From Posidoniimonas corsicana (GTDB lineage: Bacteria > Planctomycetota > Planctomycetia > Pirellulales > Lacipirellulaceae), in assembly GCF_007859765.1 (NCBI RefSeq), contig NZ_SIHJ01000002.1, forward strand, positions 744,001 to 808,000: 64,000 nucleotides of DNA, written 5' to 3'. Below the pieces are notes generated by a model. That model did not search any database, was not told the origin of the DNA, and saw nothing but the letters and a program-made list of their open reading frames with translations. Shown one piece after another: positions 1 to 64,000 of the stretch. Numbering within the stretch: position 1 is the first letter of the stretch; each line of letters begins with the position of its first letter. Position numbers and translations under genes: made by a program.

Positions 1-607
1 GCGGCGTCTTCTTGGCGGCTGTTATCAGGCCGGACCGCGACTGCCGGAGAACTTCAACTTCCGGGCCAGCCACGTCCGTCAGGCCGCCGGCGGCAGCGAT
101 TGCGCTTGCGACGTCGCTCCCCGACCGCGGCAGGTCGTACGCGCCCGGCGCGCCGACAGCCCCGAGCACCACCACCCGATTGCTGGCCTGTTTGTGCATC
201 TCAACTGTGATCTGTGGCTGCCGGTAGATGCCGCGCTCGACAGCCGCAGCGGCGATCGCACGGCTTGCTTCAGCAACCTCGAGCCCCGAGACTCGGACCT
301 GACCAATGACCGGCATCTCGACGGCCCCGTCCCCGGAGACCTGGACCACGTGTGGCTCGTGCGAGTCAAGTTCGGCGCCGACCACCACGTGCACGGCCAG
401 CAGGTCATCGGGGCCGATGGTGGTCGTGCGGCCGCCGCCGCTCGCCAGGCTAGAGAGCTGAATCTGACTTGCGGAAACATCCGCCGATCGACGCAGGTGG
501 GACGGCAGGTCGGCCGCCTTGTAGTGCGTCGTCTGGCAACCCGTCAGCGCAGCGGGCAGCAGGCCGAAGAGGCACAGGCGGCTGACGGAGCGGGATATGG
601 CTGACAT
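1..607 (-). CDS. Polysaccharide export lipoprotein, Wza-like (3' part outside window)
   Basis: This gene runs off the left edge; the ATG is at 605-607 and about 202 codons are visible. The N-terminus is a lipoprotein signal with lipobox LTGC (residues 21-24), followed by YKAADLPSHLR, a stretch typical of planctomycete export lipoproteins. A poly_export domain follows (IGPDDLLAVHVV, then GDGAVEMPVIGQVRVSG), and then the beginning of an SLBB-type segment (VVVLGAVGAPGAYDLPRSG). The known role of the family is an outer-membrane or periplasmic channel for capsule or exopolysaccharide, working with a Wzc-type co-polymerase. It is transcribed away from the exopolysaccharide biosynthesis run that begins at 743, which supports a shared role. 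The missing C-terminus cannot be judged. Confidence 0.87.
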   Translation of the reverse strand, partial: MSAISRSVSRLCLFGLLPAALTGCQTTHYKAADLPSHLRRSADVSASQIQLSSLASGGGRTTTIGPDDLLAVHVVVGAELDSHEPHVVQVSGDGAVEMPVIGQVRVSGLEVAEASRAIAAAAVERGIYRQPQITVEMHKQASNRVVVLGAVGAPGAYDLPRSGSDVASAIAAAGGLTDVAGPEVEVLRQSRSGLITAAKKTP

Positions 608-742
608 TCGCGAGGAGTTCGTTGCGGGCGCGAGGTCTCGAATTACGATGGGGAGGGGATAAATACTGTTTCGGGCGCCCCCCAGCAAGGCCGGTCCCGC
701 CGGCCGGCGCCCCAGCCCTCCCTCTCGACGCATCCCCGCCGA
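608..742. promoter_or_regulatory. Divergent intergenic region, likely promoters of export and biosynthesis genes
   Basis: This 135-bp gap lies between two divergent genes of one pathway. An AT-rich patch, GATAAATACTG near 658-668, stands out in otherwise GC-rich DNA and could hold a -10 element for either direction. No convincing -35 partner was found, so placing promoters here is an inference from gene layout. Confidence 0.3.
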
Positions 743-1873
743 ATGCCGCAAGCCTCCCCCGCCGCCTGCCGACCGCTGATGGTTGTCGGCACCCGCCCTG
801 AGGCGATCAAGATGGCGCCGGTGATTCAGGCGTGCCAGCAGCGGAGTGATGTGGCGCCAGTCGTCTGCTTCACTGGCCAGCACCAGCAGATGTTGACGCA
901 GGTAGCCGACTACTTTGGCATCACCCCGGACGTCAACCTCGACGTGATGCGTGCCAACCAGTCCCTCTCCGGGTTGACGGCGCGCTGCCTTGAGGGTCTG
1001 GACGGCGTGGTTCAAGTGCACTCACCCACGGCGATCGTCGCGCAGGGCGACACCACCACGGTGCTGGCGGCGGCGCTGACGGCCTTCTACCATCGTCTGC
1101 CGCTGGTGCATGTTGAGGCGGGCCTCCGCACCCACAACCTAGCCGCGCCCTGGCCAGAGGAGTTCAATCGACGGGTCGCGAGCATCGCCTCGACAGTTCA
1201 CTGCGCACCAACCGAACGCGCGGCGGCCGAGCTGCGTCAGGAGAATGTCCCCGCGCGCCAGATCCATGTGACGGGCAACACCGTGATTGATGCACTGCTA
1301 GCAACCGTGCGGCGGGAGCGAGAAGACGCAGGTCGCTGGCGTCGACGACACCCCGAGCTGACACGACCGCGAATGGTCCTGGTCACGGGCCACCGGCGCG
1401 AGAACTTCGGCGATGGAATGCAGGCGATTTGTCAGGCGATAGCCACCTTGGGTGAGCGATTCAAAGATGCCGACTTTGTCTACCCGGTGCACCTCAATCC
1501 TAACGTCCGCGGTCCGGTGCACGAGACTTTGGGGGGCCTGCCCAACGTGCACCTGCTAGCGCCCGCCGACTACCCCGAGTTTGTGTGGCTCATGGACTGC
1601 TCGACGCTGATCCTAACCGACTCGGGAGGCGTGCAGGAGGAGGCGCCGTCGCTCGGCAAGCCGCTGCTGGTGATGCGCGACACCACCGAACGGCCGGAGG
1701 CAGTGGATTCCGGCGCGGCGAGGCTCGTCGGCGCCAGCACCGACCGCATCGTCGACGAGGTCGCGTTGCTGCTGGGCGACGAAGGCGAACTCGCCCGCCG
1801 GCGTCCCACGACAAACCCCTACGGCGATGGGCAGGCGGCGCAGCGGATAGCCGCCCTGATCGCCGCCCAGTAG
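743..1873 (+). CDS. wecB: UDP-N-acetylglucosamine 2-epimerase (non-hydrolysing)
   Basis: The 376-residue product matches the usual length of the WecB/MnaA family. Visible motifs are VVGTRPEAIKMAPV near the N-terminus, HVEAGLRT, a GHRREN turn, and the C-terminal uridine-binding signature LTDSGGVQEEAPSLGKP followed by RDTTERPE. The known reaction interconverts UDP-GlcNAc and UDP-ManNAc in the cytoplasm. It opens the plus-strand exopolysaccharide run. It differs from the second epimerase at 4217, which belongs to the CapG/FnlC branch, so the two probably make different sugars. No WecC-type dehydrogenase lies in the window to carry UDP-ManNAc further. An alternative ATG at 779 would trim 12 residues. 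Confidence 0.92.
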   Translation: MPQASPAACRPLMVVGTRPEAIKMAPVIQACQQRSDVAPVVCFTGQHQQMLTQVADYFGITPDVNLDVMRANQSLSGLTARCLEGLDGVVQVHSPTAIVAQGDTTTVLAAALTAFYHRLPLVHVEAGLRTHNLAAPWPEEFNRRVASIASTVHCAPTERAAAELRQENVPARQIHVTGNTVIDALLATVRREREDAGRWRRRHPELTRPRMVLVTGHRRENFGDGMQAICQAIATLGERFKDADFVYPVHLNPNVRGPVHETLGGLPNVHLLAPADYPEFVWLMDCSTLILTDSGGVQEEAPSLGKPLLVMRDTTERPEAVDSGAARLVGASTDRIVDEVALLLGDEGELARRRPTTNPYGDGQAAQRIAALIAAQ

Positions 1874-1992
1874 CGCCGGCCCGACAACTGGGCTTGTATC
1901 TGTAGAACCATCGGCCATAGACTTTCCGCCCGGCAATCGGCCATGGACCCGGCCGCCCGCCAACTACCGCCTCCTCCCGGCTGAGCAATGGA

Positions 1993-3042
1993 ATGTTCGA
2001 CGGAAAGACTATCTTCGTAACCGGCGGCACCGGTTCGTTTGGCAACAGCTTCACGCGCATGGTGCTGGCCGAACACTCACCCGAGCGAGTGGTGGTGTTC
2101 AGCCGCGACGAGAAGAAGCAGCACGATATGCGGCTCGCTCTCGCCGACGAGCGGGTGCAGTTCTGCATCGGCGACATCCGCGACCGCGCGCAGGTGACCT
2201 CCGCCATGCGTGGCGCCGACTACGTCTTCCACGCGGCGGCCCTGAAGCAGGTGCCGTCGTGCGAGTTCTTCCCCTTCGAGGCGGTCCAGACGAACATCAT
2301 CGGCGCGCACAACGTGCTGGAGGCCGCCGAGGAGGTCGGCGTCCAGAAACTCGTCGTGCTGAGCACCGACAAGGCGGTCTACCCGGTCAACGCGATGGGG
2401 CAGACGAAGGCCCTGATGGAAAAGCTGATGCTCGCCAAGGCGCAGTCGTTCCAGTCCTGTTGCGCTACCTTCTGCGGCGTCCGGTACGGCAACGTGATGT
2501 GCTCTCGGGGCTCGGTGATCCCGCTGTTCATCGACCAGATTAAGGCGGGGCAACCCCTCACGGTCACCGACCCGAGCATGACCCGGCTGCTGCTGCCGCT
2601 CATCGAGGCCGTGCGGCTTGTCACCTTCGCGATGGAGAACGGGCAGCAGGGCGACGTCCTGGTCCAGAAGGCGACGGCGTCAACCGTGGAGGACCTCGCT
2701 CAGGCGTTGCTCAACCTGTTCGGCGCCGACAACGAGGTAAAGATTGTAGGCGTGCGTGCTGGAGAGAAGAAGCACGAGGTGCTCCTCACCCCAGAAGAGA
2801 TGCTCCGCGCCGAGGAATACGAGAACTACTACCGCGTCCCCTGCCGGGCCGGCCGAAACTACGAAGATTACTTCAGCCGAGGTGACCTGAAGGCCACCTT
2901 CATCAAGGACGGCTACACGTCGGAGAACGCGCGCCGACTGTCGGTCGCTGACATCGAAGACCTGCTGCTGAGCCTCCCCGAGGTGCAAGCAGAGCTGAAG
3001 ACCTGGCCAGCCGCCACCAAGCTCAAGAGGTTTGCCGCGTGA
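1993..3042 (+). CDS. UDP-GlcNAc 4,6-dehydratase/5-epimerase, CapE/FnlA type
   Basis: This is a short-chain dehydrogenase-like enzyme of 349 residues. The nucleotide-binding motif GGTGSFGNSF is at residues 11-20, and VVVFSRDEKKQHDMR is the strongly conserved CapE/FnlA signature. The active-site motif reads NAMGQTK, that is Met-XXX-Lys instead of Tyr-XXX-Lys, as in CapE/FnlA rather than FlaA1/PseB. The family makes the 4-keto-6-deoxy intermediate that starts UDP-N-acetyl-L-fucosamine synthesis. The stop codon overlaps the GTG of the next gene by 4 bp, and CapF- and CapG-like genes follow directly, so the three form one pathway unit. Confidence 0.9.
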   Translation: MFDGKTIFVTGGTGSFGNSFTRMVLAEHSPERVVVFSRDEKKQHDMRLALADERVQFCIGDIRDRAQVTSAMRGADYVFHAAALKQVPSCEFFPFEAVQTNIIGAHNVLEAAEEVGVQKLVVLSTDKAVYPVNAMGQTKALMEKLMLAKAQSFQSCCATFCGVRYGNVMCSRGSVIPLFIDQIKAGQPLTVTDPSMTRLLLPLIEAVRLVTFAMENGQQGDVLVQKATASTVEDLAQALLNLFGADNEVKIVGVRAGEKKHEVLLTPEEMLRAEEYENYYRVPCRAGRNYEDYFSRGDLKATFIKDGYTSENARRLSVADIEDLLLSLPEVQAELKTWPAATKLKRFAA

Positions 3043-4160
3043 CCCAACGCGTCATCGCCATAACCGGCCCCAACGGCTTCATCGCCAAGAGCCTGCGTGC
3101 TCGGCTCCAGGCCGACACGACGCTCGACGTGCGCCTCGTTCCCCGCGTCGCCTGGGACGATGAGCGGCGACTGGCCGAGCGGCTCGACGGGTGCGACGCC
3201 ATCTTCCACATCGCCGGCGTGAACCGCGGCGAGGACCACGCGGTCCGCGACGGCAACGAGGCGATGGCGAAGAAGCTCGTCGCCGCCTGCGATCAGAACG
3301 GGTCCCGCCCACACATCATCTTCAGCTCCACGACGCAGCGAGGGAACGGCACGCCGTACGGCGACGCCAAGCTGGCCGCTGAACGGACACTCTCCGACTG
3401 GTCGAAACGCACCGACGCCCCGTTGTCGATCGCCGTGCTCCCGAACGTCTACGGCGCGGGCTGTCGTCCGTTCTACAACTCAGTGGTCGCGACGTTCTGC
3501 CACCAGCTCGTCAACGGCGAGAAGCCGCAGGTGCACCAAGACCGCGAGGTTGAGTTCATCTGGGTTGGTGACGTAGTCGAGCAGCTGCACGCGATGCTCA
3601 GCGACCCGCCCTGCCCCACCGAGACGCTACGGCTGGAAGGCGCCGCGACGCTGCGTGTGGCTGAGCTGCTGAGCAAGCTGCAGGGCTACCGCCAGTCGTT
3701 CTTCCAGCGACACATCGTGCCCGACCTGAGTACCCACCTCGAGGCGACGCTGTACTCCACGTTCCTGTCGTACGTCGACCTGGAAGACCACCGGCACACC
3801 CCAGAGGTCAAAGCCGACGACCGCGGAGAGCTGTACGAGATCATTAAGCTCGCAACCGGCGGGCAGGTGTTCTTTTCGACCACCAAGCCCGGCGTGATCC
3901 GCGGCAACCACTTCCACACCCGCAAGGTCGAGTGGTTCTGCGTGCTTAAGGGAGAGGCGGTCATCCGGCTTCGTCCGCTGCACGGCGACTCGGTCAAGCA
4001 GTTCCGTGTCAGTGGCGACCAGCCCCAGTTCATCTCGATCCCGGTGCTTCACACCCACCACATCGAGAACGTGGGCGACGACGAGCTGCTCACCATGTTC
4101 TGGTGCAACGAGGTCTTCGACCAGTCGGACCCCGACACCTACTTCGAGCGGGTCGCCTAA
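3039..4160 (+). CDS. CapF/FnlB-like bifunctional reductase with C-terminal cupin (UDP-L-FucNAc pathway)
   Basis: The product has 373 residues, close to known CapF length. The N-terminal half is an extended SDR (ITGPNGFIAKSL at residues 8-19, then IFHIAGVNRGED). The last third is a cupin (GVIRGNHFHTRKVEWFCVLKGEA) with the metal-binding histidines in place. In CapF the cupin acts on the 3-position and the SDR domain reduces the 4-keto sugar to the talose form. The start is GTG at 3039, inside an overlap with the upstream stop codon, which implies translational coupling. It is followed by the CapG-like epimerase, completing the set. Confidence 0.9.
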   Translation: MTQRVIAITGPNGFIAKSLRARLQADTTLDVRLVPRVAWDDERRLAERLDGCDAIFHIAGVNRGEDHAVRDGNEAMAKKLVAACDQNGSRPHIIFSSTTQRGNGTPYGDAKLAAERTLSDWSKRTDAPLSIAVLPNVYGAGCRPFYNSVVATFCHQLVNGEKPQVHQDREVEFIWVGDVVEQLHAMLSDPPCPTETLRLEGAATLRVAELLSKLQGYRQSFFQRHIVPDLSTHLEATLYSTFLSYVDLEDHRHTPEVKADDRGELYEIIKLATGGQVFFSTTKPGVIRGNHFHTRKVEWFCVLKGEAVIRLRPLHGDSVKQFRVSGDQPQFISIPVLHTHHIENVGDDELLTMFWCNEVFDQSDPDTYFERVA

Positions 4161-4176
4161 CACACCCCGATTAAGT

Positions 4177-4195
4177 GCCGGGCTCAATGCCCGGC
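4177..4195. repeat. Short inverted repeat GCCGGGC-TCAAT-GCCCGGC in leader of capG-like gene
   Basis: Perfect 7-bp arms around a 5-nt loop lie 16 bp after the capF-like stop and just before the AGGAGGG ribosome-binding site of the next gene. It could be an RNA hairpin that attenuates or stabilises the transcript between the two genes. There is no T-run, so it is not an ordinary intrinsic terminator. Confidence 0.4.
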
Positions 4196-4216
4196 GCCGG
4201 CCGCCAGGAGGGCGCC

Positions 4217-5362
4217 ATGGCGTCACCACTGAAGATTATGACCGTCCTGGGCACCCGCCCAGAGATCATCCGCCTGTCGCGTGTCATGGCCTTACTGGAC
4301 CAGCACGTGGATCACAAGCTGGTGCACACAGGTCAAAACTCAGACTACGAGCTCAACCAGGTATTCTTCGAAGACCTGAAGGTGCGTCAGCCGGACTACT
4401 ACCTGGGCGTCGATCGTTCCTCGCTCGGACGGATCCTGGGGGACGTGCTGGTCAAGTCCGAGGAGATCTTCGTCGAGGAACGCCCCGATGCGGTATTGAT
4501 TCTGGGAGACACCAACAGCGCCTTCGCCGGCGTTATCGCCCGACGGATGAAGATCCCGCTCTACCACATGGAGGCCGGAAACCGCTGCTTCGACTTCAAC
4601 GTGCCGGAAGAGATCAACCGCCGCATCGTCGACCATATCAGCGACTTCAACCTGGTCTACACCGAGCACGCACGCCGCAACCTACTGGCCGAGGGGATTC
4701 ACCCCCGGAAGGTCTACCTGACCGGATCGCCAATGCGCGAAGTGCTGGACTCCTGCAAGCCCGAAATCTCGGCCTCAACGGTCCTCAACCGGCTTGGGCT
4801 TACGCCCGGCGAGTACCTGGTAGTAAGCCTCCACCGGGCCGAGAACGTCGATTCCAAGGACAATCTTGAACAACTGCTGAGGATCCTCAACACGCTCTGC
4901 CAGCGGTACAACCGCCCGCTAATCGTCAGCACGCACCCCCGCACACGGCAGAAGCTCGAGGCGTTGTCGCCCTCGGCGCTCGACGACACCGACAGCCGGG
5001 TGCGTTTCCTGCAGCCGTTCGGCTACCACGACTACGTCCGACTGCAGCAGGACGCGTTCTGCACGATCTCCGACAGCGGCACCATCAGCGAGGAGAGCTC
5101 GATCCTGGGCTTCCCGGCGGTCACCACCCGCACCGCAATGGAGCGCCCCGAAGCGATGGACACCGGCCACATCGTGCTGACCGGGATCGACGTGGATACG
5201 GTTGTCGAGTCGGTCGAGTTCGTCACCCGCAACAGCCAGCACTCCCGCGAGCACCTGATCGCCCCGGAATACCAGGTTACCAACACCTCTCACCGCGTCC
5301 TGAAGCTGATCCTTGGCACGGCCAAGCTCGGTCACCTGTGGGACGGCATCCGCGCAGCGTAG
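4217..5362 (+). CDS. UDP-FucNAc-forming 2-epimerase, CapG/FnlC type
   Basis: This is a WecB-fold epimerase of 381 residues. The start ATG at 4217 is chosen because a perfect AGGAGGG sits at 4206-4212; a GTG at 4175 would add 14 residues. Motifs are VLGTRPEIIRLSRVM, HTGQNSDYELNQVFFEDL, HMEAGNRCFDFNVPEEINRR and SLHRAENVD. The CFDFNVPEE stretch is characteristic of the CapG/FnlC branch, which converts the talose intermediate into UDP-N-acetyl-L-fucosamine, rather than of WecB. It completes the CapEFG set with the two genes upstream. Its end overlaps the upstream-most start of the fused glycosyltransferase gene by 25 bp. Confidence 0.9.
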   Translation: MASPLKIMTVLGTRPEIIRLSRVMALLDQHVDHKLVHTGQNSDYELNQVFFEDLKVRQPDYYLGVDRSSLGRILGDVLVKSEEIFVEERPDAVLILGDTNSAFAGVIARRMKIPLYHMEAGNRCFDFNVPEEINRRIVDHISDFNLVYTEHARRNLLAEGIHPRKVYLTGSPMREVLDSCKPEISASTVLNRLGLTPGEYLVVSLHRAENVDSKDNLEQLLRILNTLCQRYNRPLIVSTHPRTRQKLEALSPSALDDTDSRVRFLQPFGYHDYVRLQQDAFCTISDSGTISEESSILGFPAVTTRTAMERPEAMDTGHIVLTGIDVDTVVESVEFVTRNSQHSREHLIAPEYQVTNTSHRVLKLILGTAKLGHLWDGIRAA

Positions 5363-7746
5363 CTAGAACACGCCGCAGGCGAATTGTCACAGTGGTCCGA
5401 CACTCCCGAAAACCGGTCGCCTCTCAGCCCCGACGCGTCCTGATTGCGCACAGATACTTCTGGCCCGAGAACCTCAGCCTGTTCCCAGCGATGCTCAAGG
5501 ACATCGCCGCCGAGCACGCACGCCGGGGCGACAAGCTCACCGTATACACGACGACTTCAGCCAGCGATGTCGCGCGTCGCGCGTGGGCGGCAGAGCATGG
5601 AATTGAGCTGCTTGAGTTGGAGCTGCCCGCAGATCGAGGGCTTTCAACCGTCCGCAGGTCGTTGCACCTCCTCCGCTTCCTACTTGGGCTGTTGTACATC
5701 CTGACGCGGCGCCGGTTCGACCTTGTGATCGCGACCTCAAATCCACCGGTTGCGGCCGCCGCCCTGGTAAGAATCGCATCCCAACTGCGAGGCGCAGCCT
5801 ATGCCTACTACGTCCAGGACATCGTTCCCGAGATGCTTATGTGCAGCGCGAGCCGAGCCTCTCGCTGCGTAGGGCGAGTTACCAGATGGATCGACGGATG
5901 GAACGTGCGGTCAGCGGCGGTGACGATAACGTTGAGCAAGACAATGCGGCAGACCCTCCGCAGCCGAGGCTGCCAAGACGCATCCATCGAGGTGCTCCAG
6001 AACTTTGCCGTCGATGCTCCCTCGCCTGAAGAGAGCGACGACAGCAAAACAACAGCTATTCCGACGTTAGTTTTTGCCGGCAATCACGGCCAACTGCAGA
6101 ACTTGGAACACTTTCTCCGCTCAGTGAAGATTGCCTCGAAGAGCACCGCTTTCCGCGTCCTGATGCTGGGAGGGGGCAGCGAGAGAGCACGCCTTTCTCA
6201 AGTCGCACACGAGTTTCATCTAGACAATGTCGAGTTCGCCGGGGCCCTGCCGCGTTCCGAGGCTCAGCGCCGAATCGCCGCCTGCGACGCCGGGATCGTG
6301 GCGGCAGCACCTGGTCTGTTCCGCGTAGCCTACCCAAGCAAGCTGATTTCGTACGCGCTGGCCGGGCTTCCGTCGCTAGTGTTAACCGAGACCGGATCGG
6401 CCGAAGGCGATGAGATTGAATCACAGGGGCTCGGCGTCACGGCATCTCCTACCAACCCGCACCAAGCGGCCGTTGCGATTGAGAAGCTGGTTGGCCGTAT
6501 CACATGTGGCGAATCCACCAGGCACGATCTGTCTAGAACGGCGTCGTGGCTCTACTCCCGAGACGCATACCTCCACACCTACTTCAGTATACCACAACTC
6601 AGCGTCCCATCCCACCAAGGCAGTGCGATGAACTACTCTAATGATAGGCTGCAGTTCGACACCAGCCGCTTTGACTTCGCCAAGCTCGTGCTAGACGAGA
6701 TCAACCGCCACCAACGGGCGATCGGATTGCAGCAAGTAGAGGAGCTGCGCCAGGTGCATAAAGTAGACGGTATCGCACAGCACCTAGAAGCGCACCGCCA
6801 GCATCTGTTCACACTATTCCGGACCCCGGCGTTTCAGAGACTGTACCGCGAGTTCGGGAAACAGCTGATCGACGATCACTTCACGACGGAAGCGGTGATC
6901 CAGAAGACGCCCACCGTGCGTATTCAGCTCGCAGGTGGAAACTCGGTTAGCTTCCATTCCGACGCGTGGTACGGGCACGGAAGTCGGGTTTGCAGCTTCT
7001 GGCTGCCCCTCACGACCGTGTCCGGCGCAAACAGCCTTCAGATGGCGAGAGATATCGATGAGTCGCGCCAATTCCTCAGTCAGATCGCAGAAGAACAAAT
7101 GGACCTCGACGAGATAAACGACAAGGCGGCCGCGCTTTGCGATCCGGTCGAGGCCGCCTTTGGCGACCTGATCGTGTTCAATGGCGACATGGTGCACGGC
7201 ACCGTCCACAACGCAACTCCAACGTCGCGTGTTTCATTCGACTTCCGAATAGCGGAATCCGTGACTGACATTGGAATGAAGCCCGCGGCCAACTTCTACA
7301 CATACGAACAACTGTCGACACCGGTGAGCGACCATGCCTGCGGCGAGATTGCCCGACGCCCGCGGCGCCGGTCGCTCATGTATTCAGGCGCCTGCCGAGG
7401 GGTAAGCGCTAAGTCTCAGCTAGTGTTCTTGAACGAGTACGCAAGGATCAACGACATCGATATCGTGGGCAGTGAGTCTGAAATCGTCGTCTTCGACTAC
7501 GCACCCGTACTCCAGAAGTACGCCAAGAACCCGCCTTCTGGCATCGACTCCGTACTCCTGTTCAGTGTCGACCTCCTGCCCGCCGATCCGGACATACGTC
7601 GCCGGATCTATGAGAACGCTATCGCCAGCAAAGTCGCGTTGCTGTTCGGCGCCGAAGACGTCTGCCTCTCGGACGAATGCGACATTGCGAAGGTCGAAAC
7701 GCTCGTGACCCACCCACAGCCTGCGCCAACCCTATCTGCGGCATAG
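5338..7746 (+). CDS. Three-domain fusion: GT4 glycosyltransferase + 2OG-Fe(II) oxygenase-like + LIC12192-like domain
   Basis: One uninterrupted frame of 802 codons. Residues 33-430 are a GT4 glycosyltransferase (AHRYFWPENLS at 37-47, LVFAGNHGQLQNLEHFL, and the C-terminal lobe ending YSRDAYLHTY), closest in style to WbuB, the transferase usual beside FnlABC. Residues 431-675 resemble a non-haem Fe(II)/2-oxoglutarate oxygenase, with metal ligands H540-x-D542 (FHSDAW), H620 (GDMVHGT) and R631 as the likely 2OG contact. Residues 678-795 resemble the sporadic carbohydrate cluster LIC12192 family (LLFSVDLLPADPDIRRRIYE). These last two family names are from memory. The start is uncertain: GTG at 5338, or GTG at 5392 which removes the overlap with the gene before. 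An internal ATG at 6628 preceded by AAGG could give a separate oxygenase product. Confidence 0.75.
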   Translation: MGRHPRSVARTRRRRIVTVVRHSRKPVASQPRRVLIAHRYFWPENLSLFPAMLKDIAAEHARRGDKLTVYTTTSASDVARRAWAAEHGIELLELELPADRGLSTVRRSLHLLRFLLGLLYILTRRRFDLVIATSNPPVAAAALVRIASQLRGAAYAYYVQDIVPEMLMCSASRASRCVGRVTRWIDGWNVRSAAVTITLSKTMRQTLRSRGCQDASIEVLQNFAVDAPSPEESDDSKTTAIPTLVFAGNHGQLQNLEHFLRSVKIASKSTAFRVLMLGGGSERARLSQVAHEFHLDNVEFAGALPRSEAQRRIAACDAGIVAAAPGLFRVAYPSKLISYALAGLPSLVLTETGSAEGDEIESQGLGVTASPTNPHQAAVAIEKLVGRITCGESTRHDLSRTASWLYSRDAYLHTYFSIPQLSVPSHQGSAMNYSNDRLQFDTSRFDFAKLVLDEINRHQRAIGLQQVEELRQVHKVDGIAQHLEAHRQHLFTLFRTPAFQRLYREFGKQLIDDHFTTEAVIQKTPTVRIQLAGGNSVSFHSDAWYGHGSRVCSFWLPLTTVSGANSLQMARDIDESRQFLSQIAEEQMDLDEINDKAAALCDPVEAAFGDLIVFNGDMVHGTVHNATPTSRVSFDFRIAESVTDIGMKPAANFYTYEQLSTPVSDHACGEIARRPRRRSLMYSGACRGVSAKSQLVFLNEYARINDIDIVGSESEIVVFDYAPVLQKYAKNPPSGIDSVLLFSVDLLPADPDIRRRIYENAIASKVALLFGAEDVCLSDECDIAKVETLVTHPQPAPTLSAA

Positions 7747-7758
7747 CCCGCGCCCGCC

Positions 7759-8640
7759 ATGGACTCACCACCAATTGTCATCCTCGGCGCCGCTCGATCG
7801 GGAACCAGGTTCCTTCGATCGGTGATTGCTGCGTCGAGAGCGGTCGGCGCGACGCCGTACGACATGAATTTCGTCTGGCGGCACGGCTCAGAGAGCTGTC
7901 CGCACGATGCTCTGCCTGCCGCGTGGGTGACTGAAAGGTCTGCAAGCTTCATTCGAAATCGGCTGCGCGATGCTGCTGGCTTGCGCACCGATGATGCCAG
8001 ATCACTGGTAGAGAAGACCGTCAGCAATACGTTGCGGGCGCCCTATGTGCAGCGTGTGTTGCCAGCCGCTCGGTTCATCCATCTCATCCGTGACGGTCGT
8101 GACGTCGTTGAATCCTCAATGCGGTGCTGGCGAGATCCGCCGCGTGCGAGTTATCTGTTGAAGAAGCTCCGGGCCTACCCCCTAGGTTCCTGCCTCCCCT
8201 ACGCGCTTAAGCACGGTCTGCGTACAGCACGTCGGGCGGCCGGTTTCTCCGACGCGGTATCGTCTTGGGGCCCCCGCTATCCCGGCATCGATCAAGACTA
8301 TGCTAACCACCCACTGGCTCTGGTTTGTGCCCGTCAGTGGCAGTGCTGCCTAGACTCGTTCGACGAGGCACGAGGGCGAATCTCACCGGACAAACTCCTC
8401 GAAATCCGCTACGAAGACCTTGTGACCCATCCGTCCCAAACTGCGTTGAAGCTCGCTGAGTGGCTGCAACTGCCAGACGCTCACACGGTCGTGAGCTACG
8501 CGACAACGCACGCGAACGACTCAAGCATCGGCGGGCGACGCCGCCTTTCATCGGACGACCAAGCGACTGTTTCTCGTGCACTAGGGTCAACTCTCGAGCG
8601 TCTCGGCTACGGCACTTGCGATTCCGACATAGCTGCCTGA
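7759..8640 (+). CDS. Sulfotransferase family protein
   Basis: A 293-residue protein with both PAPS-binding signatures: the 5'-phosphosulfate loop ILGAARSGTRFLRS at residues 8-21 and the 3'-phosphate motif IHLIRDGRDVVESS near residue 110. A late KLLEIRYEDLVTHP motif is also typical of the Sulfotransfer_3 group. The enzyme would move sulfate from PAPS to a carbohydrate hydroxyl or amine. It begins 12 bp after the triple-fusion gene and sits mid-operon, so a sulfated repeat unit is the likely outcome. The acceptor cannot be told from the sequence. Confidence 0.85.
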   Translation: MDSPPIVILGAARSGTRFLRSVIAASRAVGATPYDMNFVWRHGSESCPHDALPAAWVTERSASFIRNRLRDAAGLRTDDARSLVEKTVSNTLRAPYVQRVLPAARFIHLIRDGRDVVESSMRCWRDPPRASYLLKKLRAYPLGSCLPYALKHGLRTARRAAGFSDAVSSWGPRYPGIDQDYANHPLALVCARQWQCCLDSFDEARGRISPDKLLEIRYEDLVTHPSQTALKLAEWLQLPDAHTVVSYATTHANDSSIGGRRRLSSDDQATVSRALGSTLERLGYGTCDSDIAA

Positions 8641-8688
8641 GAGGCCGCCTCCATTCCCCTACGCGCCGCTCCCAAGCGAACAACCACT

Positions 8689-9837
8689 ATGCAAGTTCCC
8701 TTCTCGCCCCCCAGCATCACCGATGTCGAGATCGCAGAAGTTCTTGACACACTGAGTTCTGGGTGGATCACAACTGGCCCCAAGACCCGCGTCTTCGAGC
8801 AGGCGTTTTGCGAGCGTGTCGGGGCCAAGGCCGCGGTCGCTGTCAACTCTTGCACGGCGGCTCTGGCGCTCGCACTCAAGCTGCATGAGATCGGGCCTGG
8901 GGACGAAGTCATAACCACAACACTCACCTTCACGTCGACGGTCAACGTAATCGAACACACAGGCGCCAGGCCCGTGCTCGTCGACGTCTGCCCCGACACG
9001 CTCAACATCGACCCGGAGCAGGTCGAGCGGTCCATAACATGTCGCACCAAAGCGGTAATCGCGGTTCACTACGCTGGGCACCCGGCCGATATACCTGCTC
9101 TACAGGCTATATGCGATAGCCACGGATTGAAGCTGATCGAAGACGCGGCGCACGCATTGCCCGCCGCTATCGGCGGCAGGACTATCGGTGGAACAGGCAA
9201 TCTGACCACGTTCAGCTTCTACGCCACCAAGAACCTCGCAACCGGCGAGGGCGGCATGCTCACCGGCCCGCCCGAACTGCTCGAGCGTGCCAGGACTCTT
9301 AGTCTTCATGGGATGAGCCGCAATGCCTGGAACCGGTACGGGGCCAACGGAGACTGGTTCTACGACGTGCTTGAACCCGGCTTCAAGTACAACATGAGCG
9401 ACCTTCAGGCCGCATTGGGTGTCGCGCAGCTCAAACGCTTGGACGACCTGCAGGCCCGCCGCGCCGAGATTTACAACAGGTACAACAACGTATTTGCACG
9501 CGTCGACGGTGTTCAGACGCCGGTCCTCCGGTTGGGTTGCGACCACGCACACCACCTCTACGTGCTCCGGATGCAAGACCATAACGACCGAGACGAGCTA
9601 GTAAACCGGCTTCGAGAATATAGCGTGAGCACCTCCGTGCACTTCATCCCAGTGCACATCCACAAGTACTACCGAGATCGCTACGGGTACTCGCAAAACG
9701 ACTTTCCTGTGGCGTTTGACAGCTATCAACGGATGGTTAGCCTGCCGCTGTCGCCGGCGTTAACCGACGATCAAGTGACGTACGTTGCCGACAAGGTCGC
9801 CTGCGTTATCGCCGGCGCCAGAAAGGCGGCTGCGTAG
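8689..9837 (+). CDS. DegT/DnrJ/EryC1/StrS (ArnB-like) sugar aminotransferase
   Basis: A 382-residue PLP enzyme. The N-terminus has PFSPPSITDVEIAEVLDTLSSGWIT, the cofactor loop has EDAAHALPA, and the Schiff-base lysine is in FSFYATKNLATGEGGML. The family transfers an amino group to a 3- or 4-keto nucleotide sugar. The only 4-keto-sugar maker in view is the CapE-like dehydratase at 1993, whose product resembles the substrate of PseC-type aminotransferases. This gene could therefore branch off the FucNAc route, or use a keto sugar made elsewhere. The next gene begins 3 bp after the stop. Confidence 0.88.
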   Translation: MQVPFSPPSITDVEIAEVLDTLSSGWITTGPKTRVFEQAFCERVGAKAAVAVNSCTAALALALKLHEIGPGDEVITTTLTFTSTVNVIEHTGARPVLVDVCPDTLNIDPEQVERSITCRTKAVIAVHYAGHPADIPALQAICDSHGLKLIEDAAHALPAAIGGRTIGGTGNLTTFSFYATKNLATGEGGMLTGPPELLERARTLSLHGMSRNAWNRYGANGDWFYDVLEPGFKYNMSDLQAALGVAQLKRLDDLQARRAEIYNRYNNVFARVDGVQTPVLRLGCDHAHHLYVLRMQDHNDRDELVNRLREYSVSTSVHFIPVHIHKYYRDRYGYSQNDFPVAFDSYQRMVSLPLSPALTDDQVTYVADKVACVIAGARKAAA

Positions 9838-9840
9838 GCG

Positions 9841-11733
9841 ATGGTCCGATTGCTGGACATCTTGTTCGCCTCTATCGGCTTGGTCGTGCTTTCTCCTCTC
9901 CTGGCAGTGGCGGCCATTGCTGTGCGGACAGACAGCCCTGGCCGTCCGTTCTTCCGCCAGCAGCGGATAGGCAAGCATGGAACGCCGTTCTGGCTCTATA
10001 AAGTCCGAACGATGACCTCCACGCAACGTGGGGATCAGGCTCCTCAGATAACAGTGGCGGGAGATCAGCGAGTCACGCGGGTTGGGGCCATCCTTCGTCG
10101 CACTAAGATCGACGAGCTGCCACAACTCTGGAATGTCGTCCGCGGCGACATGAGCCTCGTAGGCCCTCGCCCGGAGGTTCCAAGGTATGTTGAGCTGTAT
10201 GACGACAATCAACGGCGGGTCCTCGCAGTGCGTCCGGGGATCACCGACTTGGCATCATTAGAGTACCTTGACGAGGAGGCGATCCTCGCGGAATCACCGG
10301 ATCCCGAGAGGCACTACCGCGACGTCGTGATGCCAGAGAAGCTTGCTATTAACTTTCGCTACACCGATCATCCAACCGTCTACGCGTACCTGTCGATCCT
10401 AGCTTCCACGCTAAAGGCTGTGGCATTTCGGGCGCTGGCGACGGGAGTACCTACGCAGCTCGGGCTGAGATCAGTTTTGAGTAGCGGGCTACTGGTGCTG
10501 GTGGGAGCCGGAATCTGGCGGGGCGGGGTCGCGTTGGCGGTTGTAACGGCCGGTATGCTGCTTGGCGCCGACCAGTTGGGGCTGATTGGGTGGGTCCAGG
10601 CGACAGCCGGATCAGCCGGCGTGTTCTTCGGAGCGTCCGCAGGTCTTGTGCTCACCAAGCTACTTGCGGAGACGCGACGCCCTCGACGCCGCCTCGCGGT
10701 GGTAGGTGGCGCAAGCGTTGCGGCAGTTGGATTGACTTGCCTAATGTCGGCACTGTTGATCGTCGGCGCTCCCTGGCTGTCAGAGGTTGGCGTCGGAAGC
10801 GACGGGGCGACACCCGTCCTCCGTTGCGCCGCGATTCTGGCGATCGGCTCCACGGTTAGCATGGCAATGGCTGGAGCCCTCGTCGGCCTCCGCATGGGGC
10901 GTTCGCTCGTATCCTCCGCGTTGCTCGCTTCCAGCGTGGTCGTGATCGTCACGCCAGTGCTTGCTTCCGTGTGGGGCGTCACCGGAGTTGTCTCCGGAAT
11001 GGCGGTGGGAACTCTCTGGTACGCCGGTTGTTTGGCCACCGCCGTACGGCGTCGGCTTGGCGGCTGGCCGAACGCCGCAGACTCCCTCGCCGAACTCTGG
11101 CCACTCATGAAGCGGATCGGGCCGGCGTCACTGCTGTTCGCGGTGGCCGCGCCAACCGACTTGCTGTGCATGACAATCATGGCAGCCTCGACAGACATCG
11201 CCGAGCTCGGCGTCTACGTCGCTGCGAATCAGGTCTTCCTGCTGTGTCGCCTAGTGATCGCCGCCGTGAGCTCGGCTGCGCTGTCTGAAATGTCGGCCTC
11301 CCAGCACTCCGCCTCAAGATTGCACCGCCGACTCGCGATGGCGCCGGTGTTTGTCGGCATGCCTCTCGCGATACTCGGATCAGTAGCGGCGGGCTGGGCG
11401 CCTGTGGTTATGGGAGACGGGTTTCAGTCGCTCGATGTGCTCGTTCGCTGGATGATGTTGACCGCACTCGCGTTCGCTGCCAGCCAAGCGTGGGAGAAGG
11501 TCGCGGTAGCCAACGATCAGCTCTGGACGGCCGCGGGCGCATCCGTAGCGTGGTCAGTGGTCTGCGTGCTTGGGTTCTCCGCTTCTGGCAGGGGCTCCGT
11601 CGACCTCGCGATGTGGCGTACCCTAGCCTACACGTTCCAATTTGCAGTTCTGTTCCTAGCGGTCAACGTTTGTGGAGGCAGCGAGTCCGAGCCAAGGGAG
11701 GTTGAGCTCTCAAGTCCGAGGGCCGCCGCATGA
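9841..11733 (+). CDS. Fusion of initiating phosphoglycosyl transferase and Wzx-like flippase
   Basis: A single frame of 630 codons. Residues 1-200 are a bacterial sugar transferase (monotopic PGT): the membrane hairpin [23 protein letters not shown], the catalytic Asp-Glu in [12 protein letters not shown] (D91, E92), [12 protein letters not shown] at 105-116 and [13 protein letters not shown]. Residues about 205-610 are highly hydrophobic, with roughly 10-12 membrane segments and Wzx/MATE-like features ([17 protein letters not shown], and [20 protein letters not shown]). The first part would load a sugar phosphate on undecaprenyl phosphate and the second would flip the finished lipid-linked unit. 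No stop or frameshift lies between them. ATG 9841 follows the previous stop by 3 bp; the 3' end overlaps the next gene by 4 bp. Confidence 0.82.
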
Positions 11734-13172
11734 ACTCTACAGCACAACTGCGCCGGCAAGGCACGAAGCTATTGAGGCGGCGGACTACTCGATCCCTTAG
11801 TATCTATAGTGGCGCCGGCCCCAGCGCTCGCCTAACTGGGGCCAGCCACACCTCCGCGCCGTCGCTAGCGTCGTTAGCCGTGCCGCTAATGTTTGCTCCG
11901 GTATTCTGGGGAACACACTCTTTACGGATCAACCTGGGCTACTTATGCGGCGGTGGAATCCTTGCAGAAGAGTTTGCAGTCCACGCCAGTCTGCTTGTCT
12001 GCGGGCTGGGTGCCTTCTTTCTCTTCGTCGCTGGAGGAGTCCAGCGGAGCGTGCGATGGTTCGCGATCTACGCAGCCTGCTGGCTGACTCTCTCCTGCCT
12101 TTACGGACTCCGAATCGAATCCGGATGGCCGAACGTCTTGTTCTATCTTCAGACGCTGACCCCCGTCTTCGCACTGGCCGCAGGTAACCGGATCGCTTCC
12201 TCGCCACGCGACGTTCAGCGACTTAATAGGCTGACTCCGTTCGTCACCGTTGCGTCGCTTACGTTGATCTGGGTGTTTGCGATCACTAAGTTCGGAACCG
12301 GGGCATTGCTGCACGAGCGAATGAGGGTGATCCACGACCTCGCGGTTCTCATACCCCAGTACCAGAACTACTACCCATTCTGCGTGGTCATCAGCTTCAA
12401 CTTCGCACTGGCAAACTACCTTTACGGCCAGCGTTCGTCGCGCACGCTCACGGTGCTCGCGGCGCACGGGCTGATCCTCCCCCTTTGCTGGTCAAGAACC
12501 GCTCTGCTTGGGTTCGCGGCATCCGCCCTTGTTCAGTCGATAGTGAGGTCGCTTGCGTCGCGCGGCGGGGGCGGACGCATTCTCTCGCTCGCGTTCTGCG
12601 CGATCGCCGCGGCCCCTTTTGTCTGGTCCGCGATGGGGGTCACCGAGCGGATGGAGGCGATCGGCGCTGCCGACGTCGCAGACTCCGACTACCGACGGTG
12701 GGACTACCTGCTAGAAGGATTAACGCGGTCTTGGAACGCGCCACTCTTTGGCGACGCGTTCGTTCCAGCTAGAGACACCGCCGCGTCCCATGCGGCTGAC
12801 GCGGTGCCTCGCCTGTTCCACGCCCACAACCAATACGTGGACTTGCTGCTGCGGGGGGGATGGTTGTACGCGATTGCTCTCGTGGCGTTTGGTGTGCAAG
12901 CGGCTCGCAGGTTGTGGTCCGTACTCCGCGCACGAAGCGATACGATCCCTACGTCGGTTCGTGCGTCGGCATCCGCGTCTCTCGGAACGCTTGCCGCGGC
13001 CGCGGTCGGGGCCAACTTCCAACTCTTCTTCATACAGCTGCAAACCGCGACGCCGCTCTTCTTTGTCCTAGGGGCGGCCTACCGCCTCGCGCAGTTACAT
13101 CGATCGGGGAGGTCACGGATCTCGTTTCAGAAAGCACCAGAAACGAGGCGGCGTTTAAGTCCAGTCGCCTAA
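11730..13172 (+). CDS. O-antigen ligase/polymerase-like membrane protein (Wzy or WaaL family)
   Basis: A 480-residue polytopic membrane protein with about ten hydrophobic segments and the periplasmic-loop motif FHAHNQYVDLLLRGGWLYAI near residue 363, the usual Wzy_C/O-antigen ligase hallmark. It would join repeat units or attach the chain to its acceptor on the periplasmic face. The first 50 residues are basic and serine-rich and look cytoplasmic. The ATG overlaps the previous stop (ATGA at 11730-11733), so it is probably coupled to the PGT-flippase fusion. Its last 18 bp overlap the end of the convergent subtilase gene. Confidence 0.85.
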   Translation: MNSTAQLRRQGTKLLRRRTTRSLSIYSGAGPSARLTGASHTSAPSLASLAVPLMFAPVFWGTHSLRINLGYLCGGGILAEEFAVHASLLVCGLGAFFLFVAGGVQRSVRWFAIYAACWLTLSCLYGLRIESGWPNVLFYLQTLTPVFALAAGNRIASSPRDVQRLNRLTPFVTVASLTLIWVFAITKFGTGALLHERMRVIHDLAVLIPQYQNYYPFCVVISFNFALANYLYGQRSSRTLTVLAAHGLILPLCWSRTALLGFAASALVQSIVRSLASRGGGGRILSLAFCAIAAAPFVWSAMGVTERMEAIGAADVADSDYRRWDYLLEGLTRSWNAPLFGDAFVPARDTAASHAADAVPRLFHAHNQYVDLLLRGGWLYAIALVAFGVQAARRLWSVLRARSDTIPTSVRASASASLGTLAAAAVGANFQLFFIQLQTATPLFFVLGAAYRLAQLHRSGRSRISFQKAPETRRRLSPVA

Positions 13173-16100
13173 CAGGTTGAACACCCCGTCGTAGGCGCCG
13201 ACGGTCGCCGAGTTGACGCCGCCATTCTCCCCGCGAGCATCCACTTTCCCAAACCCGCTTGCTTGAAGCGTGACACCGCCCGACACGAGCGTAGCGTCGG
13301 CCCCTGATACCGACAGCATATCGGTGCCTGCCCAGTCTGTAAGCAAGGCGATGTCACTTCCGTACTGGCTGAACGCCTGCGAGTGGGCAAAGCCAGATGC
13401 GTAGTTCAGGTATCCGGCCCCCGACATGTGCGAGGTCGCCCGCTTTGCGTTGAAAAAGTCGTTCCCCGCTGAGTCGTAGAAGACGATCGAGTCCGTGCCG
13501 CCGCCGGAGTAGTTGAGCGCCTTCGAGAAACCATTGGCCGTACGTGTGAACCCGCCGCCGGTCATCTGAGAAGTGGTTGGGGTCGCTACGACGGACTCGT
13601 TACTGACCGTACCGTAGAAGATAGCGAGATCGCTCGCCCCGCTAGCGTTCGCCGTCACCTCTCCGAACCCTTCCGCATACTGAAAGCGGTTCGCGTTCGC
13701 CAGGTACGCGCGATTGCTGAATGAGGTAAACGTGTCGACGCTCCCCGATGCGCCACTGAACACCGCCGTGTCCGAGCCACCGTTTCCGAACGCGTACGTA
13801 CGCGTGAAGCCGGATGCGTTCAACGAAGTGTTAGCCATCGTGAGATTGGCAAAGGCTTGATCGGACACGAACACATCATCACCGGCGTCACCGTGGAAGA
13901 AAGATGAGTCGGCCCCCGAAGATGAGGTGACGTCAACGGCATCGAACCCTTCGGAGTACAGGAAGGTCGCCCCCCCGGACAGGTAGGCTCGATCTGAGAA
14001 GCCCTGGAACGCGTCGTTACCAGATGTGTCTCCAATCACCGCGGAGTCCGTCCCACCTGACGCATACCCGTAGGCCCGCACAAACCCCTCGGACCGGTTA
14101 GTGTATCCTGCACCAGTCATCGAGGCGTAGACGACGTTCGCGTGGAACACCTCATCGCCGGCGGTGTCGTAGAAGGTGGCTCGGTCCGCGCCACCGGTGG
14201 AGACCGCGACAGTGCTAGAAAACCCCTCGGTGTAGTTGAAGAATCCGATGCCAGAAAGGTAGGCTCGGTCGGAGTATGCGACGAAGATGTCGTTCTGAGC
14301 CGAGTCGTGCAACATGGCGGAGTCAGCTCCGCCATTTCCGATCACGTTGATCCTCTCTGAGTTCTCCACGACAACCGACTTCGCCCCTCCTGTGACCGAG
14401 GCGCTGTGCTTAGACATGACGACCGTCTCGTCGCCGCTCGTTCCATACACCGTAACGGAGTCGTTCCCGTTTGCTGCGTCGATCGCGACATCGGGGTAGG
14501 CGGACCCGCTGAGCCCGTACCCCACACCGTTAAATGCTATCGAGAGCGTTTCTCCTAGACGCACTACAATATTGTCGTCTCCCGCGGATCCAACCAAAGC
14601 CGCTTGACCATTCACAACGCTGAGTGCATTCGTGAGTCTCAGATCCAGGTCACTGCTAGTACCATCAACCCGAAGGTACAACTCCTGCCCAGCCGTCGCA
14701 ATGACATCAATGCGGTCTGACGCCCCGCCCTGCTTGATCAGGTTCATGCTGGCGTCGTAGATTGAGAGGCCAACCGATTCAGCGCCGCTTACCCCCTGCA
14801 CCGTCAGGAAGCCCGCCCGGCCGGCCTCAATGCGGAAGAAGGACTCCCCGGCGATGCTGATCCCGGACCTGGTCTCTTGGACCGAGGCGGCGCCCCAGTC
14901 GGTGTAGGTGAAGGTCGACTCGGCCGAGAACGACAGGTCGTAGTACCCCAGCCCGTCGGAGCTCGACAGGGCGACCGTGTACTGCTGGCCGGCCACGACG
15001 TTCAGGGTGTAGGTGGCGCCGCCGTCGCTGCTCCAGCCATCGGCGCCCATGCCGTCCCAGGCCGCCGCCAGCTGATGCGTGGTGTTCTGGGCGTAGAAGG
15101 TCACCGTGCCGGTGGCGCCGGCGGTGAACGTGAAGTAGTCGGAGTCGGTGAGCCGCTCGATGTGGCCGCTCATCGGGGCGGCGTTGGCCTGCGGCCCGGC
15201 GCTGATCGTCCCCAGGTTGTAGGCCTCTTCCACCGAGGACCCAAAGTCGTCCTCGGGCATCAGGGCGTCGATGGCCGCCTGCACGTTCAGCCGGCTGTAC
15301 CAGGCGTCGGAGGCCGTGTCGTAGAACGACTCGGCGGTGGCCATCATGTGGTCGAAGATCGTGTCCTGGGTGATGCCGGTCATGCCGACAAACTCCATCG
15401 CCTCGCGGATGATGACGCTCGCGCCGGCCACGTACGGCGCCGCCATGCTGGTGCCGGAGAAGTTGGCCCAGTCGTCGGTTACCCCGTTGTTGTTGCCCGC
15501 GTAGTCGGGGATGGTGCTGTAGATGTAGCGGCCCGGGGCGGCGATGGCCCGCCCGTGCCGCTGGCTGAAATAGCTCAGGAAGCCGCTGTCGTCCGACGAC
15601 ATCACCGGCACCACGTGCGGGCTGGCGGCGGGGTAGCTGAGCCCGGGCTCGTTGTACGAGGTGTAGCTGTTCCCGGCCGACACCGAGACGAAGATCCCGT
15701 CGGCCTTGAGCTGTGCGAACTCGTCCTCCAGCATGCCCCACGCGGGGATCGAGCTGGAGTTCCAGCTGGTCCCCAGCGAGAGGTTGACCGCGGTGATCGG
15801 GTTCTCGAACGCGTTGCGGTTCTCGTGCACCCACCGCAGCGCGCTCTCGACCCAGCTGAAGTAGCCGGCGCCGTTGTCGGCGAACACCCGGAGACCGACC
15901 AGGTCGACCCCAGGCGCGACTCCGGAGCGGTTGCCGTCGTCGGCGCCGACGATCCCGGCAACGTGGGTGCCGTGGGACCCCTCGGTTCCGTCGTCGTACG
16001 GGTCGGAGTCGCTCTCGGTAAAGTCGTAGCCGCCAACCACGCGGTAGTTGCTGCCCAGCCCGCCCCCCAGGGCGTAGTGGTCGTAGGCGATGCCGGAGTC

Positions 16101-16484
16101 GATCACCGCCACCGTCTGGCCGATGCCAGAGAAGCCGTAGCTCGCCTTCACTTGGTCCATGCCGGTCTGTTGGTGGGCGCTGGCCAGCGACTTCTCGATC
16201 TGGTCGAGCTGCTCCTCAAGCGAGACGACCGGTTGCTCGTCTAGCCAGAAGTCGGCATTGGGGTCGGCGTGGTGCGAGTAGTCGGCGCCGCCCGGCTGCG
16301 TCAGCGCGCCGGCGCCGTGGTGCATGAGCGGCGGCGCGTCCTCCTGCAGCGCGTGGTGCGAGATCGCCCCGCCGAGCAGGCCTCCGAGCGGGTCGGCGGA
16401 CATCACTTCGCGCGACTCGAGGGTCTCGACCTGGCTGCGCCGTGCGGTGCTGCGGCGTTGCTGATTTGGTGACTTCTTCGACAT
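13155..16484 (-). CDS. Secreted subtilase (S8) with PPC-like domain and 46-residue tandem repeats
   Basis: ATG at 16482-16484 is chosen because MSKKSPNQQRRS leads into QVETLESREVMSAD, a common N-terminal pattern of large exported planctomycete proteins; the frame stays open 111 codons further without a protein-like sequence. The 1109-residue product has the S8 triad D129 (AVIDSGI), H171 (GSHGTHVAG) and S346 (SGTSMAAP), with N272 in SAGNS for the oxyanion hole. Residues about 415-525 look like a pre-peptidase C-terminal domain. From 675 to 1091 an Asp/Asn recurs every 46-47 residues in a unit resembling GGADSA.F.DSAGDD.F, a tail of about nine repeats. Such tails are presumably structural or adhesive; their function is unknown. 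It ends 18 bp inside the convergent polymerase gene. Confidence 0.88.
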   Translation of the reverse strand: MSKKSPNQQRRSTARRSQVETLESREVMSADPLGGLLGGAISHHALQEDAPPLMHHGAGALTQPGGADYSHHADPNADFWLDEQPVVSLEEQLDQIEKSLASAHQQTGMDQVKASYGFSGIGQTVAVIDSGIAYDHYALGGGLGSNYRVVGGYDFTESDSDPYDDGTEGSHGTHVAGIVGADDGNRSGVAPGVDLVGLRVFADNGAGYFSWVESALRWVHENRNAFENPITAVNLSLGTSWNSSSIPAWGMLEDEFAQLKADGIFVSVSAGNSYTSYNEPGLSYPAASPHVVPVMSSDDSGFLSYFSQRHGRAIAAPGRYIYSTIPDYAGNNNGVTDDWANFSGTSMAAPYVAGASVIIREAMEFVGMTGITQDTIFDHMMATAESFYDTASDAWYSRLNVQAAIDALMPEDDFGSSVEEAYNLGTISAGPQANAAPMSGHIERLTDSDYFTFTAGATGTVTFYAQNTTHQLAAAWDGMGADGWSSDGGATYTLNVVAGQQYTVALSSSDGLGYYDLSFSAESTFTYTDWGAASVQETRSGISIAGESFFRIEAGRAGFLTVQGVSGAESVGLSIYDASMNLIKQGGASDRIDVIATAGQELYLRVDGTSSDLDLRLTNALSVVNGQAALVGSAGDDNIVVRLGETLSIAFNGVGYGLSGSAYPDVAIDAANGNDSVTVYGTSGDETVVMSKHSASVTGGAKSVVVENSERINVIGNGGADSAMLHDSAQNDIFVAYSDRAYLSGIGFFNYTEGFSSTVAVSTGGADRATFYDTAGDEVFHANVVYASMTGAGYTNRSEGFVRAYGYASGGTDSAVIGDTSGNDAFQGFSDRAYLSGGATFLYSEGFDAVDVTSSSGADSSFFHGDAGDDVFVSDQAFANLTMANTSLNASGFTRTYAFGNGGSDTAVFSGASGSVDTFTSFSNRAYLANANRFQYAEGFGEVTANASGASDLAIFYGTVSNESVVATPTTSQMTGGGFTRTANGFSKALNYSGGGTDSIVFYDSAGNDFFNAKRATSHMSGAGYLNYASGFAHSQAFSQYGSDIALLTDWAGTDMLSVSGADATLVSGGVTLQASGFGKVDARGENGGVNSATVGAYDGVFNLLGDWT

Positions 16485-16893
16485 GGGGTCGATCGTCTCC
16501 CCTGCCAGGCGAGTGCCGAGGCAGCGGGCTTGCCGCCCACGCCGGGGAGCGGGGGCGAGAGGATGAGCGGGGCGACGCGGCGCGATCATCGCGGCCGTCG
16601 TCTGGGGGTGAAAAGGGGGACCGGCGCCCAGTGGCCCGTAGCGGCCGCTCAGTCCTTGCCCGATGAGCGTCCGCTTTGCCGGTCTATGAAACCCTAGGTC
16701 AGGATTTGGCGCAGTCTGGCGGCCGCAAAGAGATTCACGGCTCGCCGGCCCCGGTTGCCTGACAAGCGGGCTGTGAGGGCTAAGAAGGCCGGGGCTGTTG
16801 CAGACCGGCATCACCACGCCCGGACGGCCGATGCCCTATCGCAACGCGAACCAAACCTTGGTGTGGTTCAATCGCCACACAGAGCTAGGCGCC
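16485..16893. other. Upstream region of subtilase gene, no gene seen
   Basis: About 409 bp between the subtilase start and the end of the PH-like gene. A GGGGAG about 12 nt before the ATG may be the subtilase ribosome-binding site. No promoter could be assigned with confidence and the open frames have no protein-like features. Confidence 0.45.
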
Positions 16894-17223
16894 CTAAGCC
16901 CGCTCGGTCGAGAGCTTCTCGCCCGGGATGCCCGCCGACCTCAGGAACTCCAGCACCTCGGCAGGCTGACGCATGGGGTACCAGAAGATCATCCGGGTTG
17001 GGTGCCGGTCGATCGTGTGCTCGATCTTTACTCCAGAACCAACCAGCGGCAGTAGTCCGCACGGCCTGACGCAAGTGATTCCGTCAGTCGGAAACTCGTA
17101 GGTTCGCCCGAACGGCGCCCGCATCACAATGCCCGCCGGCGAGGCCGACAACCGGACGAACGGCCATGACACGTTCATCATTCCGATCTTGGCGCCGCCC
17201 GTGAGCGATGAGGAGTTGGGCAT
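16894..17223 (-). CDS. Small PH-domain-like hypothetical protein
   Basis: A 109-residue soluble protein with no signal peptide. It has alternating beta-type stretches (VSWPFVRLSASPAGIVMRAP, GRTYEFPTDGITCVRP, GVKIEHTI, TRMIFWYPM) and a final helix (PAEVLEFLRSAG), the layout of a bacterial PH-like fold. It starts 40 bp after the PP2C gene on the same strand, so the two are probably co-transcribed. The function is unknown; the fold is inferred from pattern only. Confidence 0.65.
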   Translation of the reverse strand: MPNSSSLTGGAKIGMMNVSWPFVRLSASPAGIVMRAPFGRTYEFPTDGITCVRPCGLLPLVGSGVKIEHTIDRHPTRMIFWYPMRQPAEVLEFLRSAGIPGEKLSTERA

Positions 17224-17262
17224 CTCGGTGCGCCGAGCAGGGTGGGGTGCGACTTCCAGCGG

Positions 17263-18591
17263 TCAGCCGATGGCGCTATCGCGGGGCGGAGCGCCGATGG
17301 CGGACTCAACCGCTTCGGGCGCCTGGCGGACCTGTTTCATCAACGCCCGGATCGCCGCGCCGTAGTGGGCGATCGAATCCCGCCAGTCGCGGCAATCGGC
17401 GGCGGTCTGGCACTCCTCATCGAATGACGCCCAGTCGACTTTGGCGGCGCCGTTGTGCCCGGCGGTCGCCGAGCGCAGGCCCGACAGTTCCTGCACCACG
17501 CCCTGCAGGTGCTGGACCACCTGATCGCCGTTGCGGCAGTCGCAGTGCCGGTACGGAGCGCTTCCGTAAGGGCCGCCGAGCGTGTCCAGCCCAGGCGTCT
17601 GCCGCGGGTGGGTCGACCGGCCGAGCGCCCGCACAGCGGCGCCGCCCAGGCCGATTGCCGCCGCGACGGCGCCCCAGGTCTGCTGCTCCCGGATGCACCA
17701 GATCACCACCGCCAGGCAGACGCCGGTGACCGCCATCGCCAGCCAGCGCACCGGGTCGGACTGGTAGGATGCGCAGCACGGCTGGGTCGACCCCGACGCC
17801 TTTGACGCCTCGGGCGCGGCGCCCGCGGCTTCGTCGACGCGGACTACAATCACGGAGATGTTGTCCGGACCGCCCCGCAGGTTGGCCAGATCGACCAGGG
17901 TCTGAGCGGCGTCATCCGGCGGCATCGCGGAGAGCACGCCGCCGATTAGCTCGTCACCCACAACGCCGGTCAGGCCGTCGCTGCAGATCAGGTAGGCGTC
18001 GCCCGCCCGCAGATCGAACGGCCCCTCCAGGTCCACCTTCACAATCGGGTGTGGGCCGAGCGAGCGGGTGATGATGTTCTTGGGGATGCACGACGGGATC
18101 TCTTCCTCGGTCGTCTTACTCTCCTTGGCCAGCTCCCACACCAGACTGTGGTCGAAGGTCAGCTGCTCGAGCGCCAGCTCACGGAGACGGTAGACACGGC
18201 TGTCGCCTACATGGGCGATCAGCGCCGCGTCGCCCAGCACCAGCAGGTTGGCGCAGGTGGTGCCCATCCCGCGGAACTCGGGGCTGCTCTGGCCCTTGGC
18301 GTGGATCAGCCCATTGACCTTCTGCACCGCCTGCTGCAACGCCGCCGGAGCGGACCGGTCGCGGAGCATTTTGTACTCGTGCGGCACGTTCTTGACGGCC
18401 AGCTCGCTGGCCAGCTCGCCGGCCGCGTGGGCGCCCATCCCGTCCGCGACGATGAACAGGCTGCCGCGGCCGTTCGACTGGTCCGGGTCCGCAATGGCGA
18501 CCACCGCGTCCTGATTGTTCGAGCGCCGCATCCCTACATCCGACTTCACCGCATACTCGACACGGTAATTCGTAGAAGCGGGGACGGGCAT
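17263..18591 (-). CDS. PP2C-type Ser/Thr protein phosphatase with C-terminal membrane segments
   Basis: A 442-residue protein. The start at 18591 (MPVPASTNYRVEY) is chosen because the PP2C core begins at once. Metal-site motifs are RRSNNQDA, IVADGMGAHAAGE, AHVGDSRVYRLRE, SDGLTGVVGDELI and GGPDNISVIVV, so the enzyme should be active. Two hydrophobic segments follow (WLAMAVTGVCLAVVIWCI and TWGAVAAAIGLGGAAVRAL), then a cytoplasmic tail that may pair with a partner. It would remove phosphates placed by Hanks-type kinases, which are abundant in planctomycetes; no kinase gene is in the window. Only the phosphatase domain is family-supported, the tail is not recognised. Confidence 0.88.
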   Translation of the reverse strand: MPVPASTNYRVEYAVKSDVGMRRSNNQDAVVAIADPDQSNGRGSLFIVADGMGAHAAGELASELAVKNVPHEYKMLRDRSAPAALQQAVQKVNGLIHAKGQSSPEFRGMGTTCANLLVLGDAALIAHVGDSRVYRLRELALEQLTFDHSLVWELAKESKTTEEEIPSCIPKNIITRSLGPHPIVKVDLEGPFDLRAGDAYLICSDGLTGVVGDELIGGVLSAMPPDDAAQTLVDLANLRGGPDNISVIVVRVDEAAGAAPEASKASGSTQPCCASYQSDPVRWLAMAVTGVCLAVVIWCIREQQTWGAVAAAIGLGGAAVRALGRSTHPRQTPGLDTLGGPYGSAPYRHCDCRNGDQVVQHLQGVVQELSGLRSATAGHNGAAKVDWASFDEECQTAADCRDWRDSIAHYGAAIRALMKQVRQAPEAVESAIGAPPRDSAIG

Positions 18592-18829
18592 GTCGAAACG
18601 GCAGGATGGGCTGAAATCGGGCGGGAATCGCGGGGCTCGGGTCATTCTATCCTGGTCGGCCCCAGATAAACAACAACCATGCTGGCGCCGCCAGCGGGCG
18701 CCGCCAGCGGGCGCCGCCGCTAGCACGCTGCAGCATCGCCAGTCCGGCCCAAGGCGGTCTGGCCCGGCCTGGCGGGGGCGCCTATACTCCGCCGCCATTT
18801 GTCTGTTCCAGCGGCGACAGGAACCCCGC

Positions 18830-19471
18830 ATGGGCTACGCCCCACCACGACACCTTCCCCGTCTGCAGCCCGCCGTCACCCTTCTGCTGATCGGCGCGGT
18901 TCTGCTGCCCACCGGCTGCGTCCGGCGACGGCTGACGGTGCGCACCAACCCGCCGGGCGCCCTGCTGTACGTCGACAACCAGCAGATCGGCACCACCCCC
19001 TGCGGCGTCGACTTCACGTACTACGGCACCCGCGAGATCCGCGTGGTGAAAGCTGGCTACGAAACCAAGACCATCAACCAGCCGATCCCCACCCCCTGGT
19101 ACGAGATCCCCGGCATCGACTTCGTCAGCGAGAACCTGGTCCCCTGGCGGATCCGCGACGACCGCGTGGTAACAATCCCGATGTCGCCCCAGCGGATGAT
19201 CCCGACCGAAGAGCTCAAGGCACGAGGGCAGCAGCTGCGGATGCAGGCGAGCCAGCCGGTCGTCCAGGCCGGCGCGGTCATCGGCGCGCCGGTCGATCCG
19301 TTCGCCGGCTCCACCGCCTATCCGACAGGAGTCTCGCCGGCGCCGCCGAGCACGGCGCCGACCGTGACAACGCCGCCCGGCCAGCCGGTCATTATCGGCC
19401 CGCCCGCCGGGCAACCGGCCACGATGCAGCCTGCGTTCCCGCCGCCCGCCTTCCCGCCTCCGGCGATGTAG
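18830..19471 (+). CDS. PEGA-domain lipoprotein
   Basis: A 213-residue protein with a lipoprotein signal (VTLLLIGAVLLPTGC) starting at ATG 18830. It is followed by a PEGA domain (LTVRTNPPGALLYVDNQQIGTTPCGVDFTYYGTREIRV) and a proline- and alanine-rich tail ending in repeated PAFPPPAFPPPAM. PEGA domains occur in envelope proteins and may bind sugars or peptidoglycan. It is divergent from the PP2C gene. The Pro-rich tail suggests an extended spacer. Confidence 0.82.
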   Translation: MGYAPPRHLPRLQPAVTLLLIGAVLLPTGCVRRRLTVRTNPPGALLYVDNQQIGTTPCGVDFTYYGTREIRVVKAGYETKTINQPIPTPWYEIPGIDFVSENLVPWRIRDDRVVTIPMSPQRMIPTEELKARGQQLRMQASQPVVQAGAVIGAPVDPFAGSTAYPTGVSPAPPSTAPTVTTPPGQPVIIGPPAGQPATMQPAFPPPAFPPPAM

Positions 19472-19849
19472 CCGCGAAGGCCAACCGATGCCGCGTGATC
19501 GGTTGAGATCAGGCCTAATTGGGCGATCCGTAGGCCAGCGGTCTCCGACGGTGGTTGCTCACATTGGGAGTTGCCGGCGCCTACCACCGGTGTTCATCCC
19601 CCGCAGCAGCACCCTTATTTGACCTCGCTTGGTGGCCGGTTTCTACTCAAAAGTCGCGGCTGGGATCGGTAGCTCGATTCCAGTACCAAGGGGCCGGTCG
19701 CACGCCGGTTGACGATGCCCTGCCCTGTCCTCCACCGCCGCACCGAGCTCCGCTGGTCGACTGGCCTCGGTCTCCCGCGCCGCCTACCATTCAAAGCCGG
19801 CCAGCGTGTCGCCGGCGCCACTGACCCCACGCCATCTGAGGAGAGCCAG
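19472..19849. other. Intergenic region, no gene seen
   Basis: 378 bp between the PEGA lipoprotein and the PHA-system gene. Frames are short and lack protein-like composition. It probably holds the promoter of the 19850 gene, but no clear -35/-10 pair or hairpin with a T-run was found. Confidence 0.4.
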
Positions 19850-20170
19850 GTGTCGCAACCCGTGACTGTCAGCGTGCCCCACCAGTTGGGTCAAGCGGAG
19901 GCCCGGCGTCGAATCGAGGAGGGGTTCAACCAACTGCAGAGCCAGATGACCGGCGGCATGGGCGGGATGTTCACCTGGCAGAAGCGGTGGGAAGGCGACC
20001 GGCTGCACTTCGAGTCCGGCGCGCTCGGTCAGAAGCTCACCGGCCGGCTCGACGTGCAGGACGACGCCGTGCGGATCGAGGTCGACCTACCGGAGCTCCT
20101 CGCGGCCCTCGCGGACCGGATCTCAGCCAAACTCCGGCAGGCGGGGCAGAAGCTGCTGGAGAAGCGTTAA
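19850..20170 (+). CDS. Polyhydroxyalkanoic acid system family protein
   Basis: A 106-residue protein starting at GTG 19850 (V-S-Q-P-V-T-V-S-V-P-H-Q), preceded by GAGGAGA. The sequence QLGQAEARRRIEEGFNQL, then MFTWQKRWEGDRLHFESGA and a helical end DRISAKLRQAGQKLLEK fits the small PHA_gran_rgn family found near polyester genes. No PHA synthase lies in the window, so the family name should not be read as proof of polyester storage. It stands alone between unrelated genes. Confidence 0.72.
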   Translation: MSQPVTVSVPHQLGQAEARRRIEEGFNQLQSQMTGGMGGMFTWQKRWEGDRLHFESGALGQKLTGRLDVQDDAVRIEVDLPELLAALADRISAKLRQAGQKLLEKR

Positions 20171-20277
20171 TATCCCTCGCGCCGCCCTTCCCACAGTGGG
20201 AAGCCTTCTCAGAGCGATTATCGCGTCCTCGAACCCTGGCACGCTGCTTGCGAGGATGCCCGACCGTGAGCGGCGTG

Positions 20278-21261
20278 CTACTCGGCCCGCCGCGGCCGGC
20301 CCTGGGCCTCACGGCGTTCGGCGATCGCCTGCTTGACGTGCTCGCGGCGGCGGCGGCGGGTGGCTGGGTCGTTCAGGTAGTCGGCGAACTCGTCGCGAAG
20401 GAACTTGCGGTAGCTAGGATCCGTGTCGAGGCCGCGGAGCCGCAGGTACACCCGCGGGTTGAGCGGCAGCCGGTAGAGCTGCGACGCGACCCAGCACCGC
20501 CAATCGTACTCGACCACCTGGTCCAGGATCACCAGCGGGTTTGAGGTGCAGTTGTTCGTGCTGCACAGGCGGACCATGTAGTAGGGCTCGGTCATGCGGG
20601 CCTGGTCGCTCCGCTGCAGGGCCTTGAGCAGCAGGTTCCGCTCCTCTTCCGGACGCAGCCCGAGCGGCGCCGACTCGACGACGTACTGCCCCTCGACCGC
20701 GATCCGCTCGAACACCATCTCCTCGGTGGTGAGGAACCGGTGGGCGCAGATCATCTCGCCCAGCACCGCGTCCCGCAGGTTGAACACCACGCCCGGCGGG
20801 CCGGTCGCCTCGACCGAGTAGACGAGGTCGTGCGTCAGGTGGGCCGGCTCGCCCGAGGCGTCGCCGCCGTTCGGGTAAAGGCGCACCGGCTGATCCTCGG
20901 CAAAGAGGAACCGGCACTGCACGTGGTTGAGCACCGGGATGGTCCGCTTGGGCAGGCCTGTCTTGCGGAACCGGGTCTCCGGGCCGCGCTCGCCGCGGCG
21001 GGTCTTGGGCGCCGAGAAGTTGTAGGACTGCCCGCACACCTGCCGCACGCCCGCCAGCGGGACCACCGCCCGCCAGTAGGCGCCCGCGTGCCGGAAGTAG
21101 TCGAACGTAACGCACTCCGCGTCGTCGGCGATCGGGGCCACCGCCGCGATCGAGTGCCGCCCATTGTCCGCCGCCTGCTGGCCGCGGTACCGCGACCAGC
21201 GGGGCATCACGAGCTGGGCGGCTTCGGCCGGTTCGGGTCGCGTTGTAGAACTGCTCGACAT
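20278..21261 (-). CDS. DUF4105/Lnb-like hypothetical protein
   Basis: A 327-residue protein, start taken at ATG 21261 (MSSSSTTRPEP); an upstream ATG at 21294 would add 11 residues. Residues about 50-210 are mainly beta (FDYFRHAGAYWRAVVPL and HVQCRFLFAEDQP). A helix follows (RPEEERNLLLKALQRSD), then a stretch LCSTNNCTSNPLVILDQV that recalls the catalytic-cysteine region of DUF4105 proteins such as Lnb. The C-terminus is a charged helix. It is downstream of mlaD with 46 bp between, at the end of the presumed operon. The family assignment is tentative; an envelope role is inferred from the neighbours. Confidence 0.5.
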   Translation of the reverse strand: MSSSSTTRPEPAEAAQLVMPRWSRYRGQQAADNGRHSIAAVAPIADDAECVTFDYFRHAGAYWRAVVPLAGVRQVCGQSYNFSAPKTRRGERGPETRFRKTGLPKRTIPVLNHVQCRFLFAEDQPVRLYPNGGDASGEPAHLTHDLVYSVEATGPPGVVFNLRDAVLGEMICAHRFLTTEEMVFERIAVEGQYVVESAPLGLRPEEERNLLLKALQRSDQARMTEPYYMVRLCSTNNCTSNPLVILDQVVEYDWRCWVASQLYRLPLNPRVYLRLRGLDTDPSYRKFLRDEFADYLNDPATRRRRREHVKQAIAERREAQGRPRRAE

Positions 21262-21307
21262 GAATGACAGCGCTGCTCCGGGTCGGCCGCCCAACCCTGC
21301 GGGACAG

Positions 21308-22420
21308 CTACTTGATCCCCGGCCCCGGATTGATAGCCCCGCGGAGGATGCTGCCGGGCTCGCGGGCCACTTTGTCGGTCACGACGCGCACGTCGTTCAG
21401 GATCGGGCGGAGCTGCTTGGCGAGCTCGTTGATGCGGACGATCGTCTGGTTGGCGTTGTAGACGGTCGTGTTGAGGTTGTCGTACAGCTCCCGCTCGTTG
21501 ACGATCCGGCCGAGGCTCCCCTCGCCGTTGTTGAGCGACGCCGCAAAGCGGCGGGCGTCGGCCAGCACCAGGTCCAGGTTCTCCAGGCTGCTGGTCAGCA
21601 GCTGCACCAGCTCGGCGCCCTTCTCGCCGAGCGGCTCGGTGAGGGCCTCGATGTTCTTGAGGTTGGCCGTAGCGCTGATCACGGCGCTGTCCAGCGAGCG
21701 GAAAGTGTTGTCCGCGGTCGAAGCCGCGTCCCGCAGGTTGGCGATCAGCTCGGGGAAGTCCCGCAACGCCTGACGGAGCCGCTCCTGCGAGTCGTCCTCG
21801 CCGACCACCGCGTTGACCGAGTTCATCGTGGCGGTGAAGGCGATGGCCGCCTCGTCGAGGTGCGTGATCATCTGGCTGAGCTCGTCGCCGCTGAGGTCAT
21901 CGCCCAGGGCGCCGTTGATCCGCTCGGCAAGCAGCGTGACGGAGTCGCCCGCCCGGCCCAGCGACTGGATGGCCGGCGCGACCTCCACCTGCAGCTCGGT
22001 CAGCGCGGCCAGCGGGTCGGGCGCCGACTCGGCGCGGATGAACATCTCGGGCACCACGGGCGTGGGGTCGCCGTTGGGGTCCTGCGTGAAGTCGATCACG
22101 GCGTCGCCGAACAGCGAGCTCGGTCGGATCTGCGCCTCGTCGCTCACCAGCACCGGGTTGTCGGGCGTGACCTTGGCGGTGATCAGCACGCCGCCACGGA
22201 CCGGCTCGACGCTCTCGACACGGCCGATCAGCACGCCGTCGCGGCGGACCGGCGTGTTGCGGCCGACGCCCGGCGCGCGGGTGGCCTGGATCTTGACGGT
22301 CCGCTGCCCGCCGCCCAGTGAGAACGACAGCGGCGTGTTCAGGCCGATCAGCACGAAGAGCACGATGGGCGCCGCGATCGCGATCGCGCCGACGCCCAGC
22401 TTGAGTTGGCGGTCGTCCAT
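21308..22420 (-). CDS. mlaD: MlaD/MCE-domain lipid-transport protein
   Basis: A 370-residue protein with one N-terminal membrane helix (LGVGAIAIAAPIVLFVLIGL) and an MCE domain (VKIQATRAPGVGRNTPVRRDGVLIGRVESVE, then SDEAQIRPSSLFGDAVIDF). A long helical region with regularly spaced leucines follows. It is longer than E. coli MlaD (about 180 residues), as in MCE proteins that form extended tubes. It would bind phospholipid in the periplasm and work with the MlaE permease and MlaF ATPase encoded just upstream, 39 bp away on the same strand. Confidence 0.88.
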   Translation of the reverse strand: MDDRQLKLGVGAIAIAAPIVLFVLIGLNTPLSFSLGGGQRTVKIQATRAPGVGRNTPVRRDGVLIGRVESVEPVRGGVLITAKVTPDNPVLVSDEAQIRPSSLFGDAVIDFTQDPNGDPTPVVPEMFIRAESAPDPLAALTELQVEVAPAIQSLGRAGDSVTLLAERINGALGDDLSGDELSQMITHLDEAAIAFTATMNSVNAVVGEDDSQERLRQALRDFPELIANLRDAASTADNTFRSLDSAVISATANLKNIEALTEPLGEKGAELVQLLTSSLENLDLVLADARRFAASLNNGEGSLGRIVNERELYDNLNTTVYNANQTIVRINELAKQLRPILNDVRVVTDKVAREPGSILRGAINPGPGIK

Positions 22421-22459
22421 GACGTATGGCCTTGGTGTGTTGGTGTTGGTCGCGGCGGG

Positions 22460-23272
22460 TCAGCCCTGGGCCGCCCGCATCTCTTCGAGCCGCTCGCCCG
22501 CCTCGCCGCGGACAAACTGGCTGACGCGGCGGTCGTCGCACCGCATGATCTCGTCGGGGGTCCCGTCGAACAGGATCTGGGGCTCGTCGGCCCCCAGCCG
22601 GCTCACCGGGTAAAGCATCACGATCCGGTCGGCCACCTTGCAGGCGCTGTGCATGTCGTGCGTGACGACCACGCTGGTCACGCCGCGGCGGTCGCGGGTC
22701 CGCATGATCAGCTCGTTGATGACGTCGCTCATGATCGGGTCGAGGCCGGTGGTGGGCTCGTCGTACAGCAGCACCTCGGGCGAGTTGGCCAGCGCCCGCG
22801 CCAGCCCGACCCGCTTCCGCATGCCGCCGGACAGCTCGGCCGGCTTCTTGAGCATCACACTGGCGGGCAGGCCCACCTCGGCCAGCCGCTCGGCGACCAC
22901 CTCGTAGGCCTCCTCGCGGTCCATGCGGTGCTGGTCGCGGAGCGGGAACGCAACGTTGTCGGCGATCGACATGCTGTCGAACAGCGCCGCGTTCTGAAAC
23001 ACAAAGCCCAGCCGCCGCCGCAGCTCGGTGATCTTCCGCTCTCCGAGCCTAGCGATGGGCGCCCCCTCGAACGAGACCACCCCGCGGGTGGGCTGCACCA
23101 GCCGGATGAGGGTCTTGAGCAGCACGGTCTTGCCGCAGCCGCTCTCGCCAATCACGGCCAGCGTCTCGCCCGGCGCGGCCGCCACCGTGACGTCACGCAG
23201 CACGGTCTGGCGGCCGAACGTCACGGTGACGTTTGTCGCGGCGATCTTGGCGGGCTGCGTGGCGGCGACCAT
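22460..23272 (-). CDS. mlaF: ABC transporter ATPase of phospholipid transport system
   Basis: A 270-residue ABC ATPase with Walker A GESGCGKT, signature LSGGMRKRVGLARAL, Walker B VLLYDEPTTGLDP and switch histidine VVTHDM. The GMRKR variant of the signature is typical of MlaF/Ttg2A. The ATG shares one base with the stop of mlaE (TGATG at 23270-23274), so the two are translated together. A frame open far upstream is a shadow of mlaE; the start here follows the overlap and the usual family length. Confidence 0.93.
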   Translation of the reverse strand: MVAATQPAKIAATNVTVTFGRQTVLRDVTVAAAPGETLAVIGESGCGKTVLLKTLIRLVQPTRGVVSFEGAPIARLGERKITELRRRLGFVFQNAALFDSMSIADNVAFPLRDQHRMDREEAYEVVAERLAEVGLPASVMLKKPAELSGGMRKRVGLARALANSPEVLLYDEPTTGLDPIMSDVINELIMRTRDRRGVTSVVVTHDMHSACKVADRIVMLYPVSRLGADEPQILFDGTPDEIMRCDDRRVSQFVRGEAGERLEEMRAAQG

Positions 23273-24135
23273 CACATCGCCTCCTCGGGCCAGACCAGGA
23301 AGTAGATGTTGTCCAGCATGATGCTGAGCCCGAGGTCCATCACCAGGATCACCACGAACGACTGCACGAACGCGATGGTCGAGGCGCGGCCCACGCCCTC
23401 GGCGCCCGGGTCGCAGTTGAAGCCGCGGTAGCAGCTGATGATGGCGATCGCGCCGCCGAAGAAGAAGCTCTTGATCACGCCGTACCACACGTCCCAGGCG
23501 CCGGCGGCCTCGTTGGCGTTGTTGAAGTAGAAGAACGAGTCGACGTCGTACACGTAGATGCAGTAGTAGGCGCCGCCCGCCACGCCCATCAGCATCGCCA
23601 TGATGGTCAGCGCGGGGATCATCAGCAAACAGGCCAAGAGCCGCGGCGCGACCAGGTACCGCAGCGGGTTGGCGCCGAGCGACTCGAGCGCGTCGATCTG
23701 CTCGGTCACGCGCATCGTGCCCAGCTCCGCGGCGATCGAGCTGCCGATCCGCCCCGCCAGCATCGTGGCCGCCAGCACCGGGCCCAGCTCGCGGTACATC
23801 GACAGGTTGATCATCGCCCCGAGGCGGGTCTCCATGCCGAAAGTGCGGAACTGGTAATACGCCTGCACTGCCAGCACCATGCCGATGAAGGTCCCCGTCA
23901 GGGCCACCACCGGCAGGCTCCGCACGCCGATCTGGTACAGGCTGACAAGCAGCGTTTCGGCGTTGGGCAGCCGGGTGACGGTCCAGCGCACCGTCCGAGC
24001 GCCGAACAGCACGATGTCGCCCACGCTCTCGACCGTGTTGAGCACCACGTCGCCCAGGTCGATCAGCGAGTCGCGCACGCCCTGCACAATGCCCGGCGGG
24101 CGGTGGGCGGCGGTTTCTCTCTCGGCGGTCGACAT
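23272..24135 (-). CDS. mlaE: MlaE-family permease
   Basis: A 287-residue membrane protein of the MlaE/Ttg2B family. The signature GTFIGMVLAVQAYYQFRTFG and the conserved SMYRELGPVLAATMLAGRIGSS and ELGTMRVTEQIDALESLG blocks are all present, with about five membrane segments. The start at 24135 (MSTAERE) is preferred over 24180, which only adds an Arg-rich stretch. It would move phospholipid across the inner membrane with MlaF and MlaD. MlaB and MlaC are absent from this neighbourhood. Confidence 0.92.
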   Translation of the reverse strand: MSTAERETAAHRPPGIVQGVRDSLIDLGDVVLNTVESVGDIVLFGARTVRWTVTRLPNAETLLVSLYQIGVRSLPVVALTGTFIGMVLAVQAYYQFRTFGMETRLGAMINLSMYRELGPVLAATMLAGRIGSSIAAELGTMRVTEQIDALESLGANPLRYLVAPRLLACLLMIPALTIMAMLMGVAGGAYYCIYVYDVDSFFYFNNANEAAGAWDVWYGVIKSFFFGGAIAIISCYRGFNCDPGAEGVGRASTIAFVQSFVVILVMDLGLSIMLDNIYFLVWPEEAM

Positions 24136-24300
24136 CCGTGGCTCCGGTCGTGGACGGCGCGCACGGGCGCCTGTCATCAAGCATCGACTTTAACGGTTGC
24201 GGGGCTTGAGGGAAGCTTAACGCCCGCCCGGCGCCAGCATTGCCAGCGTGGTCGGGCCCCGCATCGGGTCTCCTGCATCCTCTATAGCAGCCCCGGGCCG

Positions 24301-24633
24301 CTAGCCGAATAGCGTGATGAACCACGCCCAGGCGATGGCCACGTACAGCAGCACCCGCACCGTGCGTCCGTTGGTCAGGAAGCGGAGCACGCGGCGGAAC
24401 ACCTCGGGGTGCTCGCGCCACGCCCACAGCAGGTCGGGCACCACCAGCCAGGCGGTGAGCGCCAGCAGGATGATGAGCCAGCCCGCCTTGGTCACCAGCG
24501 AGACCAGCGGCGCAGCCAGCAGCACGCCCAGCACAAACACCACCGCGACGATAATCATCCCCCGCGACGACCGCCACCACGGGCGGGGAGGTTCGGCCGC
24601 GGTGTCGCCGGTGGGTTTTGCGTCAGTGCTCAT
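24301..24633 (-). CDS. Small membrane protein, unknown function
   Basis: 110 residues from ATG 24633, with three hydrophobic segments (MIIVAVVFVLGVLLAAPLV, WLIILLALTAWLVVPDLLW and VLLYVAIAWAWFITLFG). There are no recognised motifs. Its start lies inside the 3' end of the larger membrane-protein gene (11-bp overlap), so the pair is probably translationally coupled. They precede mlaE on the same strand by about 165 bp. Confidence 0.62.
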   Translation of the reverse strand: MSTDAKPTGDTAAEPPRPWWRSSRGMIIVAVVFVLGVLLAAPLVSLVTKAGWLIILLALTAWLVVPDLLWAWREHPEVFRRVLRFLTNGRTVRVLLYVAIAWAWFITLFG

Positions 24634-25234
24634 CGCGCCGCTCCCCAAGGCGATCGGCGATCAAGGTCAGCGTGTACAGCACACCGGCGTTCAAGGTGAT
24701 CAGCGCTGGGGTCGACATCGCGCTCAGCGTCCCAAACCAAAAACCGGCAAACCCGCCGCCGTACATCCGCATTCCCCCCTGCGCAAGCTGGGCGAAGATC
24801 GCAACCACCACGCCCATCGCGCAGACCACGCCCACCAGCATCAGCGCCAGCGCAAACCGGCGGAGGCCGGTCAGCATCAGCCTGGTCCCGTAGTCGCGCG
24901 GCGGCGGCCCGGGCCGCCGCGCGGCCGCTTGGAACTCGTTGTGCGGCTCGCTCATCACGGGCGTCACTTCCGATCGGAACCCCGGCGGCGGGGTGTAGCC
25001 GAGCGGCGGCCGCTCCACCAAGAACACCGGCCCCACCCACCAGCAGAAGAACACGCTGAACACCATCAGCCAGGTGGCGTTCATCGACAGCCCGCCCAAC
25101 TCGCGGACCCAGGCCAGCACAAACAGCACCACGAACAGCGTGATGATGTTCCACCGCCACCACGGCCGCCGCTCGCGTTTGGCGGGCGGCGGGGCCTCGG
25201 GGGCGTCATCGTCAAACGGGCTGGCGTCGGGCAT
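24623..25234 (-). CDS. Membrane protein, unknown function
   Basis: About 203 residues from ATG 25234 (MPDASPFDDDAPEAPPPAKRERRPWWRW); the frame also opens at 25333. An acidic, proline-rich N-terminus is followed by about four hydrophobic segments (NIITLFVVLFVLAWV, WLMVFSVFFCWWVGPVFLV, FALALMLVGVVCAMGVVVAIFA and TPALITLNAGVLYTLTLIA). No family is recognised. It heads the minus-strand run that leads through a small membrane protein into mlaE-mlaF-mlaD, which hints at an envelope role. Confidence 0.62.
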   Translation of the reverse strand: MPDASPFDDDAPEAPPPAKRERRPWWRWNIITLFVVLFVLAWVRELGGLSMNATWLMVFSVFFCWWVGPVFLVERPPLGYTPPPGFRSEVTPVMSEPHNEFQAAARRPGPPPRDYGTRLMLTGLRRFALALMLVGVVCAMGVVVAIFAQLAQGGMRMYGGGFAGFWFGTLSAMSTPALITLNAGVLYTLTLIADRLGERRDEH

Positions 25235-25385
25235 GTCGGGCGGGTCTACCGGGCGGAGAGGCTCAGCCCCGATTATACCGCCTGGCGGCCCGGCGGTCGC
25301 TCCGGGCGGCGCGGCCGATGCACTGCCAAGCATGGATGCGCCGGCGTAAGGCGTGAAACAGCGGTCGCCGCGAATAATGGGTGGA

Positions 25386-26447
25386 TCATGGCTTCCAGGT
25401 GAAGCGAGCGTAGCGAGTATTTGGAGGGACGATGTCCAGTTCCTTCCATCCTTGCTCTGTTTCGAGCATAACCTTCGGGCCCCCCTTGCTTGGATCTGGA
25501 AAAGAACGAGTCACAAACCCATCGGGAGACCATGTTGGGTCATCACCACGGCCAGCTCTTCGTTTGTTCCTCCCGTCGCTACCGACAACCCAGACGTGCC
25601 AGGACTCTGAGATCAACTCATCTCTCTGGGGGTTCTGCTCTCCAGTGAATCGGCTCAGGTGGACCATCTCAACCCCTTCCCAGTGGGCAATCCATTTGCC
25701 GTCGGGAGACCAGGCGGGAACCTTTTGCTCGATGGGCGCATTGATCGCCTCGCTATAGGCAGTCACGACCGGCGAGATTGGTTTAGCTTGACTCCCATCT
25801 AGGTTGCTCACCCAAATCCTGAAGCCGCCACTCCGATTCGAGACGAATGCCACCTTGCTCCCGTTAGGAGAGACTACGGGCATCGAGTTGCTGAAGGCCA
25901 TCTGCTCTGGATCACTAAAGAGTCGCCTGGATTCCAGCGTCTCCGTGTTCATGATCCGCAACTGGCTATTCCTGGTAGGGTCCTCCCCTCCTTCCGTGAA
26001 CATCCAGACGATGTGCTTAGAGTCGGGCGCCCATGAAGGCAGGAGATTATTCCCCGCTTCCGTGAGCAGTCTAGACTCCTGCCCTTGAGGATCAGTCAGC
26101 CAGAGACCCATCCCCTTCTCATGTTGCTGAACGTAGACGACTTTCTCGCCGTCTGGAGACCAGGCTGGATGGATGCAATCAAGTGAGCCGTCCGTGAGCT
26201 GGCGTTTTGCCGTACTATCCTCCTGCATGGAATAGAGTTGCAGCGTGTTACTTGAGTCGGCATGGCTGACAATGAGCTCACGCAAGTCCGGTTTCAACTC
26301 GAGCCCAGCAATCGCATCCTGCGCCGCCAACCGAGAATTGCATTGGAAACAAACAAAGCCGGCCACGATTGCCGCCTTGAGACAGACCGGCGGGTAGAAT
26401 TGCCGCCCCCGTTCAGGCATGCTCTTCCGTGGTCTCATACTGCTCAT
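25386..26447 (-). CDS. TolB-like beta-propeller (PD40 repeat) secreted protein
   Basis: About 353 residues. A hydrophobic stretch KAAIVAGFVCFQCNSRLAAQ after a basic N-terminus looks like a signal peptide. At least four PD40/WD40-like blades are visible through the repeated WSPDG motif (HPAWSPDGEKVVYV, PSWAPDSKHIVW, PVVSPNGSKVAFVSN, PAWSPDGKWIAHWEG, PTWSPDGFV). These resemble the propeller of TolB but no TolB N-terminal domain is present. Composition is less GC-rich than most neighbours. Start choices at 26483, 26447 and 26420 are all possible. It lies 216 bp downstream of the GH43 gene on the same strand and may be co-expressed; the function is not known. Confidence 0.72.
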   Translation of the reverse strand: MSSMRPRKSMPERGRQFYPPVCLKAAIVAGFVCFQCNSRLAAQDAIAGLELKPDLRELIVSHADSSNTLQLYSMQEDSTAKRQLTDGSLDCIHPAWSPDGEKVVYVQQHEKGMGLWLTDPQGQESRLLTEAGNNLLPSWAPDSKHIVWMFTEGGEDPTRNSQLRIMNTETLESRRLFSDPEQMAFSNSMPVVSPNGSKVAFVSNRSGGFRIWVSNLDGSQAKPISPVVTAYSEAINAPIEQKVPAWSPDGKWIAHWEGVEMVHLSRFTGEQNPQRDELISESWHVWVVGSDGRNKRRAGRGDDPTWSPDGFVTRSFPDPSKGGPKVMLETEQGWKELDIVPPNTRYARFTWKP

Positions 26448-26663
26448 CTGCCCTGCACTTGACTGAGTCTTCGCGGCCGACAATGAGGTAGCCCCACACC
26501 ACCCCCGCTAGCCGGATCGGTTTAAACTCCGCCGTTCGCGTGCACTTCGTCCTGCCCATCGATCACGTACTCAGTCACCGGTGCGAGGACGCCTTCGTTC
26601 TCCACCCAGAATGCAAGCGCGGCTTACGACCGAACCTTGACCGGCGGCGCCCACCGCAAGCCG

Positions 26664-27653
26664 CTACTCAAGCGGCCCGGCCAAGGGTGCGATCCCGGAT
26701 TCGGTGGGCCGGACACGCTCGATCCAGCCGTCACGATCGAAGCTGAGAAAGTCGAAGCAAATCTGTCGACGCATTGGGTCTGGGTCGTACGGGCGACGAT
26801 GGCGGTGGTAGGCGATAAAGTCCTGCCCATGGATTGAGAACACGCAGTGGTGCCCCGGCCCCCAGACGCTAAGCTGCTCGTCGGTTGAGAGGATCGGACT
26901 GTTCCGGCCTTCCTTGGTGAAACTCCCCAGCGGACTGTCGCCAACGGCGTAGCGCACCTGGTACGACTTGTCGATTGTCTTGCCTTCTGAGTACATCAGG
27001 TAGTACTTGCCGTTCCTCTTCACCATGTGCGGCCCCTCGAAGTAGTTCGGTGGGGTGATGTTCTTAGCGGCGCCCCGAAATGTGTGCATGTCGGGCTCGA
27101 GCTCAACGGCCATGCACTGCCCGTTTTCCCAGTTGTGCCCCGATCCCCAGTACAGGTAGACGCGTCCGTCGGTGTCGATGAACGGCGAGGCGTCGATGGT
27201 GTGCACGGCGCTGCCCCGCTGGCTGTGGACAATCGGACCGCGGTCCTTCCTTACGTTCTCCCACGGGCCCAAGGGGTGCGCCGCCACGCCGCAGTAGATC
27301 TCCGACCCAACGGACACATACAAGTAGAATCGACCATCGGGTCCTCGAATGACCTCGGGCGCCCAGACTCGGTTGCCGTTCTTCGACTCGCTGATGCAGG
27401 CGTCGTAGGTGGGCCAATTGAGGGTGTGTGACCGCCACGACTTCAAGTCGGTCGTTGAGAAGCAAGCCAGGTCGTCGCCACCCCACGGGTCCTTCGTCGC
27501 CATCAGGTACAGCGTGCCCTCGTGAATCAAAACCGTTGGATCGCCGAAGTAGCCATCAACAACCGGGTTCTCTCCCAAGGCCGGCACGCCCGTCGCCTGC
27601 ACGAGCGATCCGGCAAGCAAGACGTAGAGCAGCAGTTCAAGTCGTCCAAACAT
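26664..27653 (-). CDS. Glycoside hydrolase family 43-like protein, secreted
   Basis: A 329-residue protein with signal peptide (LELLLYVLLAGSLVQATG) and a five-bladed propeller of GH43 type. The likely general base is the Asp in YFGDPTVLIHEGTLYLMAT, the pKa modulator is in HTIDASPFIDTDGRVYLYWG, and the general acid is the Glu in NYFEGPHMVKRNGKYYLMYS. GH43 enzymes remove arabinose, xylose or galactose units from plant or algal polysaccharide. The ATG is preceded by GAAGGAG. A palindrome and a TATACT box lie upstream (27692-27716). The next gene downstream is the propeller protein at 25386. Confidence 0.85.
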   Translation of the reverse strand: MFGRLELLLYVLLAGSLVQATGVPALGENPVVDGYFGDPTVLIHEGTLYLMATKDPWGGDDLACFSTTDLKSWRSHTLNWPTYDACISESKNGNRVWAPEVIRGPDGRFYLYVSVGSEIYCGVAAHPLGPWENVRKDRGPIVHSQRGSAVHTIDASPFIDTDGRVYLYWGSGHNWENGQCMAVELEPDMHTFRGAAKNITPPNYFEGPHMVKRNGKYYLMYSEGKTIDKSYQVRYAVGDSPLGSFTKEGRNSPILSTDEQLSVWGPGHHCVFSIHGQDFIAYHRHRRPYDPDPMRRQICFDFLSFDRDGWIERVRPTESGIAPLAGPLE

Positions 27654-27691
27654 CAGGTCAGGCTCCTTCGCTCGTGCAATCGGATGATACG

Positions 27692-27716
27692 AGTATACTG
27701 AGTTTCGCCTGGCGAA
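27692..27716 (-). promoter_or_regulatory. Putative promoter/operator of the GH43 gene
   Basis: On the minus strand a TATACT (27692-27697) is a near-consensus -10 box about 40 bp before the GH43 start. Just upstream of it, where the -35 and spacer would be, is a perfect palindrome TTCGCC-T-GGCGAA (27704-27716). This arrangement is what a repressor operator, for example of a LacI-type sugar regulator, would look like. No regulator gene is adjacent, so this is an inference. Confidence 0.35.
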
Positions 27717-27758
27717 TGGGGCAGGCGTAGAACGCCCCAGCCAACATGCGCATCATAG

Positions 27759-27778
27759 CCCGACGCGTAAGCGAGGGA
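27759..27778 (+). repeat. REP-like site, direct copy (left of RAYT gene)
   Basis: CCCGACGCGTAAGCGAGGGA lies 33 bp beyond the stop of the RAYT gene. Its exact reverse complement occurs at 28365-28384 on the other side of the gene. Paired inverted REP sequences around a RAYT transposase are the known arrangement of such elements. Confidence 0.75.
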
Positions 27779-27811
27779 GCCTCACCCCACGCGAGCCGAG
27801 CCGCTTCCGCC

Positions 27812-28291
27812 TCATCCGCAGCCGCCCCGCCTACCCTGCCCTTCGGCCACGTACTGGACCGCCGCGTCGAGGTCATCCTCCGCCCAGAGCCAACGGGTGC
27901 TCCCGCGTTCCGCCCACCAGTTCTTACGATCGGCGACGAACTGCAGCTTCAGGCGACGCGTGGCCCACGCCTTCAGATCGGCGCGGATCTTTTTCGGGGG
28001 CGTTCCCGGCGCCGAAACGACTGCGTGAAGGTGATTGGTTCGACAGTTGGCCGCATGAAGACGCCAGCGCCGATGCAAGCAGGTTTCGGCGACTTGGTCT
28101 TCGACGGCCTTCCTCTGCTGGTGGCTCAACCAACAGGCGTCCTCAGTCATTCTGGCGGCTGATTCGAGCTCGAGCGCCGGTTGGGCCGGCCGCCAGCCGT
28201 GCCGGTGCTCGACCCATCCCCGGGAATCGCCTGGTAACCACGTTCCGTAAGTTACCCAGGTGAAGAAGAATCCGATGGGGTCGTCCATCAT
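27812..28291 (-). CDS. REP-associated tyrosine transposase (RAYT, IS200-like fold)
   Basis: A 159-residue Y1_Tnp-family protein. The HUH metal motif is in NCRTNHLHAVVSA, the catalytic tyrosine is probably that of DAAVQYVAEGQ near the C-terminus, and the N-terminus FFFTWVTYGTWLPGD is typical of planctomycete RAYTs. These are single-copy domesticated HUH nucleases thought to spread REP sequences. It is bracketed by perfect 20-bp inverted REP sites. No target duplication was found, and no other copy of the 20-mer was noticed in the window. Confidence 0.85.
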   Translation of the reverse strand: MMDDPIGFFFTWVTYGTWLPGDSRGWVEHRHGWRPAQPALELESAARMTEDACWLSHQQRKAVEDQVAETCLHRRWRLHAANCRTNHLHAVVSAPGTPPKKIRADLKAWATRRLKLQFVADRKNWWAERGSTRWLWAEDDLDAAVQYVAEGQGRRGGCG

Positions 28292-28364
28292 GGCGGTGCT
28301 CGCAGCGGGAAGCGGCGTGGTGGGGGCTTCGCGGACGCGTTGGGGAGGAAGTCGTTGCTGTATA

Positions 28365-28384
28365 TCCCTCGCTTACGCGTCGGG
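28365..28384 (-). repeat. REP-like site, inverted copy (right of RAYT gene)
   Basis: TCCCTCGCTTACGCGTCGGG lies 74 bp upstream of the RAYT start and is the perfect reverse complement of the site at 27759-27778. The pair spans 626 bp including the gene. Confidence 0.75.
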
Positions 28385-28773
28385 TTTCGATTGGGGGTGT
28401 TAGTCTGTTAGCGCGGTGTTGGTCCGTGGCTCGGGGGTTCTGCCCGAAGTCGTTTTGTCCAAAAACACACGCGGAGGGGACAAAACTCGGGGCGCAATGC
28501 GGCCCTGTTGTTGCGCAAGTCCATTGAAAAGCGGCCTTTGCTTCCATCCCCTCCTGAGGGGCCGCGGGGGTTTTGTCCAATTCTGGGCGCGCAGATCGGA
28601 CACGCTTACCAGCGATCTGCCGGCGGCGACACGCGCGCAGCAGCAACCGCCCGACCGGCGGCGGGCCGGCGGTGCGTGTGTGGACGTGCGATCACCCCTC
28701 ATTGGACCGCGCCGGGTGGCCGGTTTCTACGACAATCCGTTGGGGATGCCAGAGAACCGGTGGATTAACAGAA

Positions 28774-28826
28774 GGGAACGAGGAGAACGAAGCGACGGGC
28801 GGGGCCCCTTCGTTTTCTTCATTCCC
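28774..28826. repeat. Long imperfect inverted repeat, possible structured RNA
   Basis: Left arm GGGAACGAGGAGAACGAAG (28774-28792) pairs with CTTCGTTTTCTTCATTCCC (28808-28826): 19 positions, of which three would be G:U pairs if the plus strand is transcribed. All three differences preserve pairing on that strand only, so a plus-strand RNA hairpin is the simplest reading. It could also be a mobile miniature repeat. Confidence 0.45.
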
Positions 28827-28866
28827 ATTGGCTCCAACAAGACGCGGCGGCCTCGCGGCTCTGCCA

Positions 28867-28903
28867 ACAAAAAAACGCCGGGGCGATTGCTCGCCCCGGC
28901 GTT
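28867..28903 (-). terminator. Rho-independent terminator of clpC
   Basis: Perfect 13-bp stem AACGCCGGGGCGA / TCGCCCCGGCGTT with a TTGC loop (28874-28903). On the minus strand it is followed by a run of T residues (the A-tract at 28869-28875 read in reverse). It lies 31 bp after the clpC stop. Confidence 0.9.
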
Positions 28904-28933
28904 TGGATTGCCGTTGTCGCGGGAGGTTCTGGC

Positions 28934-31507
<2,574 letters not shown>

Positions 31508-31720
31508 TGCGTCTCTCCGTTGTGTCCGGTGCTCGTAAGCCGCGCCCGGCTGCCGCCGGGTTTGGCGGCCCCGCAGTGGTTTCCCACGGGGCTGGGGATG
31601 AGCGGCGCTGCAGGCGGCGCCGCGGGCGTGGCTGGGGTTTTGTGTGGCTTTCTAATTGCTATACGGAATTCTAGGCGGCTGGGGGCGATAGAGCCATCCG
31701 ACCTCGCCAATCTGGGGGAT

Positions 31721-32353
31721 TTATGCAGCCGGTCGCGGGGCCTCTTCGTGTTGTGCCGCCTCGGACGCTGATTCCAGACGGGCCACTTCTCGCCCGATCT
31801 CGAACCGCCACCGGTCGGCTTCTTCCTTCGTGCTCAATCGTCTTAACCGTCGCAACGCGTCGGCGTTCCGCCCCATCCGCCGGTGGACATCCGCCAGCAG
31901 CAATTGGGCGTCGGCGTCCTGCGCGTCCCGCTTCAGCTGGGTCCGCAGCACGCGCTCAGCGTCTGACCATTCGGCGCGCAGGTAGTGCCGCTGCGCGAGC
32001 TGCAGCAGCGCGTCCGAACGCCGGTTTTCCGACAGCTCGGACAGGCCCGCATCCGGGTCGGCCGCGAACTGCTGGCGGGTCTCACGCTGGAGGGCGAGCC
32101 GACGCAGTTCGCCGCGGGTCTCAACGAGCGCGGCGATCCACAGCACGGCCACCGAAACCCCGCACGCCGCCTGGACTTGCGGCGCAAGCCACTGGGGCCA
32201 AACGACGGTCGTCAGTATCAGGACATTCAGCAGCACCGTAAAGGCTACGGCCAGCGCGAGGCCGGCCAGCGACCCGCTAATCCACAGGTGCGGCAGCCCG
32301 GGCCACAGGTAGGCCAACCAGTGAGCACGGCGTCTGCGCGGCGGCTTACTCAT
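31721..32353 (-). CDS. Membrane protein with TPR-like C-terminus
   Basis: A 210-residue protein from ATG 32353 (MSKPPRRRRAHW). Two hydrophobic segments lie in the first 90 residues (ISGSLAGLALAVAFTVLLNVLILTTVVW and ACGVSVAVLWIAALVE). The second half is helical with a TPR-like register (SDALLQLAQRHYLRAEWSDAERVLRTQLKRD, DAQLLLADVHRRMGRNADALRRLRRL). It is likely an inner-membrane protein presenting TPRs to the cytoplasm. Partners are unknown. Confidence 0.68.
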   Translation of the reverse strand: MSKPPRRRRAHWLAYLWPGLPHLWISGSLAGLALAVAFTVLLNVLILTTVVWPQWLAPQVQAACGVSVAVLWIAALVETRGELRRLALQRETRQQFAADPDAGLSELSENRRSDALLQLAQRHYLRAEWSDAERVLRTQLKRDAQDADAQLLLADVHRRMGRNADALRRLRRLSTKEEADRWRFEIGREVARLESASEAAQHEEAPRPAA

Positions 32354-32648
32354 CGACCGGGGCTCCTGTGTCCGAAGAGGTCCGTTGCAATCCGGGGGCC
32401 AAACCGGCCGCGGCGCGGTTGCGTCCCGCCGGTTGGCGCCGACAAGCCTTGGCATTGCAACGAGTTAGGTACAATAGCATAGCGCATCAATTCCGTTGGC
32501 CGCGGCCCTGAGCGGCCGCTGAGAATCTGCGCGGTTTGGCAGGTTCGCGCCTTTTCCCTGCCAACCCATCGGAAGATAACGGAGGGAGTCGATCGGGGCG
32601 AGATCGCTTCCTCCGCCCGCCAGAACCCAAACCCCGTATCCCCCCTGG

Positions 32649-32945
32649 ATGACCCCTCGAACCGCCAGCTTCATCGTCCGCTCCTGCTTTGTCGTGCTGA
32701 GCGTCATGGTGCTGGGCATCGCGGTGAGCCAGTGGTTGGGCCTGTCGCTCCGGCAGTCGCTGCTGATCTCGCTGCCGCTCGCGTTCTTCACCAGCAGCGT
32801 GATCACGATGTGGGCGATGGCGCTCGCCGGCGCGCGGGGCAACAAGACCGGGCAGCTGATGATCATGCTCGGCATCGAGCTGCTGCTGGTCCCGCTGGCG
32901 TCGGCGGCGGCGATCGCGGCGTACTTCATCGAACGTCAGCAGTAA
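32649..32945 (+). CDS. Small membrane protein, unknown function
   Basis: 98 residues with three hydrophobic stretches (FIVRSCFVVLSVMVLGIAV, SLLISLPLAFFTSSVITMWAMAL and LMIMLGIELLLVPLASAAAIAAYF). It lies 21 bp upstream of the thiE-like gene on the same strand, so the two are probably co-transcribed. No motif suggests a function. Confidence 0.55.
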   Translation: MTPRTASFIVRSCFVVLSVMVLGIAVSQWLGLSLRQSLLISLPLAFFTSSVITMWAMALAGARGNKTGQLMIMLGIELLLVPLASAAAIAAYFIERQQ

Positions 32946-32966
32946 ATCGAGAGAGCGAGAGAAAAG

Positions 32967-34010
32967 TTGGACGCGGCAACGGCACGGATCCTGGACGCCT
33001 CGCTGAACCGCGCCGCCGAGGGGCTGCGGGTGGTGGAGGACTACACGCGGTTTGTGCTCGGCGACGCGCACCTGTCGGGCCTCGCGAAAGGGCTGCGGCA
33101 CGACCTGTCGCAGCTCGGGCAAACCCACCTGCCGGGCGAACGCCGCCACGCCGCCCGCGACACCCCGGGCGATGTCGGCACGCGCATCGACACCGAGTCC
33201 GAGCGCCGCCGCGGGTCGGCGTGGGAAGTCTGCGCCGCCAGCCTGAAGCGGGTGGAGCAGTCGCTCCGCAGCATCGAGGAGTACGGCAAGCTGGTCGACC
33301 CGCGGCTGGGCGCCGAGGCCGAGCGGCTCCGCTACCAGGCCTACACGCTGGAGAAAGCGATCGACACGGGCCGCGTGTGCAGCCAGCGGCTGGCCGGCGT
33401 GCGGCTGTGCGTGCTGATCGATGGCCAATCGGACGAGGACGGCTTCCTCGGCCTTGCGCGGTCGCTGGTCGACGCGGGCGTGGGGATGCTGCAGCTGCGT
33501 GACAAGTCGCTCGCCGACCGCGACCTCGCCCGGCACGCCAGGGCGCTCGTGGAGCTGACCCGCGGGTCTGGGACGCTGGCCATCATCAACGACCGGGCGG
33601 ACATCGCCGCCGCCAGCGGCGCCGACGGCGTGCACCTGGGGCTGGACGACCTGTCGGTCTACGACGCCAGGCGGTCGGTCGGGCTGGACGCGCTGGTCGG
33701 CGTGTCGACCCACAACCTGGACGACGCGCGGCGGGCGGTGCGGGACGGGGCCAGCTACCTGGGCGCGGGGCCGACGTTCGTCTCGCGGACCAAGCGGTTC
33801 GACGAGTTCGCGGGGCTCGACTACCTCCGCGCCGTCTCGGCCGAGGTGAGCCTGCCCACGTTCGCCATTGGCGGCGTCGACGCCGAGAACCTGCCGCAGG
33901 TGCTAGACGCCGGCGCCACGCGCATCGCGGTCGCCTCGGCGGTGACCGCGGCAGCGGACCCAGGGGCGGCTGCGCGGGAGCTGATCGCTGGGCTCGCAGC
34001 TGGGAACTGA
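32967..34010 (+). CDS. thiE: Thiamine-phosphate synthase with N-terminal ThiD2-like domain
   Basis: 347 residues starting at TTG 32967, the first start that leaves the conserved DAATARILDASLNRAAEGLRVVEDYTRF intact. Residues 1-140 resemble the ThiD2-like domain found fused to ThiE in cyanobacteria and some other phyla. Residues 145-345 are ThiE proper: LQLRDKSLADRDLARHA, IINDRADIAAASGADGVHLGLDDL, GVSTHNLDDARRAV and YLGAGPTFVSRTK. ThiE joins HMP-PP and THZ-P into thiamine phosphate. The ThiD2 part may supply HMP phosphorylation. The family name of the N-terminal domain is from memory. Confidence 0.88.
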   Translation: MDAATARILDASLNRAAEGLRVVEDYTRFVLGDAHLSGLAKGLRHDLSQLGQTHLPGERRHAARDTPGDVGTRIDTESERRRGSAWEVCAASLKRVEQSLRSIEEYGKLVDPRLGAEAERLRYQAYTLEKAIDTGRVCSQRLAGVRLCVLIDGQSDEDGFLGLARSLVDAGVGMLQLRDKSLADRDLARHARALVELTRGSGTLAIINDRADIAAASGADGVHLGLDDLSVYDARRSVGLDALVGVSTHNLDDARRAVRDGASYLGAGPTFVSRTKRFDEFAGLDYLRAVSAEVSLPTFAIGGVDAENLPQVLDAGATRIAVASAVTAAADPGAAARELIAGLAAGN

Positions 34011-34095
34011 CCTAACGGATTGGAGAGCGGGCTAGCAGTTCTAGGGACGTGCGGTTCCGCGACTACCGATAGTGGGCAGGGCGATGAAGCCGACG

Positions 34096-34115
34096 CGGCT
34101 AACGCCGCTTAGCCG
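34096..34115. repeat. Inverted repeat CGGCTAA-CGCCGC-TTAGCCG
   Basis: Perfect 7-bp arms with a 6-nt loop, 86 bp after thiE. A related AGCCGC-TG-GCGGCT palindrome occurs at 46826-46839 between convergent genes. No T-run follows, so it may be a small repeat family or a Rho-type or bidirectional end signal. Confidence 0.4.
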
Positions 34116-34151
34116 TTAACACACCATCCGGAGCGAGGAACCGGTGGCGAG

Positions 34152-34580
34152 TCACCACCATTTTGGGTAGTTGCGAAGCTGACGATACATATGCTCGATC
34201 TCAAGTGTGTAGGTGTTCATCGTGAACCGCAGTTTGCCCAGTTTGGTCGTGTCGGTGGCCGTGAAAATGTAACTGACGTTATCGCCATCAAGCGAAACTT
34301 CAAGTACGGGGTGATCGCTCATGTTCTTCAATGATGCGAATCCGTACGTCGAGTTCAACAGAGTTCCGAGCTGCGTTTCAAAAGCACGTAGTGATTGATT
34401 GAGAAACCAACACTTGCGGATTGCGAAGCGATGCTGCTGGAACGGCATGTTCCACACGAAAGAAATGTCAAATGCCACGGATTCGGGTGTATCTGCGGCG
34501 TCAACCGGATCGAGTTGGAGTTCTGCCTGATCGTCTTGGATTAGCGTCAGAGTCGAAGTACTTGTAGGTTCCTGGGGCAT
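34152..34580 (-). CDS. Orphan small protein, WapI-like (tentative)
   Basis: 142 residues from ATG 34580 (MPQEPTSTSTLTLIQDD); a start at 34628 would add 16 residues. Layout: ISFVWNMPFQQHRFAIRKCWFLNQSLRAFETQLGTLL, then beta-type stretches (HPVLEVSLDGDNVSYIFTATD) and TLEIEHMYRQLRNYPKWW. This order recalls WapI-type immunity proteins, but the resemblance is weak. The gene is clearly less GC-rich than its surroundings and stands alone, which suggests recent acquisition. Confidence 0.55.
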   Translation of the reverse strand: MPQEPTSTSTLTLIQDDQAELQLDPVDAADTPESVAFDISFVWNMPFQQHRFAIRKCWFLNQSLRAFETQLGTLLNSTYGFASLKNMSDHPVLEVSLDGDNVSYIFTATDTTKLGKLRFTMNTYTLEIEHMYRQLRNYPKWW

Positions 34581-34628
34581 AGACAGCCGCCTGACTTTAC
34601 TCTTGTGGACTCGAGTCGGCATCGGCAA

Positions 34629-35269
34629 ACGCTTGTGGTTTCAACACAAGAGGATTGTATCACACAGACGCTTCGGACCCGTCTCACGTGTCTTTAGCGT
34701 CTCTGCCCTCCACGCCTCCCAGACCGCCCTTCAATCGGTTCAATCTCCGCCCAAATGCAGATCTTGACTAGAAACCGCCACAGACAGCCCGCTTGGCTAC
34801 TTTCGGCGCTCCGCCCCAGCCCGGACCGATGCCCCGCAATCGTCACGGCTATTATGAAACCTGCACAGGCGTGAAACTCTTGCGCACCGGTGTGGCAGCG
34901 ACTTTCGTTCGCGTGACGGCTGGCCAGCAGGATGGCTCCTTCGAACGGCAGTTGGTGTGCACAGCACAAGAGGCGCCCCGGCGCCGACGTACGCTTGCGA
35001 CTCGATCGCCTAGTGTCGCAAGCGACGCCGACTGTCGCCCGATCGAACTCTGTCGGCTGACGAACCTTCTCGCGGGCGAAAGTCGCTGCCGCACGGTTTT
35101 GCTACGCCGGGAGTTGAACTACTCGAACAGGAGAAAGCAGAGGAGACAGGCCGCATCGCTGCTCTGCCCTCTCTGCTGCCGCCCGCTGTACTGATGCTCT
35201 CCACCGTTCCCTGCTATCCTACATCTCCTTCACCAACCTCAGGCCACCAACCACCAACTACCTCTCCCA
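34629..35269. other. Long intergenic region with a strong hairpin, no gene seen
   Basis: 641 bp upstream of manC. Frames in both directions look non-coding. It contains the hairpin at 34992-35024 and, just before manC, a CCACCAACCACCAAC motif (35242-35256) that recurs at 60487-60508. It may be decayed DNA next to the orphan gene at 34152 or hold a small RNA. Confidence 0.4.
34992..35024. repeat. Hairpin with perfect 10-bp arms
   Basis: CGCTTGCGAC (34992-35001) and GTCGCAAGCG (35015-35024) are exact reverse complements around a 13-nt loop. It lies in a gene-free stretch, has no T-run, and is not next to a stop codon. Confidence 0.5.
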
Positions 35270-36352
35270 ATGCTCCACGCGATCATCATGGCCGGCGGCT
35301 CCGGCACCCGCTTCTGGCCCGCCAGCCGCTCCGCCACCCCCAAGCAGATGCTCCGCCTGGTCGGCGACGAGACCATGATCCGCCAGACCAGCAGCCGCTT
35401 CGGCGCCCTCATCCCGCCGGAGCGGCGGATGGTGGTCACCAACCGCCGGCTGGTGGACGGCGTGCGGGAGCAGCTGCCGGATCTGCCCGCCGGCGCGGTG
35501 GTGGGCGAGCCCTGCAAGCGTGACACCGCGCCGTGCATCGGCCTGGCGGCGCTGCTGGTGACCCGCGTGGCCAACGACCCCGACGCCACGATGCTGGTCT
35601 GCCCCGCGGACCACGTGATCCCCGATGACGACGCGTTCCAAGACGCGGTGAAGCAGGCCGAGTCGCTGATCAACGAGAGCCCCGGGCGGATCGTCACGTT
35701 CGGCATCAAGCCGTCTTACCCGGCGGAGATCTTCGGCTACATCCAGCGGAGCGAGCGGCTGCCGGACAGCGGCGCGCCGGCCTTCAAGGTCGCCCGGTTT
35801 GTCGAGAAGCCCGACGCCAAGACCGCGGCCGAGTATGTGAACACCGGCGACTTCTACTGGAACAGCGGCATCTTCGTGTGGCGGGCGTCGACCATCCTCG
35901 ACGCGCTCCGCGAGCGGCAGCCGGCCATGCTGGAGCACCTGGAGCTGATCGTCGACGCGTGGAACACCCCGGACCGCGACGCCGTGTTCGACCAGGAGTT
36001 CACCGCCATCGAGGGGATCAGCATCGACTACGCAGTGATGGAGCACGCGACCGACGTCGCCGTGATCGAGGCGCCCTTCGAGTGGGACGACCTCGGCGGC
36101 TGGCAGTCGCTCACCCGCCGGCTGGGCGCCGACGAGAGCGGCAACACCATCGTCGGCAAGCACCTGGGTTTCAACACCGAGGGGTCGATCGTCCGCAGCT
36201 CGGACGACCACCTGGTGGTCACGCTCGGGCTGAAGGACTGCATCGTGGTGCACACGCCCGACGCCACGCTCGTGGCCAGCAAGCACGACGAGGAGAGCAT
36301 CCGCAAGGTGGTGAAAGAGCTCGAGTCACGCGGCTGGGCGGAGCACCTATGA
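35270..36352 (+). CDS. manC: Mannose-1-phosphate guanylyltransferase
   Basis: A 360-residue nucleotidyltransferase with the pyrophosphorylase signature IIMAGGSGTRFWPASRSATPKQ at residues 5-26, VCPADHVIPDDD, FGYIQRSERL and FVEKPD, then WNSGIFVWR. It has the short, GDP-Man-PPase-only form without the isomerase domain of bifunctional ManC/AlgA. It makes GDP-mannose for polysaccharide, glycolipid and protein glycans, including possibly the exopolysaccharide at the left of the window. The stop overlaps the ATG of ruvX (ATGA at 36349-36352). Confidence 0.93.
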   Translation: MLHAIIMAGGSGTRFWPASRSATPKQMLRLVGDETMIRQTSSRFGALIPPERRMVVTNRRLVDGVREQLPDLPAGAVVGEPCKRDTAPCIGLAALLVTRVANDPDATMLVCPADHVIPDDDAFQDAVKQAESLINESPGRIVTFGIKPSYPAEIFGYIQRSERLPDSGAPAFKVARFVEKPDAKTAAEYVNTGDFYWNSGIFVWRASTILDALRERQPAMLEHLELIVDAWNTPDRDAVFDQEFTAIEGISIDYAVMEHATDVAVIEAPFEWDDLGGWQSLTRRLGADESGNTIVGKHLGFNTEGSIVRSSDDHLVVTLGLKDCIVVHTPDATLVASKHDEESIRKVVKELESRGWAEHL

Positions 36353-36873
36353 GCAATGGGGAAATGGGAAAGGCGAAAGGGGAGGATAGCGGAGCTGACG
36401 CTCCCCTTTCGCCTTCCCCCTTTCCCCTTTCGAAACGCGTCGCGGGCATCGACTACGGCACGGTGCGGATCGGCATCGCCATCGGCGACCTGGAGGTCCG
36501 CATGGCGTCGCCGTACGAGAACTACACCCGCCGCAGCGATCGGCTCGACGCGCAGTATTTCAAGCAGCTCGCCCAAGAAGAGCGACTAGCGAGATGGGTC
36601 GTCGGCCTGCCCGTTCACCTCAGCGGCGAGGAGAGTCAGAAGAGCCACGAGGCCCGCCAGTTTGGCAAGTGGCTGACCGAGCTGACCGGCGTGCCGGTCG
36701 ACTACTTCGACGAGCGGTACACCTCGGCCCACGCGGAGGAAATCCTGCAGGCGGCCAACCTGACCAAGAAGAAACGCAAGGCCCGCCTCGACGCGCTGGC
36801 CGCACAGATCATGCTGACCGCGTACCTGGAGTCCGGCGCGCAGGGCAACGACGACCCTGGGTCGATCGGCTAG
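36349..36873 (+). CDS. ruvX: Putative pre-16S rRNA nuclease / Holliday junction resolvase-like YqgF, with unusual N-terminal extension
   Basis: 174 residues with the RNase H-like core: RVAGIDYGTVRIGIAIGDL, VVGLPVHLSGEESQKS, VDYFDERYTSAHAEEIL and KKKRKARLDALAAQIML. The core starts at residue 32. The preceding 31 residues are encoded almost wholly by an inverted repeat (36372-36413), giving a low-complexity Ser/Pro/Gly stretch absent from usual RuvX. The start at 36349 overlaps manC; no other ATG or GTG lies closer to the core in this frame. The coupling to manC is unusual, and the extension looks like a repeat absorbed into the reading frame. Confidence 0.88.
   Translation: MSNGEMGKAKGEDSGADAPLSPSPFPLSKRVAGIDYGTVRIGIAIGDLEVRMASPYENYTRRSDRLDAQYFKQLAQEERLARWVVGLPVHLSGEESQKSHEARQFGKWLTELTGVPVDYFDERYTSAHAEEILQAANLTKKKRKARLDALAAQIMLTAYLESGAQGNDDPGSIG
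36372..36413. repeat. Inverted repeat inside the ruvX 5' end
   Basis: Perfect 13-bp arms GGCGAAAGGGGAG (36372-36384) and CTCCCCTTTCGCC (36401-36413) around 16 nt. Pairing extends outward by AA/TT, one mismatch and GGG/CCC. It lies in frame within ruvX codons, just after the coupled start. Confidence 0.75.
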
Positions 36874-36945
36874 CGGGGACCAAGATCGCGTCCTTGCCGA
36901 CGAATCATTTCCCTTTCCGCCTCGCCAACGCCTTCCAACGCCCGC

Positions 36946-37542
36946 ATGAAACCGACCTACCTTCTTGTCCCGATTGCCATCGCGTGGCTGGGCTGCCTGC
37001 TCGCCGGCTGGTGGAACAAGGCAAACGTGAGCCTCGCCACGACCGGCGATCAGCTTACCGCCTCCCCCGACTGGACCGCCTGGTCGCCGGGGATCGCACT
37101 GGGCGTTCTGACAGCGGCGGCAGGGGCCGTGCTGCTATTCGGCGGGGTCGCCCGTGGCAAAGCGCGTCGACCGGCGTGGATGCTCCTCGCCATCGGCCTG
37201 CTGTGGTCCGCCGCGGCCGCGGTGACCGGGCCGTTTGAAGCGAGCACCGCCAGCAACCAGCAGATCGCCTTCGGAGAGGGTGTGCTGGGCCAGGGCTACA
37301 CCAGGCGTGTGCCGCTGGCAGACGTGGAGCGGGTCGAGATCTACGAGACCCGACGACGACGACGACGCGGCACCGGCAAGGGCCGGCGGCTGGTCACGAT
37401 GGTCGAGTTCCACCGCGTCGGGGGCGAGGTGGAGTATGTAGGAATGTCCGGTCCGGTCCGCACCGAACTGCTGCGACACGTATTGCCGCTGCTTACCGAA
37501 CGAGGCGTGGCGGTGAACGACCGCCGCGCCCCGCCCGAGTGA
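36946..37542 (+). CDS. Membrane protein with PH-like C-terminal half, unknown function
   Basis: 198 residues with three hydrophobic segments (LLVPIAIAWLGCLLAGW, GIALGVLTAAAGAVLLFGGV and AWMLLAIGLLWSAAAAVTG). A soluble beta-rich part follows (YTRRVPLADVERVEIYETRRRRRR, RLVTMVEFHRVGGEVEYVGM) and then a helix (VRTELLRHVLPLLTE), the usual order of small bacterial PH-type membrane proteins. A run of six arginines is encoded by a CGA repeat. The function is not known. Confidence 0.6.
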   Translation: MKPTYLLVPIAIAWLGCLLAGWWNKANVSLATTGDQLTASPDWTAWSPGIALGVLTAAAGAVLLFGGVARGKARRPAWMLLAIGLLWSAAAAVTGPFEASTASNQQIAFGEGVLGQGYTRRVPLADVERVEIYETRRRRRRGTGKGRRLVTMVEFHRVGGEVEYVGMSGPVRTELLRHVLPLLTERGVAVNDRRAPPE

Positions 37543-37699
37543 GCCTCCTGAGCGGATTGAATTCTGCGGGGAGCAACAGCCTTGGTCGCGTGCGTAAGGG
37601 CCAAACTTGTGATCGGCGGTGCGAGGGTCAACAATGGCGGGGCGAGCCGCCAAGCGGGCTCGCCCATCGCATCCCAGCGCCCTCACGTTAGGCCCAATC

Positions 37700-39163
37700 A
37701 TGAGACCGTCGCTCCTGCTGGTCGGCTCGCTGCTCCTTTCAGCCACCGTTTCTCAGGCGACCGAGCCGCCCCGACCCTACGGCGCCACGCCGACCGAACG
37801 GCAGCTCCGCTGGCACGGGCTGGAGACTTACGGCTTCGTCCACTTCACTGTCAACACGTTCACCGACCGCGAGTGGGGCTACGGCGACGAGTCGCCCGAC
37901 ACCTTCAACCCCACCGACTTCGACGCCGACCAGATTGTCCAGACCGCCAAGCGGGCGGGGCTCCGGGGTCTGATCCTCACCGCCAAGCACCACGACGGCT
38001 TCTGCCTGTGGCCGAGCGAGCACGCCACCCACAGCGTGAAGCAGAGCAAGTGGCGGGGCGGCGAGGGCGATGTGGTGCGTGAAATCTCCGACGCGTGCCG
38101 GCGGCACGGGCTGGAGTTTGGCGTGTACCTCTCGCCGTGGGACCGCAACCACCCCGACTACGGCAGGCCCGAGTACCTGACCTACTACCGCAACCAGCTC
38201 CGCGAGCTGCTAACCGGCTACGGCCCGATCTTCGAGGTCTGGTTCGACGGCGCCAACGGCGGCGACGGCTACTACGGCGGCGCACGCGAGCGACGCTCGA
38301 TCGACAACCGCACCTACTACGACTGGGAGAACACCCAGAGCATCGTCCGCGAGCTGCAGCCCGACGCCTGCATGTTCAGCGACGCCGGCCCCGACATCCG
38401 CTGGGTGGGCAACGAGCGCGGCGCCGCCGGCGACCCCTGCTGGCACACCGTCAGCGGCGACGGCGTTTGGCCGGGCCACGCCGACACGAAGGTGCTCAAC
38501 CAGGGCGAGCGCGGCGGCGAGCACTGGCGGCCCGCCGAGGTGGACGTGTCGATCCGCCCGGGCTGGTTCTACCACGCCAGCGAGGACGACCGGGTGAAGC
38601 GGCCCGCCGACCTGATGAAGATCTACTTCGAGTCGGTCGGGCGCGGCGCCAACCTGCTGCTCAACCTCTGCCCGGACCGGCGGGGCCAGATCCCCGAGCG
38701 GGATGTGCAGTCGCTTGCCGCCTGGAAGAACCGGCTCGACCAGACCTTCGCTACCGACCTGGCCCACGGCGCCAGGGCCACAACCAGCAACACCCGCGGC
38801 GACGACCCGCGGTTCGCCCCCGGCAACGTGCTCGACGCCAGCCGCAACACGTATTGGTCGACCGACGACCCGGTCACCTCCGCCGAGCTCGTGCTCGAAT
38901 TAGCGGCCCCGGTGACCTTCAATGTCGTGCGGGTGCGCGAGCACCTGCCGCTGGGCCAACGCGTTGATGCCCTGGAGGTCGACGCGTGGGTCGACGGCGC
39001 GTGGCAGACGGTCGGCAGGGCGACCAGCATCGGCGCCCAGCTACTGCTGCAGACGCCCGACACCACAACCAGCCGCGTGCGGATCCGCATCACCGACGCC
39101 GCCGCGTGCCCGGCGATCTCAGAGGTGGGGCTGTTCCGCATGCCTGACGAGGCGGCGCCGTAG
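37700..39163 (+). CDS. Secreted alpha-L-fucosidase, GH29, with C-terminal F5/8-type domain
   Basis: 487 residues from ATG 37700, which gives a clean signal peptide (MRPSLLLVGSLLLSATVSQA). The GH29 core has GFVHFTVNTFTDREWGYG, ILTAKHHDGFCLWPS and the nucleophile Asp183 in FEVWFDGANG. FYHASEDDRVK and GANLLLNLCPDRRGQIP are also family blocks. Residues about 350-480 form a discoidin-like (F5/8 type C) carbohydrate-binding domain. It would remove fucose from marine or plant fucosylated glycans. It belongs with the PL1 and beta-helix genes nearby as a carbohydrate-degradation group. Confidence 0.9.
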   Translation: MRPSLLLVGSLLLSATVSQATEPPRPYGATPTERQLRWHGLETYGFVHFTVNTFTDREWGYGDESPDTFNPTDFDADQIVQTAKRAGLRGLILTAKHHDGFCLWPSEHATHSVKQSKWRGGEGDVVREISDACRRHGLEFGVYLSPWDRNHPDYGRPEYLTYYRNQLRELLTGYGPIFEVWFDGANGGDGYYGGARERRSIDNRTYYDWENTQSIVRELQPDACMFSDAGPDIRWVGNERGAAGDPCWHTVSGDGVWPGHADTKVLNQGERGGEHWRPAEVDVSIRPGWFYHASEDDRVKRPADLMKIYFESVGRGANLLLNLCPDRRGQIPERDVQSLAAWKNRLDQTFATDLAHGARATTSNTRGDDPRFAPGNVLDASRNTYWSTDDPVTSAELVLELAAPVTFNVVRVREHLPLGQRVDALEVDAWVDGAWQTVGRATSIGAQLLLQTPDTTTSRVRIRITDAAACPAISEVGLFRMPDEAAP

Positions 39164-39170
39164 CGGGCGG

Positions 39171-41861
39171 CTACAGCGGGCCTCGCACCAAGCGACCGAC
39201 AGCCCGCCGGCGTGGCGCCGCGAGCACGGCCGCGATCGTCAGCAGCGCCGACGCGGGCTCCGGGACCGGCGCCGAAGAAGCCAGCGAGCGGCCGTAGTTG
39301 TTCCGCCAGACGTAGAGGTCGCCGTCGTCGATGCGGCCGCTGAAGTTGTGGTCGGCGCCCTCGCCAAACCCGACAATCTGTCCCAGCGAGTCCCGCCACA
39401 CGGTGTAGTCGGCCGCGTCCACCACAGCGTCGCCGTTGAAGTCGCCCGGCAGGCCTTCGAACAGCGTGACCGTGACCATCGCGCCGGCCGGGATGTAGTG
39501 GCCGCCGTTGTTCTGATTCGGGTCCAACAGGAACTCGACCGGCGAACCGTCCGCGAGCGTGCCCGACAGGGTGACGTCCCGCGCGTCGATCTCGACGCGC
39601 TCGCCGGGCGTGAGGCCTTCGATGGGCGCCCCGTCCAATGCAAAGCCGCTGCCGATCAGGTTCAGCTGCGCCCCGTTGTAGAAGTTGAGCCCGTCGCCGA
39701 TGGCGCCGCCGGACATTGTGAACGGCACGTTGTACCAGAACAACACGTTGCCCGCGATCTCGCCGCCGGTTTGATTGACCGGTCCATTCGCCGCGACGTA
39801 GCCCTCCTCGATCCGCCCGCCGGCGATGTCAACGGGGAAGCCTTCGACCGTCCTCAAGCCGCTGCCGATCACCCCATCCAGCAGGTTCAGCTCGGCCCTG
39901 ATGAGCGCCCCCTCCCCGATCGACTGTCCGTTGAGTGTGATGCGGCCGAACTGCATGTTGAGGTCGTCGCCGAACGAGCTGCCACTGACATGGATGTCGC
40001 CGACCAGGCTCGTGTTCTCGCCGAAGGTTGAGTCGGTGATCTCACCGCTCCCCGGCTGACTGGAAACCGTGATCGCGGTGTTTGGCCCGATGGTCACGTT
40101 GGCCAGACGGGCCCGCTGAGTGTGTGCGATGAGGTTGCCAGGCGATTCGACGCTAACAAGAGACAGCTCGCCCCCTTGCGGCGCCCTGAACCAGCGACCA
40201 AGGCGGGAGTTGGCGATCCACACATCGGATGCTCTCGCCTCGAACTGCTCGCCAACGTCAGCGTCCTCAATCAAGACGGTCGATTCCCTGATTAACGCGC
40301 CCGCTCCCAGGCTTCCGCCCCGCATCTCGATTGACGAATCGGTCGCGAAGAGCCCACTGCCGATGCTCTGCCCGTGCAGCGCGATCTCCACGCCCGACAC
40401 ATCCGCGTTCATGCCCAGTGAGCTGTCGGTGATTGTTACTGTCGCCCCGGGTTCGACTCGGAGTTGATCGCCGATCTCTGCGTTCTGGATGCTGACGACG
40501 CTGCCCGCGTTCGCCCGGAACCGGTCACCGAATCGTCCGCCCGTGATGGTGGCGGCGCCGCCGTGATCGACCAGGAAGCCCTCATCGAACTCACCGCCGG
40601 TTACCGAGAGCGTTGCGCCGTCCCACACGAGTGTATCGGGTCCAATGACGCCGCCCGAGACCTCGACGGCGGAGCCCTCCGTAATGCTGAGGCCTCGCGT
40701 TACCGAACCTCCGCTGATGTCGACCGCTCCGCCTCGGATGCTGATCGAACCGGTCGACCCACCAGACATGCGTAGGCTCTGGCCCGGGCCAACCCCTAAG
40801 AGTTGGGCCTCGCCTCCCGACATCGTGATCGCCCCGGGACCTGCAAACTCGACCGGGGATGCGACCGCCCCGCCACGGATGTCAACTGTTGTGGACCGGC
40901 AGCACTCGTTCGTGCGTTGAAACTCGAGTGAGTTGACCACGGCGTTGCCGTCCACCTCGATCGACGCCCCTGCGAAGTAACGTAGACTGACCACCCGAGC
41001 GGCGCCCGTCGCCGCCAGGTAGCCGTCGCGCCAGACCCAGATGAGCGGCACCGTTCCACCGGACAGGTTGGCCCGGCCGCCGGAGAAGACGTCGTTGCTG
41101 GGGGAGAGATGGCCGTCGGACATGTTGAGCGTGGCGCCGTGAAACAGCTCGACCGCGCCGGCCGTGACGCCGCCGGTCATGTTGATCGTCGCGCCGACCG
41201 CCTCGAGGTTGCGGCCGACCTGGCCGCCCGGCTGGATGTGGACCGTGCTGCCCCAGCCCGCGTTGAAGTTGTCGCCCACGACGGCGCCGTCGTCGACCAC
41301 GAGCGTCTGCCCCGCGCGGATGCCGGCCGGGACCAGGTCGGTCGAGGCCGTGATCAGCGTCGGCCCGATCGCCGGGAGTTCGGTGGGCACGAACGTAAAG
41401 TCGGCGTTCAGCCGCGATGGGTTCTCCTGGCGAGAGAATGCGAACGGGACGCCGTCAGCCAGCGTCCCGCTGAGCAGGCCCTGGTCCGGGATCACCACCG
41501 GCGCCCCGTCCGGCGTGGGGACCGGCACGCCGTCGACGCGGAAGTCGCCGCCGTACAGGGCGACCGAGCTGCCCTGATTCGCGATCAGCCCATCGGCGAA
41601 CGCCCCGCCACGGAAGTTCGCCACACTGCCAGGGTCCAGCACCAGCAGGCCCTGCGTGGCGCCGCCGTCGATGTTCAGCAGGCTCCCCTCGCCCGCGGTG
41701 AAACCATCCGCCAGCACGCCGCCGTCGCCAAGGTTCAGGATCGTATCGGCGCCGATGGCGCCCGGATCGGCGTCCGGAGGCACGTTGATCACGGTCTGCG
41801 CAACACTCGCCGCGAGACCACTCACGCACCACGCGGCAATGACGAGCGCCAACCGTTGCAT
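39171..41861 (-). CDS. Beta-helical repeat protein with dockerin-like segment and PEP-CTERM anchor
   Basis: 896 residues from ATG 41861, giving signal peptide MQRLALVIAAWCVSGLAASVAQ. Most of the protein is short repeats of about 20 residues (for example GGEFDEGFLVDHGGAATIT, GGRFGDRFRANAGSVVSI, DAEIGDQLRVEPGATVTI-like), the pattern of a right-handed beta-helix. Near the C-terminus is a calcium-loop segment GDFNGDAVVDAADYTVWRDSLG with a second loop HNFSGRIDDGDLYVWRNNYG. The protein ends VPEPASALLTIAAVLAAPRRR, a PEP-CTERM sorting signal. The ligand is unknown; a surface adhesin or glycan-binding role is inferred. Confidence 0.82.
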   Translation of the reverse strand: MQRLALVIAAWCVSGLAASVAQTVINVPPDADPGAIGADTILNLGDGGVLADGFTAGEGSLLNIDGGATQGLLVLDPGSVANFRGGAFADGLIANQGSSVALYGGDFRVDGVPVPTPDGAPVVIPDQGLLSGTLADGVPFAFSRQENPSRLNADFTFVPTELPAIGPTLITASTDLVPAGIRAGQTLVVDDGAVVGDNFNAGWGSTVHIQPGGQVGRNLEAVGATINMTGGVTAGAVELFHGATLNMSDGHLSPSNDVFSGGRANLSGGTVPLIWVWRDGYLAATGAARVVSLRYFAGASIEVDGNAVVNSLEFQRTNECCRSTTVDIRGGAVASPVEFAGPGAITMSGGEAQLLGVGPGQSLRMSGGSTGSISIRGGAVDISGGSVTRGLSITEGSAVEVSGGVIGPDTLVWDGATLSVTGGEFDEGFLVDHGGAATITGGRFGDRFRANAGSVVSIQNAEIGDQLRVEPGATVTITDSSLGMNADVSGVEIALHGQSIGSGLFATDSSIEMRGGSLGAGALIRESTVLIEDADVGEQFEARASDVWIANSRLGRWFRAPQGGELSLVSVESPGNLIAHTQRARLANVTIGPNTAITVSSQPGSGEITDSTFGENTSLVGDIHVSGSSFGDDLNMQFGRITLNGQSIGEGALIRAELNLLDGVIGSGLRTVEGFPVDIAGGRIEEGYVAANGPVNQTGGEIAGNVLFWYNVPFTMSGGAIGDGLNFYNGAQLNLIGSGFALDGAPIEGLTPGERVEIDARDVTLSGTLADGSPVEFLLDPNQNNGGHYIPAGAMVTVTLFEGLPGDFNGDAVVDAADYTVWRDSLGQIVGFGEGADHNFSGRIDDGDLYVWRNNYGRSLASSAPVPEPASALLTIAAVLAAPRRRAVGRLVRGPL

Positions 41862-42001
41862 CGGTACCGTTGAGAAGGAGAAGAGGCCGAACCCGCGGCG
41901 GAACCGCCCTGACTCGGCATCCCACCATTGTAGCAGCAGCGGGGGTCCCCGGGCACACTCGCGGAGAGCCCCTGGCGCGTGGCTCACGCGGCGCCCCCGT
42001 T

Positions 42002-43285
42002 CTACGCGGCAGCCGCCACGGGCAATCGAACCGGGCGACGCGTCCAGCGGATCGCGGCCGCCGCGAGCAGCAGCATCAGCAGCAGCGCCGCCGCTGGCTC
42101 GGGCGCCGCCGTGGGGGCGAATGGGAAAGTCGCCGGCTCCCGCGTCTGGCCGAAGTTAGCGCGCCAGGTCTGGTACTGGGCGTCGCCGATAGGGCCGAGG
42201 TGCGGGTCGTTGGGCAGCGCTCCGGCCTGGGCGCCCAGGCTGTCCCGCCACACGGTGTAGTCGGCGGCGTCGACCTGGCCGTCGTCGTTGTAGTCGCCGA
42301 AGAGCGGCAGCACGCCGATGGCCGCCTGCGGGCCGGCGTTGGCCATCACGTAGTCGCGGAGGCTGCGGGTGTCGGTCAGGGTGTAGTCGTAGAATTCGCG
42401 GGGGTCGAACGCGTCGCCGGTCGGCGTGTCGGCGTTGGGCGAGTTGGTCAGCACGTCGCCCCGCGCGACGAGTTCGGCGTCGCCGTCGATGTTGTACGGG
42501 CGGTTCACGTTGTCGAAGATATTGTTCTCCGACACCACCACCGCGTTGTTCCGCGGGTTGAGGCCGTAGCTCGTGACGTCCTCCATCAGGTTGTTGTAGA
42601 AGTGCCCGATAACATTGTCGAACGACGGGTTCCGCTGGTGGGTGTCGTGGATCCAGGTGTGGTGGATCGTGACGTGCTGGTCGGACTCATCCGTCCAGCC
42701 AACGCCCAGCGCTTTGTTGTGCTCGCTGAGGATGCTGTTGGAGATCGTCACGTAGTCCAGCCCGCCCTGGCGGAGGTCGATCAGCCCGTCGCCCATGCGG
42801 GTGAGGTGCACGTGGTCGATCCAGACGTGGTGGCTGTTGTCGACCTGGATGCCGTCGAAGTCCTGCGTCTTGCCGTCCCAGTCGCCCTCGACGAAGCTGT
42901 CGCGGATCGTGAGGTTGCGGATCACGACGTTCGACTCGTTGATCACCCGGAGGCCGCCGTAGACCAACTCGGCGTCGTCGCCCAGGCCCAGCACCGTCTT
43001 GTTGGAGCCGACGGTCAGCTCCTTGCCGAACTCGCTGATCTCAATGCTGCCGCGGATGGCGACCGTGCGGGGCGTGTCGCCCGCCAGGTAGTGCTCGAGC
43101 GCGGCCTGGTTGTCGACCACCACCACCGGACCATCGCCGCCGCCGTTGGTCCCGGCGCGGCCCAACGCGGCCACCGACGCGAAGCCCGACGCCTGGTAGG
43201 TGACGCCGGCGGCCGGCTGAGCGGCGAGCAACGCCGCGATGAGTGATAGGCGCGCAACCCCGCCTGTTGCCATCTGGTGCTTCAT
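42002..43285 (-). CDS. Pectate lyase (PL1) with dockerin-like segment and PEP-CTERM anchor
   Basis: 427 residues from ATG 43285 (MKHQMATGGVARLSLIAALLAAQPAAG). The PL1 beta-helix shows NVVIRNLTIRDSF, GIQVDNSHHVWIDHVHLTRMGDGLIDL, GVGWTDESDQHVTIHHTWI and HQRNPSFDN with the catalytic Arg. These fit beta-elimination of polygalacturonate. The C-terminus repeats the layout of the protein at 39171: FGDYNDDGQVDAADYTVWRDSLG, then TAAPEPAAALLLMLLLAAAAIRW and basic residues. The two genes lie 140 bp apart on the same strand and probably share cell-surface targeting. Confidence 0.88.
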   Translation of the reverse strand: MKHQMATGGVARLSLIAALLAAQPAAGVTYQASGFASVAALGRAGTNGGGDGPVVVVDNQAALEHYLAGDTPRTVAIRGSIEISEFGKELTVGSNKTVLGLGDDAELVYGGLRVINESNVVIRNLTIRDSFVEGDWDGKTQDFDGIQVDNSHHVWIDHVHLTRMGDGLIDLRQGGLDYVTISNSILSEHNKALGVGWTDESDQHVTIHHTWIHDTHQRNPSFDNVIGHFYNNLMEDVTSYGLNPRNNAVVVSENNIFDNVNRPYNIDGDAELVARGDVLTNSPNADTPTGDAFDPREFYDYTLTDTRSLRDYVMANAGPQAAIGVLPLFGDYNDDGQVDAADYTVWRDSLGAQAGALPNDPHLGPIGDAQYQTWRANFGQTREPATFPFAPTAAPEPAAALLLMLLLAAAAIRWTRRPVRLPVAAAA

Positions 43286-43653
43286 AGATCTCGTTAGGTG
43301 CTCTGTTCCACCTCTGACGGCCAGAAACGGCTCGCCTGCCCCGTCTGGTTCCAGCGTAGCAAGCTGGTTCAAAGACGGTCAAACTCAGCGCCGCCTCAGG
43401 CGACTCCGATGACGCAAAACAAGCATCCGTCGACGCAAACAGCCCCAGGCGCCGCCGCTGCCTGCGTTCGACAGCACGCGAGTGCGATTCTCTGTGGGCG
43501 GATCAGCGGAGTCTGATTTGAGGCAGCGGCGTGCGTCCATGCCCGTGATGATGGGAATGCCTCGCCGTGACGCGACCGTCGCGCCTGAACCGGCGCCCCC
43601 AAAACGATGTCATGCTGACGGGGAGACCAGTCAACCACAGGCGCCCACCAATA
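43286..43653. other. Divergent intergenic region, no gene seen
   Basis: 368 bp between the pectate lyase start and a plus-strand hypothetical gene. It probably carries both promoters. Two GACGCAAA direct copies (near 43409 and 43433) are visible but nothing can be assigned. Confidence 0.4.
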
Positions 43654-44079
43654 ATGCTCACCTACCTGCGACGACTGATCACGCTCGACATATGGGTGGG
43701 AACACCTCGCAGCCAGCCATTGAAAGAGCACGCGACGCCAGAGTCCCTCTTCACCGTGTTAGTCGACTCCAAACAGGTACGCTGCGTGCTTCCAGATGGT
43801 CGCGAACAAGCGATCCGGTGGGAAGACCTGGCCGAAGTTGAAATCCAAACCAATGATTCAGGTCCCTTCGGCATGGATGTTTGGTGGGTGCTTGTACCGG
43901 ACGGCGGAGCCAGTCCATGCTCAATCCCACAAGGCGCCAGCGGGGATGCGCCCTTGCTGGACAAGCTTTTCCAGCTGCCTGGGTTTGACTACGAGGCATT
44001 TTCAGACGCCATGGGCTGCACCGACAACCGGCAATTCCTGTGCTGGAGAAGAAAGGACGCCACACGGCCGACACGGTAG
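43654..44079 (+). CDS. Hypothetical protein, unknown function
   Basis: 141 residues from ATG 43654 (MLTYLRRLITLDIWVG). Features: ESLFTVLVDSKQVRCVLPDG, REQAIRWEDLAEVEIQTNDSGPFGMDVWWVLVPDG, then LLDKLFQLPGFDYEAFSDAMGC and a last FLCWRR. This is a compact soluble protein of alternating strands and one helix. The tidy W-x-DL and GFDYE motifs suggest a real family that I do not recognise by name. A frame open from 43567 upstream adds no protein-like sequence. Confidence 0.6.
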   Translation: MLTYLRRLITLDIWVGTPRSQPLKEHATPESLFTVLVDSKQVRCVLPDGREQAIRWEDLAEVEIQTNDSGPFGMDVWWVLVPDGGASPCSIPQGASGDAPLLDKLFQLPGFDYEAFSDAMGCTDNRQFLCWRRKDATRPTR

Positions 44080-44266
44080 GCGATCGTGAACGCCCCCTGA
44101 AACCGATGCTCCACCACTTCACGCATCGCCGCTGCGGCGGATGCAGCCCTTCACGATTCAGCGCAGCATCGTAACGCCCTAGCGCAATCGGACCCTTCAC
44201 CCGGCCGGTTCCGCTATCCTGGATCACTTCCAGGCGATGCAACCCATAGCAAGTGGAGTCGTTCGG

Positions 44267-45877
44267 ATGACCATCCGTTGTCTCACCCTCGCGGTCCTGC
44301 TGTCGCTGACCGCCGCCCCTAGCCACGCCGCGTCGGTCGACGCCGACCTGCTGCTGTCGGGCGGCACGGTCTACGACGGGGCCGGCGGGCCCGGACGCGT
44401 CGGCAATGTCGCGGTCCGCGATGGCCAGATCGCCGCGGTGGGCGAGTTCGAGGTCGGCGAAGTGGGCCAGACGGTCGACTGCACCGGGCTGATCGTGGCG
44501 CCCGGCTTCATCGACCTGCACAACCACAGCGACCAGACCATCGAATCCGAGAGCGACGCCGGCCGCGTCCCCCGGATCCTGGCGGACCGGACCCGCGAGT
44601 CGGTCTGCTACCTGACGCAGGGCTGCACGACCATCGTCACCGGAAACTGCGGCGGCGGGAAGCGGGACGTCGAGGCCTACTACGGCCAACTCGATGAGAC
44701 CCCGTCGGGCGTGAACGTCGCGCACCTCGTGCCGCAGGGTTCGGTGCGTCGCAAGGTGATCGGGACTAAACGCCGCCCGCCCGAGGGGGATGAGCTGCAG
44801 CGGATGCAGGCGCTCGTGCGTGAGGGGATGCAGGCGGGCGCGTGGGGCATGAGCACCGGCCTGCAGTACGTACCGTCGGCCTACGCCGAGGCGGAGGAGA
44901 TCGCCGCGCTGGCCGAGGTCGTGGCCGACTACAACGGCATCTACGCCAGCCACATCCGCGACGAGGGCGACGAGCTGGTCGAGTCCGTCGAGGAGGCGGT
45001 CCGGATCGGCCGCCTGTCCGGCGCGGCGGTGCACGTGTCGCACTTCAAGGCCAGCAAGCGCCGCAACTGGGGCAAGGTCCGCGCCGCCGCCGCGGTCCTG
45101 CAGCGGGCGCGGGAGGAAGGGCTGACAGTCACCGCCGACCAGTACCCGTACGCGGCCAGCAGCACGTCGGTCGCGGCGATGCTGCTGCCGGACGAGGAGC
45201 GCGAGGGGAGCCGCTCCGACCTCACCGCGCGGCTCAACGACCCCGAACAGCTCGCCCGCCTGCGGCCCATCATGGCCGACCTGCTCGAGGCCCGCGGCGG
45301 CATCATGGTGGCCGAGTGCCCCAGCCTGCCGCGGTACGTCGGCCGCATGATCCGCGACATCGCCAAGGACGAGGGCCGCGAGCCGGTCGATGTGGCGATC
45401 GACGTGGTCCGCTCCGGCGACGAGGCGGGCGTGAGCTTCAGCATGGACGAGCGCGACGTCCGCTGGGTGATGACGCTGCCGTGGGTCGCCACTGCGTCGG
45501 ACGGCAGCGTGAAGGTGCCCGACGGGACCAAGCCCCACCCCCGCAGCTTCGGCACGTTCTCCCGCCGGATCGGGCGGTACGCGATCGAGGAAGAGGTGAT
45601 CCCGCTGGAACTGGCGATCCGCAGCTCCAGCGGCCTGCCGGCCGACATCCTTGGCATGACCGACCGCGGCTACCTCCGCGCCGGGCAGGCGGCGGACATC
45701 GTGGTGCTGGACGCCGCGTCGTTCCGCGACCACGCCACATTCGAGGCGCCCACCGAGCCCTCCACCGGCGTGCGGTGGCTGCTGGTGAACGGGCGGCTCG
45801 CCATCGCCGACGGCGCCGTCCAGGACGTCACGGCAGGCCGGCCGCTCCGCAAACTTCCGAAGCCCAAGGCGGGCTGA
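44267..45877 (+). CDS. N-acyl-D-amino-acid deacylase family amidohydrolase, secreted
   Basis: 536 residues from ATG 44267, giving signal peptide MTIRCLTLAVLLSLTAAPSHA. The amidohydrolase metal site is in GFIDLHNHSDQTIES, and TTIVTGNCGGG, HVSHFKASKRRNWGK and DQYPYAAS are D-aminoacylase blocks. The C-terminal DILGMTDRGYLRAGQAADIVVLD closes the barrel domain. It would hydrolyse N-acyl-D-amino acids or related dipeptides in the periplasm, perhaps in turnover of D-amino-acid compounds. It stands before the MepA-like gene, 48 bp away, on the same strand. Confidence 0.85.
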   Translation: MTIRCLTLAVLLSLTAAPSHAASVDADLLLSGGTVYDGAGGPGRVGNVAVRDGQIAAVGEFEVGEVGQTVDCTGLIVAPGFIDLHNHSDQTIESESDAGRVPRILADRTRESVCYLTQGCTTIVTGNCGGGKRDVEAYYGQLDETPSGVNVAHLVPQGSVRRKVIGTKRRPPEGDELQRMQALVREGMQAGAWGMSTGLQYVPSAYAEAEEIAALAEVVADYNGIYASHIRDEGDELVESVEEAVRIGRLSGAAVHVSHFKASKRRNWGKVRAAAAVLQRAREEGLTVTADQYPYAASSTSVAAMLLPDEEREGSRSDLTARLNDPEQLARLRPIMADLLEARGGIMVAECPSLPRYVGRMIRDIAKDEGREPVDVAIDVVRSGDEAGVSFSMDERDVRWVMTLPWVATASDGSVKVPDGTKPHPRSFGTFSRRIGRYAIEEEVIPLELAIRSSSGLPADILGMTDRGYLRAGQAADIVVLDAASFRDHATFEAPTEPSTGVRWLLVNGRLAIADGAVQDVTAGRPLRKLPKPKAG

Positions 45878-45925
45878 ATCAACCGCGCCGACACCGCCGC
45901 TCCACGCAAGTCACTAGACCTCACG

Positions 45926-46780
45926 ATGAATCAGCTGCTACTCACCGCTATCGCCGCCGCCTGCTGCGGGCTTCCCGGCATTGCCCCCGCGCAGCACGAG
46001 CTTCCCTTGTCAGCGGCGGTCGGGGCGCCACCGGCGCCCAATCGCCCGGCGGACGTGTCCGCGGTGAAGGACCGGCTGCGGTCGCTGGGTTACGTGTGGG
46101 TCCCCACCGGCGATCAGATGGACACGCTCACCATCCACACGATCCGGCTGTTCCAGTCGATCGTGCAGAACCGCGAGACCGTCGGCGGCGACGGGGCCGA
46201 CGGCGTGGTCAACGTGAACGGCCCCACCCACGCCTGGCTGCAGCACGCCGACTCGCCCAAGTGGAGACTCATGCCGGCCCGCGGCGAGGGGTTCGAGAAC
46301 TACGAGCTCGTCGAGCAGGTCCAGGACGACCACGACCACGGAGTCCACTGGCTGGCCGAGACGCTCATCGGCGCCGGCGCCCACTACCAGACCAACTACC
46401 GCGCCGCCCACCCGCGGGCGGCGCCGATCGTGGTGAACGACGCCAGCCGCGACGTCGGCCGCGACACGCCGGACCACCTGGGGCACGAGACCGGATCGAT
46501 GGTCGACCTGCGGCTCCCGAGGACCGACGGCCGCGCCGGGGGGATTACGGTCGACTCGCCGGAGTACGACCGCGCCGCCGCCCGCGCGATGCTGGTCGCG
46601 CTGCACCAGCAGCCGCTGTTCGAACGCGCGCGGCTGAACGACCGCGTGCTCGCCGCCGAGACGGTCACCGTCGCGGGCCAGCGGCGGCCGCTCTGCATCC
46701 CCGACCGGCAGGGCCGCGTGCACGACAACCACATCCACGTCGATATTAAGCCGCCCCGCGGCCCGGCGCCGAATGAATGA
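45926..46780 (+). CDS. Secreted LAS-type peptidase, MepA-like murein hydrolase
   Basis: 284 residues with a signal peptide (MNQLLLTAIAAACCGLPGIAPAQ). The N-terminal third (VKDRLRSLGYVWVPTGDQMDTLTIHTIRLFQSIV) looks like a peptidoglycan-binding helix bundle. The catalytic part shows HLGHETGSMVDLRL and HDNHIHVDIK, the two zinc-ligand motifs of the LAS group (MepA/VanX/M15). It probably cleaves cross-links or D-Ala peptides in peptidoglycan. This is of interest because planctomycete peptidoglycan was long disputed. It lies 48 bp after the deacylase gene. Confidence 0.75.
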   Translation: MNQLLLTAIAAACCGLPGIAPAQHELPLSAAVGAPPAPNRPADVSAVKDRLRSLGYVWVPTGDQMDTLTIHTIRLFQSIVQNRETVGGDGADGVVNVNGPTHAWLQHADSPKWRLMPARGEGFENYELVEQVQDDHDHGVHWLAETLIGAGAHYQTNYRAAHPRAAPIVVNDASRDVGRDTPDHLGHETGSMVDLRLPRTDGRAGGITVDSPEYDRAAARAMLVALHQQPLFERARLNDRVLAAETVTVAGQRRPLCIPDRQGRVHDNHIHVDIKPPRGPAPNE

Positions 46781-46825
46781 CGCCCTCCGACGGACCAGCG
46801 CGGCTTCCTGGCGCCGCAGGCCTAA

Positions 46826-46839
46826 AGCCGCTGGCGGCT
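46826..46839. repeat. Palindrome AGCCGC-TG-GCGGCT between convergent genes
   Basis: Perfect 6-bp arms and a 2-nt centre lie at the end of rimK, between its stop and the MepA-like gene. It may serve as a bidirectional transcript end, though there is no T-run. It resembles the repeat at 34096. Confidence 0.35.
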
Positions 46840-48067
46840 AGTCCGCCTGCGCATCGGCGGCGCGTTGCTCGGCGTCCGCGACGACCTCGGTCTCCGGCAG
46901 CTCCTTGACCTTCGGGCGCCGCTTCTTCCGCACGCGGTCGGGGATCATCGACCGCATCTGCTCAAGCTTGCCGAAGCAGAGCATCCGGTCGCCCGGCTCC
47001 AGCGTGCGCTTGAGCCGCGGGTTGGGGATGACCGTGGTGCCGCGGTAGAGGGTCAGCACATTGATGTCGCGGTCGGGCAGGCCGGACTCGTCGATCGTCT
47101 TGCCGACAAAGTCGGAGCCCTCGGGCACGTGGATCTCCGACACGCCGTAGCCCCGGCTGACCGTCAGCCGCTGGCGGAGGTCGATCTCGCGGAAGTCGAC
47201 CTGGGCGGCGATGTAGTCGATCACGGCGCCGGCGATGTCGAGCTGCGTGCAGAGCTCGATCCCCTCCAGGCCGGGCGAGGAGTTGACCTCCATGATCTGT
47301 GGCCCGTCGGCGCCTTCCAGCATGTCGACGCCCGCGATCCGCAGGCCGATGATCTGCGCGGCGCGGACGGCGGTCTCGCAGTAGGTCTCGTCGAGCACCA
47401 CCGGCTCGGTTCGTCCGCCGCGGTGCACGTTGCTGCGGAACTCGGCGCCCTGCGCCACCCGCCGCATCGCGGCGACCACCCGGTCGCCCACGACAAACGC
47501 GCGGATGTCCTTGCCCTTACTCTCCTTGACGAACTTCTGCACCAGCACGTTCTGCTGGGTGGAGTGCAGGGTCTCGATGATCGCCTCGGCGACCTTGACG
47601 GTCTCGGCCAGGATCACGCCCACGCCCTGCGTGCCCTCGAGCAGCTTGATCACCACCGGCGCGCCGCCCACCCGCTCGATGGCGGGCAGGATGTCCTTGC
47701 GGTCGCGCACGAATGTGGTGGACGGGATCCCCAGCTGGTGGCGGCTGAGCACCTGCATGGTCCGCAGCTTGTCGCGCGACGCGGTGATGCCAGCCGACGA
47801 GTTCGCGCAGAACACGTCCATCTGCTCGAGCTGCCGCACCAGCGCGGTGCCGAAGTAGGTGATCGACGCGCCGATGCGGGGCAGCACGGCGTCGTAGTGG
47901 CTGAGCTGCTTGGAGCGGAAGTACAGGTCGGGCTCGCCCTGCTCCAGGTCGATGGAGAACTTCAGCGAGTCCAGCACCTTCACCTTGTGGCCGCGTTGCT
48001 CGGCGGCCTCGCGGAGCCGGCTGGTGCTGTAGCAGTTGCGGTTGCGGGAGAGGATTGCGAGTTTCAT
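46838..48067 (-). CDS. rimK: RimK-family ATP-grasp ligase with C-terminal TrkA-C (RCK_C) domain
   Basis: 409 residues. Residues 1-300 are RimK: LAILSRNRNCYSTSRL, PRIGASITYFGTALVRQLE, VIKLLEGTQGVGVILAET, DIRAFVVGDRVVAAMRR and IMEVNSSPGLEGIE. The family adds L-glutamate to proteins or peptides. Residues about 310-375 (YGVSEIHVPEGSDFVGKTIDESGL, LTLYRGTTVIPNPRLKRTLEPGDRMLCFG) match a TrkA-C domain, which binds small ligands such as c-di-AMP or nucleotides in other proteins. The fusion suggests ligand control of ligase activity. rimB lies 48 bp upstream on the same strand. Confidence 0.88.
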   Translation of the reverse strand: MKLAILSRNRNCYSTSRLREAAEQRGHKVKVLDSLKFSIDLEQGEPDLYFRSKQLSHYDAVLPRIGASITYFGTALVRQLEQMDVFCANSSAGITASRDKLRTMQVLSRHQLGIPSTTFVRDRKDILPAIERVGGAPVVIKLLEGTQGVGVILAETVKVAEAIIETLHSTQQNVLVQKFVKESKGKDIRAFVVGDRVVAAMRRVAQGAEFRSNVHRGGRTEPVVLDETYCETAVRAAQIIGLRIAGVDMLEGADGPQIMEVNSSPGLEGIELCTQLDIAGAVIDYIAAQVDFREIDLRQRLTVSRGYGVSEIHVPEGSDFVGKTIDESGLPDRDINVLTLYRGTTVIPNPRLKRTLEPGDRMLCFGKLEQMRSMIPDRVRKKRRPKVKELPETEVVADAEQRAADAQAD

Positions 48068-48115
48068 GTCAGACCGCCAATGGGGGTGCGTGATTAGCAG
48101 GAGCGGGGCGTCGGC

Positions 48116-48583
48116 CTAGGGGCGGCCGCCGACGTAAGACCGCCCGGAGTCGACCAGGAACCGGCGCCGCAGCGCCTCGCGGCCCAGCAGCATCCGGAAG
48201 CCCATCTGGTCTCGGTTGGCGAGCGTGAGCTCGATCTCGAACACCTGACCGGCGACCCACACGTCCGTGAGCACCACCGGCCGCAGCGCCTCGTGCCCCG
48301 ACGAGCTGCGGACCTTGCGGAACTCGTACACCGGGCACTCGCACTCGATCGACGGCTGGCTCTTGCGCTGCACCGGGTGGACCAGGAACCGTACGTGCGG
48401 CGCCCCGTCGACGTCAAACGTCTTGAGCTTGAACGCGTGCAGCGACGAGGTCCTGGCGCCGGTGTCGACCTTCGCCTTGATCGCCGGGACGCCAAGCGGG
48501 TCGAGTCGGACCCACTCGCGCCACCCCACGGGCGACAGCTCGCGTTTTCTCGTCGATCTCGGCAAGGCGTCGGTGCGGCCCAC
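48116..48583 (-). CDS. RimB-like retropepsin-fold protease (ATP-dependent zinc protease family)
   Basis: 155 residues. The motif AIKAKVDTGARTSSLHA (Asp-Thr-Gly) marks the retropepsin-like fold, followed by HPVQRKSQPSIECECPVYEFRKVRSSSG and LTLANRDQMGFRMLLGREALRRRFLVD. Members are usually next to rimK, as here, and in Pseudomonas RimB trims the glutamates added by RimK. The start codon at 48583 is not certain. Confidence 0.85.
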   Translation of the reverse strand: MGRTDALPRSTRKRELSPVGWREWVRLDPLGVPAIKAKVDTGARTSSLHAFKLKTFDVDGAPHVRFLVHPVQRKSQPSIECECPVYEFRKVRSSSGHEALRPVVLTDVWVAGQVFEIELTLANRDQMGFRMLLGREALRRRFLVDSGRSYVGGRP

Positions 48584-48694
48584 GGTTTTCGATTGTCGCC
48601 AACGTTAGCCGCATTCTACCGCTACACGACCCTCAGCGGTACCTCCGGCCCGGTCGGCGTGCGCCGCCTTGCCTCCCCACGCTATAGTAACGCC

Positions 48695-49573
48695 ATGAGA
48701 CACCTCGTGATTGGCTGCGGTTACCTTGGGCAGCGTGTGGCGGCTTTGTGGCGCGACGCGGGACACGAAGTCGTCGCGTTGACGCGCGACAGCGGCCGTC
48801 AGGTAGAGTTTGATACGCTCGGCCTGCGCGCCGTCGTCGGCGACGTCACCCAGCCCGCTACGCTCGCGCCGCTGGGCGACGCGCCGGTTGACACCCTGCT
48901 GTACGCGGTGGGCTACGACCGCGCGGCCGCGCCTTCTATCCAGCAGGTGTACGCGGACGGGCTGCGGAACGTGCTCCAGGCGCTGCCCGCTCAGACCCGC
49001 CGCGTCGTTTACATCAGCACGACCGGCGTCTACGGCCCGGCCGGCGGCGACTGGGTAGACGAGCAGACCCCCGCCAATCCGCTACGCGACGGCGGCCGCG
49101 CGTCGCTAGCGGCGGAGCAGACGCTGCACGAAAGCCGGTTCGCCGATCGCGGCGTTGCGCTCCGCCTCGCGGGCATCTACGGCCCGGGCCGCGTTCCGTT
49201 CTTGCAGCAACTCTCCGGCGGCGAACCAATCCCCGCGCCCGCAGACGGGTGGCTGAATCTGATCCACGTCGACGATGCGGCGCGGATTGTGGAACAGGCC
49301 GCGGTGGTTGAGAACGTGTCGCAACTGTACTGCGTTTCCGATGGCCAGCCGGTGCAGCGTGGCGACTACTACCGCGAGGTTGCACGGCTGGTGGGCGCCG
49401 ATCCCCCGAGGTTTGTCGCCCCGGAGCCGGATTCGCCCCGCGCGGCGCGGGCCGCGGCGGACAAGCGGGTCAGCAACCGCCGACTGGTGGCCGAGCTAAA
49501 AACCCCGTTCCGCTACCCGAGTTACCGGGAGGGTTTGGCCGGCATCCTTGGCAATCCACGGCCCAACGGTTAG
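48695..49573 (+). CDS. NAD-dependent epimerase/SDR family protein, YeeZ-like
   Basis: 292 residues from ATG 48695 (MRHLVIGCGYLGQRVAALW), the classical G-x-G-x-x-G loop. Other features are LLYAVGYDRAAAPSIQQVYADGL, RRVVYISTTGVYGPAGGDWVDE, RLAGIYGPGR and NLIHVDDAARIVEQA. The Tyr-Lys pair of the active site is not in the standard YxxxK form, as in the YeeZ group. The substrate is unknown. It is divergent from rimB. Confidence 0.8.
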   Translation: MRHLVIGCGYLGQRVAALWRDAGHEVVALTRDSGRQVEFDTLGLRAVVGDVTQPATLAPLGDAPVDTLLYAVGYDRAAAPSIQQVYADGLRNVLQALPAQTRRVVYISTTGVYGPAGGDWVDEQTPANPLRDGGRASLAAEQTLHESRFADRGVALRLAGIYGPGRVPFLQQLSGGEPIPAPADGWLNLIHVDDAARIVEQAAVVENVSQLYCVSDGQPVQRGDYYREVARLVGADPPRFVAPEPDSPRAARAAADKRVSNRRLVAELKTPFRYPSYREGLAGILGNPRPNG

Positions 49574-49644
49574 AAGTGTAGTCTGCCCACGGCGGCCCCG
49601 CGCCGCCCCTCACCGGCCCGCTATCACGCCAACCACGACCACGG

Positions 49645-50427
49645 ATGATCCAGCGTACGCCCCTGTTCCCCAACGTCATTGAGCTGAACCACCAGGCTCG
49701 TCAGCGCATCACCTGCAGCGTCTACCTGATCTACGACGACCAGGCGTGGACCCTGATCGACATCGGGTACGAGGACGCGGTGGAGGACTGCATCGAGCTG
49801 ATCCGACAGCTCGACTTCCCGTTCTCCCGGTGTGTGACGCTGCTCGCCTCGCACGCGGACGTCGACCACATCCAGGGTCTGGCCAAGGCGAAGCAGCTGC
49901 TCAAGACCACCGTCAGTTGCCACCCCGTGGCGGCCGCCAAGCTCGAGGCCGGCGACGTCATCTCCACCTTCGCTAAGATCGAGGCCCAGGGCATCGACCT
50001 GGCGATGCCGCCGGTCAAGTGTGAGAACAAACTCAACGACGGCGATATCCTTTCCGTCGGCAACCTGACGCTGGAGGTCTGGCACACGCCGGGACACACC
50101 GACGGTCAGCTGTCGTTCCGCATGGGCGACCTGCTGTTCTCCGGCGACAACCTGTTCCGCGACGGCTGCGTCGGCGCAATCGACGCCCACCACGGCAGCA
50201 GCATCCCCGACTTCATCAGCTCGCTCACCCGCATCCGCGACTCCGACGTCAAGTGGCTGCTGCCCAGCCACGGCCCGGCGTTCCGCAAGGACAACGCGCT
50301 GATCGACAAGACCATCGAGCGGCTCGAGGGCTACCTGCACATGGCCGACTTCGGCACCTGCGCGACCGACTGGCCGCTGATGGACGAGTGGGAGCGGGAG
50401 CTCTCCGCGGGGAAGAATCCGGAGTAG
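49645..50427 (+). CDS. Metallo-beta-lactamase-fold hydrolase with HxDxDH variant motif
   Basis: 260 residues. Fold blocks: [54 protein letters not shown] and LLPSHGPAF. The usual metal motif HxHxDH here reads H-A-D-V-D-H, that is the second His is Asp, while the later His of TPGHT and the Asp of SGDNL are kept. The enzyme is probably still metal-binding, but the change may alter metal or reaction. It lies 72 bp after the SDR gene on the same strand. Confidence 0.82.
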
Positions 50428-50545
50428 GATGGTTGGCGGGCGCCGCGGAATATGCGCCGCAGCTCGGTCCCACCATCGGATCGCGCGGCGGAGCCGCGAC
50501 GCTTCGCAGCCCTCCCCCATTCCCCCCTTGCCCGCCACCCTCCCT

Positions 50546-51142
50546 ATGTACGAAATCTCCGACGACGTCCTCGGCGTCATCTTCGACTGCGACGGCACGC
50601 TCACCGACTCGATGCCGGTGCACTACCTGTCGTGGAAGCAGGCGTTCGACGCGCACGGCATCGAGTTCACCGAACAACGCTTCTACGCCATGGGCGGCAT
50701 GCCGAGCGACAAGATCGTCGCCACGATGGGCGCCGAGAACGGCAAGCAGCTCAACGTCGATGAGGTGGCGCACGAGAAGGAGTCGAACTTCGTCGAGCTG
50801 CTGCACCAGGTGCCGCCGCTCGAGACCGTGGTCGAGGTGGCCAAGCAGGAGAAGGGGCGGCGGAAGATCGCGGTCGCCAGCGGCGGCTTCCGCTGGGTGA
50901 TCGACCGCCAGCTCGCGCACATCGGCCTGGCCGACTGGTTCGACGCGATCGTCACGGCCGAGGACACCGAGCGTCACAAGCCGGAGCCCGACGTGTTCCT
51001 CGAGGCCGCGCGGCAGCTCGGCGTGCCGGCCGACAAGTGCCTGGTGTTCGAGGACTCGGAGCTCGGCCTCGAGGCGGCCCGCCGCGCCGGCATGGACGCG
51101 GTCGACGTCCGCCAGCCGATGTGGGGCAGCAGCTCGGTGTAG
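50546..51142 (+). CDS. HAD-family phosphatase/beta-phosphoglucomutase-like
   Basis: 198 residues from ATG 50546. HAD motif I is GVIFDCDGTLTDSMPVHYLSWKQAF with nucleophile and acid Asp pair, motif II is VASGGFRW, motif III includes HKPEPDVFLEAA and motif IV VFEDSELGLEAARRAGM. The helical cap sits after motif I, as in the phosphoglucomutase/GPH subgroup. The substrate is a phosphosugar or phosphoglycolate. The gene starts 119 bp after the MBL gene. Confidence 0.85.
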   Translation: MYEISDDVLGVIFDCDGTLTDSMPVHYLSWKQAFDAHGIEFTEQRFYAMGGMPSDKIVATMGAENGKQLNVDEVAHEKESNFVELLHQVPPLETVVEVAKQEKGRRKIAVASGGFRWVIDRQLAHIGLADWFDAIVTAEDTERHKPEPDVFLEAARQLGVPADKCLVFEDSELGLEAARRAGMDAVDVRQPMWGSSSV

Positions 51143-51151
51143 TCCGCCGGC

Positions 51152-52636
51152 CTACTCGTCCGACGCCTCCCACACCTTGAGCAGCTCCGGCGAGCCCTGC
51201 CGGCGGATGCCCTCGTCGGTCAGGATCTCCTCGGTCGCTTCGAGCGCCTCGCGGCGGCGGAAGACCAGCGACTCGTACCGCCCCGCCAGGTCGATCTCGA
51301 CGAACTCGCCCGACGCGTCGCGGAGCAGGCTCACCAGGTGCGGCAGGTTCCTGACCGGCTGGCCGTCGACCGACTCGACCACCGCCAGCGTGGCGTTGCT
51401 GTAGCCGCGGGTGATGCGGTGGGGGAACAGCCGGTTGGGGATCATCACCAGCTCCTCATCAGGGAACCGCTTGAGGTCGCGGAGCCGGCCGAGCAGCGGG
51501 TTGTCGGTCGCCATGAAGCTGGCCCACATCCTCGGCCCGCCGCGCACGGCGACCTCCTGCGTCGCGGTGGTGAAGACCAGCGGCCCCCAGATGAAGTAGT
51601 CGGGGTAGCCGTGGCCGACGATCGGCAGCACCAGGTCCCGCCCGCGGTGCACGTCAGCCTGGACCTCCAGCGACTCGCCGTCGCGGAAGATCGTAAGTGG
51701 TACCTTGCCGTCCTCCGCGCACTTTGGCGCCTGGTACAGGTACCGCAGGCGTAGCTCGTCGCCCAGGCGGACGTAGCCCTGGTTGTCGATTTCGTGCGGG
51801 CCGATGTGCGTGATGACGTCCCACCGCTTAAGGACGCTGTCGTCGCCGTAGGGGGCCTCGACCACCACGCCGGTGGTGTCGCCGTCCAGGCCGAGCCGCT
51901 CGCGGAGCGCGCGGTTCTCGGTGGTGTTGACGTCGTCGTACAGGGCGGGCTTGCCGTCGTACGAGCCGTCGGCGACGTCGGCCAGGAAGTCACGGATCTC
52001 CTCGACCGGGATCAGGTAGCCGATGTTGTCCGCCTCGTTGATCTTGCTGAACACCAGGCCGATCAGCTTGTCGTCGGACAGCGCCGGCCCGCCGCTGTTT
52101 CCCGGGTTAAGCGCCGCGTCCACCTGGATCCTGAGCCCCAGCCCCTCGTAGTAGAAGCTCGTGAACTCGATCCGCGAGACAACTCCCTCGGTGATCGACA
52201 GCTCCTCTCCGCCCATGGGGTAGCCGTAGGCGGTGATTGACTGGCGGAGCTTCGGCAGCTCGTCGGACATCGCGATCGGCGGGATCGACTCCGCGACCGA
52301 CGCGTCCTCCAGCTCCAGCACCGCGAGGTCGATGCCCGGCCCAACCGCCACCACACGGGCGGCGTGCTTGTCGGACGCGCCGTGCTGCTGCACCTGGATC
52401 TGTGACGCGTGCTGCACCACGTGCGCGTTGGTCAGGATCCGGTTCCCCTCGATCATCACGCCCGACCCAGACGAGCTGCTGGGGCTCTTCTTGGACCACG
52501 GCCGGTAGAAGTCGGGCGCGCGGCTGGTGACCTCGATCCGCACGACCGAGTCCCGCACGCCGGCAGCCGCCGCGTGGCCCTGCTGCAACAGAACGGCGGC
52601 CAGGACGGCCAGGGTCAGCCCAGGGGTGCGTGGCAT
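51152..52636 (-). CDS. DegP/Deg-like secreted serine protease with PDZ-like C-terminus
   Basis: 494 residues from ATG 52636, giving signal peptide MPRTPGLTLAVLAAVLLQQGHA. Trypsin-like motifs: NRILTNAHVVQHASQ (His), VGPGIDLAVLELED (Asp) and NPGNSGGPALSDDKLIG (Ser). The rest contains PDZ-like segments (RWDVITHIGPHEIDNQGYV and VESVDGQPVRNLPHLVSLL). It probably handles misfolded or damaged envelope proteins in the periplasm. It is longer than DegP and resembles plant-type Deg proteins in its second half. Confidence 0.87.
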   Translation of the reverse strand: MPRTPGLTLAVLAAVLLQQGHAAAAGVRDSVVRIEVTSRAPDFYRPWSKKSPSSSSGSGVMIEGNRILTNAHVVQHASQIQVQQHGASDKHAARVVAVGPGIDLAVLELEDASVAESIPPIAMSDELPKLRQSITAYGYPMGGEELSITEGVVSRIEFTSFYYEGLGLRIQVDAALNPGNSGGPALSDDKLIGLVFSKINEADNIGYLIPVEEIRDFLADVADGSYDGKPALYDDVNTTENRALRERLGLDGDTTGVVVEAPYGDDSVLKRWDVITHIGPHEIDNQGYVRLGDELRLRYLYQAPKCAEDGKVPLTIFRDGESLEVQADVHRGRDLVLPIVGHGYPDYFIWGPLVFTTATQEVAVRGGPRMWASFMATDNPLLGRLRDLKRFPDEELVMIPNRLFPHRITRGYSNATLAVVESVDGQPVRNLPHLVSLLRDASGEFVEIDLAGRYESLVFRRREALEATEEILTDEGIRRQGSPELLKVWEASDE

Positions 52637-52799
52637 GGAGTTTCTCGAGGGTGGTCGGTGGGCGCGTCTGGCCGGCAACGACGCCCAGTGTACCCACGCG
52701 GCGGAGCCGGGTCTAACTTGGCGGGCGCAGGGAGGGAAGATCCGCCCGCCGCCGACGAATACCCTGCTGCCCGCTCACCCTCCCACCACCGGAGCCCCC

Positions 52800-53012
52800 A
52801 TGCACCACGACAACTGGCAGTGCCCCAAGTGCCACCACGAGCAGTTCGAGGTCGGCGAGTTCCGCGCCACCGGCGGCCGGCTCGCCAAGATGTTCGACGT
52901 GCAGAACAAAAAGTTCAGCACAGTCACGTGCTCCCACTGCAGCTACACCGAGATCTACCGCTCCAGCAGCTCGACGCTGGGCAACGTGTTCGATATCTTC
53001 CTGGGAGGTTAG
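52800..53012 (+). CDS. Small zinc-ribbon nucleic-acid-binding-like protein
   Basis: 70 residues from ATG 52800 (MHHDNWQCPKCHHEQFE). Two Cys pairs, CPKC and CSHC (TVTCSHCSYTEIYR), form the zinc ribbon, with a middle GGRLAKMFDVQNKKF. This layout matches the COG3478-type predicted nucleic-acid-binding proteins. It lies 24 bp before the next gene and is probably co-transcribed with it. Confidence 0.8.
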   Translation: MHHDNWQCPKCHHEQFEVGEFRATGGRLAKMFDVQNKKFSTVTCSHCSYTEIYRSSSSTLGNVFDIFLGG

Positions 53013-53035
53013 ACCACCCCCAGAAGACGCGTCCG

Positions 53036-53440
53036 ATGGCACTCGATCAGGAGCTTGTCGACGCCGCGATCGCCCAGGCGGCGGCGCGGTTCCCTGCCGG
53101 CAACGGCGGCGCGGCGGCCCTGCGGCTGGCGGACGGCCAGATCCTAACCAGCGTCTGCCTCGAGACGCCCAACGAGGCCGTCAACCTCTGCCACGAAACC
53201 GGCGCCATCTGCGAGGCCTACCGGCGCAAAGCGACGGTCGCGGCCAGCGTGTGCGTCAGCCGCGAGGCGCCCGACGCGCCTTTCCTGATCCTCACGCCGT
53301 GCGGCGTCTGCCAGGAGCGGCTCGCCACTTGGGGGCCCGACGTAGTCGCCGCCGTCCCCGCGCCGGGCGACGCCACGCGCTGGCAAGCCAAGACGCTCCG
53401 CGAGCTGCAGCCGCACTACTGGCGGAACATCTTCCTGTAG
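53036..53440 (+). CDS. Cytidine deaminase-fold protein
   Basis: 134 residues from ATG 53036. Zinc-site motifs are ETPNEAVNLCHETGAICEA, with Cys and the catalytic Glu as C-H-E, and TPCGVCQERLATWG. The H-E-T-G form differs from the usual C-A-E and is closer to blasticidin-S-deaminase-like members. The substrate is therefore uncertain. It follows the zinc-ribbon gene. Confidence 0.75.
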   Translation: MALDQELVDAAIAQAAARFPAGNGGAAALRLADGQILTSVCLETPNEAVNLCHETGAICEAYRRKATVAASVCVSREAPDAPFLILTPCGVCQERLATWGPDVVAAVPAPGDATRWQAKTLRELQPHYWRNIFL

Positions 53441-53464
53441 CGCCGCCTCTCAGGCCGACGGGCC

Positions 53465-53533
53465 GGCTGTGACGGTTGTGACGGATTTTCCCTCAATTCC
53501 GGTCGCCCGGCCGGTCGATGCTTTGTCACAGCC
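53465..53533. promoter_or_regulatory. GGCTGTGAC / GTCACAGCC inverted pair upstream of a secreted-protein gene
   Basis: GGCTGTGAC (53465-53473) and its reverse complement GTCACAGCC (53525-53533) are 51 bp apart, just upstream of the 53584 gene. A second GTGAC (53478-53482) follows the left copy. TGTGAC half-sites suggest a CRP/FNR-like binding region or a looped operator. Confidence 0.3.
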
Positions 53534-53583
53534 AAGGCCGCGCGCCGCGTCCGGGCGAGTTAATCGATTGGGGGGACATTCTG

Positions 53584-53907
53584 ATGATCCGCAGGATCTT
53601 TGCAGCCGCGTTCGTCGCGGTCGTGCTAGCGGGCGTGGCGTCCGACCGGGCGGAAGCCCAGCAGGCCTACGGCCGTTCGTGGGGCGGCACCGCCAGCAGC
53701 ACCGACTGGCAGCGGTTCTACCACTACCCGTACGTGTACTACCCTCAGAACTACTGGGGCAGCGAGTACTACCGCAGCGCCGACAGCCTGTACTACCGGT
53801 ACCCGCCCGAGATGCGGATCCCGGCCTACAACCGCCGCTGGCACAACTACTACCCGAGCGCCCGCCGGTACCACCAGGGGCACCACTTCAACCTGGACGT
53901 CTTTTGA
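53584..53907 (+). CDS. Tyrosine-rich small secreted protein
   Basis: 107 residues from ATG 53584 with signal peptide MIRRIFAAAFVAVVLAGVASDRAEA. The mature part is rich in Tyr, Arg and Asn (QRFYHYPYVYYPQNYWGSEYYR and NRRWHNYYPSARRYH). Small Tyr/His-rich exported proteins of this style occur in planctomycetes, but no function is known to me. A palindrome pair lies upstream and a terminator downstream, so it looks like a single-gene unit. Confidence 0.68.
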   Translation: MIRRIFAAAFVAVVLAGVASDRAEAQQAYGRSWGGTASSTDWQRFYHYPYVYYPQNYWGSEYYRSADSLYYRYPPEMRIPAYNRRWHNYYPSARRYHQGHHFNLDVF

Positions 53908-53941
53908 TCTCCGGCTGAAGACCTCTACCGCACAGGAGACG

Positions 53942-53974
53942 GCCCCGGACCTCGGCGAGGTCGGGGCTGTTTTC
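53942..53974 (+). terminator. Likely rho-independent terminator of the secreted-protein gene
   Basis: GCCCC-G-GACCTC / GAGGTC-GGGGC with a GGC loop and one bulged G (53942-53967), followed by TGTTTT. It lies 34 bp after the stop. Confidence 0.6.
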
Positions 53975-54072
53975 GTTGCCGGACGCGTTCCGCGCGGCCC
54001 GCGGCGCGGGTAGTTACAATCGAGGGCAAACGGGGCGCCGCCCCTTGACGACCCTCCGCGTGCGGGCCCCGG

Positions 54073-55479
54073 ATGCACGACCTCCGACAACTCTACGACG
54101 CGTCCCGCGCGCCCGCGTACGCCGTCACGCCCGATGGCGTGGTCGCCTACGCCAACGCGGCTTTGTGCGCGTGGGTCAGCCTGCCGGTCGAGTCGGTCGT
54201 CGGCCGCAAAGTGGCCTACCACAGCGAGCCGACCGAGGGCGGACCTCCGGGCGCGTCGACCGGGCCGCTTACCGGGCTCTGCCCGCCGCCGCTCGCGTTT
54301 CAGCAGCCCACCGCCGGCGGCGCCCTGTCGGTAATGGGGCAGGACGGCCGGCTGCGGCACCGCCAAGCGGTGTTCTCGTCGTTCGAGCTTGAGGCCGAGC
54401 CGCCGCGGCGGGCGGTGGTGGCCGTGCTCGACGACCGCGACCTCACGCCGCAAGAACTCGCGGCGTCGCTCTCCGAGCAGCCGGCCGAGGACGTTCTGCA
54501 CCGCGACATCCGCCGCTTCCGCCGGGGCCGCAACGAACCGGACGCCACCGCCCTCCTGCTCGGCGACAGCCCAGCCGCGCGGCTGCTCCGCAGCCAGTTC
54601 GACCTGGCGCTCCGGTCCGCCGCGGGCGCGCTCGTGACCAGCCCGTGCGGCCAGGACTCCGCCGCCCTGGCCCGCGCCATCCACTACGGCGCCCACGACC
54701 CGCAGGCGCCGCTGCTGCCGATCGACTTTGCGCGTCTCGACGCCGACGCGGCCGCGGCGCTGCTCAATCAACACGCCGGCCGCCTGCAGGACCGTGCGAC
54801 CGTGCTGCTCCTTTCCCCCGACGCCGCTGCCTCCAGCGACCAGAGCCGGATCGCCGACCAGCTATTAGAAGCGCGGCCGCACCGGCTGCTCGCCACCGCG
54901 ACCGCCGGCGCCGATAGCTTGGCGCCGCCGCTGCGGGCGCTGGTCGCGACGCTGTCGCTCCACAGCCCGCCGCTCGCCGAGCGCGACGCGGACCTGCCGA
55001 TCATGGTGCAGTACTACCTGGAGCGGGCCAACTCACTGACCGACGCGCGGGTAGGGCGGGCCAACCCGGAGGCGGTGGACCTGCTCTCCATCTACGACTG
55101 GCCGAACGGCGCGGCGCAGCTCGGCGAGGCGGTCGCCGCCGCCCACGCCGCGTGCGTGGCCGACAGCCCGCACGCCGTGGAGATCGAGGCATCGCACCTG
55201 CCGCCGGTGGTCCGCCACGCCGCGCTGGCCGCCGGCCTGGGCGCCGACGGGCCCGAGTCGGTCGACCTCGACGCCCTGCTCCGCCGGATCGAACGCGAGC
55301 TCATCGAGAGGGCGCTCGACAAGGCCAACCACAACAAGGCCGAAGCCGCCCGCCTGCTGGGGCTCACCCGCCAGCGTTTCTACCGTCGCCTAGAGAGCCT
55401 CGTAGAACCCGATAGTAGCGAGACTCAAGATGCCTCGGTGAACCAAGGCGGCAACTCCCCAGGGGACGCCGATGACTGA
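54073..55479 (+). CDS. NtrC-like regulator with PAS domain, degenerate AAA+ and Fis-type HTH
   Basis: 468 residues. The N-terminus is PAS-like (APAYAVTPDGVVAYANAALCAWVSLP). The centre follows the order of a sigma-54 AAA+ domain, but the Walker A is missing (SPCGQDSAALARA), GAFTGA is absent, and only AAA+-like stretches remain (LNQHAGRLQDRATVLLLSP). The C-terminus is a Fis-type HTH (ELIERALDKANHNKAEAARLLGLTRQRFYRRLESL). Without ATPase and sigma-54 contact it should bind DNA but not remodel polymerase in the usual way, so it may be a sigma-54-independent regulator. Its stop overlaps the next gene by 8 bp. Confidence 0.78.
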   Translation: MHDLRQLYDASRAPAYAVTPDGVVAYANAALCAWVSLPVESVVGRKVAYHSEPTEGGPPGASTGPLTGLCPPPLAFQQPTAGGALSVMGQDGRLRHRQAVFSSFELEAEPPRRAVVAVLDDRDLTPQELAASLSEQPAEDVLHRDIRRFRRGRNEPDATALLLGDSPAARLLRSQFDLALRSAAGALVTSPCGQDSAALARAIHYGAHDPQAPLLPIDFARLDADAAAALLNQHAGRLQDRATVLLLSPDAAASSDQSRIADQLLEARPHRLLATATAGADSLAPPLRALVATLSLHSPPLAERDADLPIMVQYYLERANSLTDARVGRANPEAVDLLSIYDWPNGAAQLGEAVAAAHAACVADSPHAVEIEASHLPPVVRHAALAAGLGADGPESVDLDALLRRIERELIERALDKANHNKAEAARLLGLTRQRFYRRLESLVEPDSSETQDASVNQGGNSPGDADD

Positions 55480-55954
55480 CTCCGGCTGGCTGCTGATCGT
55501 CGAGCAGGGCGAGCGGTGGACCGCCGCGATCCAGTCCCGCCTGCGCCGCACCACCAACCCGCGGCCTCGCGTTCGGCGGCGTGACTCACTGCCCGTGCTC
55601 GCGGAGCTGGACGCCCACGCGCCGCTGTTTGTTGCCCTCGAGGTTCGCTCCGACAACGTCTTTGAGTCCCTTGAGCAGTTGGGGCGGCTGAACCGGCTGC
55701 CAAGTGTGGGCTGTGCGGCTCTGCTCTCGCTCGGCCCCGACGCCGCCGAGGCGGACCGCCGGCTGCTGCAGCTCGCGGCCCTTGAGGCGGGCGCCTGCCT
55801 GGCGGTCGAATCGCCCCGCGCGGTACCTCCGCTGCTGACCGCCGTCGGGCGTTCGCTGGACGCGGCCCGCCGTTCGGCCGACCGCGTGCTGCCGCCGCAC
55901 GAGCGGGTCTGGCGGCGGCTGCCTTGGCAACCCGAACCATGGCCGGTAGGGTGA
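55472..55954 (+). CDS. Hypothetical receiver-like protein coupled to NtrC-like regulator
   Basis: 160 residues starting 8 bp inside the upstream gene. It has alternating beta-alpha stretches (WLLIVEQGERWTAAIQSRL, APLFVALEVRSD, CAALLSLGPD, AGACLAVESPRAV) as in a receiver fold, but no phospho-acceptor Asp pocket is evident. It is probably a degenerate receiver or sensor partner. The function is unknown. Confidence 0.6.
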   Translation: MTDSGWLLIVEQGERWTAAIQSRLRRTTNPRPRVRRRDSLPVLAELDAHAPLFVALEVRSDNVFESLEQLGRLNRLPSVGCAALLSLGPDAAEADRRLLQLAALEAGACLAVESPRAVPPLLTAVGRSLDAARRSADRVLPPHERVWRRLPWQPEPWPVG

Positions 55955-55999
55955 GTTGTTGCTCCCCACCCCACCGCTCCCCGTATTGTGCCGCCTGAA

Positions 56000-57073
56000 A
56001 TGTCTGACCTGACGCCCGAATCCGTGCTGCAACTGTTGGCCGACTTCAAGGACCCCGAGACCGGCCGCGGCGTTCAGAAGATGGACCAGGTTCGGGAGGT
56101 CAAAGTCGACGGGCAGGCGGTGAAGGTCACGCTGGGGCTCACCAGCTGGTCGGCGATCCTGGCCGACGAGGTCACGCAGCACTGCCACGACTTCCTCGCC
56201 GAGCGGCTGCCCGCGGGCGCGAAGATTGAAGTGCAGACCGCTCCGCACGAGCGGCCGGCCGAACCGATCGGACAGATCGGCCTGCGCGCCAAGAGCGTGA
56301 TCGCGGTCGGCTCGGGCAAAGGGGGCGTCGGTAAGAGCACGGTCGCGACGTCGCTTGCGCTGGCTCTTTGCAAAGCCGGGTCCAAGGTGGGACTGATGGA
56401 CGCAGACGTTTACGGGCCGAGCGTCCCGCACCTGCTGGGGACCAACGAACGCCCGGTCGCGGTGGACAAGCGGCTGCAGCCGATCGAGAAGGACGGGCTG
56501 CGGCTCATGAGCATGGGCTTCCTGGTCCCGAAGGAGGAGGCCGTGGTCTGGCGGGGGCCGATGCTGCACGGCGCGATCACGCAGTTCCTCAAGGACACCG
56601 ACTGGGGCGACCTCGACTACCTGATCATCGACATGCCGCCCGGCACCGGCGACATCGCGCTGACGCTCTCGCAGCTGCTGCCGCTGACCGGCGCCGTGGT
56701 GGTTTGCACGCCGCAGGAGGTTGCGCTCTTGGACGCGGTCAAGGCGATCGCCATGTTCCGCAAGGTGAAGATCCCGTTGCTGGGCGTGGTGGAGAACATG
56801 AGCTACTTCCTCTGCCCCGACAACAACAAGCGCTACGACATCTTTGGCACGGGCGGCGCCCGCGCGAAGGCCGAGGAGCTCTCGGCGCCCTTCCTCGGCG
56901 AGCTGCCGATCAACATCGCGATCCGCCAGCGCGGCGACGACGGACAGACCTCCGGCAACCTGGACGACGCGCAGACCGCCGGCTACTTCGAGCAGATCGC
57001 CCGGCAGATGGTCCGCAACATCGCCCGCGAGCACGAGCGGGCCCCGGCGATGCCCTCGCTGCCGGTGCTGTAA
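56000..57073 (+). CDS. apbC: Mrp/ApbC-family iron-sulfur carrier ATPase
   Basis: 357 residues from ATG 56000 (a GTG at 55988 would add four). The N-terminal FeS_assembly_P (DUF59) domain covers LLADFKDPETGRGVQKMDQVREVKVDG. The deviant Walker A is SGKGGVGKSTVATSLA, with DADVYGPSVPHLLG, DYLIIDMPPGTGDIALTL and VVENMSYFLCPDNN. The usual C-terminal CxxC is replaced by a single Cys in FLCPDN, which makes cluster binding uncertain. It has its own terminator 67 bp downstream. Confidence 0.9.
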   Translation: MSDLTPESVLQLLADFKDPETGRGVQKMDQVREVKVDGQAVKVTLGLTSWSAILADEVTQHCHDFLAERLPAGAKIEVQTAPHERPAEPIGQIGLRAKSVIAVGSGKGGVGKSTVATSLALALCKAGSKVGLMDADVYGPSVPHLLGTNERPVAVDKRLQPIEKDGLRLMSMGFLVPKEEAVVWRGPMLHGAITQFLKDTDWGDLDYLIIDMPPGTGDIALTLSQLLPLTGAVVVCTPQEVALLDAVKAIAMFRKVKIPLLGVVENMSYFLCPDNNKRYDIFGTGGARAKAEELSAPFLGELPINIAIRQRGDDGQTSGNLDDAQTAGYFEQIARQMVRNIAREHERAPAMPSLPVL

Positions 57074-57139
57074 CCGCCCAGCTGCGGTGCGGAGCGGCCC
57101 AGCCGGGGTGGCTCCAGAAGAGCTTTCCACCAACGAATA

Positions 57140-57174
57140 AAGGCCGGAACCGCTGAGCGGGACCGGCCTTTTTT
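57140..57174 (+). terminator. Rho-independent terminator of apbC
   Basis: AAGGCCGG (57140-57147) pairs with CCGGCCTT (57163-57170), with an inner CCGC/GCGG stem and TGA loop, followed by TTTTTT (the last T pair plus 57171-57174). Confidence 0.85.
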
Positions 57175-57215
57175 CGTTGTTTCAGCGGGCGTTTTGCGTC
57201 CGGGACGACGCCGCC

Positions 57216-57524
57216 CTACTTCTTCTTCCGACGCACCTTCTTCTTGGCGGTCTTTTTCTTGGCCGTCTTCTTCTTGGCGGCCTTCTTCTTGGCGGCCTTC
57301 TTCTTCGTCTTCTTCTTGGCGGCCTTCTTCTTGGCCGTCTTCTTCTTCGCTACCTTCTTCTTCTTGGCCGTCTTCTTCTTGGCGGCCTTCTTCTTCGTCT
57401 TCTTCTTGGCGGCCTTCTTCTTGGCCGTCTTCTTCTTCGCTACCTTCTTCTTGGCAGACTTCTTCTTAGCCGCCTTCTTCTTGGGCGCCGCCTTCTTACG
57501 GGCGACCTTCTTCTTCTTGGCCAC
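57216..57524 (-). CDS. Histone H1-like lysine-repeat DNA-binding protein
   Basis: 102 residues starting at GTG 57524, fixed by GGAGGA at 57531-57536. Almost the whole protein is repeats of AKKKTAKKK/AKKKAAKKK type, about 55 percent Lys, with spaced Ala and Thr. This is the composition of bacterial histone H1-like (Hc1) proteins, which compact DNA; planctomycetes are known for condensed nucleoids. Near-exact DNA repeats (57244-57450) encode it, so length may vary by slippage. A frame extending further upstream would put non-basic residues before the repeats. Confidence 0.85.
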   Translation of the reverse strand: MAKKKKVARKKAAPKKKAAKKKSAKKKVAKKKTAKKKAAKKKTKKKAAKKKTAKKKKVAKKKTAKKKAAKKKTKKKAAKKKAAKKKTAKKKTAKKKVRRKKK

Positions 57525-58267
57525 AACAACTCCTCCATAAAAGAGACTGAACGGCCCGCCGCCCGCTGCGCAAGTACTAGCGCGGACGACGGTCGTCCGT
57601 AACAAAGGGGTCGGCCTTCCAGGTCGACCCGCCGGTGTCTGCCAAGCCGCCCATTAGCAGTCGACGCAAACGTCGTTTACTTGTGGGCAACTATCCTTGA
57701 CAAACATCGGCATTGCATCTGTCGGTAGTTGTACGAATTAGCGCCTACAGTGCAACACGTTTTGATTAAAAAAACGCCCCGCGCAACGCTGCGCAACCAA
57801 CGTGCGCCGCGCGTTGCGCGCGGCGGCAACACCACTGCAACGCGACGCGCGCATCGCGAGCGCTAACCAAGACGACGTGTCGCTGCTGATCACGACACCC
57901 ATGGTCACAAGTCCGCGCAGCAACGCCCGCTCAAGGTTGCGCGGCGTGTGCGCAACGCGCGAACACATAAAAAGCACTGGAAAAACAGGGCTTCGGTGCG
58001 TCACCTACCGCGCGGCGCACTACGCACTGCGTTGCTAATGCGCGGCCGATTGGTCCGCCTTAGAGCTTTGCTCGTTCAGCAAAGAATGGCGTCGCCGCCA
58101 TTGTTAAGAGCGTCGCAGCGCGTCGTTTGGCCAGCGGGCTTGGACACGCAACGCAACGCTACTTGAGCACAAAAAAATTTTGCACTTTTTTTGTTAAGCG
58201 TGCCGACGAACCGGACGAAACGCTCCGGAAACATCGCGCAACGTTACGCGCGACAACCAACGCGCGC
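57525..58267. other. Non-coding stretch rich in GCGCAAC/GTTGCGC words
   Basis: 743 bp between the H1-like start and the end of the M50 gene. GCGCAAC occurs at 57781, 57791, 57950 and 58236, and GTTGCGC at 57813 and 57936. GCGCAACG (57781-57788) and CGTTGCGC (57812-57819) form a perfect inverted pair. An AT-rich block (AAAAAAATTTTGCACTTTTTTTG, interrupted here as poly-A/T) is at 58171-58192, and CGACG-CAAA-CGTCG hairpins at 57662-57675. Frames across it have no protein-like composition. It may be a regulatory or structural DNA site, or a non-coding RNA. Confidence 0.45.
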
Positions 58268-58999
58268 TCACCAACCTCTGCCGCGCGACTGCTGATACGC
58301 CTGAAGCATCTGGTAGTTGCTGTAGGCGAGCACGCCGAACATCAACACCGTCCACAGGCCTCCCCCCAACGACAAGAAGTACAACGCGATGCCCGCAGCG
58401 CACCCCAACGACAGCCACAAGGATGCGATCACGCCGCGGTGCGCCGGCAGACACATGGTGAGCAGCTCCCGCGACACACGCCCCCCATCCAGCGGGTAGA
58501 TGGGCGCCAGGTTGAGCACACCCCACATGATGTTAATCCAGAACAGGTCCCGCAGCAGCTCGTTCATGAACACGCTGTCGACGGGCGCAACCGCCACAAT
58601 CGGAAAAGGCACAAACCGCATGGCTATCGGCACGCCCGTAGCGACGAGCGCCGCGGCCAACAGCGCCGCAAAGGCAAACCCTGCGAACGGGCCCGCCAGG
58701 GAGATCAGCACCTGCCGCCAAGGCGTGTCACGCACGCCCTCGCTGATGGCCAGCCCACCCATCCCGTACAGCACAATCCGCGACCGCCCACCGTAGTGAC
58801 GCTGCAGCAGTGCGTGCCCAAGCTCGTGCACCAGGATCGACACGAACACGGCCGTCACCCAGATCGCCACGGAGCGTGGCTCGGGGTTGCTGCCCAGCAG
58901 CAGGCAGACGATCCAGAAGAACGGGTGCACGCGCACCGGGAAGCCTAGCAGGCGGAAATGCAGGTCGGCGGGCGTGGGGCTCGGTTCGGAGAGGATCAT
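58268..58999 (-). CDS. M50 family site-2-protease-like intramembrane metalloprotease
   Basis: 243 residues with 5-6 membrane segments. The zinc motif HELGH is in VSILVHELGHALLQRHYGG, and the second catalytic region reads NLAPIYPLDGGRVSRELL. No PDZ domain is present, so it is of the compact SpoIVFB-like or Rip-like type. It probably cuts a membrane-bound regulator or processes small proteins. Its partner is not in the window. Confidence 0.88.
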   Translation of the reverse strand: MILSEPSPTPADLHFRLLGFPVRVHPFFWIVCLLLGSNPEPRSVAIWVTAVFVSILVHELGHALLQRHYGGRSRIVLYGMGGLAISEGVRDTPWRQVLISLAGPFAGFAFAALLAAALVATGVPIAMRFVPFPIVAVAPVDSVFMNELLRDLFWINIMWGVLNLAPIYPLDGGRVSRELLTMCLPAHRGVIASLWLSLGCAAGIALYFLSLGGGLWTVLMFGVLAYSNYQMLQAYQQSRGRGW

Positions 59000-59136
59000 G
59001 CGGCGGACTCTCTTGAGCCTGAAACGGAGGACTAAGGCAGCCCGACAAACGGGGACACCGAGTCCGACAACGGGAAGACTGTTCTCGTAGTTCGGCTGTC
59101 CGATCTGACAACAATAAACGATGCGGCGCCGCGTGC

Positions 59137-60348
59137 TTAGGCCGCGTCGCTAACCGCGGCTGGCGCCGCCGGTTCGAGCGTGTCGATCAGGTACTCCGAA
59201 GCGCGGACCGAAGCGCCGCCCTGCCCGATGCGCTCCTTGAGCTCCGCCATCCGCGCGACCAGTTCCTCGCGGGCGGCCTCGTCGGTTAGCCATCCGGCGG
59301 CGTGCCCGGCGAGCGCGTCGGACGGGTCCTCGCAGGTCAGGTACTCCGGCATCAACACGTGCGCGTCGCGCGGGTCGTGCGGGTCGAACACGCCTACCTC
59401 CTCGGGGAACAGCTCCTCGGCGGTCAGCAGGTTGACCAGTGTGATGTAGCGGACCCGGCGGAAGAACTTCTGCACGAAGAAGGCCAACGGCGAGACGCTG
59501 TACACAATGGCGGTCGGCTTGGTGTGGAACAGCAGCTCCAGCGACACCGACCCCGACACCGCCAGGCAGCAGGTCGCGGCGCGGATCAGTTCGGGCGTCC
59601 GCCCCACGTGCACGTCGGCCTCAACGCCCGACTTGGCGAGCTCGGTCTCGACCAGTGCGCGCTGCGACTCCTTGAACACCGCGATGGCGAACCGCACGCC
59701 AGGCGAGCGCGCGCGGATCTTCTCCGCCGCCTTGAGCTGCCACACCAGGTTCGAACGCACCTCCTGAGTGCGCGAACCCGGCAGGATGGTCACCAGCGGG
59801 CCGTTGGCCTGGTGTGATGCAACGAACTGCTCGTCGAGATGCTGGGCACGCAACTCGTCGAAGTACGGGTGGCCAAGGTAGGTCGCGTTGCAGCCCCGGT
59901 CGCGGTACCACTGCTCCTCAAATGGCAGCTTCACCAGCACGTGGTCCACGTTGCGGCGCATCTTTTTCACACGCCAGCCAGCCCACCCCCACAACTGGGG
60001 GGCGCCGTAGTAGTAAACAGGGATGCCGTGCGCCTTGGCCTTCTTGGCGATGTGCCAGTTGAAACCCGGGTAGTCGATCAGCACCACCGCGTCGGGCCGG
60101 TGCTCCGCGAAGTAGCGATCGGCGCGTTGGACTAGCGCGCGGAACTTGTGGTAGTTGAGGATCACCTGCAGGAACCACATCACGGCGAACTGCGTGAGGT
60201 CGGTGTGCAAGTCGCAGCCCGCCTGCTCCATCTTGGGCCCGCCGTAGCCGACCATCCGCCAGTCGGGGCGGCGGCGTTTGAGCTCGCGGATCAGGTTGGC
60301 GCCGTGCAGGTCGCCCGAGGGCTCGCCGACGGAGAAGAAGATGTTCAT
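59137..60348 (-). CDS. lpxB: Lipid-A-disaccharide synthase
   Basis: 403 residues. GT19 motifs: FSVGEPSGDLHGANLI, VVLIDYPGFNWHIAKKAK, YYYGAPQLWGWAGWRVKKM, ILPGSRTQEVRSNL and CLAVSGSVSLELLFHTKP. It joins UDP-diacylglucosamine and lipid X in lipid A synthesis. Its presence supports an LPS-bearing outer membrane. The MFS gene upstream on this strand ends 159 bp before its start. Confidence 0.94.
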   Translation of the reverse strand: MNIFFSVGEPSGDLHGANLIRELKRRRPDWRMVGYGGPKMEQAGCDLHTDLTQFAVMWFLQVILNYHKFRALVQRADRYFAEHRPDAVVLIDYPGFNWHIAKKAKAHGIPVYYYGAPQLWGWAGWRVKKMRRNVDHVLVKLPFEEQWYRDRGCNATYLGHPYFDELRAQHLDEQFVASHQANGPLVTILPGSRTQEVRSNLVWQLKAAEKIRARSPGVRFAIAVFKESQRALVETELAKSGVEADVHVGRTPELIRAATCCLAVSGSVSLELLFHTKPTAIVYSVSPLAFFVQKFFRRVRYITLVNLLTAEELFPEEVGVFDPHDPRDAHVLMPEYLTCEDPSDALAGHAAGWLTDEAAREELVARMAELKERIGQGGASVRASEYLIDTLEPAAPAAVSDAA

Positions 60349-60486
60349 GCGCGCCGCGACACGGTTGCCGGGTAGGTGGTGGGCTGGGCAAGCTAGATCG
60401 GGCGGGGAGTATCCCAGAAACCAAGCAGCGGCGGAACGGCAGTTTGGACACGGCTAGTTGGCTGGAAGGGCCGCTAGCAGGCGCAC

Positions 60487-60508
60487 CACCAACCACCAAC
60501 CACCAACC
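60487..60508. repeat. Short tandem CACCAAC repeat
   Basis: Three copies of a 7-8 bp unit (CACCAACCACCAACCACCAA) lie at the end of the MFS gene. A related CCACCAACCACCAACTACC is at 35242-35260 upstream of manC. It could be a small repeat family. Confidence 0.4.
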
Positions 60509-61860
60509 TACCCATGCCGCGGCTCGGGCAGCCGGAGCGTCTGGACGAACGCCAGCAGCAGCACCGCCAGCCCGCCAACGAACACCGGCGTCGCGCCGAT
60601 GCGGCCCACCAGGTAGCCGACCAGCGGCGAGCCAACGATCACCGGCACGGCGATGCACATGCCGATCGCCGCCACGTACTGCGGGTGGTCGTCGTCGGGC
60701 GCGGCTTCGAGCGTGTAGTTCATCAGCAGCTTGATGGTGACCGGCATGAACCCGAGCGGCACGAACACCAGGAAGAAGTAGTCGCGGGACATCTCGTCCG
60801 ACGCCTGCGCGAGCAGCACGGCCAGCAGCGGGCCGGTCGCCAAACCGAGCGTCGACCACCGCAGCGCCGCGCGGTTGCCCATCCAGTCGGCCAGCGGCCC
60901 GGCGATCAGGCTGAACAGCGCGGTGGCGGCGTTCTGGATGCAGACCCACAGCATGATCTTGCCGAGGTAGTTCAGCACGGTCGCGCCCTCCGGCCGCGGG
61001 TAGAGCGACTGGTAGTGCGGGAACAGCATGAAGTTGAAGCAGACCAGCGCCGAGAGGATTGCCACCGGGCGGGCCCGCGGGTCGTCGCGTACGACGCGCC
61101 ACGCGTCGACAAACTTCTGCGCGGGCCTGGTGGGGGGCTCGGTCAGCCGGTCGGGCTCCTCGCGGGTGAACAGCAGCATGCAGCCCGATGCGAGGAACGC
61201 CACGGCCGTTACGCCGAACACCCAACCGAACCCGCCGTCGGGCATTGCCAGCCAGCCCGGCAGCAGGAGCCACGCGCTGGCCACCGCCAGCGGCGCGCCG
61301 ACCACCACCGCGGCCGTGTACAGCCGGCCCCGCAGGTCGGCGCGGATCAGCTTGCCGTGCAGCGCGTGCATGCCCAGCTGGTTGATCCCGGTTAGGCAGA
61401 AGAACCACCCGTAGACCGCCAGGAACAGCCACGGCATCCAGGCCGCGACGCCGTCGCCGCTGCGCCACACGCCGGAGAACCACAGTCCTGACAGGAGCGC
61501 GAAGGGCGCCGCCATCAGCAGCGACGACCGCGCCACCATCCGCTTCTTGAACGGCGAGAGCTTCAAGGGCTGCGCGTAGAGCAGCGGCGGGATGCTGAAC
61601 CCCAGCCGGTTGAGCACCGGCAGCAGGCCGATCATCACCGACGAGCCGCCGATCATGCTGAGGAACATCGGCATCACGATGCTCTCGGTCTTGAAGATCC
61701 AGCCGATCCGCAGCAGCACCTGGTGCAGCATCAGCCAGACGAAGTTCCGCGACTCGTACAGCTCGCGGTGCGACAGCTCGCTGAACTCCTCGTCCCCCGG
61801 CTCGTCGAACGGCTCGTACGGCTGCTCGTTGATCGGGAGTTCGTCGGCCAGGCGGGACAT
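60508..61860 (-). CDS. MFS transporter
   Basis: 450 residues from ATG 61860 (MSRLADELPINEQPYEPFDEP). An acidic N-terminus is followed by 12 membrane segments, with MFS-type loops (GMHALHGKLIRADLRGR, LIAGPLADWMGNRAALRW). The substrate is not evident. The sense of the frame continues upstream only as Arg/Pro-rich shadow sequence. It lies between the CYTH gene (59 bp upstream) and lpxB. Confidence 0.8.
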   Translation of the reverse strand: MSRLADELPINEQPYEPFDEPGDEEFSELSHRELYESRNFVWLMLHQVLLRIGWIFKTESIVMPMFLSMIGGSSVMIGLLPVLNRLGFSIPPLLYAQPLKLSPFKKRMVARSSLLMAAPFALLSGLWFSGVWRSGDGVAAWMPWLFLAVYGWFFCLTGINQLGMHALHGKLIRADLRGRLYTAAVVVGAPLAVASAWLLLPGWLAMPDGGFGWVFGVTAVAFLASGCMLLFTREEPDRLTEPPTRPAQKFVDAWRVVRDDPRARPVAILSALVCFNFMLFPHYQSLYPRPEGATVLNYLGKIMLWVCIQNAATALFSLIAGPLADWMGNRAALRWSTLGLATGPLLAVLLAQASDEMSRDYFFLVFVPLGFMPVTIKLLMNYTLEAAPDDDHPQYVAAIGMCIAVPVIVGSPLVGYLVGRIGATPVFVGGLAVLLLAFVQTLRLPEPRHG

Positions 61861-61919
61861 GCAGCGGCGGCGTTGGGGGCGGGGGGATCGATCGGTGGGG
61901 ATGCGGACGCGCGGCCGGG

Positions 61920-62468
61920 CTACCGGTCGCGGCTCTCCAGCAGCATCCGCAGGTAGCTGCGGGGCTCCAGGTCGCTCAGACCCAGCGCGGCGGCCAGGCC
62001 CTGCACCGCCTGCTGGGCGGACGTGGGGTCGCCCAGTTCGGCGATCGCCTCGACCTCGACAAACGTGCCGACCCCCTCGACCTTGTCGAGCGTCACCTCT
62101 AGTTGTAGGCCGCTGTGCGTCAGGTGGTAAGCTTCGCGGTGCTTGCAAACCTCGGCGACCGCCGTGAAGCCGAGCAGCTCCAGCAGCTGCCGCTGCGGCT
62201 GGCCGGACTCGGCAAGCGGGAACTCCAGCTCGGGCCGCGTCTTGACGGTTTGATCGAGCTTGGCCCCCTTGTAGGTCACCACTGCCTGGTCGCCGGTTCG
62301 CCTGATCCGCAGCGCCTCGCCGGTCTGGGCGAAGTCCCGCGACGGGTGACGGAAGTACGTATCGCGTTGCTCAACCACGCCGGACGGCGACCCGCCCAGT
62401 TCGGCGATCCGCGTCCGCACGGCGTCGAGGTCGGCCACGCGGAACTTCTGTTCGACTTCGAGCTTCAT
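61920..62468 (-). CDS. cyaB: CYTH-domain protein (class IV adenylate cyclase/triphosphatase-like)
   Basis: 182 residues from ATG 62468. It has the EXEXK-type N-terminal signature LEVEQKFRV, then RQDTYF-like DTYFRHP, ALRIRRTG, VVTYKGAKLDQTVKTRPELEF, LEVTLDKVEGVGTFVEVE. This is a complete CYTH tunnel. Members are CyaB-type cyclases or inorganic triphosphatases; the substrate cannot be set from sequence. It is followed by the MFS gene on the same strand. Confidence 0.85.
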   Translation of the reverse strand: MKLEVEQKFRVADLDAVRTRIAELGGSPSGVVEQRDTYFRHPSRDFAQTGEALRIRRTGDQAVVTYKGAKLDQTVKTRPELEFPLAESGQPQRQLLELLGFTAVAEVCKHREAYHLTHSGLQLEVTLDKVEGVGTFVEVEAIAELGDPTSAQQAVQGLAAALGLSDLEPRSYLRMLLESRDR

Positions 62469-62588
62469 CTTCGTGGGACTGCAGGAGTCGTCTTGGGATG
62501 TGCGATGGGGCGCCTCAACGCAGCAGGTCTCACGGCGCAACCCTGAACCGGCGTCGGCGAGGCCTCCTACAGCAGAACGGTTGCCGGG

Positions 62589-64000
62589 CTACCGCAGGTA
62601 CGTTGGTCCGCTGACCTCGACACTCCCGGCCTTGGCCTTCGCCTCAACGCCCTCGGCGTCGAGCGCCCACAGCGGGCTGATCTCGACCTGCGCGTCGGCG
62701 GGCAGGTCAACGCCCGCCGCGGCCAGCCAGCCGCGGTGCTGCGCCATCATGAATCGCTGCACGTACTCCTCGGTGTCCTTCGGGGCGCCCGGGGCGTTCT
62801 TCAGGGGGGCGAACACCTCGGCCTCGGCGTACTCTACGACGATTGGGTTGGCCGCCTTGGGGAGCAGGTCGAAGATGAACTTCTCGAACTTCAGCGCGTT
62901 GTTCTCGCTCGGCTCGACCAGGGCGCCCGACTCGTCCACATGCGGCACCTTCTTGTTGGCGATATGGAACGGCAGCGAGTCCTTCATGCCGAGCATCCGC
63001 TCTAGGAACGCGACGCCGAACACGTGCACCGCGATGCTGCCCGCCCAGAACCGCAGGCCGCCGTCGGCGTCCCGCTGCTCGGCGACATCGTCGGGCATGT
63101 CGCTGTACTCGATGATGGTCATGGCGTCGTCGATCATCGCGAAGTTGCCCAGCTTCTCGCCGGGCGTCTCCTTGGCGACCGCCATGCTGGTCAGCTCCGA
63201 CTCGGCCAGCAGGTGGTAGCCGATAAACTCGGCGTCGCCGATCGGCACGATCGGGTTGTCCACCTGCAGGTAGAACAGGTGCTTCACGCCGCGGCGGTTC
63301 ATGTGGTCAATCGCGCCGCTCTTGGCGAGCGCAGACACCGTGCCGCCGTGCCCATCCGGGCTGAGGAACAGCGCGTCCTTCTCCGCCATCAGCAGCTTGC
63401 CGGTCGCCTTGTCGACGGCCGGCATCGTGCCTTGGCAGAACACCACGAGGTCGTCCTCGGCGAGGCCGAAGTTGTCGTTCGCCTTGAGGAACGCGAGCTG
63501 CTCGTCGTGCGTGACCGGGCTGGTCATCAGGTAGACGGGAAGGCTCTTGCCGTGGCGGTTGGCCAAAGCGATGGCCTTCTCCAGGTGGATCTGCAGCAGC
63601 GTCGCGTCGGACACCGGGCCGATCGGGTACATGCCCTTGGGGTGGTCGAACCCGAGCCGGCTCCCCTGCCCTCCGGCGACCAGCAGCACGCCCACCTCGC
63701 CGGCGTCCAGCGCCTGGCGGCCCCGCGCGCGGGCCTGCTCGGGTGTGACGCCGAGCCCCCCCGCCTGGCCCTGCTGGCGGTCCGCCAGCCGCATCGCCGG
63801 GGGCGGGTCCGCGGACTGAGCCAGCGCGTGCCAGTCGGGCTGCTCGGCGTCGCCGCTGTGGAGCTGGGCGATCAGCCCCGGGTCGATCTCTTCTAGCTGC
63901 AGGGCCAGCTGCTGGCGTCCGGCCTCGGGCAGCTCGTCCCAGAACTGCAGGACGTGTTGCTGGTTGAACGGGGCGAGCTTCGCCTTCAGGGATTCGAGGT
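62589..64000 (-). CDS. UDP-sugar pyrophosphorylase (UAP/UDPGP family), 5' end beyond window
   Basis: At least 470 codons, running off the right edge. The visible part starts ...LESLKAKLAPFNQQHVLQFWDEL, a helical N-domain of UDPGP-type enzymes, then the uridylyl motif LLVAGGQGSRLGFDHPKGMYPI, PVYLMTSPVTHDEQLAF, FCQGTMPAVD, LSPDGHGGTVSALAKSG, YLQVDNPIVPIGDAEFIGYH and EYSDMP. These fit eukaryote-like UDP-GlcNAc pyrophosphorylase (UAP) or a UTP-hexose-1-P uridylyltransferase. It would supply UDP-GlcNAc or similar to lipid A, peptidoglycan and exopolysaccharide. A plausible internal ATG at 63794 is only the first Met in the window. Confidence 0.88.
   Translation of the reverse strand, partial: LESLKAKLAPFNQQHVLQFWDELPEAGRQQLALQLEEIDPGLIAQLHSGDAEQPDWHALAQSADPPPAMRLADRQQGQAGGLGVTPEQARARGRQALDAGEVGVLLVAGGQGSRLGFDHPKGMYPIGPVSDATLLQIHLEKAIALANRHGKSLPVYLMTSPVTHDEQLAFLKANDNFGLAEDDLVVFCQGTMPAVDKATGKLLMAEKDALFLSPDGHGGTVSALAKSGAIDHMNRRGVKHLFYLQVDNPIVPIGDAEFIGYHLLAESELTSMAVAKETPGEKLGNFAMIDDAMTIIEYSDMPDDVAEQRDADGGLRFWAGSIAVHVFGVAFLERMLGMKDSLPFHIANKKVPHVDESGALVEPSENNALKFEKFIFDLLPKAANPIVVEYAEAEVFAPLKNAPGAPKDTEEYVQRFMMAQHRGWLAAAGVDLPADAQVEISPLWALDAEGVEAKAKAGSVEVSGPTYLR

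Follow-up and report, generated by a model that had tools for sequence, protein, structure and literature searches.

The locus described here raises the question of why one open reading frame in a sugar cassette should encode a glycosyltransferase, an Fe(II)/2-oxoglutarate (2OG) oxygenase and a third, LIC12192-like domain. The frame lies in a 64,000-nucleotide stretch of Posidoniimonas corsicana DNA (contig NZ_SIHJ01000002.1, positions 744,001 to 808,000; hereafter the window), and all features given below are on its + strand. It runs unbroken for 802 amino acids from GTG 5338 to the stop at 7746 and measures 958 amino acids from stop to stop; the start codon of the transferase is either GTG 5338 or GTG 5392. 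An earlier sequence-only reading had divided the 802 codons into GT4, oxygenase and LIC12192-like parts, and this division was borne out by the open frame and by profile matches.

Upstream of the frame are genes for a non-hydrolysing UDP-GlcNAc 2-epimerase (WecB; 743..1873; TIGR00236, 434 bits, over cut-off), an FnlA-like UDP-GlcNAc 4,6-dehydratase/5-epimerase (1993..3042; TIGR04130, 393.4 bits, under the cut-off of 730), an FnlB/CapF/WbjC-like reductase (3039..4160; PF14667, 154.9 bits; NF047837, 257.1 bits, under the cut-off of 500) and an FnlC-like 2-epimerase (4175..5362; PF02350, 303.9 bits; TIGR00236, 244.1 bits). In phmmer the last matched the third fnl gene of five of the six relatives at 574-667 bits. 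Downstream, a sulfotransferase (7759..8640; PF13469, 84 bits; directly behind the transferase in relatives too) is followed by a DegT aminotransferase (8689..9837; PF01041, 421.4 bits), a phosphoglycosyl transferase joined to a weakly Wzx-like membrane part (9841..11733; PF02397, 179.7 bits; PF01943, 19.9 bits, under the cut-off of 28.2) and a possible Wzy polymerase (11730..13172; PF04932, 26.6 bits, under the cut-off of 31.7).

Residues 1-418 (5338..6591) form a WcaI/WbuB-like GT-B/GT4 glycosyltransferase domain. Pfam Glyco_trans_4_4 (PF13579) matched residues 54-222 at 56.8 bits, above its gathering cut-off of 29.7, and Glyco_transf_4 also exceeded its Pfam cut-off, in agreement with the GT4 assignment made earlier; NF007640 (WbuB/WcaI) scored 63.8 bits, under its cut-off of 276. 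Homologues of the transferase were found in nine of 58 other genomes at 25-32% identity, with matches ending at query residues 382-417. Comparison of the full protein with plasmids returned 42 records, and the best 20 of the 42 all cover the transferase half. A plasmid WbuB is among the glycosyltransferase matches (24.8% identity) and, together with the FnlA, FnlB/WbjC and FnlC-type genes directly upstream, upholds the FucNAc setting. According to PMC5560731, WbuB transfers L-FucNAc, and UDP-L-FucNAc is made by way of fnlABC. The window protein resembles L-FucNAc-type transferases of the WbuB/WcaI family in its GT4 domain and its place behind fnlC, but differs in its identity of about 25% to the plasmid WbuB, in its NF007640 score under cut-off and in its C-terminal extension. 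It probably adds L-FucNAc to an undecaprenyl-diphosphate-linked acceptor.

The Fe(II)/2OG oxygenase domain (PhyH, TIGR04324-like) occupies residues 431-658 (6628..7311), as indicated by profiles, residue alignment and a free-standing relative, L072. Pfam PhyH (PF05721) matched residues 481-631 at 27.0 bits, above the gathering cut-off of 22, and NCBIfam TIGR04324 matched residues 454-655 at 66.8 bits (E 2e-18), which is significant but under the curated cut-off of 150. The proposed non-haem site, with HxD at H540/D542, the distal histidine H620 and R631 as metal and cosubstrate residues, agrees in alignment with that of canonical TIGR04324 proteins, except that L073a has a histidine at the arginine column. 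This iron enzyme probably oxidises a sugar. The oxygenase profile, searched against PDB sequences, gave a phytanoyl-CoA dioxygenase as a weak match (E 0.016). TIGR04324 matches occurred in 27 of 296 genomes; loci were taken from G969 (L072), G1024 (L073) and G046 (L078, a weak oxygenase match with no LIC gene), and the remaining genomes scored 26.7-31.8 bits. The window domain shares with the TIGR04324 family a match over 200 residues, the HxD...H...R pattern and a LIC12192 partner directly behind. It differs in being about 23% identical to a canonical member, in its fusion to both partner and transferase, and in its fnlABC cassette.

The third domain (LIC12192/TIGR04323-like, residues about 676-794, 7363..7719) was recognized by TIGR04323, by alignment to resolvases and by a fold match to 3guv. 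TIGR04323 matched residues 689-790 at 33.4 bits (E 3.5e-8), directly behind the TIGR04324 match at 454-655 in the same frame, and the RRRIYE-type signature noticed earlier is present at 754. Both C-terminal parts, then, have significant profile matches, as the sequence-only reading expected, although both score under the curated cut-offs (55 for TIGR04323). The domain has the family's order and position behind the oxygenase, but it is fused and lacks the E[YH]xMP and LH[FA]A[LV]E motifs of most aligned members.

In one canonical set, all 12 LIC genes overlap a same-strand oxygenase gene, by 4-34 nt. A thirteenth pair (L112) overlaps by 8 nt if the LIC gene starts at ATG 3976, or by 101 nt from its first start codon. 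These 13 pairs amount to fewer than 13 independent cases, as L065-L069 and L112 are nearly identical; in all of them oxygenase and LIC12192 are separate genes, in agreement with the view that this is usual. Transketolase genes are present in 8 of 11 canonical loci, so that the sugar of those cassettes may differ. Of 29 genomes from the class of G122, 28 gave no TIGR04323 match over cut-off, nor did any of the 14 genomes of a further set. Three other matches were rejected as family members: two from the same phylum as the window, in a coiled-coil-like protein (L007) and a serine recombinase (L008), and one in a resolvase-like domain joined to HDOD (L074). L008 and L074 served as clues to the LIC fold.

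A genome of the same order but another family (G969) encodes the oxygenase and LIC domains as a free 366-residue protein, L072, with no transferase attached. It is 40% identical to window residues 429-775 over 349 columns, its start corresponds closely to window M431, and its gene adjoins FnlA, FnlB and FnlC-type genes. L072 scored 56.6 bits with TIGR04324 and 16.5 with PhyH, the latter under cut-off. Divergence at codon positions 1, 2 and 3 was 0.48, 0.36 and 0.66 in the oxygenase and 0.49, 0.41 and 0.74 in the LIC domain. Because an independent genome encodes the unit at this identity, with third positions the most divergent in both domains, the unit of oxygenase and LIC is a genuine, conserved one rather than a chance arrangement. 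The sequence-only reading had proposed that the glycan or its lipid-linked intermediate is oxidised while the transferase still holds it; this may be so, but as L072 is free of a transferase, tethering does not seem to be needed. A transferase match occurred in nine other genomes; in six cassettes taken from these relatives of the same family, a sulfotransferase directly follows the transferase in every case and no oxygenase or LIC match was found; five carry fnlA, fnlB and fnlC, and the sixth fnlA only. Since these relatives run from transferase to sulfotransferase without it, the unit would be an addition of about 1.1 kb. No relative was found in plasmids searched with the L005 LIC protein, the L005 oxygenase and L072, or in phages searched with L072.

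The transferase and oxygenase are separated by a 12-residue joint (6592..6627). Homology to glycosyltransferases ends before it, at residue 415-418 in four of the five homologues compared and at 369 in the other (L121), and homology of the oxygenase-LIC unit begins at residue 429. Among the genomes searched, none but this one showed the triple fusion, and the fusion to the transferase rests on one genome. An ATG at 6628..6630 (M431) lies near the start of L072, with AAGG 7 nt upstream. The given sequence has no stop or frameshift near 6600-6640, where the sequence-only reading had located the risk, but in the +1 frame a TGA at 6629-6631 overlaps this ATG (ATGA) and ends that frame. The gain or loss of a single base, in nature or in the assembly, would thus be enough to produce the joint. 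The cell may therefore contain two overlapping genes, with the oxygenase-LIC protein a natural two-domain enzyme and the fused appearance due to a single-base error or recent frameshift. The ATGA with its AAGG, the start of L072 at nearly the same methionine and the lack of a second triple fusion in the genomes searched all favour this arrangement. The transferase frame, however, remains homologous until residue 415-418 of 430 in those four homologues, and no base run longer than 3 occurs at the joint. The assembly also does not look error-rich, because most neighbouring cassette genes give near full-length domain matches. Two separate genes seem an unlikely arrangement, if one to be taken seriously.

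For the third domain, 'LIC12192-like' was correct as a profile assignment, but a match to the serine-recombinase catalytic fold describes it better. A model of the region (mean pLDDT 62.2, built from 4 rows) was compared with known folds. The best VIA match was 3guv (Z 11.2, rmsd 2.7, 104 aligned; model positions 248-356, residues 676-784). VIA rows 1-23 (Z 6.9-11.2) are all serine recombinases except row 14, a 'putative DNA binding protein', and unrelated rows begin at Z 6.7. Foldseek returned 3bvp_B (E 9.5e-4). For a canonical LIC protein, a model built from 2 rows was of no use (pLDDT 45.5). In hhalign, the LIC alignment scored 31.8 (P 9.6e-5) against 29 resolvases, whereas 70 other ORF families stayed at 17.6 or below and reversed controls at 12.1 and 12.5. 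An earlier, poor resolvase alignment of 14 rows, at least one from the wrong strand, had given 16.0 and 23.7; after cleaning, with 29 rows, the scores were 29.0 and 31.8. Subsets also scored against the resolvases, at 23.7 for the window and L072 (best decoy 18.9) and 18.7 for L076 and L073b. An automatically built LIC alignment reached only 21.3, behind one unrelated family (23.6).

Given the outcome of the sequence-profile searches, the connection to recombinases rests on profile-profile and fold comparison. No LIC protein was among the 30 best rows of a resolvase profile, neither L072 nor any of eight LIC proteins or domains gave a PF00239 row at E up to 10, and the LIC profile found nothing convincing among PDB sequences. 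The best non-members found with the LIC profile were L074 (E 4.9e-8), L008 (0.01) and the coiled-coil protein L007 (0.017), so that it scored a coiled-coil protein about as well as a real recombinase. Likeness to the serine recombinase catalytic domain (PF00239) thus lies in the model fold, with Z up to 11.2, and in a co-linear profile alignment. By contrast, the domain lies in a sugar gene cluster, and where the DRL(S/G)R arginines would align, the window, L072 and nine other LIC sequences all lack them. At the nucleophile position on strand 1, where the register is uncertain, neither register places a serine; most members have a serine (alanine in L065 and its near-copies) one residue off. 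The LIC12192 domain appears to have a serine-recombinase catalytic fold without recombinase catalysis, an assignment that is new here. Poxvirus F16, described in PMC4304020 as an inactivated serine recombinase, likewise keeps the fold without catalysis. One LIC protein matched PF04708 weakly (E 0.025, under cut-off). F16 differs in being viral and nucleolar, and we know of no link between it and sugar enzymes.

We propose, with about even confidence, that a single gene of a Wzx/Wzy-type cassette joins a FucNAc transferase to an oxygenase with a dead-recombinase LIC partner, gained through an insertion of some 1.1 kb, and that hydroxylation occurs near transfer. The cassette would make UDP-L-FucNAc for a lipid-linked glycan, and the N-terminal GT-B half would load the sugar, probably L-FucNAc, onto the undecaprenyl-diphosphate-linked acceptor. 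The C-terminal half would be a two-domain sugar oxygenase, with the LIC domain as its fixed partner, for example in dimerization, in folding or in docking of the substrate. Oxygenase and LIC domain together would have been inserted behind the transferase gene of an ordinary fnlABC-transferase-sulfotransferase cassette and then joined in frame. We infer the sugar, the timing, the partner role and the natural origin of the fusion. The FucNAc-bearing sugar would most likely be hydroxylated just before or after transfer, comparable to the action of KdoO on Kdo placed in LPS, which follows the Kdo transferase according to PMC8533242. KdoO, an Fe(II)/2OG oxygenase too, acts on a sugar that is part of a bacterial glycan by then, but its sugar is another one.

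The oxygenase might instead act first, making or altering an acceptor hydroxyl or the UDP-sugar for the transferase in the manner of lysyl hydroxylase/glycosyltransferase proteins such as mimivirus L230 and human LH3. The collagen enzymes, however, act on protein. Both domains do lie within one chain, and PMC9614988, which sets a mimivirus oxygenase domain beside human LH2, 'also a bifunctional enzyme', provides a precedent for a transferase and a 2OG oxygenase in one protein. The place of L072 beside nucleotide-sugar genes is compatible with either order, and we consider the oxygenase-first order possible but doubtful. A catalytic role for the LIC domain itself, such as binding of a sugar or a reaction that uses the cysteine C686, would fit its constant company with an oxygenase in the cases found and the cysteine common to the two fused proteins near the recombinase serine position (YSGAC / YSNSC). 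That cysteine is based on two sequences, aligned canonical members lack it, and the alignment register at that strand differs between methods; such a role is improbable. That the transferase half has decayed to a mere anchor for the oxygenase is very improbable, for although PSKLISY has a serine where plasmid WbuB (PSKIFEC) has the glutamate usual in GT4 enzymes, this position varies in other aligned proteins (L072 included; own paralogues L002 and L003 left aside), the PSK motif is kept and GT4 profiles score over cut-off.

The NCBIfam LIC12192 model names no function, and no papers on the sporadic carbohydrate cluster, LIC12192 or TIGR04323/TIGR04324 were found in the literature searched. 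The serine-recombinase fold, together with the one oxygenase that accompanies it in the cases seen, gives LIC12192 a concrete and testable role, that of partner subunit. With the fused forms, assay and crystallography can be done on single chains, and the fnlABC context points to the first substrate to try. Tentatively, and at slightly less than even confidence, the LIC12192 family may consist of former serine-recombinase catalytic domains that have given up DNA chemistry to serve a sugar Fe(II)/2OG oxygenase as its obligate partner subunit, and would here be joined to the sugar-loading transferase in a single-chain add-and-oxidise enzyme.

The 802-codon frame that the sequence-only reading took to join a GT4 transferase half, an Fe(II)/2OG oxygenase and a LIC12192-like (LIC) domain was found open at 5338-7746 (+), and from stop to stop it spans 958 aa. 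The GTG 5338 start overlaps the 3′ end of the preceding gene and the choice of start is uncertain; GTG 5392 is the sole further in-frame ATG, GTG or TTG within the first 44 codons. Pfam identified a GT4 N-domain and PhyH, each above cut-off, and WcaI-type transferase models of NCBIfam also matched. Both C-terminal parts were recognised as proposed, TIGR04324 at residues 454-655 and TIGR04323 at residues 689-790, with matches that were significant though under the curated cut-offs. H540, D542, H620 and R631, read as the oxygenase site, lie at the positions claimed and align with oxygenases encoded separately from LIC (canonical pairs).

The gene lies in a sugar cassette. A WecB epimerase gene is followed by FnlA-, FnlB/WbjC- and FnlC-type genes upstream; downstream are a sulfotransferase, a DegT aminotransferase and, with assignments partly below cut-off, a membrane-extended phosphoglycosyl transferase and a putative Wzy. 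No transketolase gene was found among nine window proteins scanned with Pfam. UDP-L-FucNAc is the product of the fnlABC route, and WbuB is known to transfer L-FucNAc (PMC5560731; related: PMC5156936), which makes a FucNAc-type sugar the natural guess for the putative donor of the transferase half. The matches of this half include a plasmid-borne WbuB of E. coli (24.8% identity). The 630-aa protein at 9841-11733 combines the phosphoglycosyl transferase (PF02397) with a membrane part that is weakly Wzx-like (PF01943, 19.9 bits, below cut-off). PF02397 also stands at the N-terminal start of a 755-aa protein at locus L122 (genome G011), and the phosphoglycosyl transferases in five other relatives are 200-234 aa long. 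Adjoining the cassette, a 1220-aa frame at 13155-16817 (-) resembles, by eye, a secreted subtilisin-type protease with repeats.

TIGR04323 scored above cut-off in 1/392 genomes of the same phylum (the same genome recurring as 1/29 in a narrower set), 6/398 in the phylum of a Dyella genome (G449), 3/244 in that of a Gloeobacterales genome (G456) and 0/14 in another set. Two more pairs in genome G1024 were reached via the oxygenase and identified by phmmer, and one (locus L112) lies on a viral-collection contig. In all 13 canonical pairs, of which those at L065-L069 and L112 are near-identical, LIC is a separate gene overlapping the oxygenase gene, which bears out the expectation that the two are usually separate. 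Counted from the first start codon, the overlap is 4-34 nt in 12 pairs; at L112 it is 101 nt by that count and 8 nt with ATG 3976 taken as the LIC start. Transketolase genes occur at no fewer than 8/11 canonical loci, a lower bound since gene picking drops overlapping frames. Two differing pairs, one per strand, share a single 12-kb contig at locus L073 (G1024:C94:1-12385). At L112:4977-5615, a WbuC-family cupin (TIGR04366, 128.8 bits) follows the pair and a methyltransferase.

Residues 431-802 had no match among 58 other genomes searched. Across 296 genomes of the order, 27 matched TIGR04324 at E 1e-5, one of them above cut-off, and this search led to L072, a 366-aa protein of G969, from another family, with oxygenase and LIC in a single chain. 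It is 40% identical to the fusion protein over 349 columns from residue 429 onward. Upstream of its gene, G969 carries fnlA, fnlB, fnlC and an SDR gene; the local glycosyltransferase homologue is a separate gene on the opposite strand (28% identity), and no transketolase gene was found at this locus by the same gene picking, which drops overlapping frames. A two-sequence profile of the oxygenase-LIC protein matched only the fusion genome and one canonical member among 392 genomes of the phylum, and G969 alone among 72 genomes of its family. The two-domain enzyme is thus rare in the searched genomes, and conserved between two; the full three-domain fusion was found in one genome, its oxygenase-LIC part in two. 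On a viral-collection contig, L081:7788-8468 codes for a PhyH-like oxygenase amid sugar genes; its TRVSFDFR stretch resembles the one in the window, and the 16 kb of this locus gave no LIC match.

The transferase half matched 9/58 other genomes (25-32% identity, open frames of 417-596 aa), and cassettes were compared in six of the nine, all of the same family. A sulfotransferase gene lies directly 3′ of the transferase gene in 6/6 (gap ≤31 nt, or overlap), preceded upstream by fnlA, fnlB and fnlC in 5/6 and by fnlA only in the sixth. At E 1e-5, neither oxygenase nor LIC was matched in any of the six, and the window cassette holds ~1.1 kb extra between its transferase and sulfotransferase genes. 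Most simply, an oxygenase-LIC gene would have been added 3′ of the transferase gene. At the joint, a +1-frame TGA overlaps ATG 6628, with AAGG 7 nt upstream of the ATG; a one-base change in a pair of overlapping genes, arising in the organism or the assembly, would give the present fused frame.

We judge the predicted serine-recombinase fold, a new assignment for the third part of the fusion protein, to be the most interesting result. Two weak TIGR04323 matches, L008 and L074 (PF00239, 35.6 bits), contain serine-recombinase domains, while a third, L007, is coiled-coil-like. The 404-aa L074 protein (L074:9085-10299) joins its resolvase-like N-terminal domain to an HDOD domain, and the usual YxRxS serine motif is absent by eye. 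Profile-profile comparison (hhalign) of 11 LIC sequences with 29 resolvase domains of relatives scored 31.8 (P 9.6e-5, probability 58.5, 82 columns), and the eight canonical LIC sequences alone scored 29.0. Reversed controls scored 12.1, 12.5 and 9.5, and 70 other families, drawn automatically from frames around the loci and hence partly non-coding, ≤17.6. When the resolvases were compared with the same 71 families, however, an unrelated family (23.6) outscored the automatically aligned LIC family (21.3), which leaves the score by itself suggestive rather than final. One canonical LIC protein matched Pox_F16 weakly (E 0.025, below cut-off), described in PMC4304020 as an inactivated serine recombinase.

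Independent support for this putative fold comes from an AlphaFold model of residues 429-802, built from 4 alignment rows and with a mean pLDDT of 62.2; over model residues 251-370 the ten-residue means range from 46 to 89 and are mostly >60. In the VIA structure search, rows 1-23 (Z 6.9-11.2) were serine recombinases, the one exception being row 14 ('putative DNA binding protein'); the top match was 3guv (Z 11.2, rmsd 2.7, 104 residues). Z was at least 8.2 in 14 of the matches listed (rows 1-14), and the first unrelated row came at Z 6.7, values below 8 being ones that may reflect merely a common arrangement. Foldseek placed 3bvp and 3guv on top, with one match at E <0.001, and related the oxygenase half to the Fe(II)/2OG dioxygenases TlxIJ, SptF and AndA (E ≥0.03). 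The DRL(S/G)R arginines are absent from 11/11 aligned LIC sequences. Two alignments differ in register around the recombinase serine; neither has Ser at the site, but most members carry a Ser one residue off. No paper was found in the literature searched on the LIC12192 or sporadic carbohydrate cluster family names, nor any linking an inactive serine recombinase, a dioxygenase and polysaccharide biosynthesis.

Judging from how consistently they are paired and from the two fused proteins, the oxygenase and LIC would act as one enzyme. With the recombinase arginines gone, the LIC fold would most likely be a structural or docking partner. As the oxygenase is tethered to a transferase from its own cassette, the simplest guess is that a FucNAc-bearing intermediate would be oxidised around the transfer step. 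In collagen-modifying proteins, the oxygenase step precedes the transferase step. These proteins offer a precedent for a transferase and a 2OG oxygenase in one chain (PMC9614988), and KdoO, which acts after the Kdo transferase, offers one for hydroxylation of an already placed sugar (PMC8533242). The free-standing relative L072 suggests that tethering of the oxygenase-LIC part to the transferase may be optional.
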